The position numbers and the translations under genes are program-made. A model generated the notes under the pieces. That model made no database searches. It was not told the DNA's origin and saw only the letters and a program-made list of their open reading frames with translations. Of a stretch of 64,000 nucleotides of DNA, positions 1-64,000 are shown piece after piece. The DNA is from Echinarachnius parma (taxonomy: Eukaryota; Echinodermata; Echinoidea; Clypeasteroida; Echinarachniidae), in NCBI GenBank assembly GCA_037951105.1, contig JBAMJV010001325.1:1-64000 (forward strand), read 5' to 3'. The stretch's first letter is position 1. Every line of letters starts with the position of its first letter.

Positions 1-1326
1 CATACTGAGAAATCACATTCAATTTATAACATCTCCTTACTTAAGAAGTAAATCACTTGTTAATTAATGTTTTGTGTAAACAGATTTCTAAAATATTATA
101 ACAAGTCTTCCTTTCATTAATGCTTACAGATTTATTACGTTAAATTTGTTTTTCTTGTTTCTCATTCTTACCCATTTTCAGTCACTCACTTTGTCCCTAA
201 CATTTTCTTCCTCCTCCTCCCCCCCCCCCCCCCTCTCTCTCTCTGTCAAGATTTTGTTTCAGGATTCAATTATTTACATTCATCAACATTGACAAAATAA
301 TAGCTTCACCCGCAAAATTGATTCTATATCATCTGGCCCCAAAGAAAAGGGTCTTTCTATTTTTCTGTTTGTCTTCATTTGCGTTCTTTTGCACTTCCCT
401 AGTAAGTAGTAATAACATTGGGGTAGTTGGGGTAGTTGGGGTGTGTTTATACTGTATACCTAATACAGTATTTTTGTTTTCGCTAAAGGGGGGTGTTTAA
501 CACTCCCCCCCCCCCCCCTTGGGTACCCCCACGTACTGATCAACCTCTTTTTTATTCTCTTTAAAAACGATATCCACCAGAATCATACCAAACAACACTC
601 CTAACAAAATATGACTGAATTGAATAAATAAAATGAACACAAGTAGTTGCTAATTTCAATCTGTTTGCGTCAGATCCTCTTTTAATAATATTCAGAATTT
701 TATTCACAGTTTTACACTGGTAATAGTAATACCTCTCTATATACACTATTTGCACACATCATGACAACTGACTCGATACTGAGACAAAAATTACAGAAAT
801 TACCAACACATAATAGTTTTTGCAATATGCAACGTTTTAGTTGGTCAAAATATTCTACAACGAGAATAAAAGCACATAAAATTATATAATATATATTTAC
901 TATGAATCATTTGTACATACCTACAACATGGACATTTTAAAGCAAACTATTTTCAACAGTCCATCGAAGCATGATCATGGAATATACACAATGTATTCAA
1001 GGTTCTTTTAATAATCCTTTTCAACATAATATAAACATAATTTTGGCAACAATAATATTCTATAATAAATCAGAAAAAAAAATCTACAATTATCTGTCAA
1101 TCAATGATGAAGGTAGTAAATGACATCAAACTATGATTTACTTAGAAGTACTTAACATTTATTTTACAATTTCAAGGTGTTCCAATCAAGTACTTTTAAT
1201 TCACAAGGTGAAATTTGTTTATTTGACTGGCCAATGCAAATATACAGCATTAAATCAATTGCAACTTCTTTTTAATAATATATGACATAGACCGTTACCG
1301 AAAGTGAATACAAAGTAAAACCTTAA

Positions 1327-1843
1327 AGGGCAATGCAACTCAAGAATAGAGTTTATCCTACTTGATATATCGTAATATGCCTTTTTATTATATATAACAT
1401 AACTCCGACTCAGATTTCTGCTTTGGGAGAAATATGTGAAAACTCTATCGGGTTTACCACTATTCATGCGAACACTGGAGGCCGCCATTATTAGGTGTGT
1501 GCGGACTTATGGTCAGTGATATGCACTAATGCATTTCAATAGCTTCTATAGAAACCATTGTCTGAATACTTGTATATGCTTTGACGAGTCTGTAAATCAG
1601 TGAAAAGCTTTTTGTTCGGCCCGTAGCACACTCGTCATAGTTTGCAAAGCATGTCGGGCAATTACAAGAACATGGCCGCTCCCATCACCTTTTGCCGCCG
1701 TAAGAATTAGTAAAATGTGGGTATGTTCACGTAAGGATTTCATGGGATCCAGGAGGCCAAAATTGCCAAGTTATGTATCAAATAAAATGTCTGTTCACCC
1801 TCTAAACGATAATAATAGCCGAAAGCCATAGTTTCATTGCCCT
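1327..1843. mobile_element. TTAA-flanked miniature inverted-repeat element, family AGGGCAATG
   Basis: Terminal inverted repeats AGGGCAATG...CATTGCCCT are each flanked by TTAA (1323-1326 and 1844-1847), the target duplication typical of piggyBac-type elements. There is no coding capacity. A second, partial copy in opposite orientation lies in FHAD1 intron 22 (about 7215-7461). Confidence 0.7.
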
Positions 1844-1937
1844 TTAAATGTCCTCTCTCATTTCATTGCCAAGTAATTGCAACTAGCAAATGAGTACAAT
1901 TTACATGTAACTTAAAAACAATAGTAGTGCATGATAT

Positions 1938-2115
1938 CAGTGGCGTAGCGTGGTCGGACTGATTGGGGGAGCACGAAAATTATTGGGGGGGCACACCTTA
2001 TGTATTTCTTTGTTTTTTCAAAAAATGGCCCCTTATGTTTTCTATTGTTTTTTCGAAATTATTGGGGGGGCACGTGCCCCCCCCCCCCCCCCCCCCCCCC
2101 GTAGCTACGCCACTG
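1938..2115. mobile_element. hAT-type miniature element with 8-bp target duplication
   Basis: Ends CAGTGGCGTAGC and GCTACGCCACTG are perfect 12-bp inverted repeats. Directly outside both ends lies CATGATAT (1930-1937 and 2116-2123), an exact 8-bp target-site duplication, which is diagnostic of the hAT superfamily. The interior is a G-rich repeat and a poly-C run of about 25. Confidence 0.8.
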
Positions 2116-3445
2116 CATGATATAATTTGAAGTATTATTCAAAATAATACTTTTTGAAGTAAATACATGTACTTTGTTCATCACAATAATTTAATTTTGA
2201 CATAATGAGGTAATAGTAATTCAAACTTTCCAGTAAATAATGCGTCTAGAACTTACTCACTTTAATATATTCAGACCACAGAAATGGAAAAAGTCAAAGA
2301 CAGAATTTGAGTATAATATACTTTCAAACAATTATCATACACATGAATAGGTTCTTGCATATGGCCAATTATGTTACAGAATTATTTCAGCCAATCACAT
2401 CCAAGAATTATACTGCCACATGTAGAAGGAAAGTGCATTAAAATACTCTTTACAACTCATTTTTTTTGTGTGGAAAATGTAGGTAGAAAGACCAATTATC
2501 AAATAGAAACCAGTTGGTATGGAAATTAACCTGCAAAAACCTGAGATTCAAATAAAGCAGCGATTACGGTACAATGCAAACTAGCACATTTATGCAGCTC
2601 AGTGAATTATATCAACTTGATCATATTTTGCATGAAATGTACAGCTTTACTTGCAATGGAATAAGTAATTTTACAATAGAACATGACAAAAAGAAGTTGC
2701 TAACAAATATTACTTGAATAATCTTTCCCAAGAATTGTATTCATTAAATGATATTTCTAGTTATAATTTTGTATCCCAATAAATTGTCAAACAAACTTGA
2801 CAAACTAATGTTAAAGTAATCAAACCAAATCTTATTATGATAACCACAGCAAGTCTTTTCATGAACAGCTGTAACTTGTTGCTTACTGGAAATTAGCGTG
2901 CTATAGAATCACAATTTAAGTCAACTTTTGTCTTTACATTGAGAAGTGATATTCTCTCTCAAAAGATCACATAACTGATATCGTCCAAAGTGATCCAATT
3001 GAAGTAAACTGCAAGCACATTATCCCAGACAAATGCATATTACTGCAAATTATCCCCTAAAAATGCCACTTATTGAAGATGTATATTAGTAATTTGTAAT
3101 TGGTTAACAAATGCACAATAATTTGTAGATAATTGCAGCTTGCCAACACCATTTTCAGATTTACACAGTATATTGGAGACAATTGCAGATATATCCACAA
3201 TACATGACAGGCAATTGTAGATATATCATCAATATATCACAGAAAACAATTAATCATAGACAATTAAAGTGATATCAAATAAACGTTTGAGTCTGTCGAA
3301 ACCTTGCTGGCTGAGCTTTTCATCATCACGAGTAGAATTTCCATGACAATGGATGATGATCCTGCAGTACGTACTCTCAGTAGTACAGCACGTCATCCAA
3401 TATCCCGGCAGTGTCCTTTTGTAGTGTCCCTGTATAGATAATACT

Positions 3446-3457
3446 TCACGACATTGC
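3446..3457 (-). CDS. FHAD1: FHAD1 coding exon 27 (stop), best of two alternatives
   Basis: A strong polypyrimidine tract ends at TTATTAG. In the required phase the exon then reads Ala-Met-Ser and a TGA stop at 3446-3448, giving a 1,426-residue protein close to the family length. An alternative acceptor 28 bp further on (TATACAG) would give the open frame 3250-3429, adding 59 non-helical residues in place of three. The first is preferred because of the better acceptor and total length, but RNA data would decide. Confidence 0.5.
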   Translation of the reverse strand, partial: AMS

Positions 3458-6400
3458 CTAATAATGAGGAAGAACAAAGAAAAAATAATATTAATTTTTC
3501 TTTAAATGAAGAAGCAATTGAATAAAACAAAACATAATCAAAATATTATTTAATATCAAACAAGTATTATAGATGAACTAATTATATTCTTCATCATAAT
3601 CATCATGAACGTCAACATCATTCATCATTCATCATCGTCATCATCACCATCATCATTTTCATTGTCATCATCTTTATAATCATCATCAATCATCATGAAC
3701 ACCACCCCTGTTATCATCATTATTATTAAAACCATTATTATTATCATGGCTATTATATCATTTATTTTACATTACAATGTTAAATTAATTAATAAAATAT
3801 CAACATAATTATCATCATCAAATTAACCGATTGCCTACATGAATCTGGTGAGCCCTGTATTATCTCTACGGGAATCACACAATCAAATAAGAGGTTAACT
3901 TACTGCATTCTCCATGTTGATGAGTCTCGCTGTAGTTTCGCACAACTTCTGGTCTTTGTTATCCAGTTCCTGTGCAAACATGAAAACAAACAAGCAATAA
4001 GCTTGGAAGGTTCCTACAAAAAGCATTATTACACCAAATATACAACATTCACAACTTACAATTAAATCATATCCTGTTTTCATACATGTATCAAACGTTT
4101 TGTCATTAAAGTAGTAGCATATTTTCTTGATAGTCATCTAAAATAACAAATAAAGTAACAATATTTGCCTTACCAAAATAATAATAGAAAAGGTTTTTGA
4201 ATTGTAAAACTTTGACACAAATCATAACATTGATAATGGTGGCTACTTTAGAATCCCTAGCACTGTCTTTAGAAGCTTATGGGGCAATAAGAGAAACAAA
4301 CCTTAATAGCTGAATAAGACATGATTTATAATTCATATTCAAATTAAAAACACACATTTTTACAATATACAATGAACTGGATTATTTACTACATTATGTG
4401 AGGAATTATGTTCACTATTTATTGTTCATTGTTTAATAAATTTGTTGAAAAAGCGGAAATTCAATAAAATAAAATAGAATCCCTTGACATGGAAACCTTC
4501 AAAGACTGCTTTAAATTGAACCACCACCCAAAATTAATATTCTTATAAATGAAAGCAAATTGTTTTGGTAGTCCATTCCACCTACAAGTTCAGAATAATA
4601 GGCTTCCAGATAAAAATTAAATAACATGAAAACTCATCACAATACTAGCGTAAGTTTCCATGGGTCTGCATATGCAGACTACGGCTATTATATAGGATAT
4701 ACATGCCTTCGTGGCTCTGTCTCCAAACGTACGCGTCTATAGAGTTGGCGCACTCGCACACAATTGGCGCATACGGAACCATGAGGCCATTATGGTTCCT
4801 TAAGTGTTGGTGATTAATTATATTTTTACGAATTACACAACCCTTTGCAAAGTGTTGTACATCTATTTCATATCAAACACAGATACCAAAACATATAAGA
4901 CTATGTTGTCCTTTGCATGGTGGTCCCCTTGTAAACTTAGTTTCCCTTGTAAAAAGTAACAACAATTGGTTCAATCTGGATAACTTACAGCCTTGAGTGT
5001 CTCTATTTCATATTCCTTGCGTAAACGTTTCTCCTTCTGAACCTTCTTCTTAGAGTCCTTCTGCAATTGAAAACAAAAAAATACAAACATGACTTTATAT
5101 CTAGCCAAAAGGTAAACGCTTTGCCAAAACATATGTGTTTTCTTCACCATTTGTGACCGGCTATAGCAAAACCCACTTGTCGGTAAAAATAAAAATGTCA
5201 ATTTTATTCCATTACAAAGGCCTCATCACAAGCTTTCATTTGATGCTTTGTTCTAACTAGTTGGTCAATAATTGGCGAAGATATGATTGTTTCAATTTTA
5301 CAATCATAGGTCTTTAAAACACATTGATTGAACTTAAAATGCCCATTTCTTCAAATCATGAATTACCGACAAGTTCTCGGTTTTGCTATAGCTGGTCACA
5401 TTTATAAGCTTTATACATTTTTTTTCTAACAAAAAATAAATTACTGCATGGCAACTTATTGGGATGGTCTATCCTTTTTGGTCAATATTCCAAGCTGAGT
5501 TTGTATTTAAAACAAGAAAAATAACAGAAAATGAAATGTTTCCACCAGTAAAAAAGCCTTTGGGCTAAAAGTTCAATTATGTGCCCTTTTGATGTTGGGC
5601 CACCTTAAATATTATTACAGTAATGTTTCTGTTTGTCTAAACATGTGTGGAACATAGGGGGGGGGGGGGGGGGGGTGTTTCACAAAGATCCTAACTTGAT
5701 CTTAGCATTAAGATGGTCTTAAATATTATGGAAAGCCATTAGTGTCTTGAAACATTTTTATAAAAGTTATGTTGAAATGCATTAAATGTTGATTCAAATC
5801 ATATATATTTTCTAATTATCAAAGAGATTTCATGAATTTTATGTGAAGATTATGAATCTCTTTGATAATTAGAAAATATATATGATTTGAATCAACATTT
5901 TATGCACTTCAACATAACTTTTATAAAACTGTTTCAAGACACTAATGGCTTTCCATAATATTTAAGACCATCTTAGTGCTAAGATCAACTTAGGATCTTT
6001 GTGAAACACCCCCCAGGTACACTCCAGCAGGCTTTGCTGTGTTTGATATATGAATACATTACCAAACATTTTAACATTGGTATCTACCTTAAATAATATA
6101 CAAAATAAATGTTGTTTGTATAGCGCATTATACTTGGTCTCAACGGTTGCTTTGAATTCATATTCATAGCATTTTTAAACACTGGTATCTACCTTAAATA
6201 ATAATACAAAATAAAGGTTGTTTGTATAGCGCATTATATTTGGTCTCAATGATTGCTTTGAATTCATATTCATAGCATTGAAACACTAAAACATGACCAA
6301 ACATTCTAACATTGGTACCTACCTTGGTCGCCTTGATTTCATCTTCGTAGCATTTGTGTTTCGGCCACTGTTGTTTGTTTTTATCATCATTCTCCAAATG

Positions 6401-9400
6401 GAATGTCTGTAAAAAAAAAGATAGAACATTCTGGTCAGTTTTCTTCTTTATTTATTACAAAGTATAATATATTCAAAAAGTTGCATCAAATCAGTAGATC
6501 TCTTTTTACTCTGTAAGTTGATCCTTATTATTTGGGTTTTGCCAGGTTTATTTAGCTTCTTAGTAGCATGAGTATAGAAAATGATTTCAGGGAAGGACCG
6601 GCATCATAAGAGCTTCTAGGTTAACGGTCTGAGTACCGGTCTAACAATCCGACAGTCTCAGGTTTGATTCCCTTGGAAGCCTCATTATAATTCAGTTATT
6701 TGACAAAAAACAATAAAAACAACAACATTAGGGTACAAATTCGACAAAAATAAAGAATTCCAAAGAGCATTCCTCCTAATCAGTTGGACAAAGCTGGATT
6801 CCCACTGGCATAAAAATGGCACTTTATAACGGACTCTGTTATAAGAGGTACCTGATGTAGTGAGGCTATTTCACAGGTCCAGGTTTCTATTATTTTTAAG
6901 CCCTGATGCAATGAGATATCTGATATAACAAGGTAAATTCAATGGGCCCGAGGTGCTCGTTACAACAAGGTTTGACTGTATTACCTTTTTACTCTTGATT
7001 GCACCGTTAAGTCTCCTCTCCTTGTCCAGCTCCTCCCTGGTCCTTCTCAGGGTCTCCCTCAGGTAGTGAGACTCCTCCTGTCGACTCCGAACATCACCCT
7101 GAAAATTAGGAAATAATAAAGATGTCACAACATCGTAACTAGACGTAGTGCACTCAGGGAGTGCATACCTCCGCCAACACTCAAATTTTATAAAAGTAGA
7201 TGCGCATCTACTACAAGTATTCAGACAATGGTTTGAATAGGTGCTATTGAAGTGCATTAATGCATATCATTGACCGAGGTCCGTACAAACCTAATAATGG
7301 CGGCCTCCAGTGTTCGCGTAAATAGTGGTAAAGCCTATAGAGTTTTCACATTTTTCTTCCAAAGCAGAAATCTGAGTCGGAGTAATGTTACATATAATAA
7401 ACAGGAATATTACGATGTATAAAGTAGTATAAACTCTTTTCTTGAGTTGCATTGCCCTTTAATAAGAGTACTTGCAGTATTAGCTAACTTTGCTGGTTGC
7501 ACTGGCATAGATCTGTAAGTGATATCTTTTGCTCGGGAAAGGAGGGGATGATCGGTTCATTATTTGTTTGTTATACAGAATAATTTGTAATACCGCTATT
7601 AAATACTTACAGCAAGATTTTCAACCTGTTCCGCCTTCTCATTGGCCACTCTCTCAGCCAATCGCAGCTTCTCCAGGTCCTTCTCGTAGCCTTTCAAGAG
7701 GGCATCCTTTCGCTCCAGTCTCTGATTCAGGGTGCGAAGCCGGCTGGATATGAGCTCGTGGGCGCTGCTGCGCTCTCCTATGATGCGCTCTTTTTCGTCT
7801 CGCGGGAGGTGGGCGAGTGATTCCTGTCCGGGAATCTCTCCCAAACCGAGAAGGCGAGCTACAGAGGCTGCCATCTCCATGTACTACAAAGAAAGTAAAA
7901 TAAAAATTAACTAGAAAGTCGAAAATTATGCCTCCGCTATGACGCAATTTTCAATATCAAGCCCAAAATAACGTGCACTGAAATTGTGTTTTTTTCATAT
8001 ATATATTTTGAGTTCTGTGACCTTGACCTATGTAAACCCCAAACTTTGATGGCTACATTGGCTCCCAAGAATATTCAGGTACCAAGTTAGATTGAAATCT
8101 GACATTCAGCTCTTGAGATTTCGTCATTACAAGCCATTTTTGCATATATATTGAGTCATGTGACCTTGACCTTTGACCTCATGGCCCCCCAAACCTAATC
8201 CAATCATTGCCACCCGATGTGTGTGTAACTCATTCCAAGTTTGAAATTGATCCGTCAACGGTTCTTGAGATATCGTGAGAAGGATGCTTTTTGCACATAT
8301 ATTGAGTCCTGCGACCTTGACCTTTCACCTCATGAACCCCAAAATCTAATCAGATCATTGTCACCACAATATGTACACTCATACCAAGTTTGAAATTGAT
8401 CCATCAATCGGTTCTAGAGATATCGCGAGAATAAGGCATTTTTGCACATATATTGAGTCCTGTGACCTTGACCTTTGACCTCATGAACCCCAAAATCTAA
8501 TCAGATCATTGTCTCCCCAATATATACACTCATACCAAGTTTGAATTTGATCTGTCAACTGGTTCTGGAGATATCGCGAGAACGAGGCATTTAAAAACAT
8601 ATATTGAGTCATGTGACCTTGACCTTTGACCTCATGAACCCCAACATCTAATCAGATCATTGTCACCCCTATATGTACACTCATACCAAGTTTGAAATTG
8701 ATCCGTCAACCGGTTCTTGAGATATCGCGAGAACGAAAACGGGACGTACGTACGGACTGACGGACGGACGGACAACCCGAAAACATAATGCCTCCGGCCA
8801 CTTCGTTGGCGGAGGCATAAAAATACATTGATTATAATGAATATTATGATAACTACCCTAATGATGATAGAGATGACGATAATAACTTCTACAATGGTGA
8901 TAAAGATAAAGATTATGATGATAATGAAGGCGGTAGTGAAATTGTGACAAATTTAAAGTTGAACTTAGATGATAAATTGTACTAAAAGTAATTGTAAGCC
9001 ATTCGCAGCCTTTGAAAAAAAACACATTCAAAAGCAAACATATTTGAAACTTTAAGAAATAGTATGTCAAGAACACTTAATCATCTTAATAGAAAATAAA
9101 TCTGATTTAAACTAAATTCTATGCTGTAATTTCAAATAAATTTATAAATTTGACATATCAACCAATGGCAGTTCAGTCTTAAAGTTAAAGCTCAACTTAA
9201 AAATCTATGTGAAACACCCCCTGGACTTACAGTGCTCTCGCTCTTGTCCATGGCCTGCTGGATTTCAACCCTGGCGCTCCTCTCGATAGCTGCGTCCGAG
9301 ACCGAAGTCGAGACCTGTCCCCGGGCCTTGGCCACCTCACGTTCCAGAAGTATGTCTGCAGATGGCATGGTGCCAGCCATGGTTGACATCTGGGCCTGTT

Positions 9401-12400
9401 TGGCTCTCATCTCGGCCAGTTCTTTCTTGAGCAGAATAACCTGCTGCAAGGCCTGGTCTTGCGTTGGTACTAGAGGGAACCAGAACATCAAGACATTCTA
9501 ATTTCTTGATCATAGAATTGAATAGTATTTGACATATTAAAGGGACTTAGTAACATTGTCCAAATCCTCAAAATAAAATTTTAATTCTAGCGGTTCCCTT
9601 ATACCTTGTTGTATTCGTATGAACAATAAAATCATGGGACAGGTTTCGGTTTTTCAAATTTCCCTTTCGTTACAAAGATATGTATGATTGAAGTATTCAG
9701 ATAAGAACAAGAGCCCCAGGGGGGCACGACGCTCACCTGAGGTCAATCAATTCACATCTGGCGCATGTTCTCTCTGGCACCCTCAGAAGATATGAAATCA
9801 GTTGAAATCATGCCAAAATCTATAATGTGATGTACTATTTAATCAATAACTTTTGATCCCCTGTACCTAACATTATGATTTACCATAATGTTTGGGTGAA
9901 TCATAAAAAAAGACAGACACACATATAAGACAAAGCTTAACACATTTCATCAGCCACTGACCACTTCAGCATATTAACCCCACTCACATAGGGACCCTAT
10001 GGGGCCATTCTGCGATATGACAACTTGCATTGTCATTTACCGTAAATCTCCGTGTGTACGGCGCACTCGTGTATAAGGCGCACCCCCTACTTTCTAAAAA
10101 AAATAAATTTTGTTTTGGGACACACCATTATAGCACATTTTGTTCCTCTACCCCTAAGGATGATTCCTGTCAAGTTTGGTTGGAATCCAATCATTGGTTC
10201 TTGAGAAGAAGATGAAAATGCATATTTCGTATGGTAGGGCCCCCCAAAAAATGTTACCCCCACAGGGCCCTTATGGGGCCACCCAAAAACATCTTGTGAA
10301 CAACTTTCATTCTTCATCAATAGAGGCATCTACATATGAAATATCAGGTCTGTCATACTTCTGGATCTTGAGAAGAAGATGTTTAAAATTTACATATTTT
10401 TTACACTTGGTGCCCTCCTCCAGGGCCCCCCTGGGGGCCACGCCCACCATTTTAGCAACTTTGGTTCCTCTACCCCTAAAGATGATTCCTGCCATGTTTG
10501 GTTGGAATCTAATCATTGATTCTGGAGAAGAAGATGAAAATGTATATTTCCTATGGTAGGACCCCCCAAAAAACTGTTACGCCCACAGGACCCTTATGGG
10601 GCCACCCACAAAAATCTTGTGAACAACTTTCATTCTTCATCAATAGAGGCATCTAAATATGAAATATCAGGTCTGTCATACTTCTGGATCTTGAGAAGAA
10701 GATATTTAAAATTAACATATTTGTTACACTTGGTGCCCTCCCCCAGGGCCCCCCTGAGGGCCACGCCCACCATTTTAGCAACTTCGATTCCTCTACCCCT
10801 AAGGATGATTCCTGCCATGTTTGGTTGGAATCTAATCATTGGTTCTGGAGAAGAAGATGAAAATGTATATTTCCTATGGTAGGGCCCCAAAAAAAACTGT
10901 TACGCCCACAGGGCCCTTGTGGGGCCACCCACAAAAATCTTGTGAACAACTTTGATTCTTCATCAATAGAGGCATCTACATATGAAATATCAGGTCTGTC
11001 ATACTTCTGGATCTTGAGAAGAAGATGTTTAAAATTTACATATTTTTTACACTTGGTGCCCTCCTCCAGGGCCCCCCTGGGGGCCACGCCCACCATTTTA
11101 GCAACTTTGGTTCCTCTACCCCTAAAGATGATTCCTGCCATGTTTGGTTGGAATCTAATCATTGATTCTGGAGAAGAAGATGAAAATGTATATTTCCTAT
11201 GGTAGGGCCCCCCAAAAAACTGTTACGCCCACAGGGCCCTTATGGGACCACCCACAAAAATCTTGTGAACAACTTTCATTCTTCATCAATAGAGGCATCT
11301 AAATATGAAATATCAGGTCTGTCATACTTCTGGATCTTGAGAAGAAGATGTTTAAAATTTACATATTTTTTACATTTGGTGCCCTCCCCCAGGGCCCCCC
11401 TGGGGGCCACGCCCACCATTTTAGCAACTTTGGTTCCTCTACCCCTAAATATGATTCCTGCCAAGTTTGGTTGGAATCCGATCATTGGTTCTGGAGAAGA
11501 AGATGAAAATGTAAAAAGTTTACGGACGACGGACGACGCACGACGGACGACGCACGACGCACGACGCACGACGGACGACGGACGACGGACGACGGACGAC
11601 GGACAAAAAGCGATCACAATAGCTCACTTGAGCCTTTGGCTCAGGTGAGCTAAAAACTCCGGGCGAGTTTTTCTTCCGTGTACAAAGTGAGTGCAGTGAG
11701 TTTCTGAATATCACTTTGCATTTTCGCTCATTACTTGGCCATATAATGTCCATTTGACTTGAAATTTTCACACAATACCCTGTGGACATATGAGATAACA
11801 ACAATATACATTCCATCAACCATTCATCACTTTTTGCACATGTCAACAAAGTTACTAGATCCCTTTAATAGGGATCATAATAGTTCTTTCTTGAGCAGAA
11901 TAACCTGCTGCAAGGCCTGGTCTTGCGTTGGTACTAGAGGGAACCAGAACATCGAGACATTTTAATTTCTTGATCACAAAATTGAACAGTATTTGACATC
12001 TTAATATGGATCATAATTTGATTTTAAACAGATATCCTTAGATCTAGATGTTGGCTGAATCCTTGAAAGGCAATAAAAGAAGGCCTCATGGTCTTGTGTT
12101 GGCACTGTAGGGAAACGGAACATCATCAAGACATTCTCGAATAAGTCACTTCTTTTGTGTGTGTCTCTCTATACAGGGTGGCCCCAAAAAAACGGAACGG
12201 GGCACTTCCCAAAATATAGTACCAAACTATTTATGTCCATCAGATACGATGTCTTTTCCAATGAAAAACGATACCAAGAACAGTAATTTCGGTCGTGTAG
12301 TTTTTGTTTTAGGACGCTGTGAGTGAGACCATGTCAGGTGCCAATTTTTACCTGGTCAGGGCCAGTAAAACCGCACTCAGTGCCCGTAATACCATGCCCA

Positions 12401-15400
12401 TTATCTCGGCACACGGTCAATGGTGCGCTGTACTGTGTATACCTATGAAAGGCGGTGCGTGCGGTTTTACTGGGCCTGACTAGGTAACAATTTACAAAAA
12501 ACGGAACCTGACATCATGTCACTCACAGCGCCCTAGAACAAAAACTACTCAACCAAAATGGCTGTTCTTGGTATCGTTTTTCATTGGAAAGGACACCCTA
12601 TCCGTTGGACATAATAATTGTGTTGCTGTATTTTGGGAAGTGCCCCGTTCCGTTTTTGTTGGGCCACCCTGTATATGAATGTCCCTCCATCGCTGGATGA
12701 CCATTTTGTTGACAAGGTTCAGGGGGGTGTTTCACAAAGATCCTAAGTTGAACTTAACTCTAAGTTGGACTTAAAAAGTATGGTAAGCCATTTGTAGCCT
12801 TGGAATAAAATATATTTTAAAGCAAAAATGCAAGTATTTTTGAATTTTCATACATTTTACATGAAGAACATGAAATCTCCTTAATAATAGAAAAATATTA
12901 ATGATCTGAAACAACATTTTATGCCTATTAAAAGTACTTTTACAATTTTACTTCAAAGAAACTAACGGCTTTCCATACTTTTTAAGTCCAACTTAGAGTT
13001 AAATTCAACTTAGGATCTTTGTGAAACACCCCACAGGTCCTCATCCATGCAGTCCATCCCCCCCACTCAAAAAATTATGATCCATCTTTGCAGAGAATCT
13101 TCTACATCACTGGCACACACATAACGATCTGTTTTAATCAATGATCCATTCCACGTATAATGTACATTAATCTACTTACATGGAGGTCTGTTAGTCTCCA
13201 GTCCCTTGATTCTCCCTCTGAGTTCACCCAGCGCTTCTCGTTGCCTAGCAATCACCTCGTTGTGCCTCTCTCCCCTACACTGAGCACCAAAAGATGACAA
13301 CTCACTGGTAATCATACCCTGGATAAAAAAAATGTTAAAAAGAGTTTTTTGTTCGTTCAAATCTTTGATCATCAGTGTGCATTGCACAGACTTCCTATTC
13401 AGTAATACATGTATGTACATAAACAGATATTATGCACTCCCAGGCAATTCTTTGTCTGGCCCTTTTAATTGGCTCGCCATGGCAAGTTTGAACATACATG
13501 TATCGCATACTGCTATTTATATTGTGCAATATACTGAAATAGGCAATGGTAATCAACCAATAGGAGAGCTCCTTTTCACTACTTTCTGAAGTCATCATCT
13601 TATATATAGAAATTTGTATGAATTTTCCTTAAAAAGTTCATGACTGACTGAAATGTAACTGAAATGTAAGAACAAAGCATTATCACTTCTCGTACCTCTT
13701 GCTCCACGGTCTCCTTTGCCTTCTGGGTCTGCTCCTGCTCCATGTTCAGTTGATCCTTCAGCCTGTGCAGCTCCGACTCCTGGAGGGCGCCATCCTTCTT
13801 CTGCTTCAACAGGAGTTCCTTCTGTGCACTGTTGGTGATAATAATGATAATAATGGTTAGTCGAAATAGAGTTATTCACTTGAAAATCTAATAGCACAAA
13901 TAGACCCACTGAGTTTCAAATTTTTAAAAATCCACTTGAATCAATTTTGTAGACAAGTTTGAGAAGGAAAATAGTTATATCCCCTATTCACCTACAATGA
14001 ATAGAAAGGCAGGTCAGCTCGTTTAGGAGTCTGAGTGTCTACATAATTCATTGAAAGCTTATCTATTCTGTGCATTCAAGAAACAAATTAAAACCATGAA
14101 TAATCTCTTTTACAGGAAGTAAGACAACATACGTGATCTCTTTGGCCATCGAGTCCATCTCTTGACCTTTCTTGACCACCAGCTCCGATAGTTTGACCAG
14201 CAAATAAAAAAACACATTTATAATCCTTTTTAACAGCAGAAAGCAACATACGTGATCTCTTTGCCCATCGAGTCCATTTCTTGACCCTTCTTGTCAACCA
14301 GCTCCGATAGTTTGACCAGCTGCTGTCGCTGGGTGGTCAGTTCGGCCTCCTGGTCCCGGATCAGCGCCTGCTGGTTCTCCATCTGCTCCTTCTGACGGTC
14401 ACTCAGCTCTCCTGCAGGAGACAAGGAAACAAACCATAATAATTAAAGGAATCTAGTAAATTGGAAACAACCAAATCAAATCATGCTTTCAAAACTTTTG
14501 ATTTTGATAATTTACTCTAGATAATAATGACAAAACTTGTTAATCCTTCATCTGTTATTGAACCTTTTGTATGGTTAGTGTCAAAAAATACCTAAACATG
14601 TGAAATTATTTGAAAAACGCATGGTCATCATGTGTTTTCTTTTTAACAAGGCAAGTCTGTATCATCAGCATTCTAAGAGTTAAAGAGACTGTGTTGTTGT
14701 GTCAAAGGGCACGTCATGAAGAGATAACAGGGAGAAACCATGTTGATACATATGCTGCACACTCTGTATCTTACATACAATAGACTGTTGCATGAGTGAC
14801 AAGCTTACACAAAATTCCACCAGATTCTGGAGACATGGTGCGGCCCTCTGCATATCTGCATTTTTTATGATGCATTGCCTTTAATAAAAAACAATTTTGT
14901 GACCTACCTGTCATGTCTGACAGCCTGGCTGAAGCTCCAGCCAAGTCTCTCCTCAGCGCAAGAATGACGTCCTGCTGGTCTTGAATGTCCTTCTTCAACT
15001 GACCATTCTCTTTCCTGTAAAAGAGAAATTAGAAAAAAAGTTTCAAATAGGGATACAGTAAAAAATAATATTTTAAACCTGACAGGTCTCTCCATTAGAG
15101 CAAGGATGCTATCCTGTTGGTCTTGTATATCCTTTAACTAACAATTCTCTTTCCCATAAAAAGAAATCCAAACAAGTTTGCAGATATAGTCAAAATGATC
15201 TCCTTCTCACACATGTTACTACATAAATAAGTTAGTGCTATGGTACGTTTAGATATATTTCAGATGACGAGTCTCTCCATGAGGGCAAGGATGGTGTCAT
15301 GTTTACAGATATAGTCAAAATTATCTCCTTCTCACACATACTACATAAATAAGTGTACGTTTAGATATATTTCAGATGACGAGTCTCTCCATTAGGACAA

Positions 15401-18228
15401 GGATGTGTCATGCTAGTTTTGCATATCCTTCTAAAAGTAACTGATCTCGTTTCTGATCAGAGAAAACAGAAAAGCAGGAAGGAATATTTACTGCTATTGT
15501 CACAATATCAGCCATCTCCAATCTAAAAGTTAGATATACTACGGACAAATGTCTTTCTTTAGCACAATAATGAGGTCTTATTAGCCCTGAATATCCGTCT
15601 TTAACAGATCGTTCTCCCTCCAGTAGAGAATACAAATTGATCCTTCAATATAGTGAGTCTAAATAATCACATTACAATGTTATTTACTGTCGTTTTCAAG
15701 TAAGATATCCTACAAAAATGACAGGTCTCTCCTTAGTGCAAGGATTTCACAATGTTATATGATTTTGACACATTGGCCACAGGAACATGGTGGGCACTGT
15801 ATAAACTCTATATGGATTGCAAAATCTAGTAGGATAAAGGTTAATTGATTGGATTTGAAATGTTACTCACTTGTAAAGATTGATGGTGTGTTGGAGTGCA
15901 GGGACTTCTGCCGAGGGCTGAGTTACGATCACCGGCTTGGCTGGGGAAGAGGCCTTCAGTCTCTTCACTTCCTCTTCTGCTGCCCTTACTTGAGCTGAAA
16001 GAAATAAGAGACATATATTGTTGGTGCAAAATCATGGTTACCATAGCAACTCCTTGTCCAACATATACACAAAATTTGACTTGCACATTCTCACCTCAAG
16101 AACATTAAGCTTAGGCCTACCAATTTTCAATAAAATCACTAAAATTGTGGAGGTAGTATGGTTAAGACGGTTTTTGAATCGACAGACCCACGCCCGCCCG
16201 CACGACCAATAACCTGACCACACGACCGTATGCTCACTCCTATATACCCCCTTTCAAACTCTCTTTGATGGGTGTAACTTGGAGGATTATCACAAACGAC
16301 AATCAACCAAAATGTAAAAGGGAACAACAACAAAAAAACTAGACATACCTTCCATCTTCTTCTCCATCTCCTTAACCTGATTGCGAGCGGCCTGCTGAAC
16401 CTGAGATGTCTTCTTGAGTTTCTCCTCATAGGTGACGATTGTCAAGGAGTGCTGATGAATCTGCTCCTTGTACATCGCCACCTGTTTCTCGTGCGACTCC
16501 ATCATCTCACCGACTTGTCCCTCCAGCTTGAGAGCCGAGGTCTTGTGCTGCTCTTGCTCTAACCTCAGCTCCTCTCGAAGCTTGCTCTGAAAGAAAAAAA
16601 AACAGCATAAAGTAGTTATAAAATAGTCGTGAAAATTGTAATAGTTCTCATATTACTGCATTTATTTCACAAACCTTGAGAGCCGAGGATGTTTGCTGCT
16701 CTTGCTCTAACCTAAGTTCTTTTTTAATCTTGCTCTAAAATAAAATACAACACTACACTGCTTGATAATCAAGGAAAATCGTGAATAACAGTTCTCAGAT
16801 TACTGCATTATTTCACCAACTTGTTCTTCAACTTCCAATCCAAGTTATTGTGTTGCTTTTGCTTCTCTCAAGCCTGCTCTGAAAAATGACTGCAACAAAT
16901 TTATAGATACCTCTTGCAATGCCTTACAGGTTGATGACTGATTATATAGTTCAATGCACAATAACAAACTAGAAGTATAAAGTCTACATGTATAATATCC
17001 AGCATGGGTGCATGTTGCTAACCCAAGTGTTTTCATTACTAATTTGCACCAGCCCTCTCCTAACTGATAATGCAAACATGTGAGTGTTCAGCTTAGTAGA
17101 CATGTAATGATGTTTTGATGTCTAATTAAAACAGTGCTGGTACGAGACTTGTGTTTACCTCATCAGATTTTGATGTCCTTCCAATCGTTTAACAAATGTC
17201 TTGTCACAACTTTTCATTCCCATGCTAAATGAAAAGGTAAACAAATCACTACGAATGTAACAGGAAGCCTGCCTGAATATTGATTTGTTGATTTTTTTTT
17301 TCTCCTTCTGGACTTCAGCAGTAAGAGAAAGTTTTAAAGGTGTGTAATAATTATTCCCTGCTAAACATTAAACGTATATTACAGTTAAATAGCCATTGTA
17401 ATAGTTATTGCCACTAATTATACTTTGTACACCAGGTGCTGAGAGCACGATCATGACCCAGGACCAGCCCTAGTTCCACTGATCTCTAGTAACCTTTACG
17501 GTTGAATGAGTAAAGGAGGTATGTGTACTCTGCTACGTTATGTTAATTTGTATGCAATTCTAGCATATTGACATCGATGAGTTAGAGCCAATGTTGCTAA
17601 TTACCATGGTAAATGTCGCTGGTCCGTAATCGGGCCCCTGCCCCCGGGTTCTTGCAGGCAATAGGTTTATTGTAAACTGGGAATTGTTTAACCCTCTCCC
17701 TTCTCCCATTTACTTTGTACATAGTTCCCCAGGTTCCCATAAGTAAAGGGTTTATTGAAGGCAAGCTCCTTACCAAATAACCTCAAAGTGACCCGAGGTT
17801 ATTGTTGTTAGCCTATCTCTTACCTCTTCATTTTGCAGAGCTTCAATCTGTACTTTGAGACTGCTCTGCATGGCTGTAAACTTCTCCTCTTCGGAGCCCC
17901 TCTCTGTCAAGGCCTGAATATATATCAAATTAAAATAATAAATCAATAATACAAACACATGAACATAGAGCTTCTGCACAATCACCCTTTTATAATGATA
18001 GTACTTAAAGTACAACTTTGTCAGAATTGTCCTTAATATCACTCCTCATCTGAATCATAGTAATTCTAAACTTTACATCATCGTCATCATCGTAATCACC
18101 ATCACCATCATCATCATAATAATCATTACAAACCAGTGTAATCATGTCCATCATCATAATCATTATCATTATTGTCACTTGTCATTATCATTCATCATCA
18201 TCATCACTATCACCACCTTCATCATCAC

Positions 18229-18267
<39 letters not shown>

Positions 18268-18274
18268 TATCATT

Positions 18275-18320
<46 letters not shown>

Positions 18321-21300
18321 CCATCGTCATCATCAACATCATCATCATCATCATCATCATCATATCACCATGGCAACCACCTGGTCACACTCACCTGTCT
18401 GAGTTGTTCCAGACTAGCCTCTTGGTGTAGGACCTTCTGTTTCTCAGCCTCCATTACTTCTTCCAGTCTCGTCCTCTCGGCCTGTCTTGCTTCCTCTATC
18501 GCTGTTTCTAGTTCCCTACCACCTGATTAAATGAAACAAATCATGATGGCACAATATTAATAAAACAAAATAATAATAGTAATGGTGGCGATCGACTTAC
18601 ATAGCAGGAGTTCTGTTTTATGATGCTCGTGGCGCATCATTTTATTACCCTAATCATTACACACTGCAATCTTCTTATTAATCGCGAGTAAAATAAAGTG
18701 ACAATCGGTAGGGACCCATAGCTTTCGATCCTAGCAGATTCTTTATCGGGGCAAAGTAGAAATAAATACATGTAGACTATAGACCATAAAGACCCATTCA
18801 CACAAATGCGAACCGGGGGAACAGGGGATATTCTTGTATGCTTACTCTCTAGTTTGAGCTTCTCAAGTTTGAGTTTCATTGTCTCCTCATGCTCTGTCTT
18901 CTGTCTCTATATCTGTATTGTTTGTTATTTGTTTGATTATCTGTTTTTAAATGTTGAAAATTTAGAAATAAATGAATCAAATCACTTCAAGACAATCTTG
19001 TACTCTTGCTTACTCTCTAGTTTGAGCTTCTCAAGTGTGAGTTTCATCGTCTCCTCATGCTCTGTTTTCTGTCTCTGGATCTTCCTCTCCATGTCGGTTC
19101 TGACCTCAGATGACACAGAGCCAGCGCTCATCTGAGCCTCTTCCTTCAACTTCTTCTCCTTCTCGTACTGAGTGCGCAGGTTTTCAATGTGTGCTTGAAG
19201 ATCTGAAGAAAATAAAAAGTGATTGGAAGGAAGTAAGGAACGTTAGATCATGTTTACAGGATTGAGAACATTTATATATATAGGTACATTTTGTAAATGG
19301 AGAGAAGTTCAAACATCATCTTCATCATGAGCCTTAGTATCATTTCAACATATACTATATTATCAGCAGCAGCAGCATTATCATCATCATCATCATAATC
19401 ATCATTACACTCTCATTTCCATCAACTTTACTATCATAATAATGATCTTTATGATCTTTTATCACAGGGAAATTCAAAATACTGAATTAATTTCTGTTCA
19501 AATTCTAGTTGGCAGACAAGTTTTTAGTAAAAAGTAGTTCAACTCCTAAAAAATATAATAACATTTTGAAATGCTGGACTATTATTATTTTATCATTATT
19601 ATCATTAGTATAACATGAAATAGTTTGTTTTGTTCACCTTTCCCGCCAGTCTTGACATCGAAGCCACACCTCTCTAGCGTGCTCTCGAAAGTCTGTTGCC
19701 ATGCCAACTCATTCTGCAGCATCATTGCGATGGTGTCTTTGACGCTCTGCAACGATTCATCTACTGTGATGGACTGGAGGAGTTTGATCTCATTCCTGAT
19801 GTGGGAGACCGTCCGCCCACCTTCACCTAAGCGGTTCTGAAATGGAAGACAAATAGCAAAGTTAAAGAAAAAGTTAAAGGAAACCAACACACCCAAATAA
19901 TCCTTTTATATATGAAAAATGTATTTTTTTAGTAATCTATTCAACCCGCAACTTACCATAGATTTTAGATATTGATTCCCCTTATTATTATTATGTATAT
20001 CTTAACTACTTAAATTAGACAAAATAGGAAAATCTATATCATAATTAGCACCATTAATATCTTTAGATGTGTCATAGAATAAATTGCATTTTGACAGTTT
20101 GGAAATTAAATAGGTATAGAACAAGTTGCCCTATCTACAATCAGCACTGCCTAACATAAACTTACTTCTGCAGCAATGAGGTGTTGTTTGAGAGTCTTGT
20201 GGCTGGTCTTCGTTTCCTTGCTGGAACTCTCCAGACCTTTCATCAAGTCCTTGAGTTCCCTGGCCTTTCCACGTGCCTCAGTGCGCTCTGCAATCAGCGT
20301 CTTCACAGTCTCAACGAGTCCGTCGTCCGTCACGTCATCCTCGTTGTCCGGCACGCGGAAGCCCGGTGCCGAGAACGCAGTCTGCATTATCCGCGTACGG
20401 AATCGCTCAAGCTATAGGTGTGGGAATTAAATAGGAATTATACAATGAAGCTGATCGATTTAACAGACACAGATTCAAAAGTATATTCAATTAGTAAAAG
20501 ACTATTTAGGAAAATACAAAGATTGATTCCGGTGTCTGAATAGTGCCCTCTTGTATTAACAGCTGCTATTTGAATGTAAACAGTGTCCTTAATTGAACTT
20601 AAAGATTAATTTCTACCATTTGAGCATGGTAGAATGATAAACATTAGGAAATACAAGTTTCAAGAGACTAAATTGAGTTCAACAAGCACCTTTTTTCTGA
20701 GCCACAATATCTCTGGCTTAAATATATAATACGTAAATGAACTGGTCAAGAATTAAGCAATCTCTACTGACCTGTTTCCTTGCTTGGTCAATGTCCAGCC
20801 TGGCCTGTTTCTCCACCCTCTGTGATTCTAGGAACTTCTGCTTGAAGCTTTCCTTCTCGTCCGCAACCCTGTCCTGGATCTGGTAAAGGAGAAAAAGGGA
20901 AAGAAAATTACGATCTTTGCAGAGATTTTATGCATCAAAAAAGAAAAAGGGATGTAAAAAACACCAGATAAAAATCTGGAAATAATCATGAGCGTGTTGA
21001 CATAGTGATCATACAAAAATAACGATGAATATTGTTATTTCAGATGAAGACAAAAAGTATAATGCATTATTTCTTAGCAAGTTCTTGGAGTAAATTTCTT
21101 GAACAATTGGATAATACAATATTTCTTTGCTGATTCAAAAAGTATAGAAGTAAAACGAAAAGGATTATGGGATCATTTTGGGGTGATATATATACTTAGG
21201 TAAGTATACTTTATTTTTTATTTTTTATTTTGCTATGACAATTAAAGCTACCATGCATACCTTCTTATTTTCCTCTGCCTGTTCGGTCAGTGTATCAATC

Positions 21301-24300
21301 TCCTCTTTCTGTGCAGCCACTTGCTGCGTCAGTGTCTCGATCCTACTCTCTGCTCCCTTCAGTTTCTGTGCACATGAAAGTATGGTAACAAAGAAAAATT
21401 ATATTGGTTGTGAATAGTCAACAAATACCATATCAAAATAAAACATGTACATCATTGACATTATGTAATTAGACAGGGCTCGAAATCTATACACAGGCCT
21501 GCTGGCCAAGGGCAACAAATAATGAGCATCCGGTAACATAAATGTCAAATATTACTTGCTCGAATTGGCAACCAACATTAACAGACTTCTTTATGTTTTT
21601 CTTTGTTTGGGGCCGCTATAACAAAAATGTTGGTATCGTTTACGAACAGTAATATTAGCATATTCCCAATGTGCTTAATAACACATGAAGAAAACATTAC
21701 AATTAATATCAACCGAACAATTAATAGCATTATCAATTACATTTAAATAACTTTAGATGGAGAGTATGTATGCACAATTATCAATATGAAATCATTACCA
21801 TAATTATTTTCTAAAAACGCTTATTCAGATATTCCATGAGACATTATTTAAATTGTTAACATAAGTTTTGCATAAGAGACATAAATCACATATACACATC
21901 AGACATGGGAGACATTGGGGGAAACAGCAAGCTATTACAAACTCAAGCAATTAGCCACCATTGTGAAGCAATTAACCCATTGCATAGATATATAGAAACT
22001 TGGTGTGACCTGTAGTAATTCTTAGTTGGCAACAGGTTTAATAAATAGGTGCTACATACATTTCAGTGCACATATTTCCATGAACATTTCACATCCATGC
22101 TCAGAGACTGGGAGAGAGCTCAATATAACTATTTGCTTAGCTCTGCTTCAATGTTTAAACAGCCCCCTTCTCATGCAAACATGGATTAAAACTTCAGTAG
22201 TCAATCCTTAAAACATATATAAGCACATTACTACTAGTACTGTACAATGTAGTATTTGGCCATTGCTTCCAAATAACAGTAACCTGTCACAAAAAACAGT
22301 AAATTATCTGATAACCCCTTTTGAGCTTTCTTGTAGGCTACTCTTTATTCCTATCCTTCACATATGACACTAATAATGTACGTAGGTGTACTATTATTGA
22401 TAATATACTTTTAGAAGCAAATCCCTTCATATTTTAGTGGACAAGTGGATTTGAGTTCTCGCTTGTGTTTCGACATGTATTTAGAACATACTGCATGGCA
22501 ATATTTTTCTTTTGATGTGAACAAAAACAGCAATCTGAAATAAAACAAATTAAACAAAATTTGAACCACTAAGACGGCTTACAATGGATATCTTTTAAAT
22601 ATGTACAGCGCTAAATATTTCAGGGATATGGAGAATGCGGGGTATAGTAGTTTGTTTGACAGTTTAATACAGTACATGCATGCAGGATATGGGTTTTTAC
22701 AGATATGGTAAGCTGTACATTATATGGATTTCTTACATGCAGGGAATTACATCTACTTGGACAAAGGTAGTACAGTCTATGCCATTTCATAAATACATTA
22801 CAATTGTGTTTGAATATTCAATACTCTGGAATAAAGAATCACATATACATGTAACTCTGATGGTTAGTGATTTACATAGCGATATGAAAACTTTATATGA
22901 AGTGTTTACTGGGAAAGGATATGGCAAAATTACATGATTTAAGGTATAGATGTAATTTGATCAAATGCATAAATGGCATGCAATTTTTTATTTATGCTTT
23001 ACTGTTCTTTTACTTGTTTGTTAATAAGTGTCATCCCAAGTTGAAATTCCCATAGAAACCCATAGGATAATCCTATTGGTCTCTATAAGTTTCTATGGGA
23101 AATGTCTATGGGTCCCATAGAAACCCATATGAAACCCATAGGACAATCCTATTGGTCTCTATTGGTTTATATGGGAAATGTCTATGGGTCCCATAGAAAC
23201 CCATATGAAACCCATAGGACAATCCTATTGGTCTCTATTGGTTTATATGGGTCCCATAGAAACCCATATTCCACTTTCCCTATTGAAACAAATATAAACC
23301 ATTAGGCCCATGGGTTTCTATTGGTTTTGGTTCTATGGGAATTTCGACCTGGGATAGTGCTTACAGTTACTGTTTCAATAAATGCTACATGTATATTCAA
23401 GCAACCCAGCTAGCCACCTGACGTTGGGCCGATGTCGGAATTTGGTTGCCGGATGTCGGCATATCGCCGTTGGCTCGAGGTTAAAATGTCCGCCAGCCCA
23501 ACATCGTCACGACGTAATTTTTGTGATATATTGGCATAACGTCATTTTCCGACAATGGCCCAACATCATCTCATGACATGATGTTGGGCCATTGTCGGAA
23601 AATGACCTTATGCCAATATATCACAAAAATGACGTCGTGACGATGTTGGGCTGGCGGACATTTTAACCTCGAGCCAACGGCGATATGCCGACATCCGGCA
23701 ACCAAATTCCGACATCGGCCCAACGTCAGGTGGCTAGCTGGGAAGCTACATGGTCACATGTACAGTCATCATCATTATCATAATTAACCTTTTAATGGGT
23801 GCGCACACAATATTCAAGCAAGCTATATGTATTTAAAAGCACACAGAGTGCACATTTTCACTCCCCAGGGAGCATATAGAAGTGTTGCAAGCAAGTGATT
23901 TACAGTTGTAAGGTTGAAGTAATGGTTTACTAGGCACATAATATACAAGCAAGCTTCATGTACATAAAGCACATAAAAGTGCAAATTTGAACTCCCCAGG
24001 GAGCATAAGGGATTGTTGCATGCAAGTGACTTACAGATGTAAGGTTGAAGTATTGGGAGTCTCTTGCATAGAGAGACTTCTGATAAGATGTGATTGCAGC
24101 CTCTAAATTAGAGTGGGACTGGTTAAAGTGTGACAAAAAGCATAAGAGATCTTATACAAGAAAGACATAAACATAGATCAGAAATTCAGTTAATACAGTG
24201 TGAATGGTCATTGTGGTTATACATATAGAGGAACAAAACCATATAACTGTTTTCAACATTGTATGGTTCTTGTGCTTCTCGTCTAACTTCTGATGAGGCA

Positions 24301-27300
24301 AAATTGCAGTCTCTTTTATGGACAGAATCTATTACTTTGACAGTATAAGCACAATAAAAGACAGTGAAAGACAGTGAAGAAGATATTAACAAGTGTGATG
24401 GTGTAAGAAGAGAGCAGTATCTGGCTGGTGTATAATACAATCATGTCCATAAATGTAATCTCCAGAGTTTTATAAGCGGCATAAACCATTTTACAGATTG
24501 ATTTAATGTGACAGAATGTGTATACTGTATGCAGAGAAAATATTCTAGCAGATGTTCAGGAAAATGTGCCTTTGACCCATTGATGACAATTTGGACGATA
24601 CTAGTGACAAAGCATGAATGTTCTATGCGCCAACTATATATATGATTTGCGCTAACTATATATATATGAATTTTGCTCGAACACTTACAGATTTGATGGC
24701 AAAGTATTCATTATCCCGTGTGAACATAGTTTTCTGGTACGCTCCTAAAGCTGTCTCCAACTGAGACTATTATATACAAGGTGTTAGTCCAAACCACACA
24801 GAAAGACAGAAAATAAATGAGTTATGATTAGTACAGTAGTTATTTATTACCACTTTCCCGTTAAGATTCTGAAATTCCCATAAAGTTGGTATAATTTGCT
24901 AGGTTCCAGTAGACAGGGGGTTAATTGTATCATTGTATTGCATGCATAACAGTATGATGTTTGCTGCATCACACACTTCAGTCTATTTGTATTTATTCTT
25001 TCTACCTATTGTTTGAAAAGAAGGACTAGAATTGTTTGTTTAATGTTAGTCAGAAAAGATTAAAAGAAAATTAACAGTCACACCACAACTGAAAGAAAAT
25101 GTTACTTTACTATACAATCCATGTATTTAATAGGATTTGTTTTGTTATCTCTGACCCTCACAATTATTCATTGTTCAAGATTGAAGTACATGGTTTGAGT
25201 TTCAGCTCTAAAATACATTATATATGAAGAATGAAATTATTTCAAGCCTAAAAGCACTACAGTCAACTTGACCAGTCAGCTAGACCAGTCGGGGCTGGTT
25301 CAACATCTTGAATCAGCCCTGACTGGTGTTGGACTGGCTCCCAACTAGCAAAAATCTGAGTTGTGAGGCAACGCTCACTGACTGATCCGACTGAAAACCA
25401 ATTTGGTTCGAGTTTAGCTGAAGTATTGATACGCACACACAGCAGGATACAATGCAAACTAAGTGATTATGTAAAGCTACATGTAGCTGGAATCCTGCAC
25501 ACCAGCACTAATTAGGCAGCATGAGGTTGAATTACATATTTTGAGAGTGACTACCTCCTTTTTATAAGATACCGGGAAAACAAGGTAATTGTCAAGACCT
25601 CAAGGACCTCCTTATATTAAGCTTCTACTTTAGCTGGAATCCTCACAAAAGCAAATCAGCTAGATATTTAAAGCAGCACTAGATTAACTTACATGTTTGA
25701 GAGTGACGACCTCCTTGTTCCTCGCAGCCAGCTCCTCCTCGTGCTTCTTGGTCTCCCTCATCCTGGAGAACTTTGCCGCCAGGGCAGACAGCGCCACCTC
25801 CTTCTCCCTCAGCTCCTTGCGCAGGAGCTCCACCTCTCCCTTGTACCTGGTGAGGGAGCCCTCCTTGGTCGTCAGGTCCCGCTGGAGCTTGGTCATCAGC
25901 GCCGAGCTCGTCCCCTTCTCCTTCTTGAGTTTCTCCAGCTCCAGGCGGAGGGCGACGAGCTCCTTCTCCCTCTGGTGGAGCAGGGATCGCAGGTGCGCCA
26001 CGTTTTCCATCGGATCCGAGCTCTCCAGCCTCATCTTGGACATCTATGAACAAAACAACAAAAAAACATTTCAAGAAAGTAATACAAAAGTTTGAATTCC
26101 TACAAATCAGCAGTTCCATATTGGAAGTGTATTGTCCTACTGACATAGCCCTTTAAATAAGATTGCTGTCTCTTTGTTTCAGCCAGCCATAATACGTTGA
26201 CTTCATCAATGAACAAGGTCTATCATAAAAACAAATGAGAGATACAATATAACATAATCCTCTATCTCCCCCCAAGTCTTTGGCGCAAAAAGGAACTCAA
26301 ATCCGCAGTGCAACAAAGACTTTAAAAAAGGCCTAATGATCGACAACAAGAGTAAAAATGTAAGAACAAAAGCAACGCAGCTGCAGTGTGGAACTGTACA
26401 GACTTTTTGGTTTTATTTTTGTGTTTTAACGGTTTTCAGCAAAGATGGGGAAACGACAGCACCAGTCAGATAAAATACCGTGTTCATAAATCAGATTGCT
26501 GTCTCTTTGTGTCAGTCAGCCGTAATACGTTGACTTCATCAATGAACACGGTCTATAATAAAAAACAAATGAGAGATAATACTCTTGATTAAGATTACAA
26601 TATAACATAATCCTCTACCCTTAAGTAAACTGACTTCCTTCTCCAGGTCCGTGAGTTTGACCTGGATGGATGGGTCAGCGAAGGAGGCCTTCTGCTGGGC
26701 CTGGTGAATCTGGACGATCAGCAAATAGTGCATTGATATTTCCCTAAAATGAATTGACCTATTGTCATAAAGTGCATTGACCTACTGACCTTTTCTTTGA
26801 GTGCATTGACCTCGAGCCGCTTGAGGTTGACCTCTTTCTCCATGTCTTTGAGTTTGAGCTGGATGGATGGGTCGGCGAAGGAGGCCTTCTGTTGGGCCTG
26901 GTGCACCTCGACGGACAGTGAGTCCATGTCTGACCGCAGCTGGTCGATGACCCCGTCCTTGCGCTTGGACTCGGCCTCGAAGACGGCCAGCCGGTTGATC
27001 TCGTCTCCCATCCTCAACAGCTTCTGGTCCTGTATGTAAACATGCAAGACAAGCAATCAATTAGTCGGTTGAGAAAGAGAAGGGCGCTAGGTCACTTTTT
27101 GTAATTTGGAGATAGTCATGTTTGAGGTTTGAAAGTCATGTATGAAAGCCATGTAGCTCTCTAAATTTGATAAATAAAATTTCCCCAAATTAGATATAAA
27201 CATGTGAACAATTTGCATCAGATGGAGGAGGCTCTGACCTACAAAATGGTGAGCGGAACTCAATTTGGCCAAAAAAATGACTTAATGCCCTTCTCACTCT

Positions 27301-30300
27301 CACCCAAGATTGGTAGAGCGCCTAGCTGCCTTCTAATCGTAAAGTCTGTGTTTGAACTGAACTATGCCTAGATGTTATCTTGTTTGCAGAACTATTTTTC
27401 TCTTCATTAATGCTACCAAAGTCCTTCTTAGGATGCTCTAGTTAACCCTGAGCCCATGCATTGCAGGACTAACTGATCATCGCAAAACCCTGGATGCTTT
27501 TAGACAGCATCTTGCATTATACAGGGTGGCCCAAAATTGGCAAAAATGGGAACCTGACATGGAGTTACTCAGAGCGCCCTAAAACAAACACTACATGACC
27601 AAAATGACTGTTCTTGGTATCGTGTTTCATTGGAAAAGACACTATATCCGTTGTACATAATCATTTTGTTACTATATTTTGGGAAGTGCCCCGTTCCGTT
27701 TTTTTGGGCCACCCTGTATATCTCTGAGCACTCCTAGTTTATATTTCTTCTATTTGCTGTCCTATACTGACCTTTTCATGAGCGGCAAAGACCTCAGTAA
27801 CGGGCGAGCTCCTGGTGTTCGGACTGCTGGACATCTGAGTGGACGCCATACCACGCTGACTACCAGAACTGACCCAGCCACCTGTCACAGCTGCCCAGAG
27901 AAAAATATAGGGAAACTTAAAGATAAAATAAATTTTGATAACATTCATATCAGTGAAACAGAAAATATCATTCATTTTGATAATTGCCAAAACCGCACTA
28001 TATCAGTAAATTTGTAGCATTCAGACAACATTTACATCATTTAGTAATACTAAAAATAAGTTGACAACATAAAACTCTTATAGTACAAGACAAAAGGATG
28101 GAAATATTTTGGTTAAGCCTAGGGTGAGAACAGAACATGGAAAAACTTCAATCTCGTTTCAGGGATCAGATATTTGGAATAGTATGCCTTTAGAGATACG
28201 GAGACTTGATAGACTCAACCTTATTAAGATAAATGTAAAAAAGTATTTATTTAGTCAATATGTCTTGTAGTGTTTTGTGAATTGCTACCAAACATAAAGC
28301 AATTTTTATTCTCTTGAACAGATTTTACATGTTTTATATAATCTTATAGTTTAGTAGTTATTAGTGTGTCCACTATTGTAAATACTTAGTGTAGAAAATA
28401 GTGTAGAATGTTATTTAATCTTGCCTTAGTCAAATGTAAGCATATCGTCTATTCATGTACATAGGGTCCTACGCCCCACTAGCAAAAGTTGCTATTTCTG
28501 TAGGGTCCTTTTACCAGTTTGTTTGTCAACATTTCTTATATTCATGTATGATTGTTATATTGTTATCTTATTGGTAATAAAGTTATTCATTCATTCATTC
28601 ATTCATAAACATCTTGGTTGTCAATCTATTACTGGATATACATGTACAATAGGTATACCAATTCAAATTAGAACATACTGTACATACTTCATACTAAATT
28701 GGAGGGGAAAAAATAAGGTGAACAAAATAAGGTGATTAATTAAAACTTCATAAAAGTTGGAATGACTCTGCAATTATCAATCCCTGGAACTTAGTATAGC
28801 ATGTTTATTTAATCATAGTTTTTTGCCTCATTCAAATTCAAATATATTATTATCTCCATGTACAAAGGGTACTACGCCCCATTAGCAACAGTTGCTATTT
28901 TTGTAGGGTCATGTTTCCAATTTGTTTGTATGTAAATTTTTTTGTTTACATATGATTGTTATCTTGTTATCTTTGAACATATTGGTGATAAAGTTATTCA
29001 TTCAACTATGTTTTACAGGGTACCACCACCCATAAATAATATTCTTATAAATGAAAGGTAACATCTTTAGTAGTCCAATCCATCAACAAGTTCCGAAAAA
29101 TATGTTTCCAGAAAGAAAAAAATAATAATTGGAAAACGCATCACATTCTAAAGCATGCGTTCATGGGTCTGCATGTACGAAGACTACCTTTGTCCAGAGC
29201 GAATCGTCCGGGATTCTATCGTCTCCAAACGTACGCGTGAATAGAATTGACGCACTCGCGCATGTTTGGCGCGTACGGAACCACAAAATAATACTGGTTC
29301 CGTAAGTGTTGGTAATTAATTGCATTGTTTATGAGTTACACAACCCTTTGCATAATGTTGGGTATATCTATTTGATATCCCAAAACGGAACCAAAACATA
29401 TAATTATGTGTTGTTCTTTGCCCGGTGGTCCCCTTTAAGGTCAAAGTCTTTAATAGCAAGGTATTAAATACACAATAGTGACAATACAAAACTAAAACAA
29501 TGGTTAAATCAAAACTAAATATAAACATGGTTAAGGAACATTACCTCTCCTGGGAGGGAGGGGGCTGTTAGTGGGGCTCTGGCTGGAGATATGCACCCCA
29601 CCCCCAGTCCCCGGCCCACTGCCACTGCCCCTCCTAGTTCCAGCGCTCGAAGGCCTGGACCTCGGCGGTCTTGGTATAACCCTGTCACCCGCTGCCCCCG
29701 GTGCTGGTCCGGGGGGCGGCTGGGCACCCCAAGCTGAAGAGGTGGGCGGCTGTGTACCCCATGATGTTGAGGAGGGGGGCGGTTGTGTACCCCATGCTGA
29801 TGTAGGGGGCATGTTACTGCCCCCCTCATAGGGTAGCGTTGTTTGCTGCATGGGTGCGTAGGGGGCACTGGTGCCTGATACCATGGAGGGGAGGTAGGGC
29901 AGTTGAGACACCTTGAGGGAATATAAGAAAAGTGATGTTAATTGACTTCATAAATATTTCTGGTACAAATGTTATTTCGTTGATATGGCGTACTGTAGGA
30001 AAACAGACCAAACTGATTGACAGAAACCTACCCTAACATTTCTTGGTACTAATACCTACGCTTCCATTTTAACCCATTGTAAAATCATGACATGATCGTG
30101 CAATCCTTACGCATCTGCTGTTCCCCCCCCCCCCCCCCCCTCCCCCACCCCCCCCAAAAAAAAAATTAAAATAGTGTTGGTTGATTTTCCTAGCAAGATT
30201 AATCAGTATAAAAGTGTCATGAGTCTGTGCTCTATTTTCTGAGAGTTTTAGATGTTTATAAGAAAGAAAAAAAAAGTTATTACCTAATCTTTAATACACA

Positions 30301-31884
30301 AATAACTAACTATATTTGACTTTGGGCACATTGGGCACAGGAGATATGAAGGTGTTGAGAAGCAAATACTGCAAGATCGAGCATGAAAACGGGGTAAAGG
30401 GTCGTCGGCCAATATCTTGGACTGATGATATCAAGAGATCGTGTCTGGACAAGGAATGAATGGTGCAACACAAATGGCAGAAGATAGAGTTGCATGGCAT
30501 GCTCTCCTGAAGACCACAGCAGCGCTCTACATCGCCACCTGAACTTGATGATGATGATGATTTGACTTAATCATTGACATGCAATTTGGACATCTTATTT
30601 CTTTGTTACATACCTGGCCATCTTCCACCTCCAGTTCATGCGGCAGACCCGAGTAGCCAAACTTGATGACGTCACCGGCCGCTAGCCGCACCGCCGCATT
30701 CTGCACGCGGCAGTCGTTGACGTACGTCCCGTTCGCAGTGTTCAGATCTTGTATCACAAAGCAGCTTTCCGCATCGCTAAACTCTATCACGGCGTGTTGT
30801 ACTTCCACAGAGGGTATCTGATATTTAAAGATGATTATAAGCAAATTAAGGTAATAGATATTTGCCAGTAAATAACTTCAAGTTTATTCACAGTCTGAAC
30901 AATAATATTAAACATTATTACCCATAACAGACATCTGAGCTGTGGTTTTACAAAATCATATTCCCCTCGTTTCAAGTGCCAGCAGGTGAAATAGGGGAAT
31001 ATTTCCCATATTCCCCTCTTTCACAAAAGCCTATGGGATTTACGTGTTAAAAAAGAGGGGAATATGACATCGGGGCACTTCACGATTCGTAGTCGAAATT
31101 TTACAGAGTGAACTGGCCCGCGGGAAAAATCTCGCGATAGTGATTTGCCATTGGTGTGTACACCAAACAAGCCGCAGCCGTACTTGTGACATTTTATCAA
31201 GCAGAGACTTGGTATGTTTAAATACAAAGTTTAATACAAAGTTTACATTTTACTAATTTCCGTTACTGCTCAAGATGTCTGATATGGGTAATAATAATGA
31301 TATTGACTGGCTCTTTTGGGGATACGACATATATTGCCTTCACTAGGATCCATATTGCCCTTGTCTTCGACTCAGGCAATATGAATCTAGTTCAGGCAAT
31401 ATTATGTCGTATCCCCCTCAAGGCCAGTCAATATTATATAATTCTCTCATCTTAAAAATAATAATGAACTAAAAATAAAACTATGAATGTGATCTGAGAT
31501 ATAATTGTATTAATTACCGAACCTATACAGCCGAAGGGGCCAGGGGTGATGGGGCCGGGTGCTGCGCAACACCCCATTTTTTAAATTGGTGTCTTTTTAT
31601 TTATTCATTTTCTTTAGGGGGGGGGGGGGGGAGGGAGTAATTAGTTACAAGTTACCTCACAAAAAATGGGGTGCTTCAGCATCTATAGCACCCACATTTC
31701 TTTGAGGGGGTGCCAGCCTAGCTTGGACACAGTTATTTTCTTCTTATTATATGTCTATACTTGAACTATTTGCCTAGCTTCTCTTTACCGGAATGGTGAG
31801 GTCGCTGTTCTCTCGTCCGACCAGTGTGACGCTAGGAGACAGCTGAAACAGCCCCTCCGGACTTCTGAGGTATCCTTTCACCAT
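3446..31884 (-). CDS. FHAD1: FHAD1 homologue (forkhead-associated phosphopeptide-binding domain protein 1), complete, 27 coding exons
   Basis: The spliced model has coding exons at 31789-31884, 30614-30817, 29545-29911, 27772-27890, 26790-27029, 25693-26043, 24689-24766, 21261-21365, 20772-20879, 20166-20411, 19638-19836, 19014-19202, 18395-18522, 17824-17913, 16349-16586, 15871-15994, 14908-15014, 14252-14411, 13696-13828, 13180-13318, 9231-9469, 7611-7883, 6985-7098, 6323-6406, 4989-5060, 3904-3969 and 3446-3457. Every junction is GT-AG and every phase agrees, giving 4,281 nt and 1,426 residues; I recall the human protein as about 1,412. Residues 1-100 form an FHA domain with its signature residues: G23-R24, S35, H40 and N61-G62-T63. 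Residues 101-262 are Pro/Ser/Gly-rich and likely disordered. From about 263 to the end the protein is Lys/Glu/Gln-rich coiled coil. FHA domains bind phosphothreonine. The molecular role of FHAD1 is poorly known, so none is assigned beyond a phosphopeptide-binding coiled-coil scaffold. The C-terminus is the least certain part. Confidence 0.9.
3590..3780. repeat. Imperfect ATC/ATT-rich microsatellite in FHAD1 intron 26
   Basis: Degenerate CATCAT, CATTAT and TTATTA repeats with interruptions, between exons 26 and 27. Confidence 0.7.
3904..3969 (-). CDS. FHAD1: FHAD1 coding exon 26
   Basis: 22 residues ([18 protein letters not shown] and on, ending MENA), acceptor GCACAG, donor GTAAGT, phase 0 both sides. 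Confidence 0.8.
4516..4930. mobile_element. Miniature element, GGTGGT(C/A)CCCT family, in FHAD1 intron 25
   Basis: Matches the copies at 29018-29434 and 40005-40411: it starts with an ACCACCACCC end, contains the shared interior (GTCTCCAAACGTACGCGT near 4720, GGTTCC near 4795) and ends GGTGGTCCCCTT. The left end is degenerate (TTTAA then ATTG). Confidence 0.65.
4989..5060 (-). CDS. FHAD1: FHAD1 coding exon 25
   Basis: 24 residues ([18 protein letters not shown] and on), strongly basic helix. Acceptor TTGCAG, donor GTAAGT, phase 0 both sides. Confidence 0.85.
5152..5400. mobile_element. Foldback miniature element, TGTGACCGGCTATAGC family
   Basis: Inverted ends TGTGACCGGCTATAGCAAAAC and GCTATAGCTGGTCACA. 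The interior matches an inverted copy at 46316-46570 in TTC36 intron 2, both containing ATGGGCATTT- and AACAATCATA-type blocks. Located in FHAD1 intron 24. Confidence 0.7.
5657..6015. mobile_element. Long foldback element, (G)n-TGTTTCACAAAGATCCTAA family
   Basis: Arms of about 165 bp are near-perfect inverted repeats: GGTGTTTCACAAAGATC at the left and GATCTTTGTGAAACACC at the right, with a small loop near 5840. Related copies: 12722-13032 and a diverged one at about 8940-9222. The left end carries a poly-G run of about 20. Confidence 0.75.
6132..6280 (-). pseudogene. Two decayed copies of FHAD1 exon 24 (3' half)
   Basis: At 6132-6173 and 6238-6280 the minus strand encodes CYEYEFKAT(V/I)xETK, aligning with [10 protein letters not shown] at the end of exon 24. 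The splice donor is lost (TATAAT instead of GTAGGT). The copies sit in a tandem duplication of about 106-127 bp. Confidence 0.6.
6323..6406 (-). CDS. FHAD1: FHAD1 coding exon 24
   Basis: 28 residues ([18 protein letters not shown] and on, ending EIKATK), acceptor TTACAG, donor GTAGGT, phase 0 both sides. Two degenerate copies of its 3' half lie downstream at 6132-6173 and 6238-6280. Confidence 0.85.
6985..7098 (-). CDS. FHAD1: FHAD1 coding exon 23
   Basis: 38 residues ([18 protein letters not shown] and on, ending GAIKSKK), acceptor TTTCAG, donor GTAATA, phase 0 both sides. Confidence 0.9.
7215..7461. mobile_element. Partial inverted copy of the AGGGCAATG miniature element
   Basis: The reverse complement closely matches the left part of the 1327-1843 element (blocks ACTCCGACTCAGATTTCTGC and ACACTGGAGGCCGCCATTAT) and ends CATTGCCCT followed by TTAA at 7462. 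Lies in FHAD1 intron 22. Confidence 0.7.
7611..7883 (-). CDS. FHAD1: FHAD1 coding exon 22
   Basis: 91 residues beginning [19 protein letters not shown], with the segment [19 protein letters not shown], then coiled coil ending EQVENLA. Acceptor TTGTAG, donor GTAAGT, phase 0 both sides. This GC-rich, less repetitive stretch may be a conserved C-terminal helical module. Confidence 0.92.
7921..8820. mobile_element. Helitron/pearl-like non-autonomous element A with internal tandem monomers
   Basis: Starts with AATTATGCCTCCGC and ends with GGCGGAGGCATAA. The interior has about five tandem monomers (roughly 145 bp) built on TGTGACCTTGACCTTTGACC, then ATACCAAGTTTGAAATTGATC, then GAGATATCGCGAGAACG, followed by an ACGG/GGAC tract. 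Related to copies at 44493-45430 and 51223-52154. Located in FHAD1 intron 21. Confidence 0.7.
8940..9222. mobile_element. Diverged foldback element next to FHAD1 exon 21
   Basis: Right end TATGTGAAACACCCCC and internal AAGTTGAACTTAGATG / GCTCAACTTAAA blocks resemble the 12722-13032 foldback. It ends only 9 bp from the exon 21 donor at 9230. Confidence 0.5.
9231..9469 (-). CDS. FHAD1: FHAD1 coding exon 21
   Basis: 80 residues ([18 protein letters not shown] and on, ending MDKSEST), acceptor CTCTAG, donor GTAAGT. It takes one base from exon 20 and ends in phase 0. The intron before it (3.7 kb) is the third largest and holds a copy of this exon's 5' end at 11880-11955. Confidence 0.9.
9706..11655. 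mobile_element. Helitron/pearl-like element D with ~323-bp tandem monomers
   Basis: One end reads GAGCCCCAGGGGGGCACGA and the other GGCTCAGGTGAGCTAAAAA. Between them are over four copies of a monomer of 323 bp (about 10180-11515), each with ATGGTAGGGCCCC, CATCAATAGAGGCATCTA and GGGGGCCACGCCCACC blocks. A GACGACGGACGACG tract follows (11520-11604). The open frames through the monomers on both strands are by-products of the period and are not genes. Confidence 0.7.
11520..11605. repeat. GACGAC(G/C)CAC-type simple repeat
   Basis: Runs of ACGACGGACGACGCACGACG inside element D, next to its terminal hairpin-like end. Confidence 0.85.
11880..11998 (-). pseudogene. Recent partial copy of FHAD1 exon 21 (5' end plus upstream intron)
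   Basis: 11880-11941 repeats the first ~52 bases of exon 21 and its TAG acceptor almost perfectly, and identity continues into the intron sequence that lies at 9470-9536. The copy starts directly after the 9541-11864 element. A third, older copy of the acceptor region lies at about 12087-12135. Confidence 0.75.
12174..12671. mobile_element. Tc1/mariner-type foldback element flanked by TA
   Basis: Left end TA-CAGGGTGGCCCC and right end GGGCCACCCTG-TA. Arms of over 150 bp are inverted repeats, sharing GGAACGGGGCACTTCCCAAA and CCAAGAACAG blocks. TA on both sides is the mariner-type target duplication. A 195-bp deletion derivative is at 27522-27716. Confidence 0.8.
12722..13032. mobile_element. 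Foldback element, GGGTGTTTCACAAAGATC family, copy 2
   Basis: Ends GGGGGTGTTTCACAAAGATCC and GGATCTTTGTGAAACACCCC with arms of about 130 bp, related to 5657-6015. Confidence 0.75.
13180..13318 (-). CDS. FHAD1: FHAD1 coding exon 20
   Basis: 46 residues plus one base ([18 protein letters not shown] and on, ending LETNRPP), acceptor ATCCAG, donor GTAAGT. Confidence 0.87.
13696..13828 (-). CDS. FHAD1: FHAD1 coding exon 19
   Basis: 45 residues ([18 protein letters not shown] and on, ending KETVEQE), acceptor CAACAG, donor GTACGA; resolves the split codon from exon 18 and ends in phase 0. Confidence 0.9.
14133..14200 (-). pseudogene. Partial copy of FHAD1 exon 18 (3' half plus donor)
   Basis: The minus strand repeats the last ~68 bases of exon 18 nearly exactly, from GTCAAACTATCGGAGCTGGT to AGAGATCAC, including donor GTATGTT. 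The exon 5' half and its acceptor are absent, so it is unlikely to be spliced. Confidence 0.7.
14252..14411 (-). CDS. FHAD1: FHAD1 coding exon 18
   Basis: About 53 residues ([18 protein letters not shown] and on), acceptor CTGCAG, donor GTATGT, carrying two bases out. Its 3' half and donor are duplicated at 14133-14200. Confidence 0.9.
14908..15014 (-). CDS. FHAD1: FHAD1 coding exon 17
   Basis: About 36 residues ([17 protein letters not shown] and on, ending LSDMT), acceptor TTACAG, donor GTAGGT. Exon 16 ends with two carried bases and this exon supplies the third, leaving one. About five decayed copies lie in the intron upstream (15.08-15.75 kb). Confidence 0.88.
15079..15162 (-). pseudogene. 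Decayed copy 1 of FHAD1 exon 17
   Basis: Plus-strand blocks GTCTCTCC, GCAAGGATG, CCTGTTGGTCTTGTATATCC and ACAATTCTCTTTCC align in order with exon 17 (AAGTCTCTCC, GCAAGAATG, CCTGCTGGTCTTGAATGTCC, ACCATTCTCTTTCC). Substitutions and lost splice sites mark it as a relic. Confidence 0.65.
15264..15750 (-). pseudogene. Four further eroded copies of FHAD1 exon 17
   Basis: Relics at about 15264-15300, 15376-15456, 15541-15628 and 15717-15750 each keep a GTCTCTCC- or GTCTTTCTTTAGCACAA-like block followed, when long enough, by the TATCC and CTCCAGTAGAG-like remainder of exon 17. Intervening sequence (GTTTAGATATATTTCAGATG) is itself repeated at 15248 and 15359, indicating tandem duplication with a period of 90-170 bp. 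Confidence 0.55.
15871..15994 (-). CDS. FHAD1: FHAD1 coding exon 16
   Basis: About 41 residues, beginning [17 protein letters not shown] and moving into a Pro/Val linker ([16 protein letters not shown]). Acceptor TTTCAG, donor GTGAGT; phase 1 in, two bases carried out. Confidence 0.87.
16349..16586 (-). CDS. FHAD1: FHAD1 coding exon 15
   Basis: 79 residues plus one base ([18 protein letters not shown] and on), coiled coil with a His-rich stretch (QIHQHS). The acceptor is TTTCAG and the donor GTATGT. Two decayed copies of its 5' half lie just upstream at 16674-16738 and 16816-16882. Confidence 0.9.
16674..16882 (-). pseudogene. Two decayed copies of FHAD1 exon 15 (5' half)
   Basis: 16674-16738 repeats CTTGAGAGCCGAGG and TGCTGCTCTTGCTCTAACCT from exon 15 with the acceptor region changed to CTAAAAT. 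16816-16882 is more eroded (CACCAACTTGTTCTTCAACTTCC and AGCCTGCTCTGAAAAA). Confidence 0.6.
16883..17823. other. Remainder of FHAD1 intron 14, no gene seen
   Basis: AT-rich intron sequence with a short block near 17690-17760 (TTTGTACATAGTTCCCCAGG then TTCCCATAA) that recurs at about 61938-61985, so part of it is an interspersed repeat. No exon or hairpin of note. Confidence 0.5.
17824..17913 (-). CDS. FHAD1: FHAD1 coding exon 14
   Basis: 30 residues ([18 protein letters not shown] and on, ending LQNEE), acceptor ATTCAG, donor GTAAGA, phase 0 both sides. Confidence 0.88.
18076..18363. repeat. Long (ATC)n microsatellite in FHAD1 intron 13
   Basis: Roughly 290 bp of CAT/ATC trinucleotides with minor interruptions. 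It begins about 30 bp downstream (in transcription sense) of the exon 13 donor. Translation in any frame gives runs of His, Ser, Ile or Met that are not proteins. Confidence 0.95.
18395..18522 (-). CDS. FHAD1: FHAD1 coding exon 13
   Basis: 43 residues ([18 protein letters not shown] and on), completing the split codon from exon 12 and ending in phase 0 at GTGAGT. A roughly 300-bp ATC microsatellite begins about 30 bp past the donor. Confidence 0.9.
18846..18912 (-). pseudogene. Partial copy of FHAD1 exon 12 (3' end plus donor)
   Basis: Repeats the last ~60 bases of exon 12 (GAGCATGAGGAGAC, then CTTGAGAAGCTCAAACTAGA) with the same GTAAGC donor, about 170 bp downstream. No acceptor or 5' half. 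Confidence 0.7.
19014..19202 (-). CDS. FHAD1: FHAD1 coding exon 12
   Basis: 63 residues ([18 protein letters not shown] and on), phase 1 in and phase 1 out. The acceptor is CTTCAG and the donor GTAAGC. Its 3' end and donor are repeated at 18846-18912. Confidence 0.88.
19375..19440. repeat. Short ATC/AGC repeat in FHAD1 intron 11
   Basis: CAGCAGCAGCA followed by TCATCATCATCATCATAATCATC, imperfect. Confidence 0.7.
19638..19836 (-). CDS. FHAD1: FHAD1 coding exon 11
   Basis: 66 residues plus one base. It includes a Trp-Gln-Gln and Cys-containing segment ([18 protein letters not shown]) that breaks the coiled-coil pattern and may be a conserved small domain. The acceptor is TTTCAG and the donor GTGAAC. 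Confidence 0.88.
20166..20411 (-). CDS. FHAD1: FHAD1 coding exon 10
   Basis: 82 residues, including an acidic break in the coiled coil ([19 protein letters not shown]) followed by Lys/Glu-rich helix. The acceptor is CTATAG and the donor GTAAGT, phase 0 both sides. Confidence 0.9.
20772..20879 (-). CDS. FHAD1: FHAD1 coding exon 9
   Basis: 36 residues ([16 protein letters not shown] and on, ending DQARKQ), flanked by TACCAG and GTCAGT. Phase 0 both sides, coiled coil. Confidence 0.88.
21261..21365 (-). CDS. FHAD1: FHAD1 coding exon 8
   Basis: 35 residues of coiled coil ([18 protein letters not shown] and on, ending AEENKK). The acceptor is TGCACAG and the donor GTATGC, phase 0 both sides. Confidence 0.87.
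21366..23024. other. First part of FHAD1 intron 7 (genomic left end), no gene seen
   Basis: About 1.65 kb of AT-rich sequence with ACATGTA-type motifs. I see no exon, strong inverted repeat or coding bias here. Confidence 0.5.
23025..23360. mobile_element. Miniature element rich in CCCATAGAAACCCATA repeats
   Basis: Terminal inverted repeats: left CAAGTTGAAATTCCCATAGAA, right TTCTATGGGAATTTCGACCT. The interior alternates direct and inverted copies of CCCATAGAAACCCATATGAA and CCTATTGGTCTCTATTGG, so it could fold into many hairpins. Confidence 0.65.
23405..23742. repeat. 338-bp near-perfect palindrome (young foldback element)
   Basis: Reads CCCAGCTAGCCACCTGACG at the left and CGTCAGGTGGCTAGCTGGG at the right. 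The two arms of about 165 bp match almost base for base around a centre near 23573 (ATCATCTCATGACATGATG). It is richer in GC and CpG than its surroundings. No protein is encoded. Confidence 0.85.
23820..24035. repeat. Tandem duplication adjoining exon 7'
   Basis: 23815-23935 and 23938-24060 are near copies: ATTCAAGCAAGCTATATGTA / ATACAAGCAAGCTTCATGTA, CTCCCCAGGGAGCATA, GCAAGTGA(T/C)TTACAG, TGTAAGGTTGAAGTA. The left copy contains a 20-bp remnant of the exon 7' donor end (23903-23922). Confidence 0.7.
24035..24118 (-). CDS. Putative alternative or duplicate exon 7' of FHAD1
   Basis: 28 codons, phase 0 on both sides, with acceptor AACCAG and donor GTAAGT. The peptide ([18 protein letters not shown] and on) aligns with exon 7: both carry LE-A, a YQK core, an R-D pair and end with Ser at the donor. 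It has no stop. It could be spliced in addition to exon 7, instead of it, or not at all. The 193-residue-level fit of the main model does not need it, so inclusion is uncertain. Confidence 0.4.
24249..24318 (-). pseudogene. Eroded third copy of FHAD1 exon 7
   Basis: The minus strand keeps GAGACTGCAAT, CATCAGAAGT and GAAGCACAAGAA in the order seen in exon 7' (GAGGCTGCAAT, TATCAGAAGT, GCAAGAGAC), with frameshifts and no clear splice sites. Confidence 0.45.
24689..24766 (-). CDS. FHAD1: FHAD1 coding exon 7
   Basis: 26 residues beginning [13 protein letters not shown] and ending FAIKS, flanked by ATAATAG and GTAAGTG, phase 0 both sides. A diverged copy with both splice sites and an open frame lies about 570 bp downstream at 24035-24118. 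Confidence 0.85.
25262..25445. mobile_element. Diverged copy of the CAGACAGAGCCGACTCG miniature family
   Basis: Blocks GACCAGTCGGGGCTGGTTCA, GAGGCAACGCTCACTGACTG, ATCCGACTGAAAACCA match the better copies at 50465-50691, 59393-59620 and 61352-61578. Inverted ends are eroded. Confidence 0.5.
25531..25565 (-). pseudogene. Short remnant copy of the FHAD1 exon 6 donor end
   Basis: ATTACATATTTTGAGAGTGACTACCTCCTT-like sequence (broken here into ATTACAT, TTTGAGAGTGAC, ACCTCCTT) parallels the exon 6 donor end at 25687-25718 (CTTACAT, GTTTGAGAGTGAC, GACCTCCTT). Confidence 0.45.
25693..26043 (-). CDS. FHAD1: FHAD1 coding exon 6 (coiled coil)
   Basis: 117 residues of Glu/Lys/Leu coiled coil ([35 protein letters not shown]), ending ...VVTLKH at the donor GTAAGT. 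It is noticeably more GC-rich than its surroundings. Phase 0 on both sides. The exon begins directly after CATAG with an ATG codon, which is internal and not a start. Confidence 0.9.
26159..26620. repeat. Local direct duplication in FHAD1 intron 5
   Basis: 26159-26268 and 26489-26617 are near-identical (GATTGCTGTCTCTTTGT, AATACGTTGACTTCATCAAT, ACAAATGAGAGATA, ACAATATAACATAATCCTCT). The right copy continues into the exon 5 relic. Confidence 0.75.
26619..26709 (-). pseudogene. Partial, out-of-frame copy of FHAD1 exon 5
   Basis: With acceptor GTCCAG it reads [16 protein letters not shown] and [14 protein letters not shown], nearly identical to the middle of exon 5. A GT after AAGG would make it 91 bases, which shifts the frame, so splicing it in would truncate the protein. 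It looks recently copied because 15 of 16 residues in the core match. Confidence 0.65.
26790..27029 (-). CDS. FHAD1: FHAD1 coding exon 5 (start of coiled coil)
   Basis: 80 residues of heptad-like sequence ([14 protein letters not shown], then [17 protein letters not shown], then [18 protein letters not shown]), phase 0 on both sides. The splice signals are TACAG and GTCAGT. A truncated copy of its middle lies 80 bp downstream at 26619-26709. Confidence 0.9.
27066..27304. mobile_element. Miniature foldback element, GAGAAGGGCGCTAGGTCAC family
   Basis: Ends GGTTGAGAAAGAGAAGGGC and GCCCTTCTCACTCTCACC are inverted. Relatives at 37846-38118 and 58588-58801. In FHAD1 intron 4. Confidence 0.55.
27522..27716. 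mobile_element. Deleted mariner-type element, TA flanked
   Basis: Begins TA-CAGGGTGGCCCAAAA and ends GGGCCACCCTG-TA. It corresponds to the right arm of 12174-12671 plus a short left end, an internal deletion derivative. It lies 56 bp from the exon 4 donor. Confidence 0.75.
27772..27890 (-). CDS. FHAD1: FHAD1 coding exon 4 (linker)
   Basis: Residues 223-262, rich in Ser, Thr and Gly, ending FAAHEK where the helical region begins. The acceptor is GGGCAG and the donor GTCAGT. It takes one base from exon 3 and ends in phase 0. Confidence 0.85.
28112..28610 (+). mobile_element. 3' end of a non-LTR retrotransposon (LINE) with (ATTC)n tail
   Basis: 28112-28270 encodes the C-terminal end of a reverse transcriptase ORF, with the familiar [18 protein letters not shown] and [11 protein letters not shown]-stop pattern of CR1/L2/Rex-like elements. 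A 3' UTR follows and ends in GTAATAAAGTTATTC with an ATTC repeat, the tail type of several LINE clades. 5'-truncated, opposite in orientation to FHAD1, in intron 3. Confidence 0.7.
28850..29008 (+). mobile_element. Second 3'-terminal fragment of the same LINE family
   Basis: Matches the UTR of the previous element (CATGTACA(A/T)AGGGT, CTACGCCCCA, AGCAA(A/C)AGTTGCTATTT, GTGATAAAGTTATTCATTC). Confidence 0.65.
29018..29434. mobile_element. Miniature element, GGTGGT(C/A)CCCT family, copy 2
   Basis: Left end AGGGTACCACCACCCAT, right end GGTGGTCCCCT followed by TTAA. The interior contains GTCTCCAAACGTACGCGT and GGCGCGTACGGAACCA. In FHAD1 intron 3. Confidence 0.7.
29545..29911 (-). CDS. FHAD1: FHAD1 coding exon 3 (Pro/Ser/Gly-rich linker)
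   Basis: Encodes about 122 residues that are low in complexity and rich in Pro, Ser, Gly and Thr. It has three near repeats of the type SxWGTQPP (WGTQPPP, WGTQPPT, WGAQPPP) and Arg-rich stretches (RPPRSRPSS). It starts in phase 0 after a CTCAAG acceptor and ends with one base carried over. It is probably a disordered linker between the FHA head and the coiled coil. Confidence 0.88.
30124..30162. repeat. Poly-C tract followed by poly-A
   Basis: A run of about 25 C with one T, then CCACCCCCCCC and nine A. Confidence 0.9.
30385..30560 (+). mobile_element. Eroded LINE C-terminal fragment
   Basis: Across two frames the plus strand reads [15 protein letters not shown] and then [18 protein letters not shown], the usual 'RP-x-W-x-DD ... 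A-x-DR-x-x-W' ending of I/RTE-like non-LTR retrotransposon polyproteins, followed by a GAT repeat. A frameshift and stops show it is dead. Confidence 0.55.
30614..30817 (-). CDS. FHAD1: FHAD1 coding exon 2 (second half of FHA domain)
   Basis: Encodes residues 33-100, phase 0 to phase 0. It contains the S-x4-H motif (SVEVQH) and the NGTYVND loop that contacts phosphothreonine in FHA domains, followed by the last beta strands ([11 protein letters not shown]). The acceptor is TATCAG and the donor GTATGT. Confidence 0.92.
30950..31070. repeat. Inverted repeat with ATATTCCCCTC ends
   Basis: ATCATATTCCCCTCGTTTCA and TTCCCCTCTTTCAC on the left, AAAGAGGGGAATATGAC on the right, in FHAD1 intron 1. Confidence 0.55.
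31304..31428. repeat. Palindromic foldback in FHAD1 intron 1
   Basis: GACTGGCTCTTTTGGGGATACGACATA-type left arm (short blocks GGGGATACGACATA, ATATTGCC) is inverted at the right as TATTATGTCGTATCCCC and GGCCAGTCAATA. Confidence 0.6.
31540..31712. repeat. Inverted GGTGCTG...CCCCATTTTTT repeat with poly-G run
   Basis: GGGTGCTGCGCAACACCCCA at the left and AAAAAATGGGGTGCTTCAGC plus ATAGCACCC at the right, surrounding a run of 14 or more G. FHAD1 intron 1. Confidence 0.5.
31789..31884 (-). CDS. FHAD1: FHAD1 coding exon 1 (start codon, first half of FHA domain)
   Basis: The ATG is at 31884 reading down. It encodes residues 1-32, beginning [11 protein letters not shown] and including the FHA Gly-Arg pair in VGRENSDL. 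The donor GTAAAG follows at 31788, phase 0. No longer in-frame upstream extension is supported, and the start matches the usual position of the FHA domain at the extreme N-terminus of this family. Confidence 0.9.
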
Positions 31885-32220
31885 GGTTGTATACAAACTC
31901 TCATGTGATAAATGGTCTTTAGGCAAGTGATGCTTCAAATCGCTGTCATAATGCTTCGGCTATATATCTGCATAAAATAATGATAACAATATATAATGCC
32001 ATATTAATAACATTCATGTCAAATTTCTGTATGGGCTGTAAGAAAGTGAAAGCATTTAAAAAAAAAAAAAAGTTCATCATACTACATGTATATCATATAA
32101 ATTTAAACTTAAATATAACCATATACTCACTTAATACATGTCCGGAATAGTTCTAGTATGAAAAGTGCCATCCCTCTGGTGTTGATGTGAATAATAAATA
32201 TGCAAATACATATGTAACAT

Positions 32221-32222
32221 CG

Positions 32223-32283
<61 letters not shown>

Positions 32284-32445
32284 CCATCATTATCATTATC
32301 ATCATCATCATCATCATCATCATCGATCGATCATCATCGATCATCATCATCATCATTGATTATCGATCATCATCATCATCATCATCATTGATTATCTGAT
32401 TTTCATCATCATCGAATATCGATCATCATCATCACCATCATTCTC
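32221..32445. repeat. (ATC)n microsatellite with embedded CGATCGATC
   Basis: About 210 bp of ATC trinucleotides, interrupted by CGATCGATC and GATTATCGATC segments, upstream of FHAD1. Confidence 0.95.
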
Positions 32446-32446
32446 A

Positions 32447-32560
32447 CGGTCGGCATGACGTCACAGTCACGTGATTTCCCTAACTACGCGATCGGCCATT
32501 TTGACAAAGGGGCAAACAATTAGCGCGAGCGAGTGTTGACTGTACTGTGCAGTACTCTTG
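32447..32560 (-). promoter_or_regulatory. Candidate FHAD1 promoter / enhancer segment
   Basis: A short, relatively CpG-rich stretch contains a perfect CRE palindrome TGACGTCA (32456-32463), an E-box palindrome TCACGTGA (32467-32474) and AAAATGGCC on the minus strand (a YY1-like core). It lies 570-620 bp upstream of the start codon, with a possible 5' UTR exon between (a donor-like GTGAGTAT at about 32132 and acceptor TATATAG at about 31972). Promoter function is inferred from motif clustering only. Confidence 0.35.
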
Positions 32561-33159
32561 ACATTAGTTAGGCACGCTCATGTACATTCTGAACTTCAAC
32601 AAATCGGGGCGAATTACATATCAAAATGAAGAACAATAATCACAGATCACAAATCTGAAGTTAGTTTTTTTAAACGTCTTACCAAAATCCAGAAAAAACA
32701 GATGTTTCATGGTCACTTTCTGCATTGCGTTTTGTGACCGTCGATTTCACTAGCGATCTTCGCGATGGGGATCGGCGGGGGATCGTTTAGCCGATGCGTG
32801 CGGCGCGGTGCAGTGCACAGTACAGCAACACACGCAGCCAGCGGCCACGGTGATTGGCGATTGCATGTCAATCGCGCGCTGTCCCGATTGAATTTATGCA
32901 TGATATCAGGAAATGTAAATAGATATATTGTATTTAATAAATTAATACATATCTATTAGTATTAATACAATAATAATTATATACTTTTAATAATCTAGGC
33001 TGATTAGTTTTATAAGTTTTGTTAAGACTAAAATAGGCTAAATAAAAATTTAAAAAAACGTTTATAATAGTTATGACATTATGATGAATTCTTTATCAAC
33101 CCATCTTACCTTGATTTGTTTCTTTTATTTTACAGGGCTCGGCAGATTATATTTACTTT

Positions 33160-34742
33160 AGGGCAATTCCATAAATTCGGACGTACATTTCACACACTTC
33201 AATTAGGTACTAAAGGAGAAGTAAATGTAAATCATAAGATTTTATGTGATCAATAGATTGCTTATGATGAGTAGAAAATAATAATATGACTTATTCAGAT
33301 TTTACCACCATAATGACCTTATACCGATCAAAAAACACTGCATGGTCGGACGTACTCAGAGAAAATGATTTTTCTGACAAGAGGATTTCAACTGGAAAAC
33401 TCTGTGAAGTTTATTATTTTGTGGGGCCAAATCATCTATTACCATTTGGATAAGAATTTAAATAATGGGAAATATAAAAAAAAAATTGATATTTTCCCTT
33501 GGAAGCATGGAATATTTGCGTTTTATTTTCGTGTCGGACGTACAATGTCGGACGTACAAGACTGCCGTGTCGGACGTACATGTGTTATACCAATGCAAAT
33601 CTACTTGCTGCTCAAATATTTGCTGTAAATAGACACTTTAAGTCATTTTAGTAACAAATGTTGTCTTAAATGGTAGATATAAACATGTTATCACTGTACC
33701 ATTCAATTTTGGCAGTATAATACAAATAAAAACACAATTAATCTTCACTAACATGAATATGCACTGATGGGACTACATGAACTAGATTTATAATGTAAAT
33801 TTGAAGTTTAGGGTTGATTTTTGATCAAAAAATGTATGTTTGTTGTTCTTTCCTACTAAGAAAATTGTTAAATGGCCTAAGTGAGTCAAAATTAAATAAT
33901 AATTATACAACATGGTCCATCTAAAGTATGTTTTTATGATATATTTTTTAATGACAGCATGATAGTGTGTAGTATTAGTATGTAAATACCCATTCAAAAA
34001 TGTGACTATGGAATGTCCAGCCATATTATGATGATTTGTTAGAATTAGGGATATGAATCACTAAGTAATTAAAAGATATTACATTTAAATACACTCTTTA
34101 ATCATACAGATATGATACAGTGTGAATTTAATTTTTTTAGGCTGGCAAAAACTATTAATTTCAATGCCGTGTCGGACGTACATGGTCGGACGTACTCAAA
34201 AAGTGTACGTCCGACCACCCATTTTTTCCTTAATTAGTGATGATTGGAAAAAAATTGTTTACTCTCTGTGTAGAGGGGTTAGAACTTGCTTTGCATTGAC
34301 ATCCTGCCCTTTATTGGGTTCTTTGTCTTTTCGTGAAATTAAAAATAAGTGTTTTTCCGTGTCGGACGTACATGACAAAAATAGTCCTGATATTAATTAG
34401 CTACAAATCGTAATTAATAGAGTATTTTTCTAATTTATGAGTGGTAATGGATTCAGAAAGTTATACTGTGTACATTTATCATGGTCAATTTATTATTCAG
34501 TCTATTTTAATTGAAATACATAAACAAATCAAATAGTATGTTACAGCAAAGAAAAATCAGCAATTTCAGTATGCCTTGATTTGGAAGGGTCCCATGACCT
34601 TGACCTTGATCAATTTTTGTTTTAATGAACGGTTTTTGACAGTTCACATTATTACCTTCAAATTGATGTATCATTTGGACCAATATGATGATTTTAAAAT
34701 TTTGGCCTACTGGTTGACATACATTATTTATGGAATTGCCCT
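33160..34742. mobile_element. 1.6-kb terminal-inverted-repeat element with repeated GTCGGACGTAC motifs
   Basis: Left end AGGGCAATTCCATAAAT and right end ATTTATGGAATTGCCCT are perfect 17-bp inverted repeats. The core CGGACGTAC occurs at 33178, 33346, 33537, 33551, 33573, 34174, 34189 and 34363, and once inverted at about 34204. No transposase is visible, so it is a non-autonomous DNA element whose repeated motif resembles clustered transposase-binding sites. The superfamily is not clear because no target duplication is obvious. Confidence 0.65.
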
Positions 34743-36400
34743 TCAGGAGAAGTAAGAAATAACCGACAACATGATCTTCAAAAGATGAATGTTAATCACC
34801 AGATTTGTAAAGAGCGACACAACATAGTACTTACTTCCCAAGTCGCTTTTGATCTTGAGCTTATTTGAATCAACCATGTGACCATATTGATAAGTAATTT
34901 AAAGATATAATAGGATAGTGGCACATGCACCCCATTTATTCTAGAAAAGAAAACAATATAAAACATGAGATGACATTTTAAAAAAGGAATGTATACTGTG
35001 TGCCCCTCCTCCCCCAATACATTTAGTGTACCCCCAATCAGACTGACCATATGCTACTACCCCACTGATATGGGGGTCTTTAAAAGATATGTAGGTAATT
35101 TCATAACGCAGCGTTACCACACATACATATCATTCTTCCCGATATTGATTCGGCGATGAACAAGATAGTTCCCAGTAGTACCCATTTGTTTTTAATTACC
35201 CTTATGATATTATCTGCAAACTTTGATTATAAATGATCTGCGCAATACAAGTTTGTATAAGGCTTCATTTCATGTCGCCTGGTTGTTCTTTATGTGTAAT
35301 AAAGTGCAACATTATTATAGTACTTGCAATTTCATTTCATGTTAGAATAAAAGATGAAAGTTAAAAAGACATGTACGCAACATGGCATGCAATATGAACA
35401 GCAATTAAAGAACAGGTGGAACAAATCATGCAATAATAAACTTGACACCCGACAGTTTAAATCTCATCCCAACATATAAAAGTTGAAGGTAGCAACATAT
35501 TCATTATAATATTTACCCATGTTTTGAAAAGATGTGTTTTATTCTCCTTTAGTCTTTACTATTATGTTGATCAATTTATCAGTAGCCTAATCATGCAATG
35601 TTTATAATTATGCAATGAATATATTTCTTTATCATTCAATTTGTATAAATCATAATTATTGTTCAATATGTTGAAAATAAATAAAGAAAAAATCTAACAA
35701 CATGACACATCAAAATCATTCAACCCGAGGTGAGCTGAGGTCGACGTGAGCGACCTTGTACCTCACAAACATCCATCATGAAGCAAGCTTGACGTTAGCA
35801 AACTTGCATCGTTGTATGTACAAGGCTGACGTTAGCAACCTTGCGTCTTGTCCCAGGACGGGTTGGCGTTAGCGATGGCAACTCGACCTCGCACTGCCGT
35901 TGCCAGCATGAGGTAAGCATTCATATTATTTATATGATTTTCCTGTGTTAGAATTTTAAAAAATGAAGAAACAAGTTAATAATGAATTTTATCAAAGAAA
36001 GACACAAGTCGGGTATAACTTACATGAAATTGTTACACATTTCCTGCGTAAACCAAAACTAGGAATTTCAATTCTGACTAGATTAGGATTTATAGACCGT
36101 AGTATAACTATAAAATAGTAAGATATTCACATGAACATTTTTTAGAAGGGATTAAGTAATAGTTAAACACTACTCAAAACATTCTAGACTAAACAATTCT
36201 GAGAAATCTGAATAAAAATTGATCCAAATGACCAAAATTAAATTGGAAAAAGTTTAACTATCACTATCATCAGTCACTATCACGTATCAGTCATTTTCCA
36301 GCTCAAAATTAGTGGATATGGTTGGAAATTTTGAAAACTGTATTAATATCTGCAATAAGAATACAAAATCACCCGAATGTGACCGAAATTAATAAATGTG
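34743..36400. other. Intergenic, no gene seen
   Basis: AT-rich sequence. The only structured part is 35729-35920, described separately. Confidence 0.5.
35729..35920. repeat. Cluster of short hairpin-forming GACGTTAGC motifs
   Basis: Related short inverted units: CTTGACGTTAGCAAACTTG, CAAGGCTGACGTTAGCAACC (then TTG), GGTTGGCGTTAGCGATGGC and GACGTGAGCGACCTTG. Each is a CTTG/CAAG-type arm around a (A/G)CGTTAGC core. Confidence 0.5.
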
Positions 36401-36409
36401 CACATCTCA

Positions 36410-36660
36410 ACAACTGGTAGTGTAACTCCTGTATCGCCGCATGATTCGTGCGCGCGCGTGCGACAAAAGCTCCGCCCGAGCTTCGGCTTACACAGGCATG
36501 ACATGTGGTATACGCCTGGTATACCGCTAAATCCGTATGGCGAGTCCGCTTTTGTTTGCCCCTTCGCGATCGGTTGTTAAGCGGAAGTTACCGTTCGCTA
36601 GTGAAAATCCCCGGATGTCCGACCGAGAGAATCACCATCATCCTCAGTCACAAGATCATG
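36410..36660. other. CpG-rich island in intergenic DNA
   Basis: Locally GC- and CpG-rich (GTGCGCGCGCGTGCGAC, CTCCGCCCGAGCTTCGG, CGCGATCGG). It could be an unannotated promoter or a decayed element. No coding frame is convincing. Confidence 0.35.
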
Positions 36661-37319
36661 CCATGTACAACGGATGTCAATAATAATAGAACATTGCACG
36701 ACATGCATATATGAAAATGATCAACAGTAATAAAAATAGACAACATCACATAGCAATGATAAATATATTTAAAAATTGGAGTATACCGTCATAATAACAG
36801 CAATAACCATAATGTCCACGTCTACGGTTATATTACTTGCAGCAACATGTACAACAATGCAACGCACGCACACACCATTCAATTCACCAGTTCCCAACAT
36901 ATATATACCGCATTCCTAACGGGGGTATTTCGGCACCTAGCTGTCGCCAGCGTTCGCGTCCGAACATATTATAAATCTACGTTAATTTTCTGCCAAAAAA
37001 CTATATCGTAAAGAGCTTCACAATCAAAACAGTAAATAAACCTCAAAAATGTAATCATACTCACGTTGATATATGGTTCGTAATCCAGATAACACTAACT
37101 GTGGTCCAAATACACGTTAATCCTATGCTTTTCTTCGTTCACTTCACTTGTTCCATTATTAGAACATTGATCGATATGCGAAACATAACAACGGATCCAT
37201 TATTTGATTGTTGTATGCCTTGTGTGTGCGTTTCTAGGGTGCAGGAGGAATTCTGTCTCGCCGAGTTTTGAATTGTCCGCCCTCTACGGTAAGATATGAC
37301 ATGACAAACGGGTGTAGAG

Positions 37320-37365
37320 AAAAACATTGAAAAAAAAAAGAAAAAAAAAAAGAGAAGCAATGCAA
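37320..37365. repeat. Poly-A/G tract
   Basis: Runs of A with single G interruptions. Confidence 0.8.
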
Positions 37366-37845
37366 ACCATACTCTTTCGGATATTTCTTGCAAGTTTCTA
37401 GGTGTTTATGTCAGTTAGTGTGTTTATGTCTAGGTGTATTTTTAAGATGTATTTTTGTTTTATTAATAACAGTCAGTTAAAGTACTTGAAATATTGAATG
37501 CGATATATTCTTGGAGTCTGAACGTTATATTAATATGTTTCAATATGTTTCAGTTTTGGATATGTGCAATATTATTGTAACTCAATTACTCAAACATAAC
37601 TTTGTATAATTATCCCGTTTCCGCTCACATTCATGATAATTTACAATCGTATTTCCATCTGTACAATGATGTTCTCCTTGCCTCTCCTGTTGCATATATT
37701 ATACCGCTATTATCTTAGTCTCCGTCGAGTTCCTTCATTATATAAAACAATTCTTGTACGTATACCATTTCCCATGCTTCTATTCATGTTTATCTTTTCT
37801 ATTTGTGACCTGTTGCCACAAATATGTATATTACATAATGTTTTA

Positions 37846-38118
37846 GGTCGGTTGAGAATGAGGAAAAGGACGCTATGTCACTCTTATGTGTTCTTCAAAG
37901 GGGCTTCAAAGATGATCGTGCTTCAGATGCAGATGGAAGCTTCGGAGAACCAAATTTAGCTCTCTGTCTTTTTTTTGTTGATGAATATTTCAAAATAATT
38001 ATAAATAATTATTATCTAACCATTTGGCAGCACAAAGAAAAGGCTCCAATCTATGCAAGTTCGTACGTAGAACTCAATTTAGCAAAAAATCGACTTAATG
38101 CCCTTTTCACCTTAACCC
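37846..38118. mobile_element. Foldback relative of the GAGAAGGGCGCTAGGTCAC family
   Basis: GGTTGAGAATGAGGAAAAGG at the left and TTAATGCCCTTTTCACCTTA at the right, with the shared internal block GAACTCAATTT(A/G)GC. Confidence 0.5.
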
Positions 38119-38711
38119 AAGTAAATCCCCCAAACGTAAAGCTGGAAAATTGGGAAAATAATGAATGTATGACTTTGATATTTTTCTGATCCATTTTAAA
38201 TGAGTTTTTTGTTACTACTAACGTATGACAAGTTATGTATTATTGGAAAGCGGATTTCGGGGGGAATTCCAAGTTATAAAAAAAAATCCAAAAATGTATA
38301 GATCATTATTGCAAAAACTTTTGTACTCATTTTCCTTCACCCTATGTTTTCGGTTCTTTTCCTTTTCTTTCTCTCCTAACCCTTTCTTTCCCTTCTTTTG
38401 CATTATACTCTTATCCACTCATAGTTCTCCAAACTCTCTGGTTTTTCTTCCTTATTTACTTCCTCGATCCAGAGCTCTCTGCTCCCTCTTACATTCACCA
38501 GTTCACCTTCGATTTCATTTGTTGTTTTCTGGGGTTGTTTCAAAAAGATTTTAAGCTCAAAAGACTTAAAAGTGGTGCCGACTTATTTTGTTTATGCTAA
38601 AAACGTTTACACGTCAACAGAATAGTAATGGTCGGGAAACGGCCCAAAATGTTAATGTTGAGGCCTGAAATATTATTACAAAATTAATCATTATAAGTAA
38701 ATATAACTTAA

Positions 38712-39075
38712 AGGTGCACCTGTAAAGTGTCAGATATTGACCAAAATGACATTTGAGACTTTAATCCTGTACCAAAATCATTGTAAGTTATGTCCGAATG
38801 ATGTGTGAAAGTTTCATTGATAAAGAACACTGTTTTCCTGGTTAAAAAAGCGAAAATTTGCGTCAGCTTTTTCAACTATATGACGTTTATGACCGTTTAT
38901 AAACGCTCTTGAGCTGAATGATTATCAATGATAGATATCGTCATACTAAAGGGGCATTTGAAAAAATCTAACCCTATTTTATTTGTCTCTTACCATAAGC
39001 CAAACAACACGGTAGAAGAGAAAAGTGGAAGCTCAAATAAATTGTTGTGGAGTTGGACACTTTACAGGTGCACCT
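38712..39075. mobile_element. TTAA-flanked miniature element, AGGTGCACCTGTAAAGTGTC family
   Basis: Perfect inverted ends AGGTGCACCTGTAAAGTGTC and GACACTTTACAGGTGCACCT, flanked by TTAA (38708-38711 and 39076-39079). About 364 bp, non-coding. Confidence 0.8.
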
Positions 39076-39148
39076 TTAACAAAGAATTCGTCAATGAAAT
39101 ATATAAATTCAAAATTGAACAAAACAAATTAAAAAAAAACGCTATTAA

Positions 39149-39225
39149 TCCATGGTAAAATGTCTTTATTCAATTACTTCTAGAAGTAATTGAATAAGTA
39201 ATTGAATAAAGACATTTCACCATGG
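39149..39225. repeat. 77-bp palindrome
   Basis: CCATGGTAAAATGTCTTTAT on the left and ATAAAGACATTTCACCATGG on the right, with ATTCAATTACTTC/GAAGTAATTGAAT in the centre. Confidence 0.7.
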
Positions 39226-39837
39226 CGTTTTTTGTGTTTGTTTTGTTTACTTTTGAGTTTAAATAATTATATATATATTTCAAATATACAACCAACATAA
39301 ATATTTCATCAAGTTTCTTTTAAAAATGTATAATGTGGGAGACAATCTCAAATCAACTGACAAACATGGATAGTTTTGCCGTTTCCTGACCATAGTACTA
39401 TAGGGTGAAAAAGTTTTTTTTTTTTTTTTACAAAACGATTAAACATTTAAACGCTTAATTCAAAGCTGTAAGTTGATTTGTAGAATTAGTAACTTAGTTC
39501 TGATATAAAGAAGTGAAATTTTGGTTAAAATCATATTTTTTTGGTAAAGTATATTATCAAGATTTAATCTTGATGGTGTAAACGTTCTCATCAAAAGTCT
39601 GAAGGATGTGCAGTTTTGCCTATGTATATACATGTAGCTACACATGAGCTGCATGGAAGGAATGCTCCCCAGAGAGTGCAGATTTGCACTGTATCCTGTG
39701 ACCAAGGTAATAATATCACTGTTACATGTTAAGCTCTTAGAGATGATTATCACTCATATTAGGCGGTATATAAATCAAGTATATTACTATTATTATTAAA
39801 TGACCTACCATAATTTTAAATCTAGCTTAGCATTTAA

Positions 39838-40612
39838 AGGGACTAAGTAACATTGTCCAAATCCTCAAAATCCAATTGGAGTTCTAGCGGTTTCCTCATA
39901 CCTTGTTGTATTCGTATTAGCAATAAAAGCATGGGGCAGGTTTCGCTTTTTCAAATTTCCCTTTTGTTAAAAAGATATTTACGATTGAAGTGTTCAGATG
40001 TTAAAGGGGACCACCGGGCAAATAACAACACATTACTACATGTTTTGGTACTGTTTTGTGATATCAAATAGATACCTAACATTTTGCAAATGGTTGAGTA
40101 ATTCATAAACAAAGCAATTAATTTCCACCACTTACGGAACCACTACTATTTCCTGGTTCCTGGTTTGCGAGTGCGCCAGTTCTACTCACGCGTACGTTTG
40201 TAGGCAATATAATTCTGAGTGATTCGCTTGCTGCACCCGCGGTAGTCTACACAATTCAGACCGCATAAACGCATGCTTTAGAATGGTGATGCGGTTTCCA
40301 ATTATATATTTCTTTTCTGCAAACATATTTTTGTGAACTTGTTGATGGAATGGAATACTAAATATGTTACCTTTCTATTATACAAATATTAGTTTTGGGT
40401 GGTGGTACCCTTTAAATTATCCACTGGACCGCGAAAACCGTGTACAAAGTGAATGCAACGAGTTAGTGAATATCACTTTGCATTTTTCAGCCATATAACG
40501 TCCATTTAACTTTAAATTTTCACACAACACCCAGTGGACATATATATCAGATAACAACAATATACTCACTAACTTCACTTTTTGAACATGTCAACACAGT
40601 TACTAGATCCCT
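39838..40612. mobile_element. TTAA miniature element (AGGGACTAAGTAAC), interrupted by a second TTAA element
   Basis: Left end after TTAA: AGGGACTAAGTAACATTGTC. Right end: AGTTACTAGATCCCT (the outer TTAA is mutated to TTCA). The arms match 9541-11864 and 42527-42881. The interior is split by the 40005-40411 element. Confidence 0.7.
40005..40411. mobile_element. TTAA-flanked GGTGGT(C/A)CCCT-family element, nested
   Basis: AGGGGACCACCGGGCAAA at the left, GGGTGGTGGTACCCT at the right, TTAA on both sides (40001-40004, 40412-40415). Contains ACGCGTACGTTTG and GGTTCC shared with 4516-4930 and 29018-29434. Confidence 0.75.
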
Positions 40613-40865
40613 TTCAGCTACTCATAATCATGAAACATTCCCTGCCTTTCCTTCCCATTATTTTCCTCATGACATTTCAAATTTTATTTTGACGAAAATC
40701 CTGCTAGGATTGAAAGCTAGGCTGTATACGACTCTCATTTTACCACATTGGCGATTTTTTAGTAGACAAGCAGTTTTCAGCAGTATTTTCCAAATTTATT
40801 TTCCTGTATGATCAGACTCCCCAACTTCCATCCCGGTTTGAATTGTCCACTATATGTGTACAGTA

Positions 40866-41830
40866 CAGTCCAACCTGTGTATAGTGACCACCTAAGGGAA
40901 ACAAGAAAGTGGTTACTACAGACAGGTGACCTCTATAGACAGGTTCCATAACATAGTACAGTCAAACCTGTGTATAGTGACCACCTAAGGGAAACACGAA
41001 TGTGGCCACTGTAGACAGGTGACCTCTACAGACAGGTTCCATAACAGTCAAACCTGTGTATAGTGACCACCTAAGGGAAACCAGAAAAGTGACCACTCTA
41101 GAGAGGTGACCTCTACATACAGGTTCCATATCATTGTACAGTCAAACCTGTGTATAGTGACCACCAAAGGAAAACAAGAAAGTGGCCACTGTAGACAGGT
41201 GACCTCTACAGACAGGTTCCATAACAGTGATCAGTCAAACCTGTGTATAGTGACCACTGACCTCCTAAGCTAGCAAGTGACCACTGTAGACAGGTGACCT
41301 CTACATACAGGTTCCATATCATTGTACAGTCCAACCTGTGTATAGTGACCACCAAAGGGAAACAAGAAAGTGGTCACCACAGACAGGTGACCTCTACAGA
41401 CAGGTTCCCTAACATTGTACAATCAAACCTGTGTATAGTGACCACCTAAGGGAAACAAGAAAGTGGCCACTACAGACAGGTGACCTCTACAGACAGGTTC
41501 CCTAACATTGTACAGTCAAACCTGTGTATAGTGACCACCTAAGGGAAACAAGAAAGTGGCCACTGTAGACAGGTGACCTCTACAGACAGGTTCCATAACA
41601 TTGTACAATCAAACCTGTGTATAGTGACCACCTAAGGGAAACGAGAGTGGCCACTACAAACAGGTGACCTCTACAGACAGGTTCCATAACATTGTACAGT
41701 CAAACCTGTATCAGTGATTACCCAAGGTAAACCAGAAAAGTGGCCACTCTAGACAGATGGCTTCTATAGTGGATCACTTTTCTTGGCCACTGTAAGCAGG
41801 TTAGCTGCTATAGACAGGTGGCTACTAAGA
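40866..41830. repeat. Minisatellite: ~93-bp unit, about ten copies
   Basis: The repeated unit holds CAGTCAAACCTGTGTATAGT, then GACCACCTAAGGGAAAC, then AGAAAGTGGCCACTGTAGAC, then AGGTGACCTCTACAGACAGG, then TTCCATAACATTGTA. Unit starts recur at about 40869, 40962, 41045, 41139, 41231, 41330, 41422, 41514 and 41607, with a degenerate copy at 41700. Confidence 0.9.
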
Positions 41831-42526
41831 CATGTTTTACTGTAATATGGGTTTGAGTAGCAATAATACTCCCCAAATAATGTACCTGTATAGTAACATC
41901 TTTAAATTTATCAAGATGGATTTATAAATTAACAAATACACATACAAATATATATTTTCAAATAGTACAAATATGTTTATTTATTTTGAGATATCACTGT
42001 ATACAAATGTATAATACATTTGCATCAACAAGTTTGTAATACCCTTTACATTATTGCGTTATGATAATATATGTAAGCATTGTATTGTAATCCCGTCACA
42101 TGCAAAACAAGACAAACACATGAAATATATAAACTTTCACCAGAAAAAAACAACAACAATAGACTTGTGAGATGTTAAAATTTTAAATAGCCAACATCTG
42201 CACAAATACATACAAACACTGATAATAATAATAATAATAAACAGTTCTTCTTTAGCGCATATGATCACAAAGTGATACATGTACAAAACCCATAAGTGTA
42301 TTGTTTTTATTGTAAAGTTAACACATTTTAATGAATATCCCAAAGTGTACATTTTGTACCACTGTATGACCCCAATTCCCCAACCATATTACAATTATTA
42401 ATACATTTGTACAAGCTTAGTTTCTAGAGGGTCAGAATAGCATGGTCTGGCCTAGTATGCTTTTTGCAACTTAAGCCCTTTAGTAGATAGGTTGCATGGG
42501 AAACATGGCTAATTGTGTTATTTTAA

Positions 42527-42881
42527 AGGGATCTAGTAACTTTGTTGATGTGCAAATAGTGATGCATGGTTGGTATAATGTGTATTGTTGTGATCTCATA
42601 TGTCCACTGGGTAATACGTGAACATTTCAAGTTAAATGGATGTAATATGGCTGAAAAATGCAAGGTGATATTCACTGACTTTGTATATGGTTATGACTAC
42701 CCAGTGGATAGTTTAAAATCTGACCACTTCAATCGTAAATATCTTTTTATAGATAGGGAAATTTGACAAACCAAGACCGGTCCCATGCTTCTATTACTAA
42801 TATGAATACAACAAGGTATGAGAGAACTGCTAGAGTTCCAAGTAAGTATTTAGGATTTGGACAATATGTTACTAGATCCCT
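42527..42881. mobile_element. Intact 355-bp TTAA-flanked miniature element (AGGGATCTAGTAAC family)
   Basis: Uninterrupted copy: AGGGATCTAGTAACTTTGTT at the left and TGTTACTAGATCCCT at the right, TTAA at 42523-42526 and 42882-42885. It serves as the reference for the interrupted copies. Confidence 0.8.
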
Positions 42882-42969
42882 TTAATACTGTCCAGCTTGC
42901 TAAGTAGTGCTCATAAAATAAGTCTTAACCCATTACCTCTATCAAATACCTCGAAAGATTATCCCATTC

Positions 42970-43368
42970 TTATAGAGTACAGAAGCTATGACGTCATACA
43001 AATCTATATTTGGAATTTTCAAATTTGGACTTCATTTTCCGAAAGAGCATCAATAATAATGTCCAAATACCAAATATCAATTGAATATGTTATGTATTGG
43101 CTGAGATATGCCCATCCGAATGAATTTTTTGTCAATAGGCAATCAGTGTTAAAAATAGTGCTCTGGTTCATAACTTTATGAACCAGAGCGCTATAACACA
43201 GAATGCCCTTTGAAAGAAAATTTATTCGGATGGGCATATCTCAGCCAATACTTAACATATTCAATTGATTTTCGGTATTTGGACAATATTTTGTATGCTC
43301 TTTCGGAAAATGAAGTTCAAATTTGAAATTTTTTTTATGACATCACACTTCACCACTCTATAGAGTTT
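42970..43368. repeat. ~400-bp foldback
   Basis: Arms of about 185 bp: CATTTTCCGAAAGAGCAT / ATGCTCTTTCGGAAAATG, TGGCTGAGATATGCCCATCC / GGATGGGCATATCTCAGCCA, and a central hairpin GCTCTGGTTCATAA...TTATGAACCAGAGC (43159-43191). Confidence 0.8.
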
Positions 43369-43508
43369 ATACAAAACACACCATGTTTCTGTATGCACTA
43401 TGCACTGTGTTAATTTACTATCCCTGGTTCCATGACTGCAATTCCTTCTATCGTTGGTAGAAAAGGAAAAGGGCGCTTATTTTGAAATTCAGAGGTAATC
43501 ACATTTAA

Positions 43509-43650
43509 AGGGATAGTTGAGTTCTGGTAAGGAGAGTACAGTTTTGGTGAAACTGAATATTAGTAACCAAAACCTGCATCATTACATTACAAACTAATAT
43601 TTATAACTAGAAAGGAACACCAAATTACAAATGACGTAGTAAAGATCATG
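43509..43650. mobile_element. Truncated TTAA element, AGGG(G/A)TAGTTGAGTT family
   Basis: TTAA then AGGGATAGTTGAGTTCTGGT, then ACAGTTTTGGTGAAACTGAA. The same order as the complete copy at 60829-61049. The right end is missing. Confidence 0.6.
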
Positions 43651-44492
43651 TTATCATTCAAAAAGAGCCGTTAAAACGTACTTTCTAATGTACCAACTTA
43701 ATGTCCTTCTCACTCTTAACCAACGTTATAATATAACAAAGACCTTGGGAAGTTGGGATCATGACAATGACCTTGCTATATCATGAGCCTCGTTATATCA
43801 GTTTGATAAACAAAATGATATATAAGTTTTTGATTACGGCAGCGAAAATACGTTCTTTTTTAAAGTAACATGATTTTTTTTGTATAACAAGGCTCCACTG
43901 TACAGCCAACCTGGCATTCTAGTCAAATCCATTTGTACTAGCATAGATATATAGCTTGGAATTGGACACAATTTTGACTAACAAGTGTTTGTTACAAAAA
44001 AAGAATAGCTTTTGAATACATTCAGCCTAAAAAAAGTAAATTTCAGATACAAATTTATATGTATTTCCCCAAGATCTAAGACTGGTCTTTCTTATATTTG
44101 TCTGCCAGCACATTCCCTCTAGATAACTTTCCCTTCAGTATAATGAAGGGTCAAGTCAAAAGTCAAAATTAAAAAATAAAGTTCTTTTCATTCAGGAGGT
44201 CTCAAAAATATCAAATCTCCAATTGATGAAACTGATTTTTTTTCTCCTCACTCATAAGACCCTTATCTTTCTGCCTGTAGCTTCCTTACAAAACTGTGAT
44301 GAAATTGAAGGGTCCAAATAAAAAAAAAAACATTGTTCCTTTCATTCAGTCACAAAGGTCGAAGCTATTAAATGCCTGATACGAAACTTAATTTTTTAAT
44401 TTTTCTCTTGGCTCTATGCCTCTCCCCTCTGCAGTTTCTCACTGATCTTCTAACAACATCTTGTTACAAATAGCAGCATCAAATTGATAAAA

Positions 44493-45430
44493 ACTAGATG
44501 GATCTTCGACTGCGCGCAGTCGAAAATTATGCCTCCGCAATCACACGATTTCAATATCAAGCCCAAATTAACATGCACTGAATTATTTTTTTAAATATAT
44601 TTCTCATATATTTTGAGTCCTGTGACCTTGACAATATGACCCAAACCTTTGATGGCTACATTGGCTCCCTAAGAAACATTCAGGTACCAAGTTTGACTGA
44701 AATCTGCATTTGGTTCTTGAGATTTTGCCATTACAAGCTTTTTTGCATGTATAATGAGTCCTGTGACCTTGAACTCAACCTCATGACCCCAAAATTGTAT
44801 GGCTACGTTGACTCTTTATGATACATTCAGGTACCAAGTTAGATTGAAATTTTGCCATTCAGGCCATTTTCGCATATATATATATCGAGTCCTGTGACCT
44901 TGACCTTTGACCTCATGACCCCCAAATCTAATCAGATCATTGCCACCCCGACATGTACACTCATACCAAGTTTGAAATTGATCCGTCAACCGGTTCTTGA
45001 GATATCGCGAGAACGAGGCATTTTTGCACATATATGGATTCCTGTGACCTTGACCTTTGACCTCATGAACCCCAAAATCTAATCAGATCATTGCCACCCC
45101 AATATGTACACTCATACCAAGTTTGAAATTGATCCGTCAACCGGTTCTTGAGATATCGCGAGAACGAGGCATTTTTGCACATATATCAAGTCCTGTGACC
45201 TTGACCTTTGATCTCATGAACCCCAAAATCTGATCAGATCATTGTCACCCCAATATGTACACTCACATCAAGTTTGAAATTGATCCGTCAACCGGTTCTT
45301 GAGATATTGGGAGAACGAAAACGGGACGGACGGACGGACGGACGGACGGACGTACGGACGGACGTACGGACGGACGGACGGACAACCCGAAAACATAATG
45401 CCTCCGGCCACTTCGTTGGCGGAGGCATAA
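44493..45430. mobile_element. Helitron-like non-autonomous element B (complete)
   Basis: Read on the minus strand it starts TTTTTATGCCTCCGCCAACG and ends with the palindrome CGACTGCGCGCAGTCG, then AAGATCCAT, then CTAG. A short hairpin about 10 nt before CT(A/G)(A/G) is the classic Helitron 3' end. The interior has tandem ~145-bp monomers and an ACGG tract (45326-45380). Family with elements A and C. Confidence 0.7.
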
Positions 45431-45556
45431 AAACATGGTTCCTTGTATTCAGTCTGTCTCAAGATATAATAATAGTCTATATCTATGCCACGCTTCAATC
45501 ATCAAAGAAAATTCCCAAATAATAATGCAACTGTTTTTTTTCTTTTCCTCCAGGTT

Positions 45557-45828
45557 CTATGACTGTCCCTCCTGGTTTTCTCCCGTCTGCAATTTCCCGA
45601 TGACTTCAGTCAACATCTGGTTGCACATAGCAGCGTAGGGGTTGAGCTGAACAACCTGGGAGCGCGCGAACTGGCTGCCGAGGTTCGCAGCGAGCTTGAA
45701 ATCCTCCAGGGCCTCTTCGTCTCGATTCTCCAGCCGGTAGATGAGTCCTCGTTGCGTGTAGGCCTGGCACGCCGCTTTCCCTTGCCCCTCACTCAGCTCA
45801 ATCGCTTTGTCCAGATCTTCAAGTGCTC
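45557..45828 (-). CDS. TTC36: TTC36 coding exon 3 (stop)
   Basis: 91 codons including TAG at 45557-45559. It has ALEDLDKAIELSEGQGKA and NPYAAMCNQML. Acceptor ATACAG. GC-rich relative to flanks. Confidence 0.93.
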
Positions 45829-48145
45829 CTGTATTGGAAATTTAAAAAAAATTAAAAATACTGTTGAAAACTGCTTAAAAAGTCACCACTGGTGTCAAAA
45901 TGAGAGTATTTTCCATTCTTCCAGAATCTTCATCAGAGGCAAAGTACAAATAAAATGGAACAGTTTCATTATTGACCATGAAAATTACAAGATCTTCCAG
46001 TTGCCCAATTGATATACAGCTATTCTAAATGTTAATATGCCTACTTTCCAAACAGGCCGCTTTGAAGCCTTCATCATTTTTCCTAGCTTGTGATCTAGAT
46101 GAGAGTTTGTTACATGTAAGCCTAACATGCAGTTTTAGCCCCATGTCTAGCTACTTTTGTCATATCCTCCAAAGCTCCTGCATATAATGAAATAGTTATA
46201 ATTGAACAGTTTTATTTATGTCTGAAAATCTTATGCACATAATCCTCGGGCAAGTGGTTGACAAGTTCTTTCTAGGCTACTGAACATCCCCAAGGTAAAA
46301 CGGTTAGTAATATGGGACTGGCTATAGCAAAACCCTGCACTTAATTGTTGGTAATTCATGTTTTGAAGAAATGGGCATTTTAAGTTCACATAATGTGTGT
46401 AAAAGACTTATGATTGTAAAATTGAAACAATCATATCTTCGCCAGTTATTGACCAATTTGTTAGAACAAAGCATCAAATGATAGCTAATTGTGATGAGGC
46501 CTTTCTAATGGTATGAAATCTACATTTTGATTTTTACCGACAAGTGCAGGGTTATGCTATAGCCGGTCACATATAATTTCAATTTATGAAACCCTGTTAT
46601 TTAATTTTTTTAATATATCACCTTCCACATCGCCTCTCAGACGGAGAGCCTGTGCTCTGTTGTTGTAGCACGATGCCCTATTGGGGGCGATATACACAGC
46701 CCGGTTGAAGTGGTTGATTGCCCCGTCCAGGTCGTTGTGCTCCGCACATCGCACACCTTGAACCTCTAGATCCTTCGCCTGTTGGTCTTCAATAGATTCC
46801 CCATTCTCATTTGCTGGAAAAACAAAAAAATTGTGTACATTATTGATAGAAATATAATTATATAGCCGGCATGCAGTACCCACGAGTTTCAGCATTTATT
46901 AATAACAAGGCCTCAATGTGCATTATGTCAATTTAAAATGTCATGCCGATATTATGATTCTATAGTATGTAACAATATGATGGGCATTATTTAACATTTA
47001 AATGCTTCTTTCCCCCTTCTTCCCTAAATTCTTTATACCTCAGAATGCTCATTTTTATATAAATTTCTAAATGTACTCTTTTATTCACATTTATTTTGTA
47101 GATAACAGACAACATATAATTCAAATTATGTTTTTCAAATTCAACATCGCAACTAACAATACTATTGATTGTACATGTATGATGCGGTGTCCGAATATTG
47201 CCCCCCTAATTTTTAACAACCAATATCTGAAAAACTATCTTTGAAGAAGCCACAAAATTCGTCAAGAATGAACTTCAAATGAAGCCGCTAGCAAGCGCGA
47301 GGCCGCTAACCCTAGGCCGCTAGCGAGGGAGCGAAGCGACCGAGCGGGGGGAGGGCTTTTCCAATTTTGAACTTGAAATCGTGCAATCTGATGCATACCT
47401 AATGAGGTAAAATAACATTTCATATACAGTCATTAAACACCCTAAGTCACCATGTTCTGCTTACCAACAAGGCAACATACAGGTAACATATTGTCTTAAT
47501 CATAAATGTTTCTTATTGCAGGATGAGCTGACGAACTTTGCTGTGGGAACTTATGTTATGGAACGCCTGAACGTTAATATACGTATTTATGTGCTTTTTT
47601 TCCCCCCTCTTCAATATGCTTCTAAGGCGTGTGATATTAAGAGATCAGCGTGAGAGCCTGAGAGAGGGGTGAAATGCGTGTGTCACGTGTGTCACACGCT
47701 AAATGCGTGAGACTTGGCAACCCTGAATACATACATCATTACATGTAATATTTTGTTATTGTCATAGATTGATCTTATCATAATTATATTATTTTCAATT
47801 GAGATATATTTGTAAAGTTGTATGTAAATCACTAAATGGCAATCATAACGAAACATGATAAAAGGGAAATATTTAATTCATGGACATGGGAATTGAGGAA
47901 TTGCGTGTATTATAGTGTGCTGGTTTTGGGGCAGGTTTTGGTTTTGTTATTGACTTTTGTAAGTAATTAGATAGTAGTTAACTATATATATGGTTCTTCT
48001 GATAATGCTTTCGTTTCCATCACTTACCAACATCTCCTGCCGGTTCTGTCACTTCAGAATCTGGTTGCACTTGGCCAATTGGAAGAAGGGGATTAAAGAT
48101 GGCATTTAAAACCGCAGAATCATGTGCATTGGTACTCCCCGACAT
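45557..48145 (-). CDS. TTC36: TTC36 homologue (tetratricopeptide repeat protein 36), complete, 3 exons
   Basis: Exons 48028-48145, 46622-46813 and 45557-45828 join in consistent phase to 582 nt, 193 residues (human TTC36 is about 189). The N-terminus MSGSTNAHDSAVLNAIFNP carries the family's short LxAIFNP motif. Three TPR-type helix pairs follow: QGVRCAEHNDLDGAINHF, then NNRAQALRLRGDVEGALEDL, then RGLIYRLENRDEEALEDF. The C-terminus has the family signature VQLNPYAAMCNQML. TTC36 (HBP21) is a small cytosolic TPR protein that binds Hsp70-type chaperones and, in mammals, is liver- and kidney-enriched and linked to tyrosine catabolism. Here that is inferred from homology. The gene is head to head with SZRD1. 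Confidence 0.95.
46316..46570. mobile_element. Foldback miniature element, GACCGGCTATAGC family, in TTC36 intron 2
   Basis: Inverted copy of 5152-5400, ends GGCTATAGCAAAAC and GCTATAGCCGGTCAC, shared interior ATATCTTCGCCA and TGATGAGGCCTTT. It stops about 50 bp from exon 2. Confidence 0.7.
46622..46813 (-). CDS. TTC36: TTC36 coding exon 2
   Basis: 64 residues covering the first TPR and the NNRAQALRLRGD motif. Acceptor TTCCAG, donor GTGATA; phase 1 in and out. Confidence 0.93.
46814..48027. other. TTC36 intron 1, no element recognised
   Basis: AT-rich except 47285-47365, a GC-rich block with three GCCGCTA(G/A)C units (AGCCGCTAGCAAGCG, GGCCGCTAACCC, GGCCGCTAGCGAGGGAGC). I see no coding signal. 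Confidence 0.5.
48028..48145 (-). CDS. TTC36: TTC36 coding exon 1
   Basis: Start ATG at 48145. 39 codons plus one base, ending ...EVTEPAGDV at donor GTAAGT. Confidence 0.93.
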
Positions 48146-48648
48146 ATTTATTTCAAAATTCAACAAAATTACACTTTCAATTTCTCATCTCAGCGCAGTC
48201 GAGTCGAGTACGTCAGCTTGAATCATTCGTTTCAGTGTTTACGAAATCGTATGTACAGTCAGTAGATGAGCAAATGTGTGTTAACCTTCCAAAGGCCAAA
48301 GGTCAATCATTGACCTATATTAAATAGTCTAATTTGAACAGACTGTAATCACTATTGTAAAGAAACGCCCCGATAAAGCTAAATATTTAGAAGGGTCTAA
48401 GCGGAATATACATACACCTTGATAAATATGTAAATTAAATATGCAAAAATACACTTGAAATGATGTCTTCGGAGCGGAAATATGAATTTAATAACACATG
48501 AAATTATAAAGATCTACTGCATTTGGAGCAAACTGTCTGAAAAGAGGCTACGTACAAAGTGTGTGTCTGCTGCGCTGCCGGTTGATGTCTGCGAAGTTTA
48601 CGAAAACTTTGCCAGTTTGTAGCTCAATTATATCTCTACAAGTGAAAC
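48146..48648. promoter_or_regulatory. Divergent promoter region between TTC36 and SZRD1
   Basis: 503 bp separate the two start codons, which point away from each other, so both promoters must be in or overlap this interval. It holds a nuclear-receptor type DR1, AGGCCAAAGGTCA (48293-48305), one base from the AGGTCA-A-AGGTCA consensus. An inverted half-site TGACCT follows at 48311-48316. TTC36 is liver-enriched in mammals, where HNF4-type DR1 sites are common, so the motif is plausible but unproven. Confidence 0.6.
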
Positions 48649-48702
48649 ATGGGCGATAAGGAAGAAGTGTGGGACAATTGGGAAGATATGGCGGAAAGTG
48701 GG
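48649..48702 (+). CDS. SZRD1: SZRD1 coding exon 1
   Basis: 18 codons from the ATG, acidic and Trp-containing, donor GTATGT, phase 0. Confidence 0.9.
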
Positions 48703-51700
48703 GTATGTCAAACGTTTTAATTGTATTTTTATTTCTTTCACATGTGCTTTTGTTTTCATTACTTCGTTTTGGAAGGTCGAGGCCAAGCGAGGGCTTCGCC
48801 CGCGCCTGCCGCCTGGGCCTGAGCTGAGCAGCGTGGCATGGCATGGCAATTTGGGCAACTGGGTATAGCTACCGTGTTGGAATTCGGTTACTTTGTTGTT
48901 GACTTGTTGTTCGTCATGACTGTGTGTTTACATGCGCTTCCTTTTCTATTGGCTTGAATGTTCTAACTGCAATTTCTTTGTTTTTATATTTGCATCTTTT
49001 AATAACAGTCTACTCTAACCTCATTTATGATTTAGATTTGACTATTCCACTTTCCAGTTCCATGGCATAAATAAAGTAAAGTAAACAACAAAAACAAAAC
49101 AACGTAATTCGTAAATAATAATTTATGCCAACTGGCCCAACATCAGAACATTGTCATATAAATGTAAATGTGAATGTGATAATTTTTGTTTTAAGGTGTA
49201 TTTTAGTTTTGCTGTAACTTTGCTCACAAACAATTGGAAGTCAAGTGCTGGAAGTTTAGAATTTACATTTTGTAATATAACAAAAATAGGTTTATAAATA
49301 TAATGGCTAATCCGCTAATGCAATGACATACATGTAATCTTCAATTCAAAGTTCAATGAACAGATGAAAGAATTATAAACATATTTTTCTTACCATTGTT
49401 TGGCCTTTACCCTTACTTAGGCTTAGGATTCATTATTTATTGTTTTATTTTTGTTAAGCATGTTACTAGGTCACAGTTAAATTTCTTAAAATCACATTCA
49501 TGAGCCAGATCTACCTTTTTAACACAAATCTAATTGAGTTTTTGCTGCTAAGATTAATACTAATTTATATAGGAATTGGTTTATTTTGTGGGAATAATAC
49601 TTCTTACAAAATATATTGGTGTTTATTTGAAACACCTAAGAAATTCCTGACAAAATTAATGGAAATTATTATGATTTAGTTTATTCAGAAAAAACACTCA
49701 TGGCAATAATACCCTAATAATTACACCAATACATCAATAATAATATTATAATATACAATCAATGACAATGCCAACCTGTCAATTGATTAAAATGTGAAAT
49801 TATAAGTCATACTCGTTTCTGATTGCATGTAATTTAATTAGTGATATTAACTGCCAATAATTGGGCATTCTCTACCAATGCGTGCCAATGACTACCAAAG
49901 CGTGCCCAGACTTTGCATGCATGACTAAAACTAAAAGATCCGATGTTCTATTCAAATTGTAAAGAGCATCGGTTCTTTTAGTCATGCATGCCAAGTAGTG
50001 GGCACATGTTGGTAGTGAATGCCACTGACATGACTGACTGCTGTGTGTGAATTAAATGTTGCTTGTAAGTATCGGCTTCCATGGCCTGGTGGTGTAGATA
50101 ATATGTGTGGTTTGCGGTTGCGACCTACCTCCCACCCTCTCCTTACAATAACTATACCAGCGCTGTAGCTCTTATTAGAACTACAAGCTCAAGAAAGAAT
50201 ACCAACAGTCATTTCCAGGACTACCACAGTCCTTTTTAGGACTTTCCTAGAAAGAATACCAACAGTCCTTCTTAGGACTCGCTAATCCTCTCCTCATACA
50301 TGGTGCAACCGCAAACCACACGTATTGTGTGTGAATTGTTTTTTTGTAAAATTTAACTTTAATTTGTTTTGTTTCCTCTCCCTTTGCCATTTCCCATGTT
50401 GCAGGTGCTGGAGAAGGAGCTTGAGGAAGCCAAGAAGAAGAGGGAGATGCAAGAGTAAGTATGTAAAGCCTACCGCACACAGAGCCGACTCGACCCAATC
50501 CGACTGGTCTTCAGTCAGGCTTTAGTCGGTTTCGCTCAGTCGGAGCCGATTGAACATGTTGAATCGGCCTCGAACGACCTCCGACTGGCTCTTGAATGGC
50601 AAAGCCGGAGTCCTGAGGCAACACATACAGAGCAGATTCGAGTGAAAACCAGTCGGATCGGTTTGACTCGGCTCTGTGTGCGGTGGGCTTAAGAATGCAT
50701 TGACCTAGGTTTGCTCTTAAGGGAGTGGAAAGTGCACAACGTGTGTAGATTTATTGTTAGTTTGTCCTAGGTAATAATATCATTGCACAGAGAGATGCTG
50801 ATCAATCATATTAGGGGCTATATAAATTGAGTATATTATTTGCATTAATTATACAAGTAAGTGTAAGCAGGACTCTTCAAAAATGTTCACTTTCTCACTT
50901 GCCCAGTCATTTACTTAGAAAAGAAAGACATTTCATTTGGCCATTTGATAGACATTCTTGTATCGGCCACCAACGAATTAGTATATAAAGCACACGATCT
51001 TGTGATGGGAGTCTATCTGATTTGTCATTTTGGCCCACTGAAAGACAAGCTTCAGGGAGAGCCTTGCTAATGATAATAATGTTTTGATGAGGTGATATTT
51101 TGATTGAGCACTATAAACATATTTTATTTTCCGAAGTCAGCCACAGTCCCAAGTGACTGCCATTCATTCCTCCAGAATGATTCTTTGAGAAGGACCTACC
51201 AGTTGGTCAATGATTATGTTTTTATTATGCCTCCGCCAACGAAGTGGCCGGAGGCATTATGTTTTCGGGTTGTCCGTCCGTACGATATATCTCAAGAACC
51301 GGTTGACGGATGAATTTCAAACTTGGTATGAGTGTACATATTGGGGTGACAATGATCTGATTAGATTTTGGGGTTCATGCGGTCAAAGGTCAAGGTCACA
51401 GGGTGCAATATGCAAAAATTGCTTGTAATGGCAAAATCTCAAGAACTGAATGTCGGATTTCAATCAAAATTAGTATGTGAATGTATCTTAATGAGCCAAT
51501 GAAGCCATGCAATTTTGGGGTCATGAGGTCAAAGGTCAAGGTCACAGGACTCGCTAATATATTCTAAATAGCTTGTAATGGCAAAATCTCAAGAACTGAA
51601 TGTCAGATTTCAATCAAACATGGTACCTGAATGTATCTTAGGGAGCCAATGTAGCCATACAATTTGGGGTTCATGAGGTCAAAGGTCAAGGTCACATGCA

Positions 51701-53806
51701 AAATTAGCTTGTAATTGTAAAAAACATATGAACTAAATGTCAGATTTCAATCAAACTTGGTACCTGAATGTACCTTATGGAGCCAATGTAGCCATACAAT
51801 ATCGGGGTCATGAGGTCAAAGTTCAAGGTCACAGAATTCATAAATATGCGAAATAGCTTGTAATTGTAACAACTCAAGAAATTAATGTCAGATTTTAATC
51901 ACACTTGGTACCTGAATGTATCTTAGAGAGTCAATGTAGCAATACAATTTTGGGGTCATGAGGTCAAAGGTCAAGGTCACAGGACTCATTATATACACAA
52001 AAATGGCTCGTAATTGTGCTATATATCTCAAGATCTGGTTGATGAACTCCCATCAAAATTGAGTTTACATAATTAATTCAGCGCATGTTAATTTGGGCTT
52101 GTATAAAAATCACGTGATCATTTTCGACTGCGCGCAGTCGGAAGATCCATCTAGTTTGGTGATATTTTGGCTGCTATGGACAGTATTTTATATGAAATTA
52201 ATGCGTGTTATACTTGACATCATTTTCAGAAGTCAGCAACAGTCCCAAGTGACTGTGCCCTTCCTGCAGGAGGACTCTCAGAGGACAGCCTACCAGCCCC
52301 AGCTGAAGATCCTCAAGAGACCCAGTGATGCTGGGGGAGATCAGAACGCCTCTGAGATCAAGGATGTCAACAAGGTTAGTTCAGAGAAACTTTCTTCATT
52401 CATTGTAGGTCTTCTTCCTTTTCTTTTGCATGAAGCACCAGAGCATAGTTGCGACATCACAAGTCTTCACATTACAAGTTTTGCAGCCAGGGAATCAAGC
52501 ATCTATGCCAGTCAAATTGAATGAAAGTCAAATGTTAGTTGCCCAATTGGATTTTCCAAACTGACAATGACAGAATGAGAACATCTTGTATTCTTTCTTG
52601 CCAAGTATCATCCATACTTCGTTCTGATCAAGCACGGGAGTGAGATTGTGAATAGTAGTCAGTGTGAAATTATGAAAAGATATGTTGGGGCCACTAATTG
52701 TTAGCTTCAGGGCCTCAACATTTGAAAGAAAAACAAATGTCTTGTCTGATTGGGGCAAATGTTCATAAAACCACACTACCTATTTAAAAATCTATTTGAA
52801 ATGATGGGCTACACAGACACTGACTATCGTTATCTGGGTATTGAAGTATAACAGATACCTGTAGTTGGCAACTGCAAATAATTAAATCTTGTTGCATACT
52901 TAGCCCTATAATTTGAAGTAGATTTACAATGGAACTATTTAAAGCAGTGTAATATATTTTATGAATATGGGCCCAGGCCAGTTTTAAAATCGGTGTAGAG
53001 CAGTGATTTATTTATGTTTTGTTTTATAAGAGGGTATTAAATGCAAACAAACTGTACTCAACCTTTGATTGTCATTGCAGCCCAAGCCCAAGACGTTAGC
53101 TGAGCGAGAGGAGGAGTACAAGCAGGCCAGACTGAGGATATTGGGATCAGCGGAAACTGACTTCTCAGAAGCTTCACCTAGGTACGGACAATCTTACAGG
53201 GATCCAGGAACTTTGTCAAATTCAAACAAAATCACTTGGAGCTTTCACATTTCTCTTGAACCTTGTTGTTTGGCTCATGGTAACAGAAGAATGAAATGGT
53301 TTTTGATTTGTCAAATGTCTTCCTAATCATGGAGATTGAATGAAAAGTGTTCCGGAAGGCTTTTGTATTGTAGTCAAAATCAATGAGCAGTAGATACAAT
53401 ACAATCTGACTAAATGTTCACTGTTTTCACTGGGTTAACAGCGCTCTTTTGTATGAAAATTTCACACATAATTCCGAAGAACTTACTATGATATTGGTTT
53501 ATTATTAAAGTCTCAAATATCACTTTTGGAAGTGAATTGGTCACTTTAAACAAATCAAGATGAAGTTACAAATACAAAGTAGGAGACAACATGTATTTGT
53601 AAAATGAGTACATGCATGCGAAGTACAAGTATAAACAAATTAAAGTACATGACGGTATTTAAGGCGATTATTGAAGCCATCATAAAATACAAGTTGTTTA
53701 TCTTTATTGCATACATGGTTTTTTGTTTCTACTCTCCCACAGACCCAACATGGAAAACAGACAAAAGGACAAGAATTCTAGTGGCGCTGGAGGCTCCAAG
53801 AGATAA
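48649..53806 (+). CDS. SZRD1: SZRD1 homologue (SUZ RNA-binding domain-containing protein), complete, 5 exons
   Basis: Exons 48649-48702, 50405-50454, 52230-52374, 53081-53181 and 53743-53806 join in phase to 414 nt, 137 residues (human about 152). The protein begins MGDKEEVWDNWEDMAESG (acidic, Trp-rich, as in the family) and then has a charged helix VLEKELEEAKKKREMQE. Next come the conserved PQLKILKRP motif, the SUZ domain KPKTLAEREEEYKQARLRIL followed by GSA, and a basic tail ending GGSKR. SUZ domains bind RNA. The cellular role of SZRD1 is only partly known and I assign no more than RNA binding. Confidence 0.95.
48703..50060. other. Most of SZRD1 intron 1, no gene seen
   Basis: AT-rich. 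49914-49995 is a small inverted repeat (CATGACTAAAACTAAAAGAT / CTTTTAGTCATGCATG). Otherwise nothing recognisable. Confidence 0.5.
50103..50322. mobile_element. Miniature element with GTGTGGTTTGCGGTTGC ends
   Basis: GTGTGGTTTGCGGTTGC at the left and GCAACCGCAAACCACAC at the right, perfect 17-bp inverted repeats. The interior has direct repeats AGAAAGAATACCAACAGTC and CTT(T/C)TTAGGACT. Ends 80 bp before exon 2. Confidence 0.75.
50405..50454 (+). CDS. SZRD1: SZRD1 coding exon 2
   Basis: 50 bases, acceptor TTGCAG, donor GTAAGT; charged helix of Glu and Lys, carrying two bases into exon 3. Confidence 0.92.
50465..50691. mobile_element. Miniature element, AGAGCCGACTCGACCC family, copy 1
   Basis: Inverted ends AAGCCTACCGCACACAGAGC and GGCTCTGTGTGCGGTGGGCT. 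The interior has GAGCCGATT...GTTGAATCGGCC, GAGGCAAC and AAAACCAGTCGGATCGG. Begins 10 bp after the exon 2 donor. Confidence 0.75.
51134..51202 (+). pseudogene. Decayed copy of SZRD1 exon 3 (5' half)
   Basis: AAGTCAGCCACAGTCCCAAG then TGACTGCC(A)TTC and AGAAGGACCTACCAG align with exon 3 (AAGTCAGCAACAGTCCCAAG, TGACTGTGCCCTTC, AGGACAGCCTACCAG). The acceptor is destroyed (TTCCG for TTCAG) and the frame meets a TGA. Upstream intron sequence (GGTGATATTTTG) is shared too, so this was a tandem duplication including the splice site. Confidence 0.75.
51223..52154 (+). mobile_element. Helitron-like non-autonomous element C in SZRD1 intron 2
   Basis: 5' end TTTTTATTATGCCTCCGCCA, tandem ~140-bp monomers (GGGGTCATGAGGTCAAAGGT, CAAGGTCACAGGACTC), 3' end CGACTGCGCGCAGTCG-GAAGATCCAT-CTAG followed by T. 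It lies between the exon 3 relic and the true exon 3. Confidence 0.75.
52230..52374 (+). CDS. SZRD1: SZRD1 coding exon 3
   Basis: 145 bases after TTTCAG, reading SQQQSQVTVPFLQEDSQ and on through QLKILKRPSDAGG to the donor GTTAGT. A decayed copy lies 1.1 kb upstream at 51134-51202. Confidence 0.93.
53081..53181 (+). CDS. SZRD1: SZRD1 coding exon 4 (SUZ domain)
   Basis: PKPKTLAEREEEYKQARL and RILGSAETDFSEASP; acceptor TTGCAG, donor GTACGG, two bases carried. Confidence 0.95.
53743..53806 (+). CDS. SZRD1: SZRD1 coding exon 5 (stop)
   Basis: RPNMENRQKDKNSSGAGGSK then Arg and a TAA stop at 53804-53806; acceptor CCACAG. Confidence 0.92.
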
Positions 53807-53829
53807 CCGTTATATGCAGACTGTCGGAA

Positions 53830-54720
53830 AGGAAGGAAACCGCGAGTATAGTAATGTTCAAAGACGTACGCCGGCGCAGGACTTCGAGCCAAGTCAATCG
53901 GAGCTGTCTGTGCGTTAGGCGTATCGTAGAGATGGCAAGTTACCGACACTTCCCAGAGATGTAACAGGCATAAGACGAACAAAAGGGAAGGATCCGTAAG
54001 TCTGAAAATATTCAAAGACGCATGCTGGCGCAGGACTTCGAGCCAAGTGAATCGGAGCTGTCTGTGCAATTGGCGTTTTGTAGATTGCAAGCTATCAACA
54101 TTTCCCGGAGGGGCAACAGAAATAAGCCTGGTAAAAGGGAAGAATCCGTAAGTCTGAAAATATTCAAAGACGCATGCTGGCGCAGGTTTTCGAGCCAAGT
54201 CACTTGGAGCTATCTGTGCGATAGGCGTATCGTAAATGGCAAGTTACCAACACTTCCCAGAGAGGTAACGGACATAAGACCAGTAAACGAGAAGGATATG
54301 TAAGTCTGAAAATATTCAAAGACGCATGCCGGCGCAGGTTTTCGAGCCAAGTCACTCGGAGCTGTCTGTGCAATTGGCGTTTTGTAGATTGCAAGCTATC
54401 AACATTTCCCGGAGAAGGGGCAACATAAATAAGACCAGTAAAAGGGGAGAATCCCTAAGTCTGGATATGTTTGAAGACGCAACCTGAAGCAAGACTTCGA
54501 GCCAAGTCACCTGGAGCTGCCTGTGCGATGGGCGTATTGTAGAATGAAAGCTATCAACACTTTCCGGAGCGGTAACAGACATAAGACTATCCATATATGG
54601 AAGGATCTGTTAGTCTGGAGAGATGTATCTTGATGCAGGCTTCGAGCCAAGTCACCCGGAGCTGCCTGTGCAGTAAAGGATATTGAAGATTTTTCAAAGA
54701 CGCATCCGACGTAGGCCCCT
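53830..54720. repeat. ~152-bp tandem array just after the SZRD1 stop
   Basis: About six units with GTCTGAAAATATTCAAAGAC, GCATGC(T/C)GGCGCAGG, TTCGAGCCAAGTCA, GGAGCTGTCTGTGC, TATCAACA(T/C)TTCCCGGAG and AAAAGGGAAGAATCCGTAA blocks. Unit landmarks (CAAAGACG) fall at about 53859, 54012, 54165, 54317 and 54470. It starts within 30 bp of the stop codon, so it is probably transcribed as 3' UTR. Open frames on the minus strand here are by-products of the repeat. Confidence 0.85.
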
Positions 54721-54764
54721 AAGCTTATTTGCCGAGGGCTGTCTGTGATTTACCGGTCGTTTGC

Positions 54765-54810
54765 GATAAATGCTCTCTTACGGTGAGAGAGCATTTATCG
54801 CAAAGTCTCA
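54765..54810. repeat. Perfect short hairpin downstream of SZRD1
   Basis: TTTGCGATAAATGCTCTCT, a 7-nt loop, and AGAGAGCATTTATCGCAAA: 19-bp perfect arms. If transcribed in the SZRD1 3' UTR it would form a stable stem-loop. Confidence 0.8.
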
Positions 54811-55042
54811 CCATCTAGAGATCTACAGAAATGCAGGCAAGAGGAAAGGAAGGATAAGTGAGTGCAGAAATGTTAAAAGACGCACACCTGTGCACGACTT
54901 GCAACTCTCTGCATAGAAACGGTAGTTTGCGAGTAATCCATTGTTGCCATAGATTACAACAATTTAGACTAGCTTGAATGAGTATCATGGCCTTAAGTGA
55001 ATAACCTCAGCGCTCTGTAGTATGGTGACTGTTCCATGCTTC

Positions 55043-55332
55043 TTACATCCCATTCATACTTGCGTCTAGCACTGGCTCGGCACCGGCTTAAGCCAGTGCC
55101 GAGCTGCTGTTTGCGCAAGTATGAAAGAATGGCCTGGATTGCGCATGCGCATTACGATCTTGCTCTATCTACACGCGCGCTCTACACACTAGTTTTGCAT
55201 AGCCATTGTGACGTCACAATACAATAAGGTTCACTGTACTACTTCAGTGTTGATGCCTAGTATGAATGGGTTGACATCTTATCCCAGGCCAGTGCCGAGC
55301 CAGTGCTAGACGCAAGTATGAATGGGGTGTTA
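55043..55332. mobile_element. Foldback element, CCCATTCATACTTGCGTCTA family
   Basis: Left CATTCATACTTGCGTCTAGC and ACTGGCTCGGCAC, right GTGCCGAGCCAGTGCTAGAC and GCAAGTATGAATGGGGTG: inverted arms of about 40 bp, with further inverted copies inside (GTGCCGAGC, GCAAGTATGAA). Confidence 0.75.
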
Positions 55333-56439
55333 ATGGAGCCAGGGAAAAGAGGACAAGAAAGAGATGCTAACTTCTAGCCAATTCAAGGAGGGCCCCATTA
55401 GAAAAAAGATCCATAATTAATTGTATGATTAATCTTCCGATCAATTAATCAGTCATATGATTCAGATTTATATTAATTCATCATACAATTCATTGCGAGT
55501 CTTTATGAATAATGGGGCCATGTGTTTACTGTATTGGCAGGTGGCGAAGATGCCGCACTGTGACTAAGGAATGACAGCTTTAGTGCCACTGCATTATAGC
55601 TTGATTTGTTAATTTGTTTTGTTTGTTCTTCAGTATGTAGAATATTAAGATTCATCTTCTTATAAACATTTCACCCCAAGTTATCTTATCCTAGTAGTAG
55701 ATAAGAGAAAACCCTCTCTCCCAGGGAATTAAAGCTGCAGAACATTTAGGTTGGAAACGATACAAGTCTCAAGTTCCATCTTGGGCTTTCAGAGCAGTGA
55801 AGTCCTATGTTGTGGATTGCAGATAGTTATGAAACATCCATTAAAGATGGAGTGAAAAGAAATGTCCTGTCAAATGCATTCCTGCTTGCTTTCAAAAATC
55901 ATAAATGCCTAAAAATGATTGTTTTTCCTAACAATGTCCAGTAAAGATCCTATCATTAAAGTTTGTCCTGATCTAAGTAATTAATGATTAACACACACAA
56001 AAATAGAATTATGAGTACAGCTCCTATGTCTGTATTTTAAAGCAGTGCTCGAAATTAGCATAGGCCCGCTGGCCCGGGGCCACTAAAAATGAGCTCCGGG
56101 CCACCAAATTTCATTGATCGTAAATTCTACTGGCTCATTCGGGCAACCAAATTTAACAGAATTTGTTATACATTTTCTTTTTATTTGTTTGGGGCCATCA
56201 GATTTAGGTTTCGGGCCACTCAAAGTTGAACAATCTTGTTTTTACTTGCCCGACTGGGCCACAAGACAAAAAAGTTAATTTCTAGCATTGCAGTGAGGCT
56301 GTGTGTGCAAAAGATTTGCAATATTTAACATGTACAACCAAACCTGTTGTAGTGGCCACTGGCCTAGGGTTAGGCCTAACCTGTCTGTTGCAGCCAACCT
56401 GCTAGTATAGTGGCCATCAAAATGATAAAGTGATCTAAG

Positions 56440-56665
56440 ATAGCCATTTAAAACTTTTGTTACAATACAAATATTTACCTCCGAAATTTTTGGCTGTCAT
56501 CTACAGCCTTCGTCAGCGTTGTGACCCGACTTGACCTTCGTGACGCAACGATTGATCATCAGGTCGTAGACATTCGGTAGCTTGTATCGGGTCACAACGC
56601 TGACAAAGGCTGTAAATGACAGCCAATAATTTTGGATGTAAATATTTGTATTGTGATCAAAAGTT
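56440..56665. repeat. Foldback with GACGAAGGCTGTAGATGACAGCC arms
   Basis: Arms: TACAATACAAATATTTAC / GTAAATATTTGTATTGT, GGCTGTCATCTACAGCC / GGCTGTAAATGACAGCC, AGCGTTGTGACCCGA / CGGGTCACAACGCT. Confidence 0.75.
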
Positions 56666-57064
56666 TAGAATGGATATCTTATGAATTACCAATACAGATG
56701 AACTTTCATACTTATGATAAAGTGATCTCTTGTAGAGAAAAACAATGTTGCGAAACATGTCTATAGGGGTTGACTGTCTACAGTTGCATATTTTCTAGTT
56801 TCCTTTAGGTGCATGTCTGTGGTCACCATTCACAGATTTGACTGTAGTTATCTCAAAATACCAAAGTCTTGTTGATATAGGGTACAGTTTGTATTGATAT
56901 AAGTGAGATTTTGCAATGATTGAAATAAACTTAAATTTGAAATGGTAATGCGTTGTCAATAAATTCATAGAGGGAGGAAGGTGTATTCTGATGATAATGT
57001 TCCTACCTTGATATACCAGAATATTTTGAAACAATGTTGTCCGATAACATTTCTTCATGTACAT

Positions 57065-59392
57065 TGATTATACTTTATTTAAAATGTGTATTTCCAGTGA
57101 AAGGGACTAACTGTATATGTATTTGTGACAGTGTTTCTTTATTTTATAGAGCCCAAAATATCAGCGCTGGATTCTACTAGCTTGTTATTCCGAATTTTCT
57201 TACATTAATTACAGATTAGAATGATATACTGGTACTGTCAACTTGCCAATATCTGTCCGTTGACTTCTGTCTTATGTTTATATAAATTGTTATTTGAATT
57301 GTTATAAAATGTAAGATAACACTCTTCAGTCTTCGCACATTAATTTATTTAATGTGCATGTAATTTTTTGTTAAGAAATTGTTGGGTTGAGATATGCAGG
57401 TACATGTATCTGCTAAGATATCAAATGAGTATCGATGTAAATAATAAGGGTATGTGTTCTGTGGTGTTCATTCTTATAAGAGCTGTTATCATAAATTTTG
57501 TATTAATTAAAGCTGAAATAATATTGTGGCCTGTTACTTACATCTAAGCAACTTTTATTCTACATGTAGCACAAATATTTATTGCCTTTATGATTACACC
57601 GCACTTTTTTTTAGGGGTGCGGTTAATACACCGGAGCGGTTAATACACCGACAAATACGGTACATAGTTGTTTTAGAATACAAAATTTAACCTTTCAGTT
57701 GAACTCGCCTTAAATATTGGTTTATTTAAAGGTCTTAAAAGGAAACCAAATGCTGGCATTACTGTGCATAATCCTGGTCGTGTATAATTGTATAATAATA
57801 ATGGACATAATGAGACCGCTATTATCTGTTTTGACTGACCACTGAAGGCTGCCATGTTTTCCAGCAGTACCACATGAAATGTCATCTAAGAATCTGAATG
57901 CGCTAACAAAAGTGGGTTCTCTAATTGCTGTTGTCGAGTCTGCCATGTTGGTGGTTATGTAACTTGCTTTTGTTAGTGCACGCTCAGATGTTTCATACAG
58001 TACCGTTGAAAACATGGCTGCCTCAAGTGGTCTCTAAACATTTATTAGTCATGCCAAAGAGGAAATATATGACTAGAAGTGACAGGAATTGGTAATGTGT
58101 AACGCAAAGTCAGACATTGGCCTCTCTTTAAACTCTATTCTGGATCCAATTCCTTTGTTTTCTATTGTATTTTTTACCGAAATAAGACGTTTCTCTAAGT
58201 CAGAGCATTCTTCTACAGTCCTAATGGATTTGACTTCTACAAGATTGTCTATATTGTAAGAATGGATGATTTATTTTGGGATAAAAATTGTTAAAGGGAT
58301 CAAGTAACTTAAATTGACCAAACTCGCCTTTGTCTCTTGTGGTTTTTTTCATACATAATTTTTACCAAGAGAAATTTGAAGGAAATAAACCTGGTTTTAT
58401 ACTTCTCTTACTATTAGGCAAACAGGCAGGCATAAAAGAACCACCAGAGTTGTAAGTGAGTTTGGTCGATTCAAAGTTACAAGCAATTGGATGAAATTTG
58501 AATTTTGGGAATTAGCGTATCTCACCTAACTACATGTAGTTGCGTTTCATGTGAATTTCTTGTATGTAATACGGTAGATATTGTCTTTGCACAAGAGTGA
58601 GAAGGGGTGCTAGACAATTTGGGGCTAAAATGAGTTTAGCATGTGATGCAATATTTTCCGATATTTATTTGTTATTTTTGGGGAATCATTATCAAAAACA
58701 TGAAGAAGCCTCATTTCTACAAGGCTCCCACACTTTGAACTTGATTATCCTTGAACAATGAAGTATAAACTGCGACTTTAAGTTCCCTTCTCATTCTCAA
58801 GCGACAATGTGCTCTCTAGCGATTTCCAATGTGTGTGTGTATATATCCAGAAAATTTGCTTGTATAGAATGTTATCCATAGTTTGAAGCGTAAACATACA
58901 GTTTCTATTTTTGACACGACCACTTTTAAAAGTTTGTATATTTATGATTTGTAGTATTGCAACTTTCACAACGTAGATGTTTTCAAAGTGTAATTGTTAT
59001 GCCAATCATGATACCAAATTTCCTCCATTTTGTAAATATGTACATATGTATGCACATTAAATATCTGTTATTCAATAAAAGAAATAGAAAACGGATTTTG
59101 TGTCCAAGACAAAATGCTTTTTCCCCGTTTCTGATATAAAAATAATTCTTATGGCAGAGATTTTATTACACTATGAAGTCTGATGGATGAAAATCTACCT
59201 ACAAATAATTAATTTATTCATCAACAAACAAAAAATTATGCAGAATTCATTCAGAAGTCATATCATAGGCATAAAAAGTTTAATAATTCAATGCATTAAT
59301 AATACAACAAAATTACATTTTAAAAATGTTTGTGGAGACATTTATAGCTTGACAAAAGCAAGCTTTCATTGCACATTAATAATATAACAGTC
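57065..59392. other. SZRD1 3' flank / intergenic, no gene seen
   Basis: Mostly AT-rich. It contains a CGGTTAATACACCG direct repeat near 57624-57650, a weak foldback at 58300-58480 (TAA-AGGGATCAAGTAACTTAA, GACCAAACTC / GAGTTTGGTC) and a GAGAAGGG-type foldback at 58588-58801. AATAAA signals on the plus strand (for example near 56925, 56955, 58385, 59075) could end SZRD1 transcripts, but I cannot choose among them. Confidence 0.5.
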
Positions 59393-59620
59393 TTAAGCCC
59401 GGCGCAGACAGAGCCGACTCTACCTGATCCGACTGGTTTCAATCAGGCTAGAGGTGGGCCCGGTTGGTCGGATCCGTTTCATCGTGTTGAATTGGCCCCA
59501 AATAGCATCCGACTGTCTTTCGAATGGCAAAATGTGTGTCGCAAGGCACTGAAAACTGAGCCGATCCGAATGAAAACCAGTCGAATCGGGTCGAGTCGGC
59601 TCTGTCTGCAGAGGGCTTAA
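59393..59620. mobile_element. Miniature element, AGAGCCGACTCGACCC family, copy 2
   Basis: Inverted ends TAAGCCCGGCGCAGACAGAG and CTCTGTCTGCAGAGGGCTTA. Interior GTTGAATTGGCC, GGCAAAATGTGTGTCGC and AAAACCAGTCGAATCGGG. Confidence 0.8.
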
Positions 59621-60828
59621 CATCTGATAAAGTGAACATTCACTTCAAGAACACTCGTTAACACATAAATGGAAAACAATGTAACATAAATATAAAATGA
59701 TAAATACTTAAATAGGAATGATAATGTCGCACAAGTACTGACAAAACAAATGAAAACGTAATATAGAATAAATATAAAATGATAAATACTTCATAAGGAA
59801 TGAAAATGTGGAATAATTCATGGCATACAATAGTACAGCAGAAATAAATTGATGAACTGTCCATATAAGTTAATGCAATTTGCAAAGACCCAATCAAATA
59901 TTTGACAGATTTCTTTCTTAACTATTTTGGCACAATTGACATTTCAGGTTTTTCAGGAACACTCGATACAAATAATATTTAAATATTGTTCCAACCCATA
60001 TTTGGAAGCTCTATGAAATATTTGTTCTGGTGAGTGAATGCCTAACTTACTCTAATAATTGTTCAAGTGAAACTTTTGAAATATAAATCAAGTTTCCCAG
60101 TTGAGTAAAAAATAAAGATTAGGTGAAGTATTACGAATGAAAGTCATCACACATTTTCTGGTATTATGTTTGCTAAATCCTCCATTAACTGTTTTATAGA
60201 CTGGGAAACACATATACTGACCTAAACATTTGGTTGTTTGCAAATTGTAACCAATGAAACTTTTCCTACTATTCATAAAATATACCAATTTGTTGACTAA
60301 ATATATCTTAATAATAGTATACGTATTGGCAATCCATGTTTTTGTTCTACATGTATCAAAAGAACCATATGTAAATTGAAATCTTAAATACGATTGTTCA
60401 ACAATTAAAGCTCATTCTATAAATCTTTCTTCAGATAAAACATAATTAAAACACTTTTCATCTACTGTCAAAATCAGACATCACTTATCAAAAGTTAATT
60501 CATTGTTTCATTCTATATTGTATGCATCCATCAAATTTGTTTGTATATCCTTTTAGAGTTAAATACCAAACATAGCTGATAGTTGGCACTTAATGCACTT
60601 CAATAAATACATATTGTCATCAAAAAGATTATTTCTACCCAGATTGTTGTCACAAATAATTAATTAGCAAAAGTTATTTATTTACAATTGTTATTTCTAA
60701 AGAAAACGCTGAAAATGGCTTATTTATCCATTATAAAAGGTTTGAGCGATAAAAGCAATTCAAAATGAATTTTGCTTTTTACTCAAGCAAAATCTTTGGC
60801 ATACACAAATGCCCAAATGTTCTATTAA

Positions 60829-61049
60829 AGGGGTAGTTGAGTTTTGGTGTAGAGAGTACAGTTTGGCCAAACTGAATTTTAGTAACCAAAACCTGCACCA
60901 TTGCATTACAAACTAATAGTTATAACTCCACCATGCTCGAAAGGTACATGTATACAAAATTACAAATGACTAAGTACTAAACAGTTTTTCATTACCTCAC
61001 AAAAAATTATTTTGTGCAGCGCCCTCTATACCAAAACTCAACTATCCCT
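60829..61049. mobile_element. TTAA-flanked miniature element, AGGGGTAGTTGAGTTTTGGT family
   Basis: Ends AGGGGTAGTTGAGTTTTGGT and ACCAAAACTCAACTATCCCT, TTAA at 60825-60828 and 61050-61053. 221 bp, non-coding. Truncated relative at 43509. Confidence 0.85.
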
Positions 61050-61351
61050 TTAACACATACAAATATGACAACACATATTATAAAGGATACATTTATTCTA
61101 TAAAATGTCAATATAAAGATATCAAATTACACAACATGTTAAACTATCCTCACGGCAATTACTTGGGATATTTTCTATGAAATGTCAACATACAAATATC
61201 AAGTAAGTAATGATCATGGATAATTATATTCTTGTTCTCTATCTGGAATATTACGGAATGATATTTATTGCACTTGAGTAATGTTGCAGTCACATCTCCC
61301 CATAAAGCATTGCCGTAAGGGCCACAAGAAGCAAATTTAGGAATCACTATC

Positions 61352-61578
61352 TTAAGCCCTCTGCAGACAGAGCAGACTCGACCCGATCCGAGTGATTTCA
61401 ATCAGGCTAGATTCGGGCCCGGTCGGACGGAGCCGATTCATCGTGTTGAATCGTCCCGGACTTGCATCCGACTGTCTCTCGACTGGCAAAATGTGTGTCG
61501 CGAGGCACTGAAAACTGCGCCGATCCGACTGAAAACCAGTCGGATCGGGTCGAGTCGGCTCTGTCTGCAGAGGGCTTT
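61352..61578. mobile_element. Miniature element, AGAGCCGACTCGACCC family, copy 3
   Basis: Ends TAAGCCCTCTGCAGACAGAG and CTCTGTCTGCAGAGGGCTT. The most intact of the four copies in the window. Confidence 0.8.
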
Positions 61579-62625
61579 TTTGGTACAATAAACATCCCGT
61601 AATATGAAAGCCTTATATAGCTTCTGAATAGCCACATCAGACATACAGCCACTCCCGTAACTGTAAAAAAAAGCCACATACATCATCAGTCCACATGGCT
61701 GATTTGAAGAGACAGGATTTGAACAATTGAAATCTTAACTCTGCATTCCCGGAAGTGTCATGTACACCTAATGACTGTCACGTTGATGCCCTGATTGCCA
61801 CAAAATATCCTTGGAAAAGCCAAATTTCAATGAATTTCACAAAAATGGCATTACATTGCTCTAACGGTGAGGCTTCATGGGAAGATGTGACTTGAACGTT
61901 GAGACTTAACACGTTCACTTCGAGATTCTGAAATCCCCATAGACTTTGTACATAGCCCAACCGGTTCCCATAAGCAACGGGTTTAGATCCATCCTTCATT
62001 TCATGTGAGAGGAATATTCATGCCATCCACGGAACGCCTGCAGGAACAAATAAAAGGGTTTGACAAATCAAAGGTCAGTCAGGTGATTACTCAATATGAA
62101 ATAAAGTGGAACCTTGTTATAGAGACTTCTGATAAAATAAAACCCTCTTCTAACAAAGTACCAAGATTCAAGGTTATTTTCGTGGTCCCAAGGACCTTGT
62201 TATTAAAAGGTTCTACCTTACTGTATAAGCTTGTACACACAGCAAGGACAATATATACTGCATTTTACGTTTTTTTGGTAAACCTTGATAAAAACAGGAA
62301 AATTTAAAAAAGGTATGATGAAAGTGAAAGTTTAGTCAAGTAATAACCCAGTTTTCTCTGTGCAAAGAAAATATGAATTGCATTTTCGGGGTTAATTTTA
62401 GGATAATTTTAGAATGCATTTCCATGCATCAAAGAGAAGAACTTATGGTATGTTTTATCAAGGAAATCATTTACATTCAAAGTTAGATTACTTTTTTACT
62501 TCTAATAATAAGAGAATTTAGAGCATGTATGACAAGCTATATCAGACTCCTGCATCCTGCATAATCGACAGCAATTTGACCATTATCTGTCATAACCATT
62601 TTGAATATTGAAATGCACTAGTTAC
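61579..62625. other. Downstream of exon 62626-62736, no exon recognised
   Basis: AT-rich. 61938-61985 shares a block (TTTGTACATAG then GGTTCCCATAAG) with 17690-17760. If the last gene continues on the minus strand, its next exon is not evident here. Confidence 0.45.
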
Positions 62626-62736
62626 CTTCACAAGAAGAGCGTGATTGTCCTGTCTCAGCATCTTCTTCGAGACTTGCTCCTGGATGAAGGATTTCCTCCA
62701 TACCCTCCAACATCCCTCCAGCCTCCTGTATTTAGC
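62626..62736 (-). CDS. Trp-repeat protein exon C
   Basis: 37 codons (AKYRRLEGCWRVWRKSF and on, ending NHALLVK), acceptor ATGTAG, donor GTAACT, phase 0. Confidence 0.6.
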
Positions 62737-63880
62737 CTACATAAGAGAAATGTACTGTTATTCTTCTACCTCATTTCAACAGGGTTAATTTTCAGGTCAA
62801 ATTCCATGACTTTCTATGTTCTTACAAAGATTCCATTACTCTCCCATGCTATTTCACCTAGGTAAATAGGTTCTTTTGACTTCTTCCATGACTTTCAAGG
62901 CCTAGAAGATACAAAAGTCAAATTCCATGACATTGCAGGTTGTTGAGTCCCTGTAAGAACCCGGACATACAGTTAAAAAAAGAAAACAGAGTAGAACACA
63001 TCTTCCCTTTGATTGAGAGACTTCATCAGGACTATATTTCTATCTCAATCATCATCATCGTCATCAACGTCATCGTCATTGTCATCATCATCATCGTCAT
63101 TGTCATCATCATCATCGTCATCAACATCATCATCATCATCATCAAAGTCACCACCATCAATTGACGTACCATTGCCTCTGCCATCAGTCTTTGGCATACC
63201 AGTCTCTTCCAGATGGCACCATATTTCATCTCCAGATAGCGCTGTCTCTTCTCTTGCTGCACCTCTTCATGAACCGACTTCCATCCTCTGAAGAACTTTC
63301 TCCTGGACAACGTGAGAAAAATACAACAAAGAAAGCAATTAGCATGAATCTATAAGTATATTAACACTTTAAATGCCAGGGATCTTAATGAAAATGTGAG
63401 CTTGGCACTCAAAATGTTTATGCAGAAACACACATGCACAACACATGCATTTGTTCACATCTGCTCCCTGCCTACCATCCATTGCATTAATCTCTCGGAC
63501 TACCACGCATCCAAATATTCATGATGACTCACTTTAGGACCTGCTGCCTGTGAAGTATTGCCAGTTCATCTAGGTCCCTCTTATACTGGGCCAGTAACCT
63601 CTTCATCTTCAGTCCGTTCTTCCACCTGCCTATCACTGATTGCATTATCCTATTCTCCCAAATATCCATCAACGATAGATAATGAATGAATTTTACTCAC
63701 TTTAGGACCTGCTGCCTGTGAAGTATTGCCAGTTCTTCTAGGTCCCTCTCATACTGGGCTAGTAACCGCTTCATCTCCAGTCTGTTCTTCCATCTGCCTA
63801 CCACTGATTGCATCGTTCTCTTCTCCCAGTGTTTTGTAGCCTTGCTCTCAAGCGTTGCTTCTCGCCAGCATTCAAAGGAC
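62626..63880 (-). CDS. Unidentified Trp/Arg-rich helical protein (SFI1/CCDC191-like), partial, 3 exons
   Basis: Exons 63701-63880, 63200-63302 and 62626-62736 join in phase to about 131 residues. They have single tryptophans in a basic, helical setting (FECWREATLESKATKHW, GRWKNRLEMKRLLAQYERDL, FFRGWKSVHEE, AIWKRL, GCWRVWRKSF). Trp spacing is 12-13 residues in three of the intervals. That pattern recalls the helical Trp repeats of the centrosomal protein SFI1 and of CCDC191-type proteins, but I do not recognise the gene. The 5' part lies beyond the window. The 3' end is not seen: after 62626 there is a GTAACT donor, and without splicing a stop follows after 12 codons. Confidence 0.6.
63048..63155. 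repeat. ATC/GTC microsatellite
   Basis: CATCATCGTCATCAACGTCA-type trinucleotides, within the intron between exons B and C. Confidence 0.9.
63200..63302 (-). CDS. Trp-repeat protein exon B
   Basis: 103 bases (KRKFFRGWKSVHEEVQQE and on, ending AIWKRL), acceptor GTCCAG, donor GTATGC, resolves exon A's phase. Confidence 0.65.
63533..63661 (-). pseudogene. Partial copy of exon A of the Trp-repeat gene
   Basis: Reads MQSVIGRWKNGLKMKRLL, AQYKRDLDELAILHRQQ, then VLK with the same GTGAGT donor. It is in frame with exon A (MQSVVGRWKNRLEMKRLL) but lacks a clear acceptor and the first third. The copy is 168 bp downstream and its flank is itself repeated at 63470-63532. Confidence 0.65.
63701..63880 (-). 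CDS. Trp-repeat protein exon A
   Basis: 180 bases, acceptor TTATTAG, donor GTGAGT. It takes two bases from an unseen upstream exon and ends QQVLK with two bases carried. Its 3' two thirds are repeated at 63533-63661. Confidence 0.65.
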
Positions 63881-64000
63881 CTAATAATGCAAGGAAAGAA
63901 AGTTCTGCATGTAACTGGTGACTCTGGAATAGTAATATGTATAGGGGCAAATACAGTGATGTTTTATTCTTTAGGATGTAGGACAAATCATAAACACTCA

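Follow-up and report, generated by a model that had tools for sequence, protein, structure and literature searches.

Within the window – the whole 64-kb stretch of DNA analysed here – lies an FHAD1-like gene whose 26 modelled coding exons (E1 to E26) join into a single open frame of 4,269 nt, or 1,423 codons, without internal stop and with AG and GT at the internal boundaries. The first 520 aa of the predicted product carry an FHA domain (Pfam, E=6e-14), and a coiled-coil stretch of 361 aa found no match among solved structures. GC content is 55% in the exons versus 36% in the introns. Nine of the 26 exons (5, 6, 7, 12, 15, 17, 18, 21 and 24) are duplicated, mostly partially, in the adjacent intron (Table 1): the same nine that the initial annotation had listed, eight recovered at the nucleotide level and exon 7 at the protein level. 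Three other genes recognised in the window (SZRD1-like, TTC36-like and SFI1-like) hold one exon-copy case each. Those reported earlier for SZRD1 and for the gene at 63 kb were both found, and the TTC36-like gene, whose exon gave only weak TOM70 matches among solved structures, adds one.

Table 1. Parent exons, their intronic copies and associated features in the window.
Feature	Coordinates	Strand	Description
FHAD1-like gene	3904..31884	minus	26 modelled coding exons, E1 (31884-31789) to E26 (3969-3904)
Exon 5 parent	26790..27029	minus	gene model
Exon 5 copy (5')	26631..26721	minus	downstream at 197 bp offset; 85.7% identity to parent positions 112-202
Exon 6 parent	25693..26043	minus	gene model
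Exon 6 copy	25467..25563	minus	downstream at 156 bp offset; parent 3' end with donor region and intron
Exon 7 parent	24689..24766	minus	gene model
Exon 7'	24035..24118	minus	open 84-nt copy of the entire exon, bounded by AG and GT; boundary read by eye
131-bp tandem repeat	23803..24056	minus	includes the exon 7' donor and 3' end
Exon 12 parent	19014..19202	minus	gene model
Exon 12 copy	18827..18914	minus	parent positions 121-189 and donor, downstream, offset 168 bp; contains stop
Exon 15 parent	16349..16586	minus	gene model
Exon 15 copy (15')	16675..16823	minus	upstream, unit 145 bp; intron, acceptor and first 60 exon nt
Exon 17 parent	14908..15014	minus	gene model
Exon 17 copies, up to five, decayed	15068..15745	minus	5' part, some with acceptor side, upstream
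Exon 18 parent	14252..14411	minus	gene model
Exon 18 copy	14081..14201	minus	parent positions 92-160, donor and intron, downstream, unit 119 bp
Exon 21 parent	9231..9469	minus	gene model
Exon 21 copy	11882..12010	minus	intron, acceptor and first 52 nt; exon part 100%, intron part 90.8%
Exon 21 second copy, acceptor region	12080..12137	minus	sequence alignment
Insertion in exon 21 tandem repeat	9537..11864	unspecified	2,328 bp, TTAA-flanked, inverted ends identical in 30/39 columns
Exon 24 parent	6323..6406	minus	gene model
Exon 24 copies	6043..6279	minus	two of 3' part and a donor-region copy, downstream, 106-bp tandem repeat
SZRD1-like exon copy	51126..51202	plus	5' part, parent region 52222-52296, upstream, dispersed element between
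TTC36-like last exon, copy of 3' end	44391..44477	minus	parent 45634-45534, downstream; element of the SZRD1-locus family between
SFI1-like exon copy	63520..63660	minus	3' part and donor, parent 63828-63685, downstream, unit 168 bp

The initial annotation had proposed aligning the exons against the introns, with shuffled controls, and both were done. A nucleotide search of each FHAD1-like exon against both strands of the exon-masked 64-kb window returned 10 matches at E<=0.01, from exons 5, 6, 12, 15, 17, 18, 21 and 24; all 10 lie in the adjacent intron and on the same strand. Between E 0.01 and 1 there were 12 more rows, one of them adjacent and same-strand (exon 17, 15745-15722, E=0.1); the remaining 11 appear to be chance matches and include four on the opposite strand in the intron adjacent to exon 21. 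Against the FHAD1-like introns with 600-bp flanks, eight exons had an adjacent same-strand match at a score of at least 20 and none had a non-adjacent or opposite-strand match at that score, a single such match (opposite-strand and non-adjacent) appearing at score 18. In 200 dinucleotide shuffles of the introns the corresponding mean was 0.005 exons at score 20, with a maximum of 1. Chance similarity is ruled out by the shuffles and by the non-adjacent-intron and opposite-strand controls. The copy of exon 7 was detected with tblastn over the whole exon (E=4e-6). Exon peptides gave nine matches from eight exons at E<=0.05, solely in their own adjacent introns, which rules out coiled-coil self-similarity; the sole other row up to 0.1 paired the exon 22 peptide with the SFI1-like exon (E=0.059). 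In a hand-made list of nucleotide alignments, intronic copies at >=80% identity cover ~473 of the 4,269 exonic nt (11%). The intronic copies are real; their density looks unusual, and the process is one already known.

A critical issue is how the copies arose, and here their geometry is informative. They lie on both sides of their parents, as had been claimed – downstream for exons 5, 6, 12, 18 and 24, upstream for 15, 17 and 21 – and side goes with content: downstream copies hold the 3' part of the exon, upstream copies the 5' part. This holds in 10/10 edge-copy parents on our hand-made lists (E5, E6, E12, E15, E17, E18, E21 and E24 of FHAD1, plus SZRD1 and SFI1; binomial p=0.002), and, again on a hand-made list, all 12 of 12 parents share the strand of their copies (p=0.0005). 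The earlier description of copies keeping either the 3' part and donor or the acceptor side fits most of them; the exceptions are exon 5, whose copy ends 38 nt before the donor and has no visible intron part, and exon 7, which was copied whole. Copies of exons 6, 12, 15, 17, 18 and 21 cross the splice site and continue into the intron. Copying must therefore have taken place at the level of DNA, and retrocopying of spliced RNA is ruled out.

Several copies abut. The units are exactly contiguous at exon 15 (16820-16675 / 16674-16527, with CAAG at the junction) and at exon 18 (14320-14202 / 14201-14081), abut to within 9 bp in the exon 7' repeat, and become contiguous at exon 21 once the insertion is removed. 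For the eight partially copied FHAD1 exons the nearest copy is offset by 75 to 197 bp (exon 21 counted without its insertion). The spread of distances in the initial annotation (80-2,400 bp) is corrected to 44-2,412 bp for the nucleotide matches, with the second exon 21 copy ~2.6 kb away; exon 7' lies 654 bp from exon 7. At E5, E6 and E12 the aligned blocks are separated by 49-107 bp without visible homology, so that a tandem origin there, as at other sites without visible abutment, is inferred from position.

Taken together, the copies very probably stem from short tandem DNA duplications of an ordinary kind, which by chance included one exon end. Repeated short tandem duplication had been offered earlier as a cause, and abutment, shared orientation, intron flanks in most copies and the relation of side to part all speak for it; the suggested link to a coiled-coil gene need not be invoked, since copies also occur in the SZRD1-like and TTC36-like genes. 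The trigger was presumably slippage, unequal exchange or microhomology-mediated repair; junction microhomology is clear at exon 15 alone.

We envisage short tandem duplications recurring along the FHAD1-like locus. Where a unit runs from within an exon into an intron, the copy still joined to the rest of the exon would go on working, and its twin would turn into an intronic stub. Duplication across the donor would leave a downstream stub with the 3' part of the exon and the donor, and duplication across the acceptor an upstream stub with the 5' part and the acceptor: geometry alone explains why the two kinds lie where they do. With, as a rule, a single splice signal instead of a pair, a stub should escape splicing, be near-neutral and decay, and we take such stubs to be immaterial for splicing. 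Occasionally a stub might re-expand into an array or be split by a later insertion, and a unit covering a whole exon could yield a potential new exon, such as exon 7'.

The 2.4-kb separation at exon 21 bears on the possibility that mobile elements made the copies, either by capture or through repair after excision. An element does lie between copy and parent at exon 21 and in the SZRD1-like and TTC36-like genes. At exon 21, however, deleting 2,328 bp between the TTAA sites in silico restores a tandem repeat with a 132-bp offset, 161 bp long at 90% identity. By this reconstruction the separation is that of a tandem repeat split by a later insertion: since the repeat runs on across the element, the element is the younger and merely separates the copies. 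At exons 15 and 18 the copies abut with nothing between them, and orientation is direct throughout. Transposon-borne capture is disfavoured on these three grounds, recombination seeded by mobile elements, as suggested earlier, is unsupported in view of exon 21, and we consider an origin through mobile elements in general very improbable. An assembly artefact, in which two haplotypes were joined, is more improbable still. A divergent diploid could make part of a locus look tandemly duplicated when it is not, but an exon-part divergence running from 0% to >25% within one gene, a multi-copy array and a repeat split by an insertion are unlike haplotype overlap.

That range of divergence agrees with the earlier grading of the copies from near-identical to barely recognisable. 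Identity falls from exon 21, nearly fresh, to exon 17, barely readable, whose array includes weak members at 15301-15270 and 15745-15722; a single gene thus offers a graded series of exon-edge tandem duplications. Across eight pairs, mismatches at codon positions 1, 2 and 3 number 18, 10 and 33, a ratio of 2.4 between position 3 and the mean of positions 1 and 2, near the 2 expected if one copy is constrained and the other free. As this pattern indicates, most copies decay as unconstrained DNA does. In six pairs having both parts the exon part differs less than the intron part (38/352 versus 54/329, p=0.03), but the contrast is not robust, because adding the four pairs omitted there (E17c, E17d, E21b and E24a) brings the two level (90/556 versus 72/430).

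Whether selection has instead kept the copies as spare or alternative exons, as the initial annotation also suggested, turns on a few of them. Exons 5', 7' and 15' have lengths that are multiples of three, are open and, read by eye, are bounded by AG and GT; exon 7' differs from exon 7 with pN 0.31 and pS 0.82, and exon 5' shows dN 0.12 against dS 0.38. A constrained parent alone about halves dN/dS, however, so that the ratio for exon 5', based on 13 changes, is indecisive, and the share of position-2 changes in exon 7' is the same as in the other copies (Fisher p=1). Most copies have a single splice signal, no codon position is free of mismatches, and the reading frame is interrupted by stops or frameshifts in copies of E6, E12 and E17. 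We regard selection for spare exons as improbable in general, with the possible exception of exon 7', a predicted working exon; exon 5', with its open frame, is a possible candidate cassette exon.

Tandem duplication would account for the copies, and leaves the matter of their placement. In the FHAD1-like gene 8 of 12-13 tandem loci touch an exon edge versus ~29% expected (p=0.008-0.016) under a uniform-placement model with conservation-aware detection, the loci being classed by hand and the window picked for the pattern. In simulation, at the rates we assumed, detection bias toward conserved exons lifts the share expected at exon edges from 24% to 29%, which does not explain the whole excess. 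Longer visibility of exon-edge pairs might: if they stay visible twice as long the simulated p becomes 0.05-0.09, and three times as long, 0.18-0.27. The excess over uniform placement is thus no more than suggestive, and leaves room for a placement bias outside the plain duplication model. A mutational preference of tandem duplication for exon edges, such as at the sharp GC step, beyond chance and conservation, would fit both the excess and the single cases in each of the three other genes; human duplications are reported to be GC-richer than random regions, though the events concerned are large-scale (PMC9365719). Against it stand the choice of window, the small counts and hand classification, the shrinkage of the excess under longer visibility, and the GC content of the exons themselves: those with copies are no GC-richer than the others (p=0.96). 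On balance we think such a preference unlikely. Somewhat more doubtful is the broader conjecture that tandem duplications of ~100-250 bp favour exon-intron boundaries genome-wide and seed single-signal partial exons, of which 5' and 15' would have gained the missing signal and 7' would have been copied whole, all becoming in-frame coiled-coil exons, with introns as an exon nursery. Were the excess to hold genome-wide, it would point to a hotspot of mutation, and new exons would have a constant source of raw material.

Tandem duplication of exons, including unannotated intronic copies, has been described before (Letunic et al. 2002, as cited in PMC9013439; Ivanov & Pervouchine 2022, PMC9013439). 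As outlined in the latter work, exons were likewise compared with their own gene and tandem genomic duplication was the explanation; the copies in the FHAD1-like gene differ in being mostly partial, with one splice site, and in affecting 9/26 exons. The same source reports that ~2% of exonic nucleotides in human, 0.08% in fly and 0.06% in worm have a homolog of >=80% identity, annotated targets included; our ~11% comes from a different aligner, one selected gene and intronic targets only. Exonize, as described in PMC12343006, recognises degenerate intronic exon copies, with partial, inter-boundary and intronic events in more genes than full ones, and the degenerate copies seen here resemble its 'intronic' and 'inter-boundary' classes. 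Its intronic class requires a minimum exon fraction, so that small stubs, we infer, may be missed. In the Rogers model of intron gain by tandem duplication, and in a potato RdRp duplication that overlapped intron-exon structure (both as presented in PMC4974935), splice signals lie within the duplication, as they do here. The FHAD1-like copies, by contrast, sit inside existing introns and the gene model needs no new intron, the predicted frame, modelled from a single genome, being open on the parent splice sites alone. Mutually exclusive exons, finally, are traced in PMC6071210 to duplication of an exon together with flanking intron. Most copies described here would likewise stem from duplication of exon with flanking intron, and differ in that a whole-exon pair is present only at 7/7', a candidate recognised from sequence.

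The fossil bed – the name given to the decayed exon copies in the introns of the FHAD1-like gene – is real. The gene was built by hand, from sequence only, on the minus strand of 1-32.3 kb: it comprises 26 exons (4,269 nt; 1,423 codons, stop-free) with AG/GT boundaries, numbered in agreement with the exon list of the initial annotation, and Pfam places an FHA domain within the N-terminal 520 amino acids of the product. From this architecture we take it to be FHAD1, and its neighbours, by the same reasoning, to be SZRD1, TTC36 and SFI1. Pfam detects SUZ on one SZRD1-like piece (E=6e-9), with the other piece below cut-off, and TPR domains in the TTC36-like gene; the SFI1-like exon gave no domain match.

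Evidence that exons are copied into adjacent introns, as first claimed from inspection, came from searching FHAD1 exons against both strands of the exon-masked window. At E<=0.01 there were 10 matches from eight exons, every one on the same strand and in a neighbouring intron; of the 12 rows with weaker E-values (up to 1), one is a further adjacent same-strand copy, of exon 17, and the other 11 look like chance. The proposed comparison with shuffles was made within the gene: in FHAD1 introns and 600-bp flanks, eight exons had an adjacent same-strand match at score >=20 and none matched elsewhere or on the opposite strand (one non-adjacent opposite-strand match appears at score 18), as against a mean of 0.005 exons, maximum 1, at score 20 in 200 dinucleotide shuffles. 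Exon 7, whose copy spans the whole exon at 58% DNA identity, was added by tblastn, and copies are therefore present for 9 of 26 exons.

Copies of exons 6, 12, 15, 17, 18 and 21 run across the exon end into the intron, and were therefore copied as DNA; the alignment of the exon 5 copy stays within the exon. Exons 15 and 18 lie in exactly abutting tandem repeats (units of 145 bp and 119 bp, respectively), the repeat unit of exon 7', the copy of exon 7, is 131 bp, and copies of exons 5, 12 and 6 stand at offsets of 197, 168 and 156. Upstream of exon 17 there are as many as five copies, of which two are weak, and downstream of exon 24 there are two copies within a 106-bp repeat. A 4-bp microhomology, CAAG, is seen at the junction of exon 15; none is clear at the other seven junctions inspected. 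Immediately following the copy of exon 5, intron 5 also holds an intron-only direct duplication (93% over 120 aligned sites, with 24 gap columns).

Copies are direct for all 12 parents, exon 7 and TTC36 included, and in our hand list of ten edge-copy parents (eight in FHAD1, plus SZRD1 and SFI1; TTC36 is left out because its copy sits beyond the last exon) a downstream copy always represents the 3' part and an upstream copy the 5' part. A duplicated unit spanning one splice site would produce this rule of necessity, while random insertion would be expected to agree half the time. Together with the exact abutment at exons 15 and 18, these regularities support short tandem duplication, one of the causes suggested in the initial annotation.

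Some copies now lie apart from their parents. The better copy of exon 21 is 2.4 kb away, separated by a TTAA-bounded 2,328-bp stretch whose inverted ends match at 30/39 columns; with this removed, a 161-bp repeat at 90% and offset 132 is left, and exon 21 is therefore an abutting tandem duplication that was later split. In SZRD1 and TTC36, what lies between copy and parent is a dispersed element containing ~150-bp repeats; these are two of its three occurrences. Less roughly 900 bp, the offsets in these two genes would be near 200-260, an estimate only, because one end of the SZRD1 element could not be placed by motif. The single cases reported for SZRD1 and the 63-kb (SFI1-like) gene stand, joined by the previously unlisted TTC36 case, a downstream copy of the 3' end of the last exon. 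Three long palindromes in the window look like hairpin-type miniature elements.

Coordinates of exon copies and other repeats in the window
Feature	Position	Strand	Remarks
Exon 7'	24035-24118	-	84 nt, open frame, AG and GT at ends
Exon 15' stub	16675-16734	-	60 nt, in frame
Intron 5 intron-only duplication	26154-26277, 26487-26626	-	
Copy of TTC36-like last-exon 3' end, and its parent	44391-44477, 45534-45634	-	
Dispersed element	7925-8830, 44525-45430	-	approximate
Dispersed element	51227-52130	+	approximate
Long palindrome	5670-6014		94% in self-comparison
Long palindrome	12170-12675		78% in self-comparison
Long palindrome	23386-23762		94% in self-comparison
Tandem arrays, 93-bp and 152-bp units	40863-41756, 53853-54587		

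Whether selection keeps the copies as spare exons, as had also been suggested, can be judged from their decay. Mismatches at codon positions 1, 2 and 3 number 18, 10 and 33 in eight pairs; with four exon 17 pairs not included in that count they become 30, 23 and 60. The pattern is consistent with one copy being constrained and the other free. Differing sites are 38/352 in exon parts versus 54/329 in intron parts (six pairs; p=0.03), a contrast that is weak because adding four other two-part pairs gives, by our own sum, 90/556 versus 72/430. Copies of exons 6, 12 and 17 contain frameshifts or stops. No general selection on the copies is evident, and as a general account the suggestion is not supported.

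Individual copies may nonetheless function. Exon 7' differs from exon 7 with pN 0.31 and pS 0.82 (14/17 synonymous sites), which suggests constraint, although second-position changes make up the same proportion of its differences as in the other copies; it looks like a working coding exon, in which case the gene may hold an extra coding exon or a pair of alternative exons. Exon 5' (75 nt; dN 0.12, dS 0.38) and exon 15' are possible cassette exons, and exon 15', whose apparent donor AAG/GTTTGT arose at the tandem junction, is possibly a newborn exon.

Are exon edges favoured? A tandem-offset scan (50-700 bp) and BLAST self-comparison inside the gene, classed by hand and excluding microsatellites, palindromes and the array that an element carries at 8.1-8.7 kb, gave eight loci at exon edges (exon 6 only by BLAST) and four off them, at 28974, 26573, 23262 and 10.1-11.5 kb (a 323-bp array), with 24064 as a fifth should exon 7' not be an exon. 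The expected edge share is 24% under uniform placement, or 29% if conserved exons are seen longer; the excess (p=0.008-0.016) comes from a window itself picked for the exon-copy pattern, and p becomes 0.05-0.09 if edge pairs stay visible twice as long and 0.18-0.27 if three times. We regard it as a lead, and the point as worth a genome-wide test.

The fossil bed is best explained by short tandem duplications of an ordinary sort at exon edges, which would produce copies that then decay, mostly neutrally. Tandem exon duplication that leaves copies in introns is an established process (PMC9013439, PMC12343006), and the same kind of mutation has related outcomes in intron gain by tandem duplication (PMC4974935) and in the duplication model of mutually exclusive exons (PMC6071210). 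The share of exonic nucleotides that have a homolog at 80% identity is 2% for human, 0.08% for fly and 0.06% for worm (PMC9013439), compared with about 11% in the FHAD1-like gene, a figure obtained by another method from a gene chosen for the pattern. The FHAD1 copies are a dense case of an already known phenomenon.
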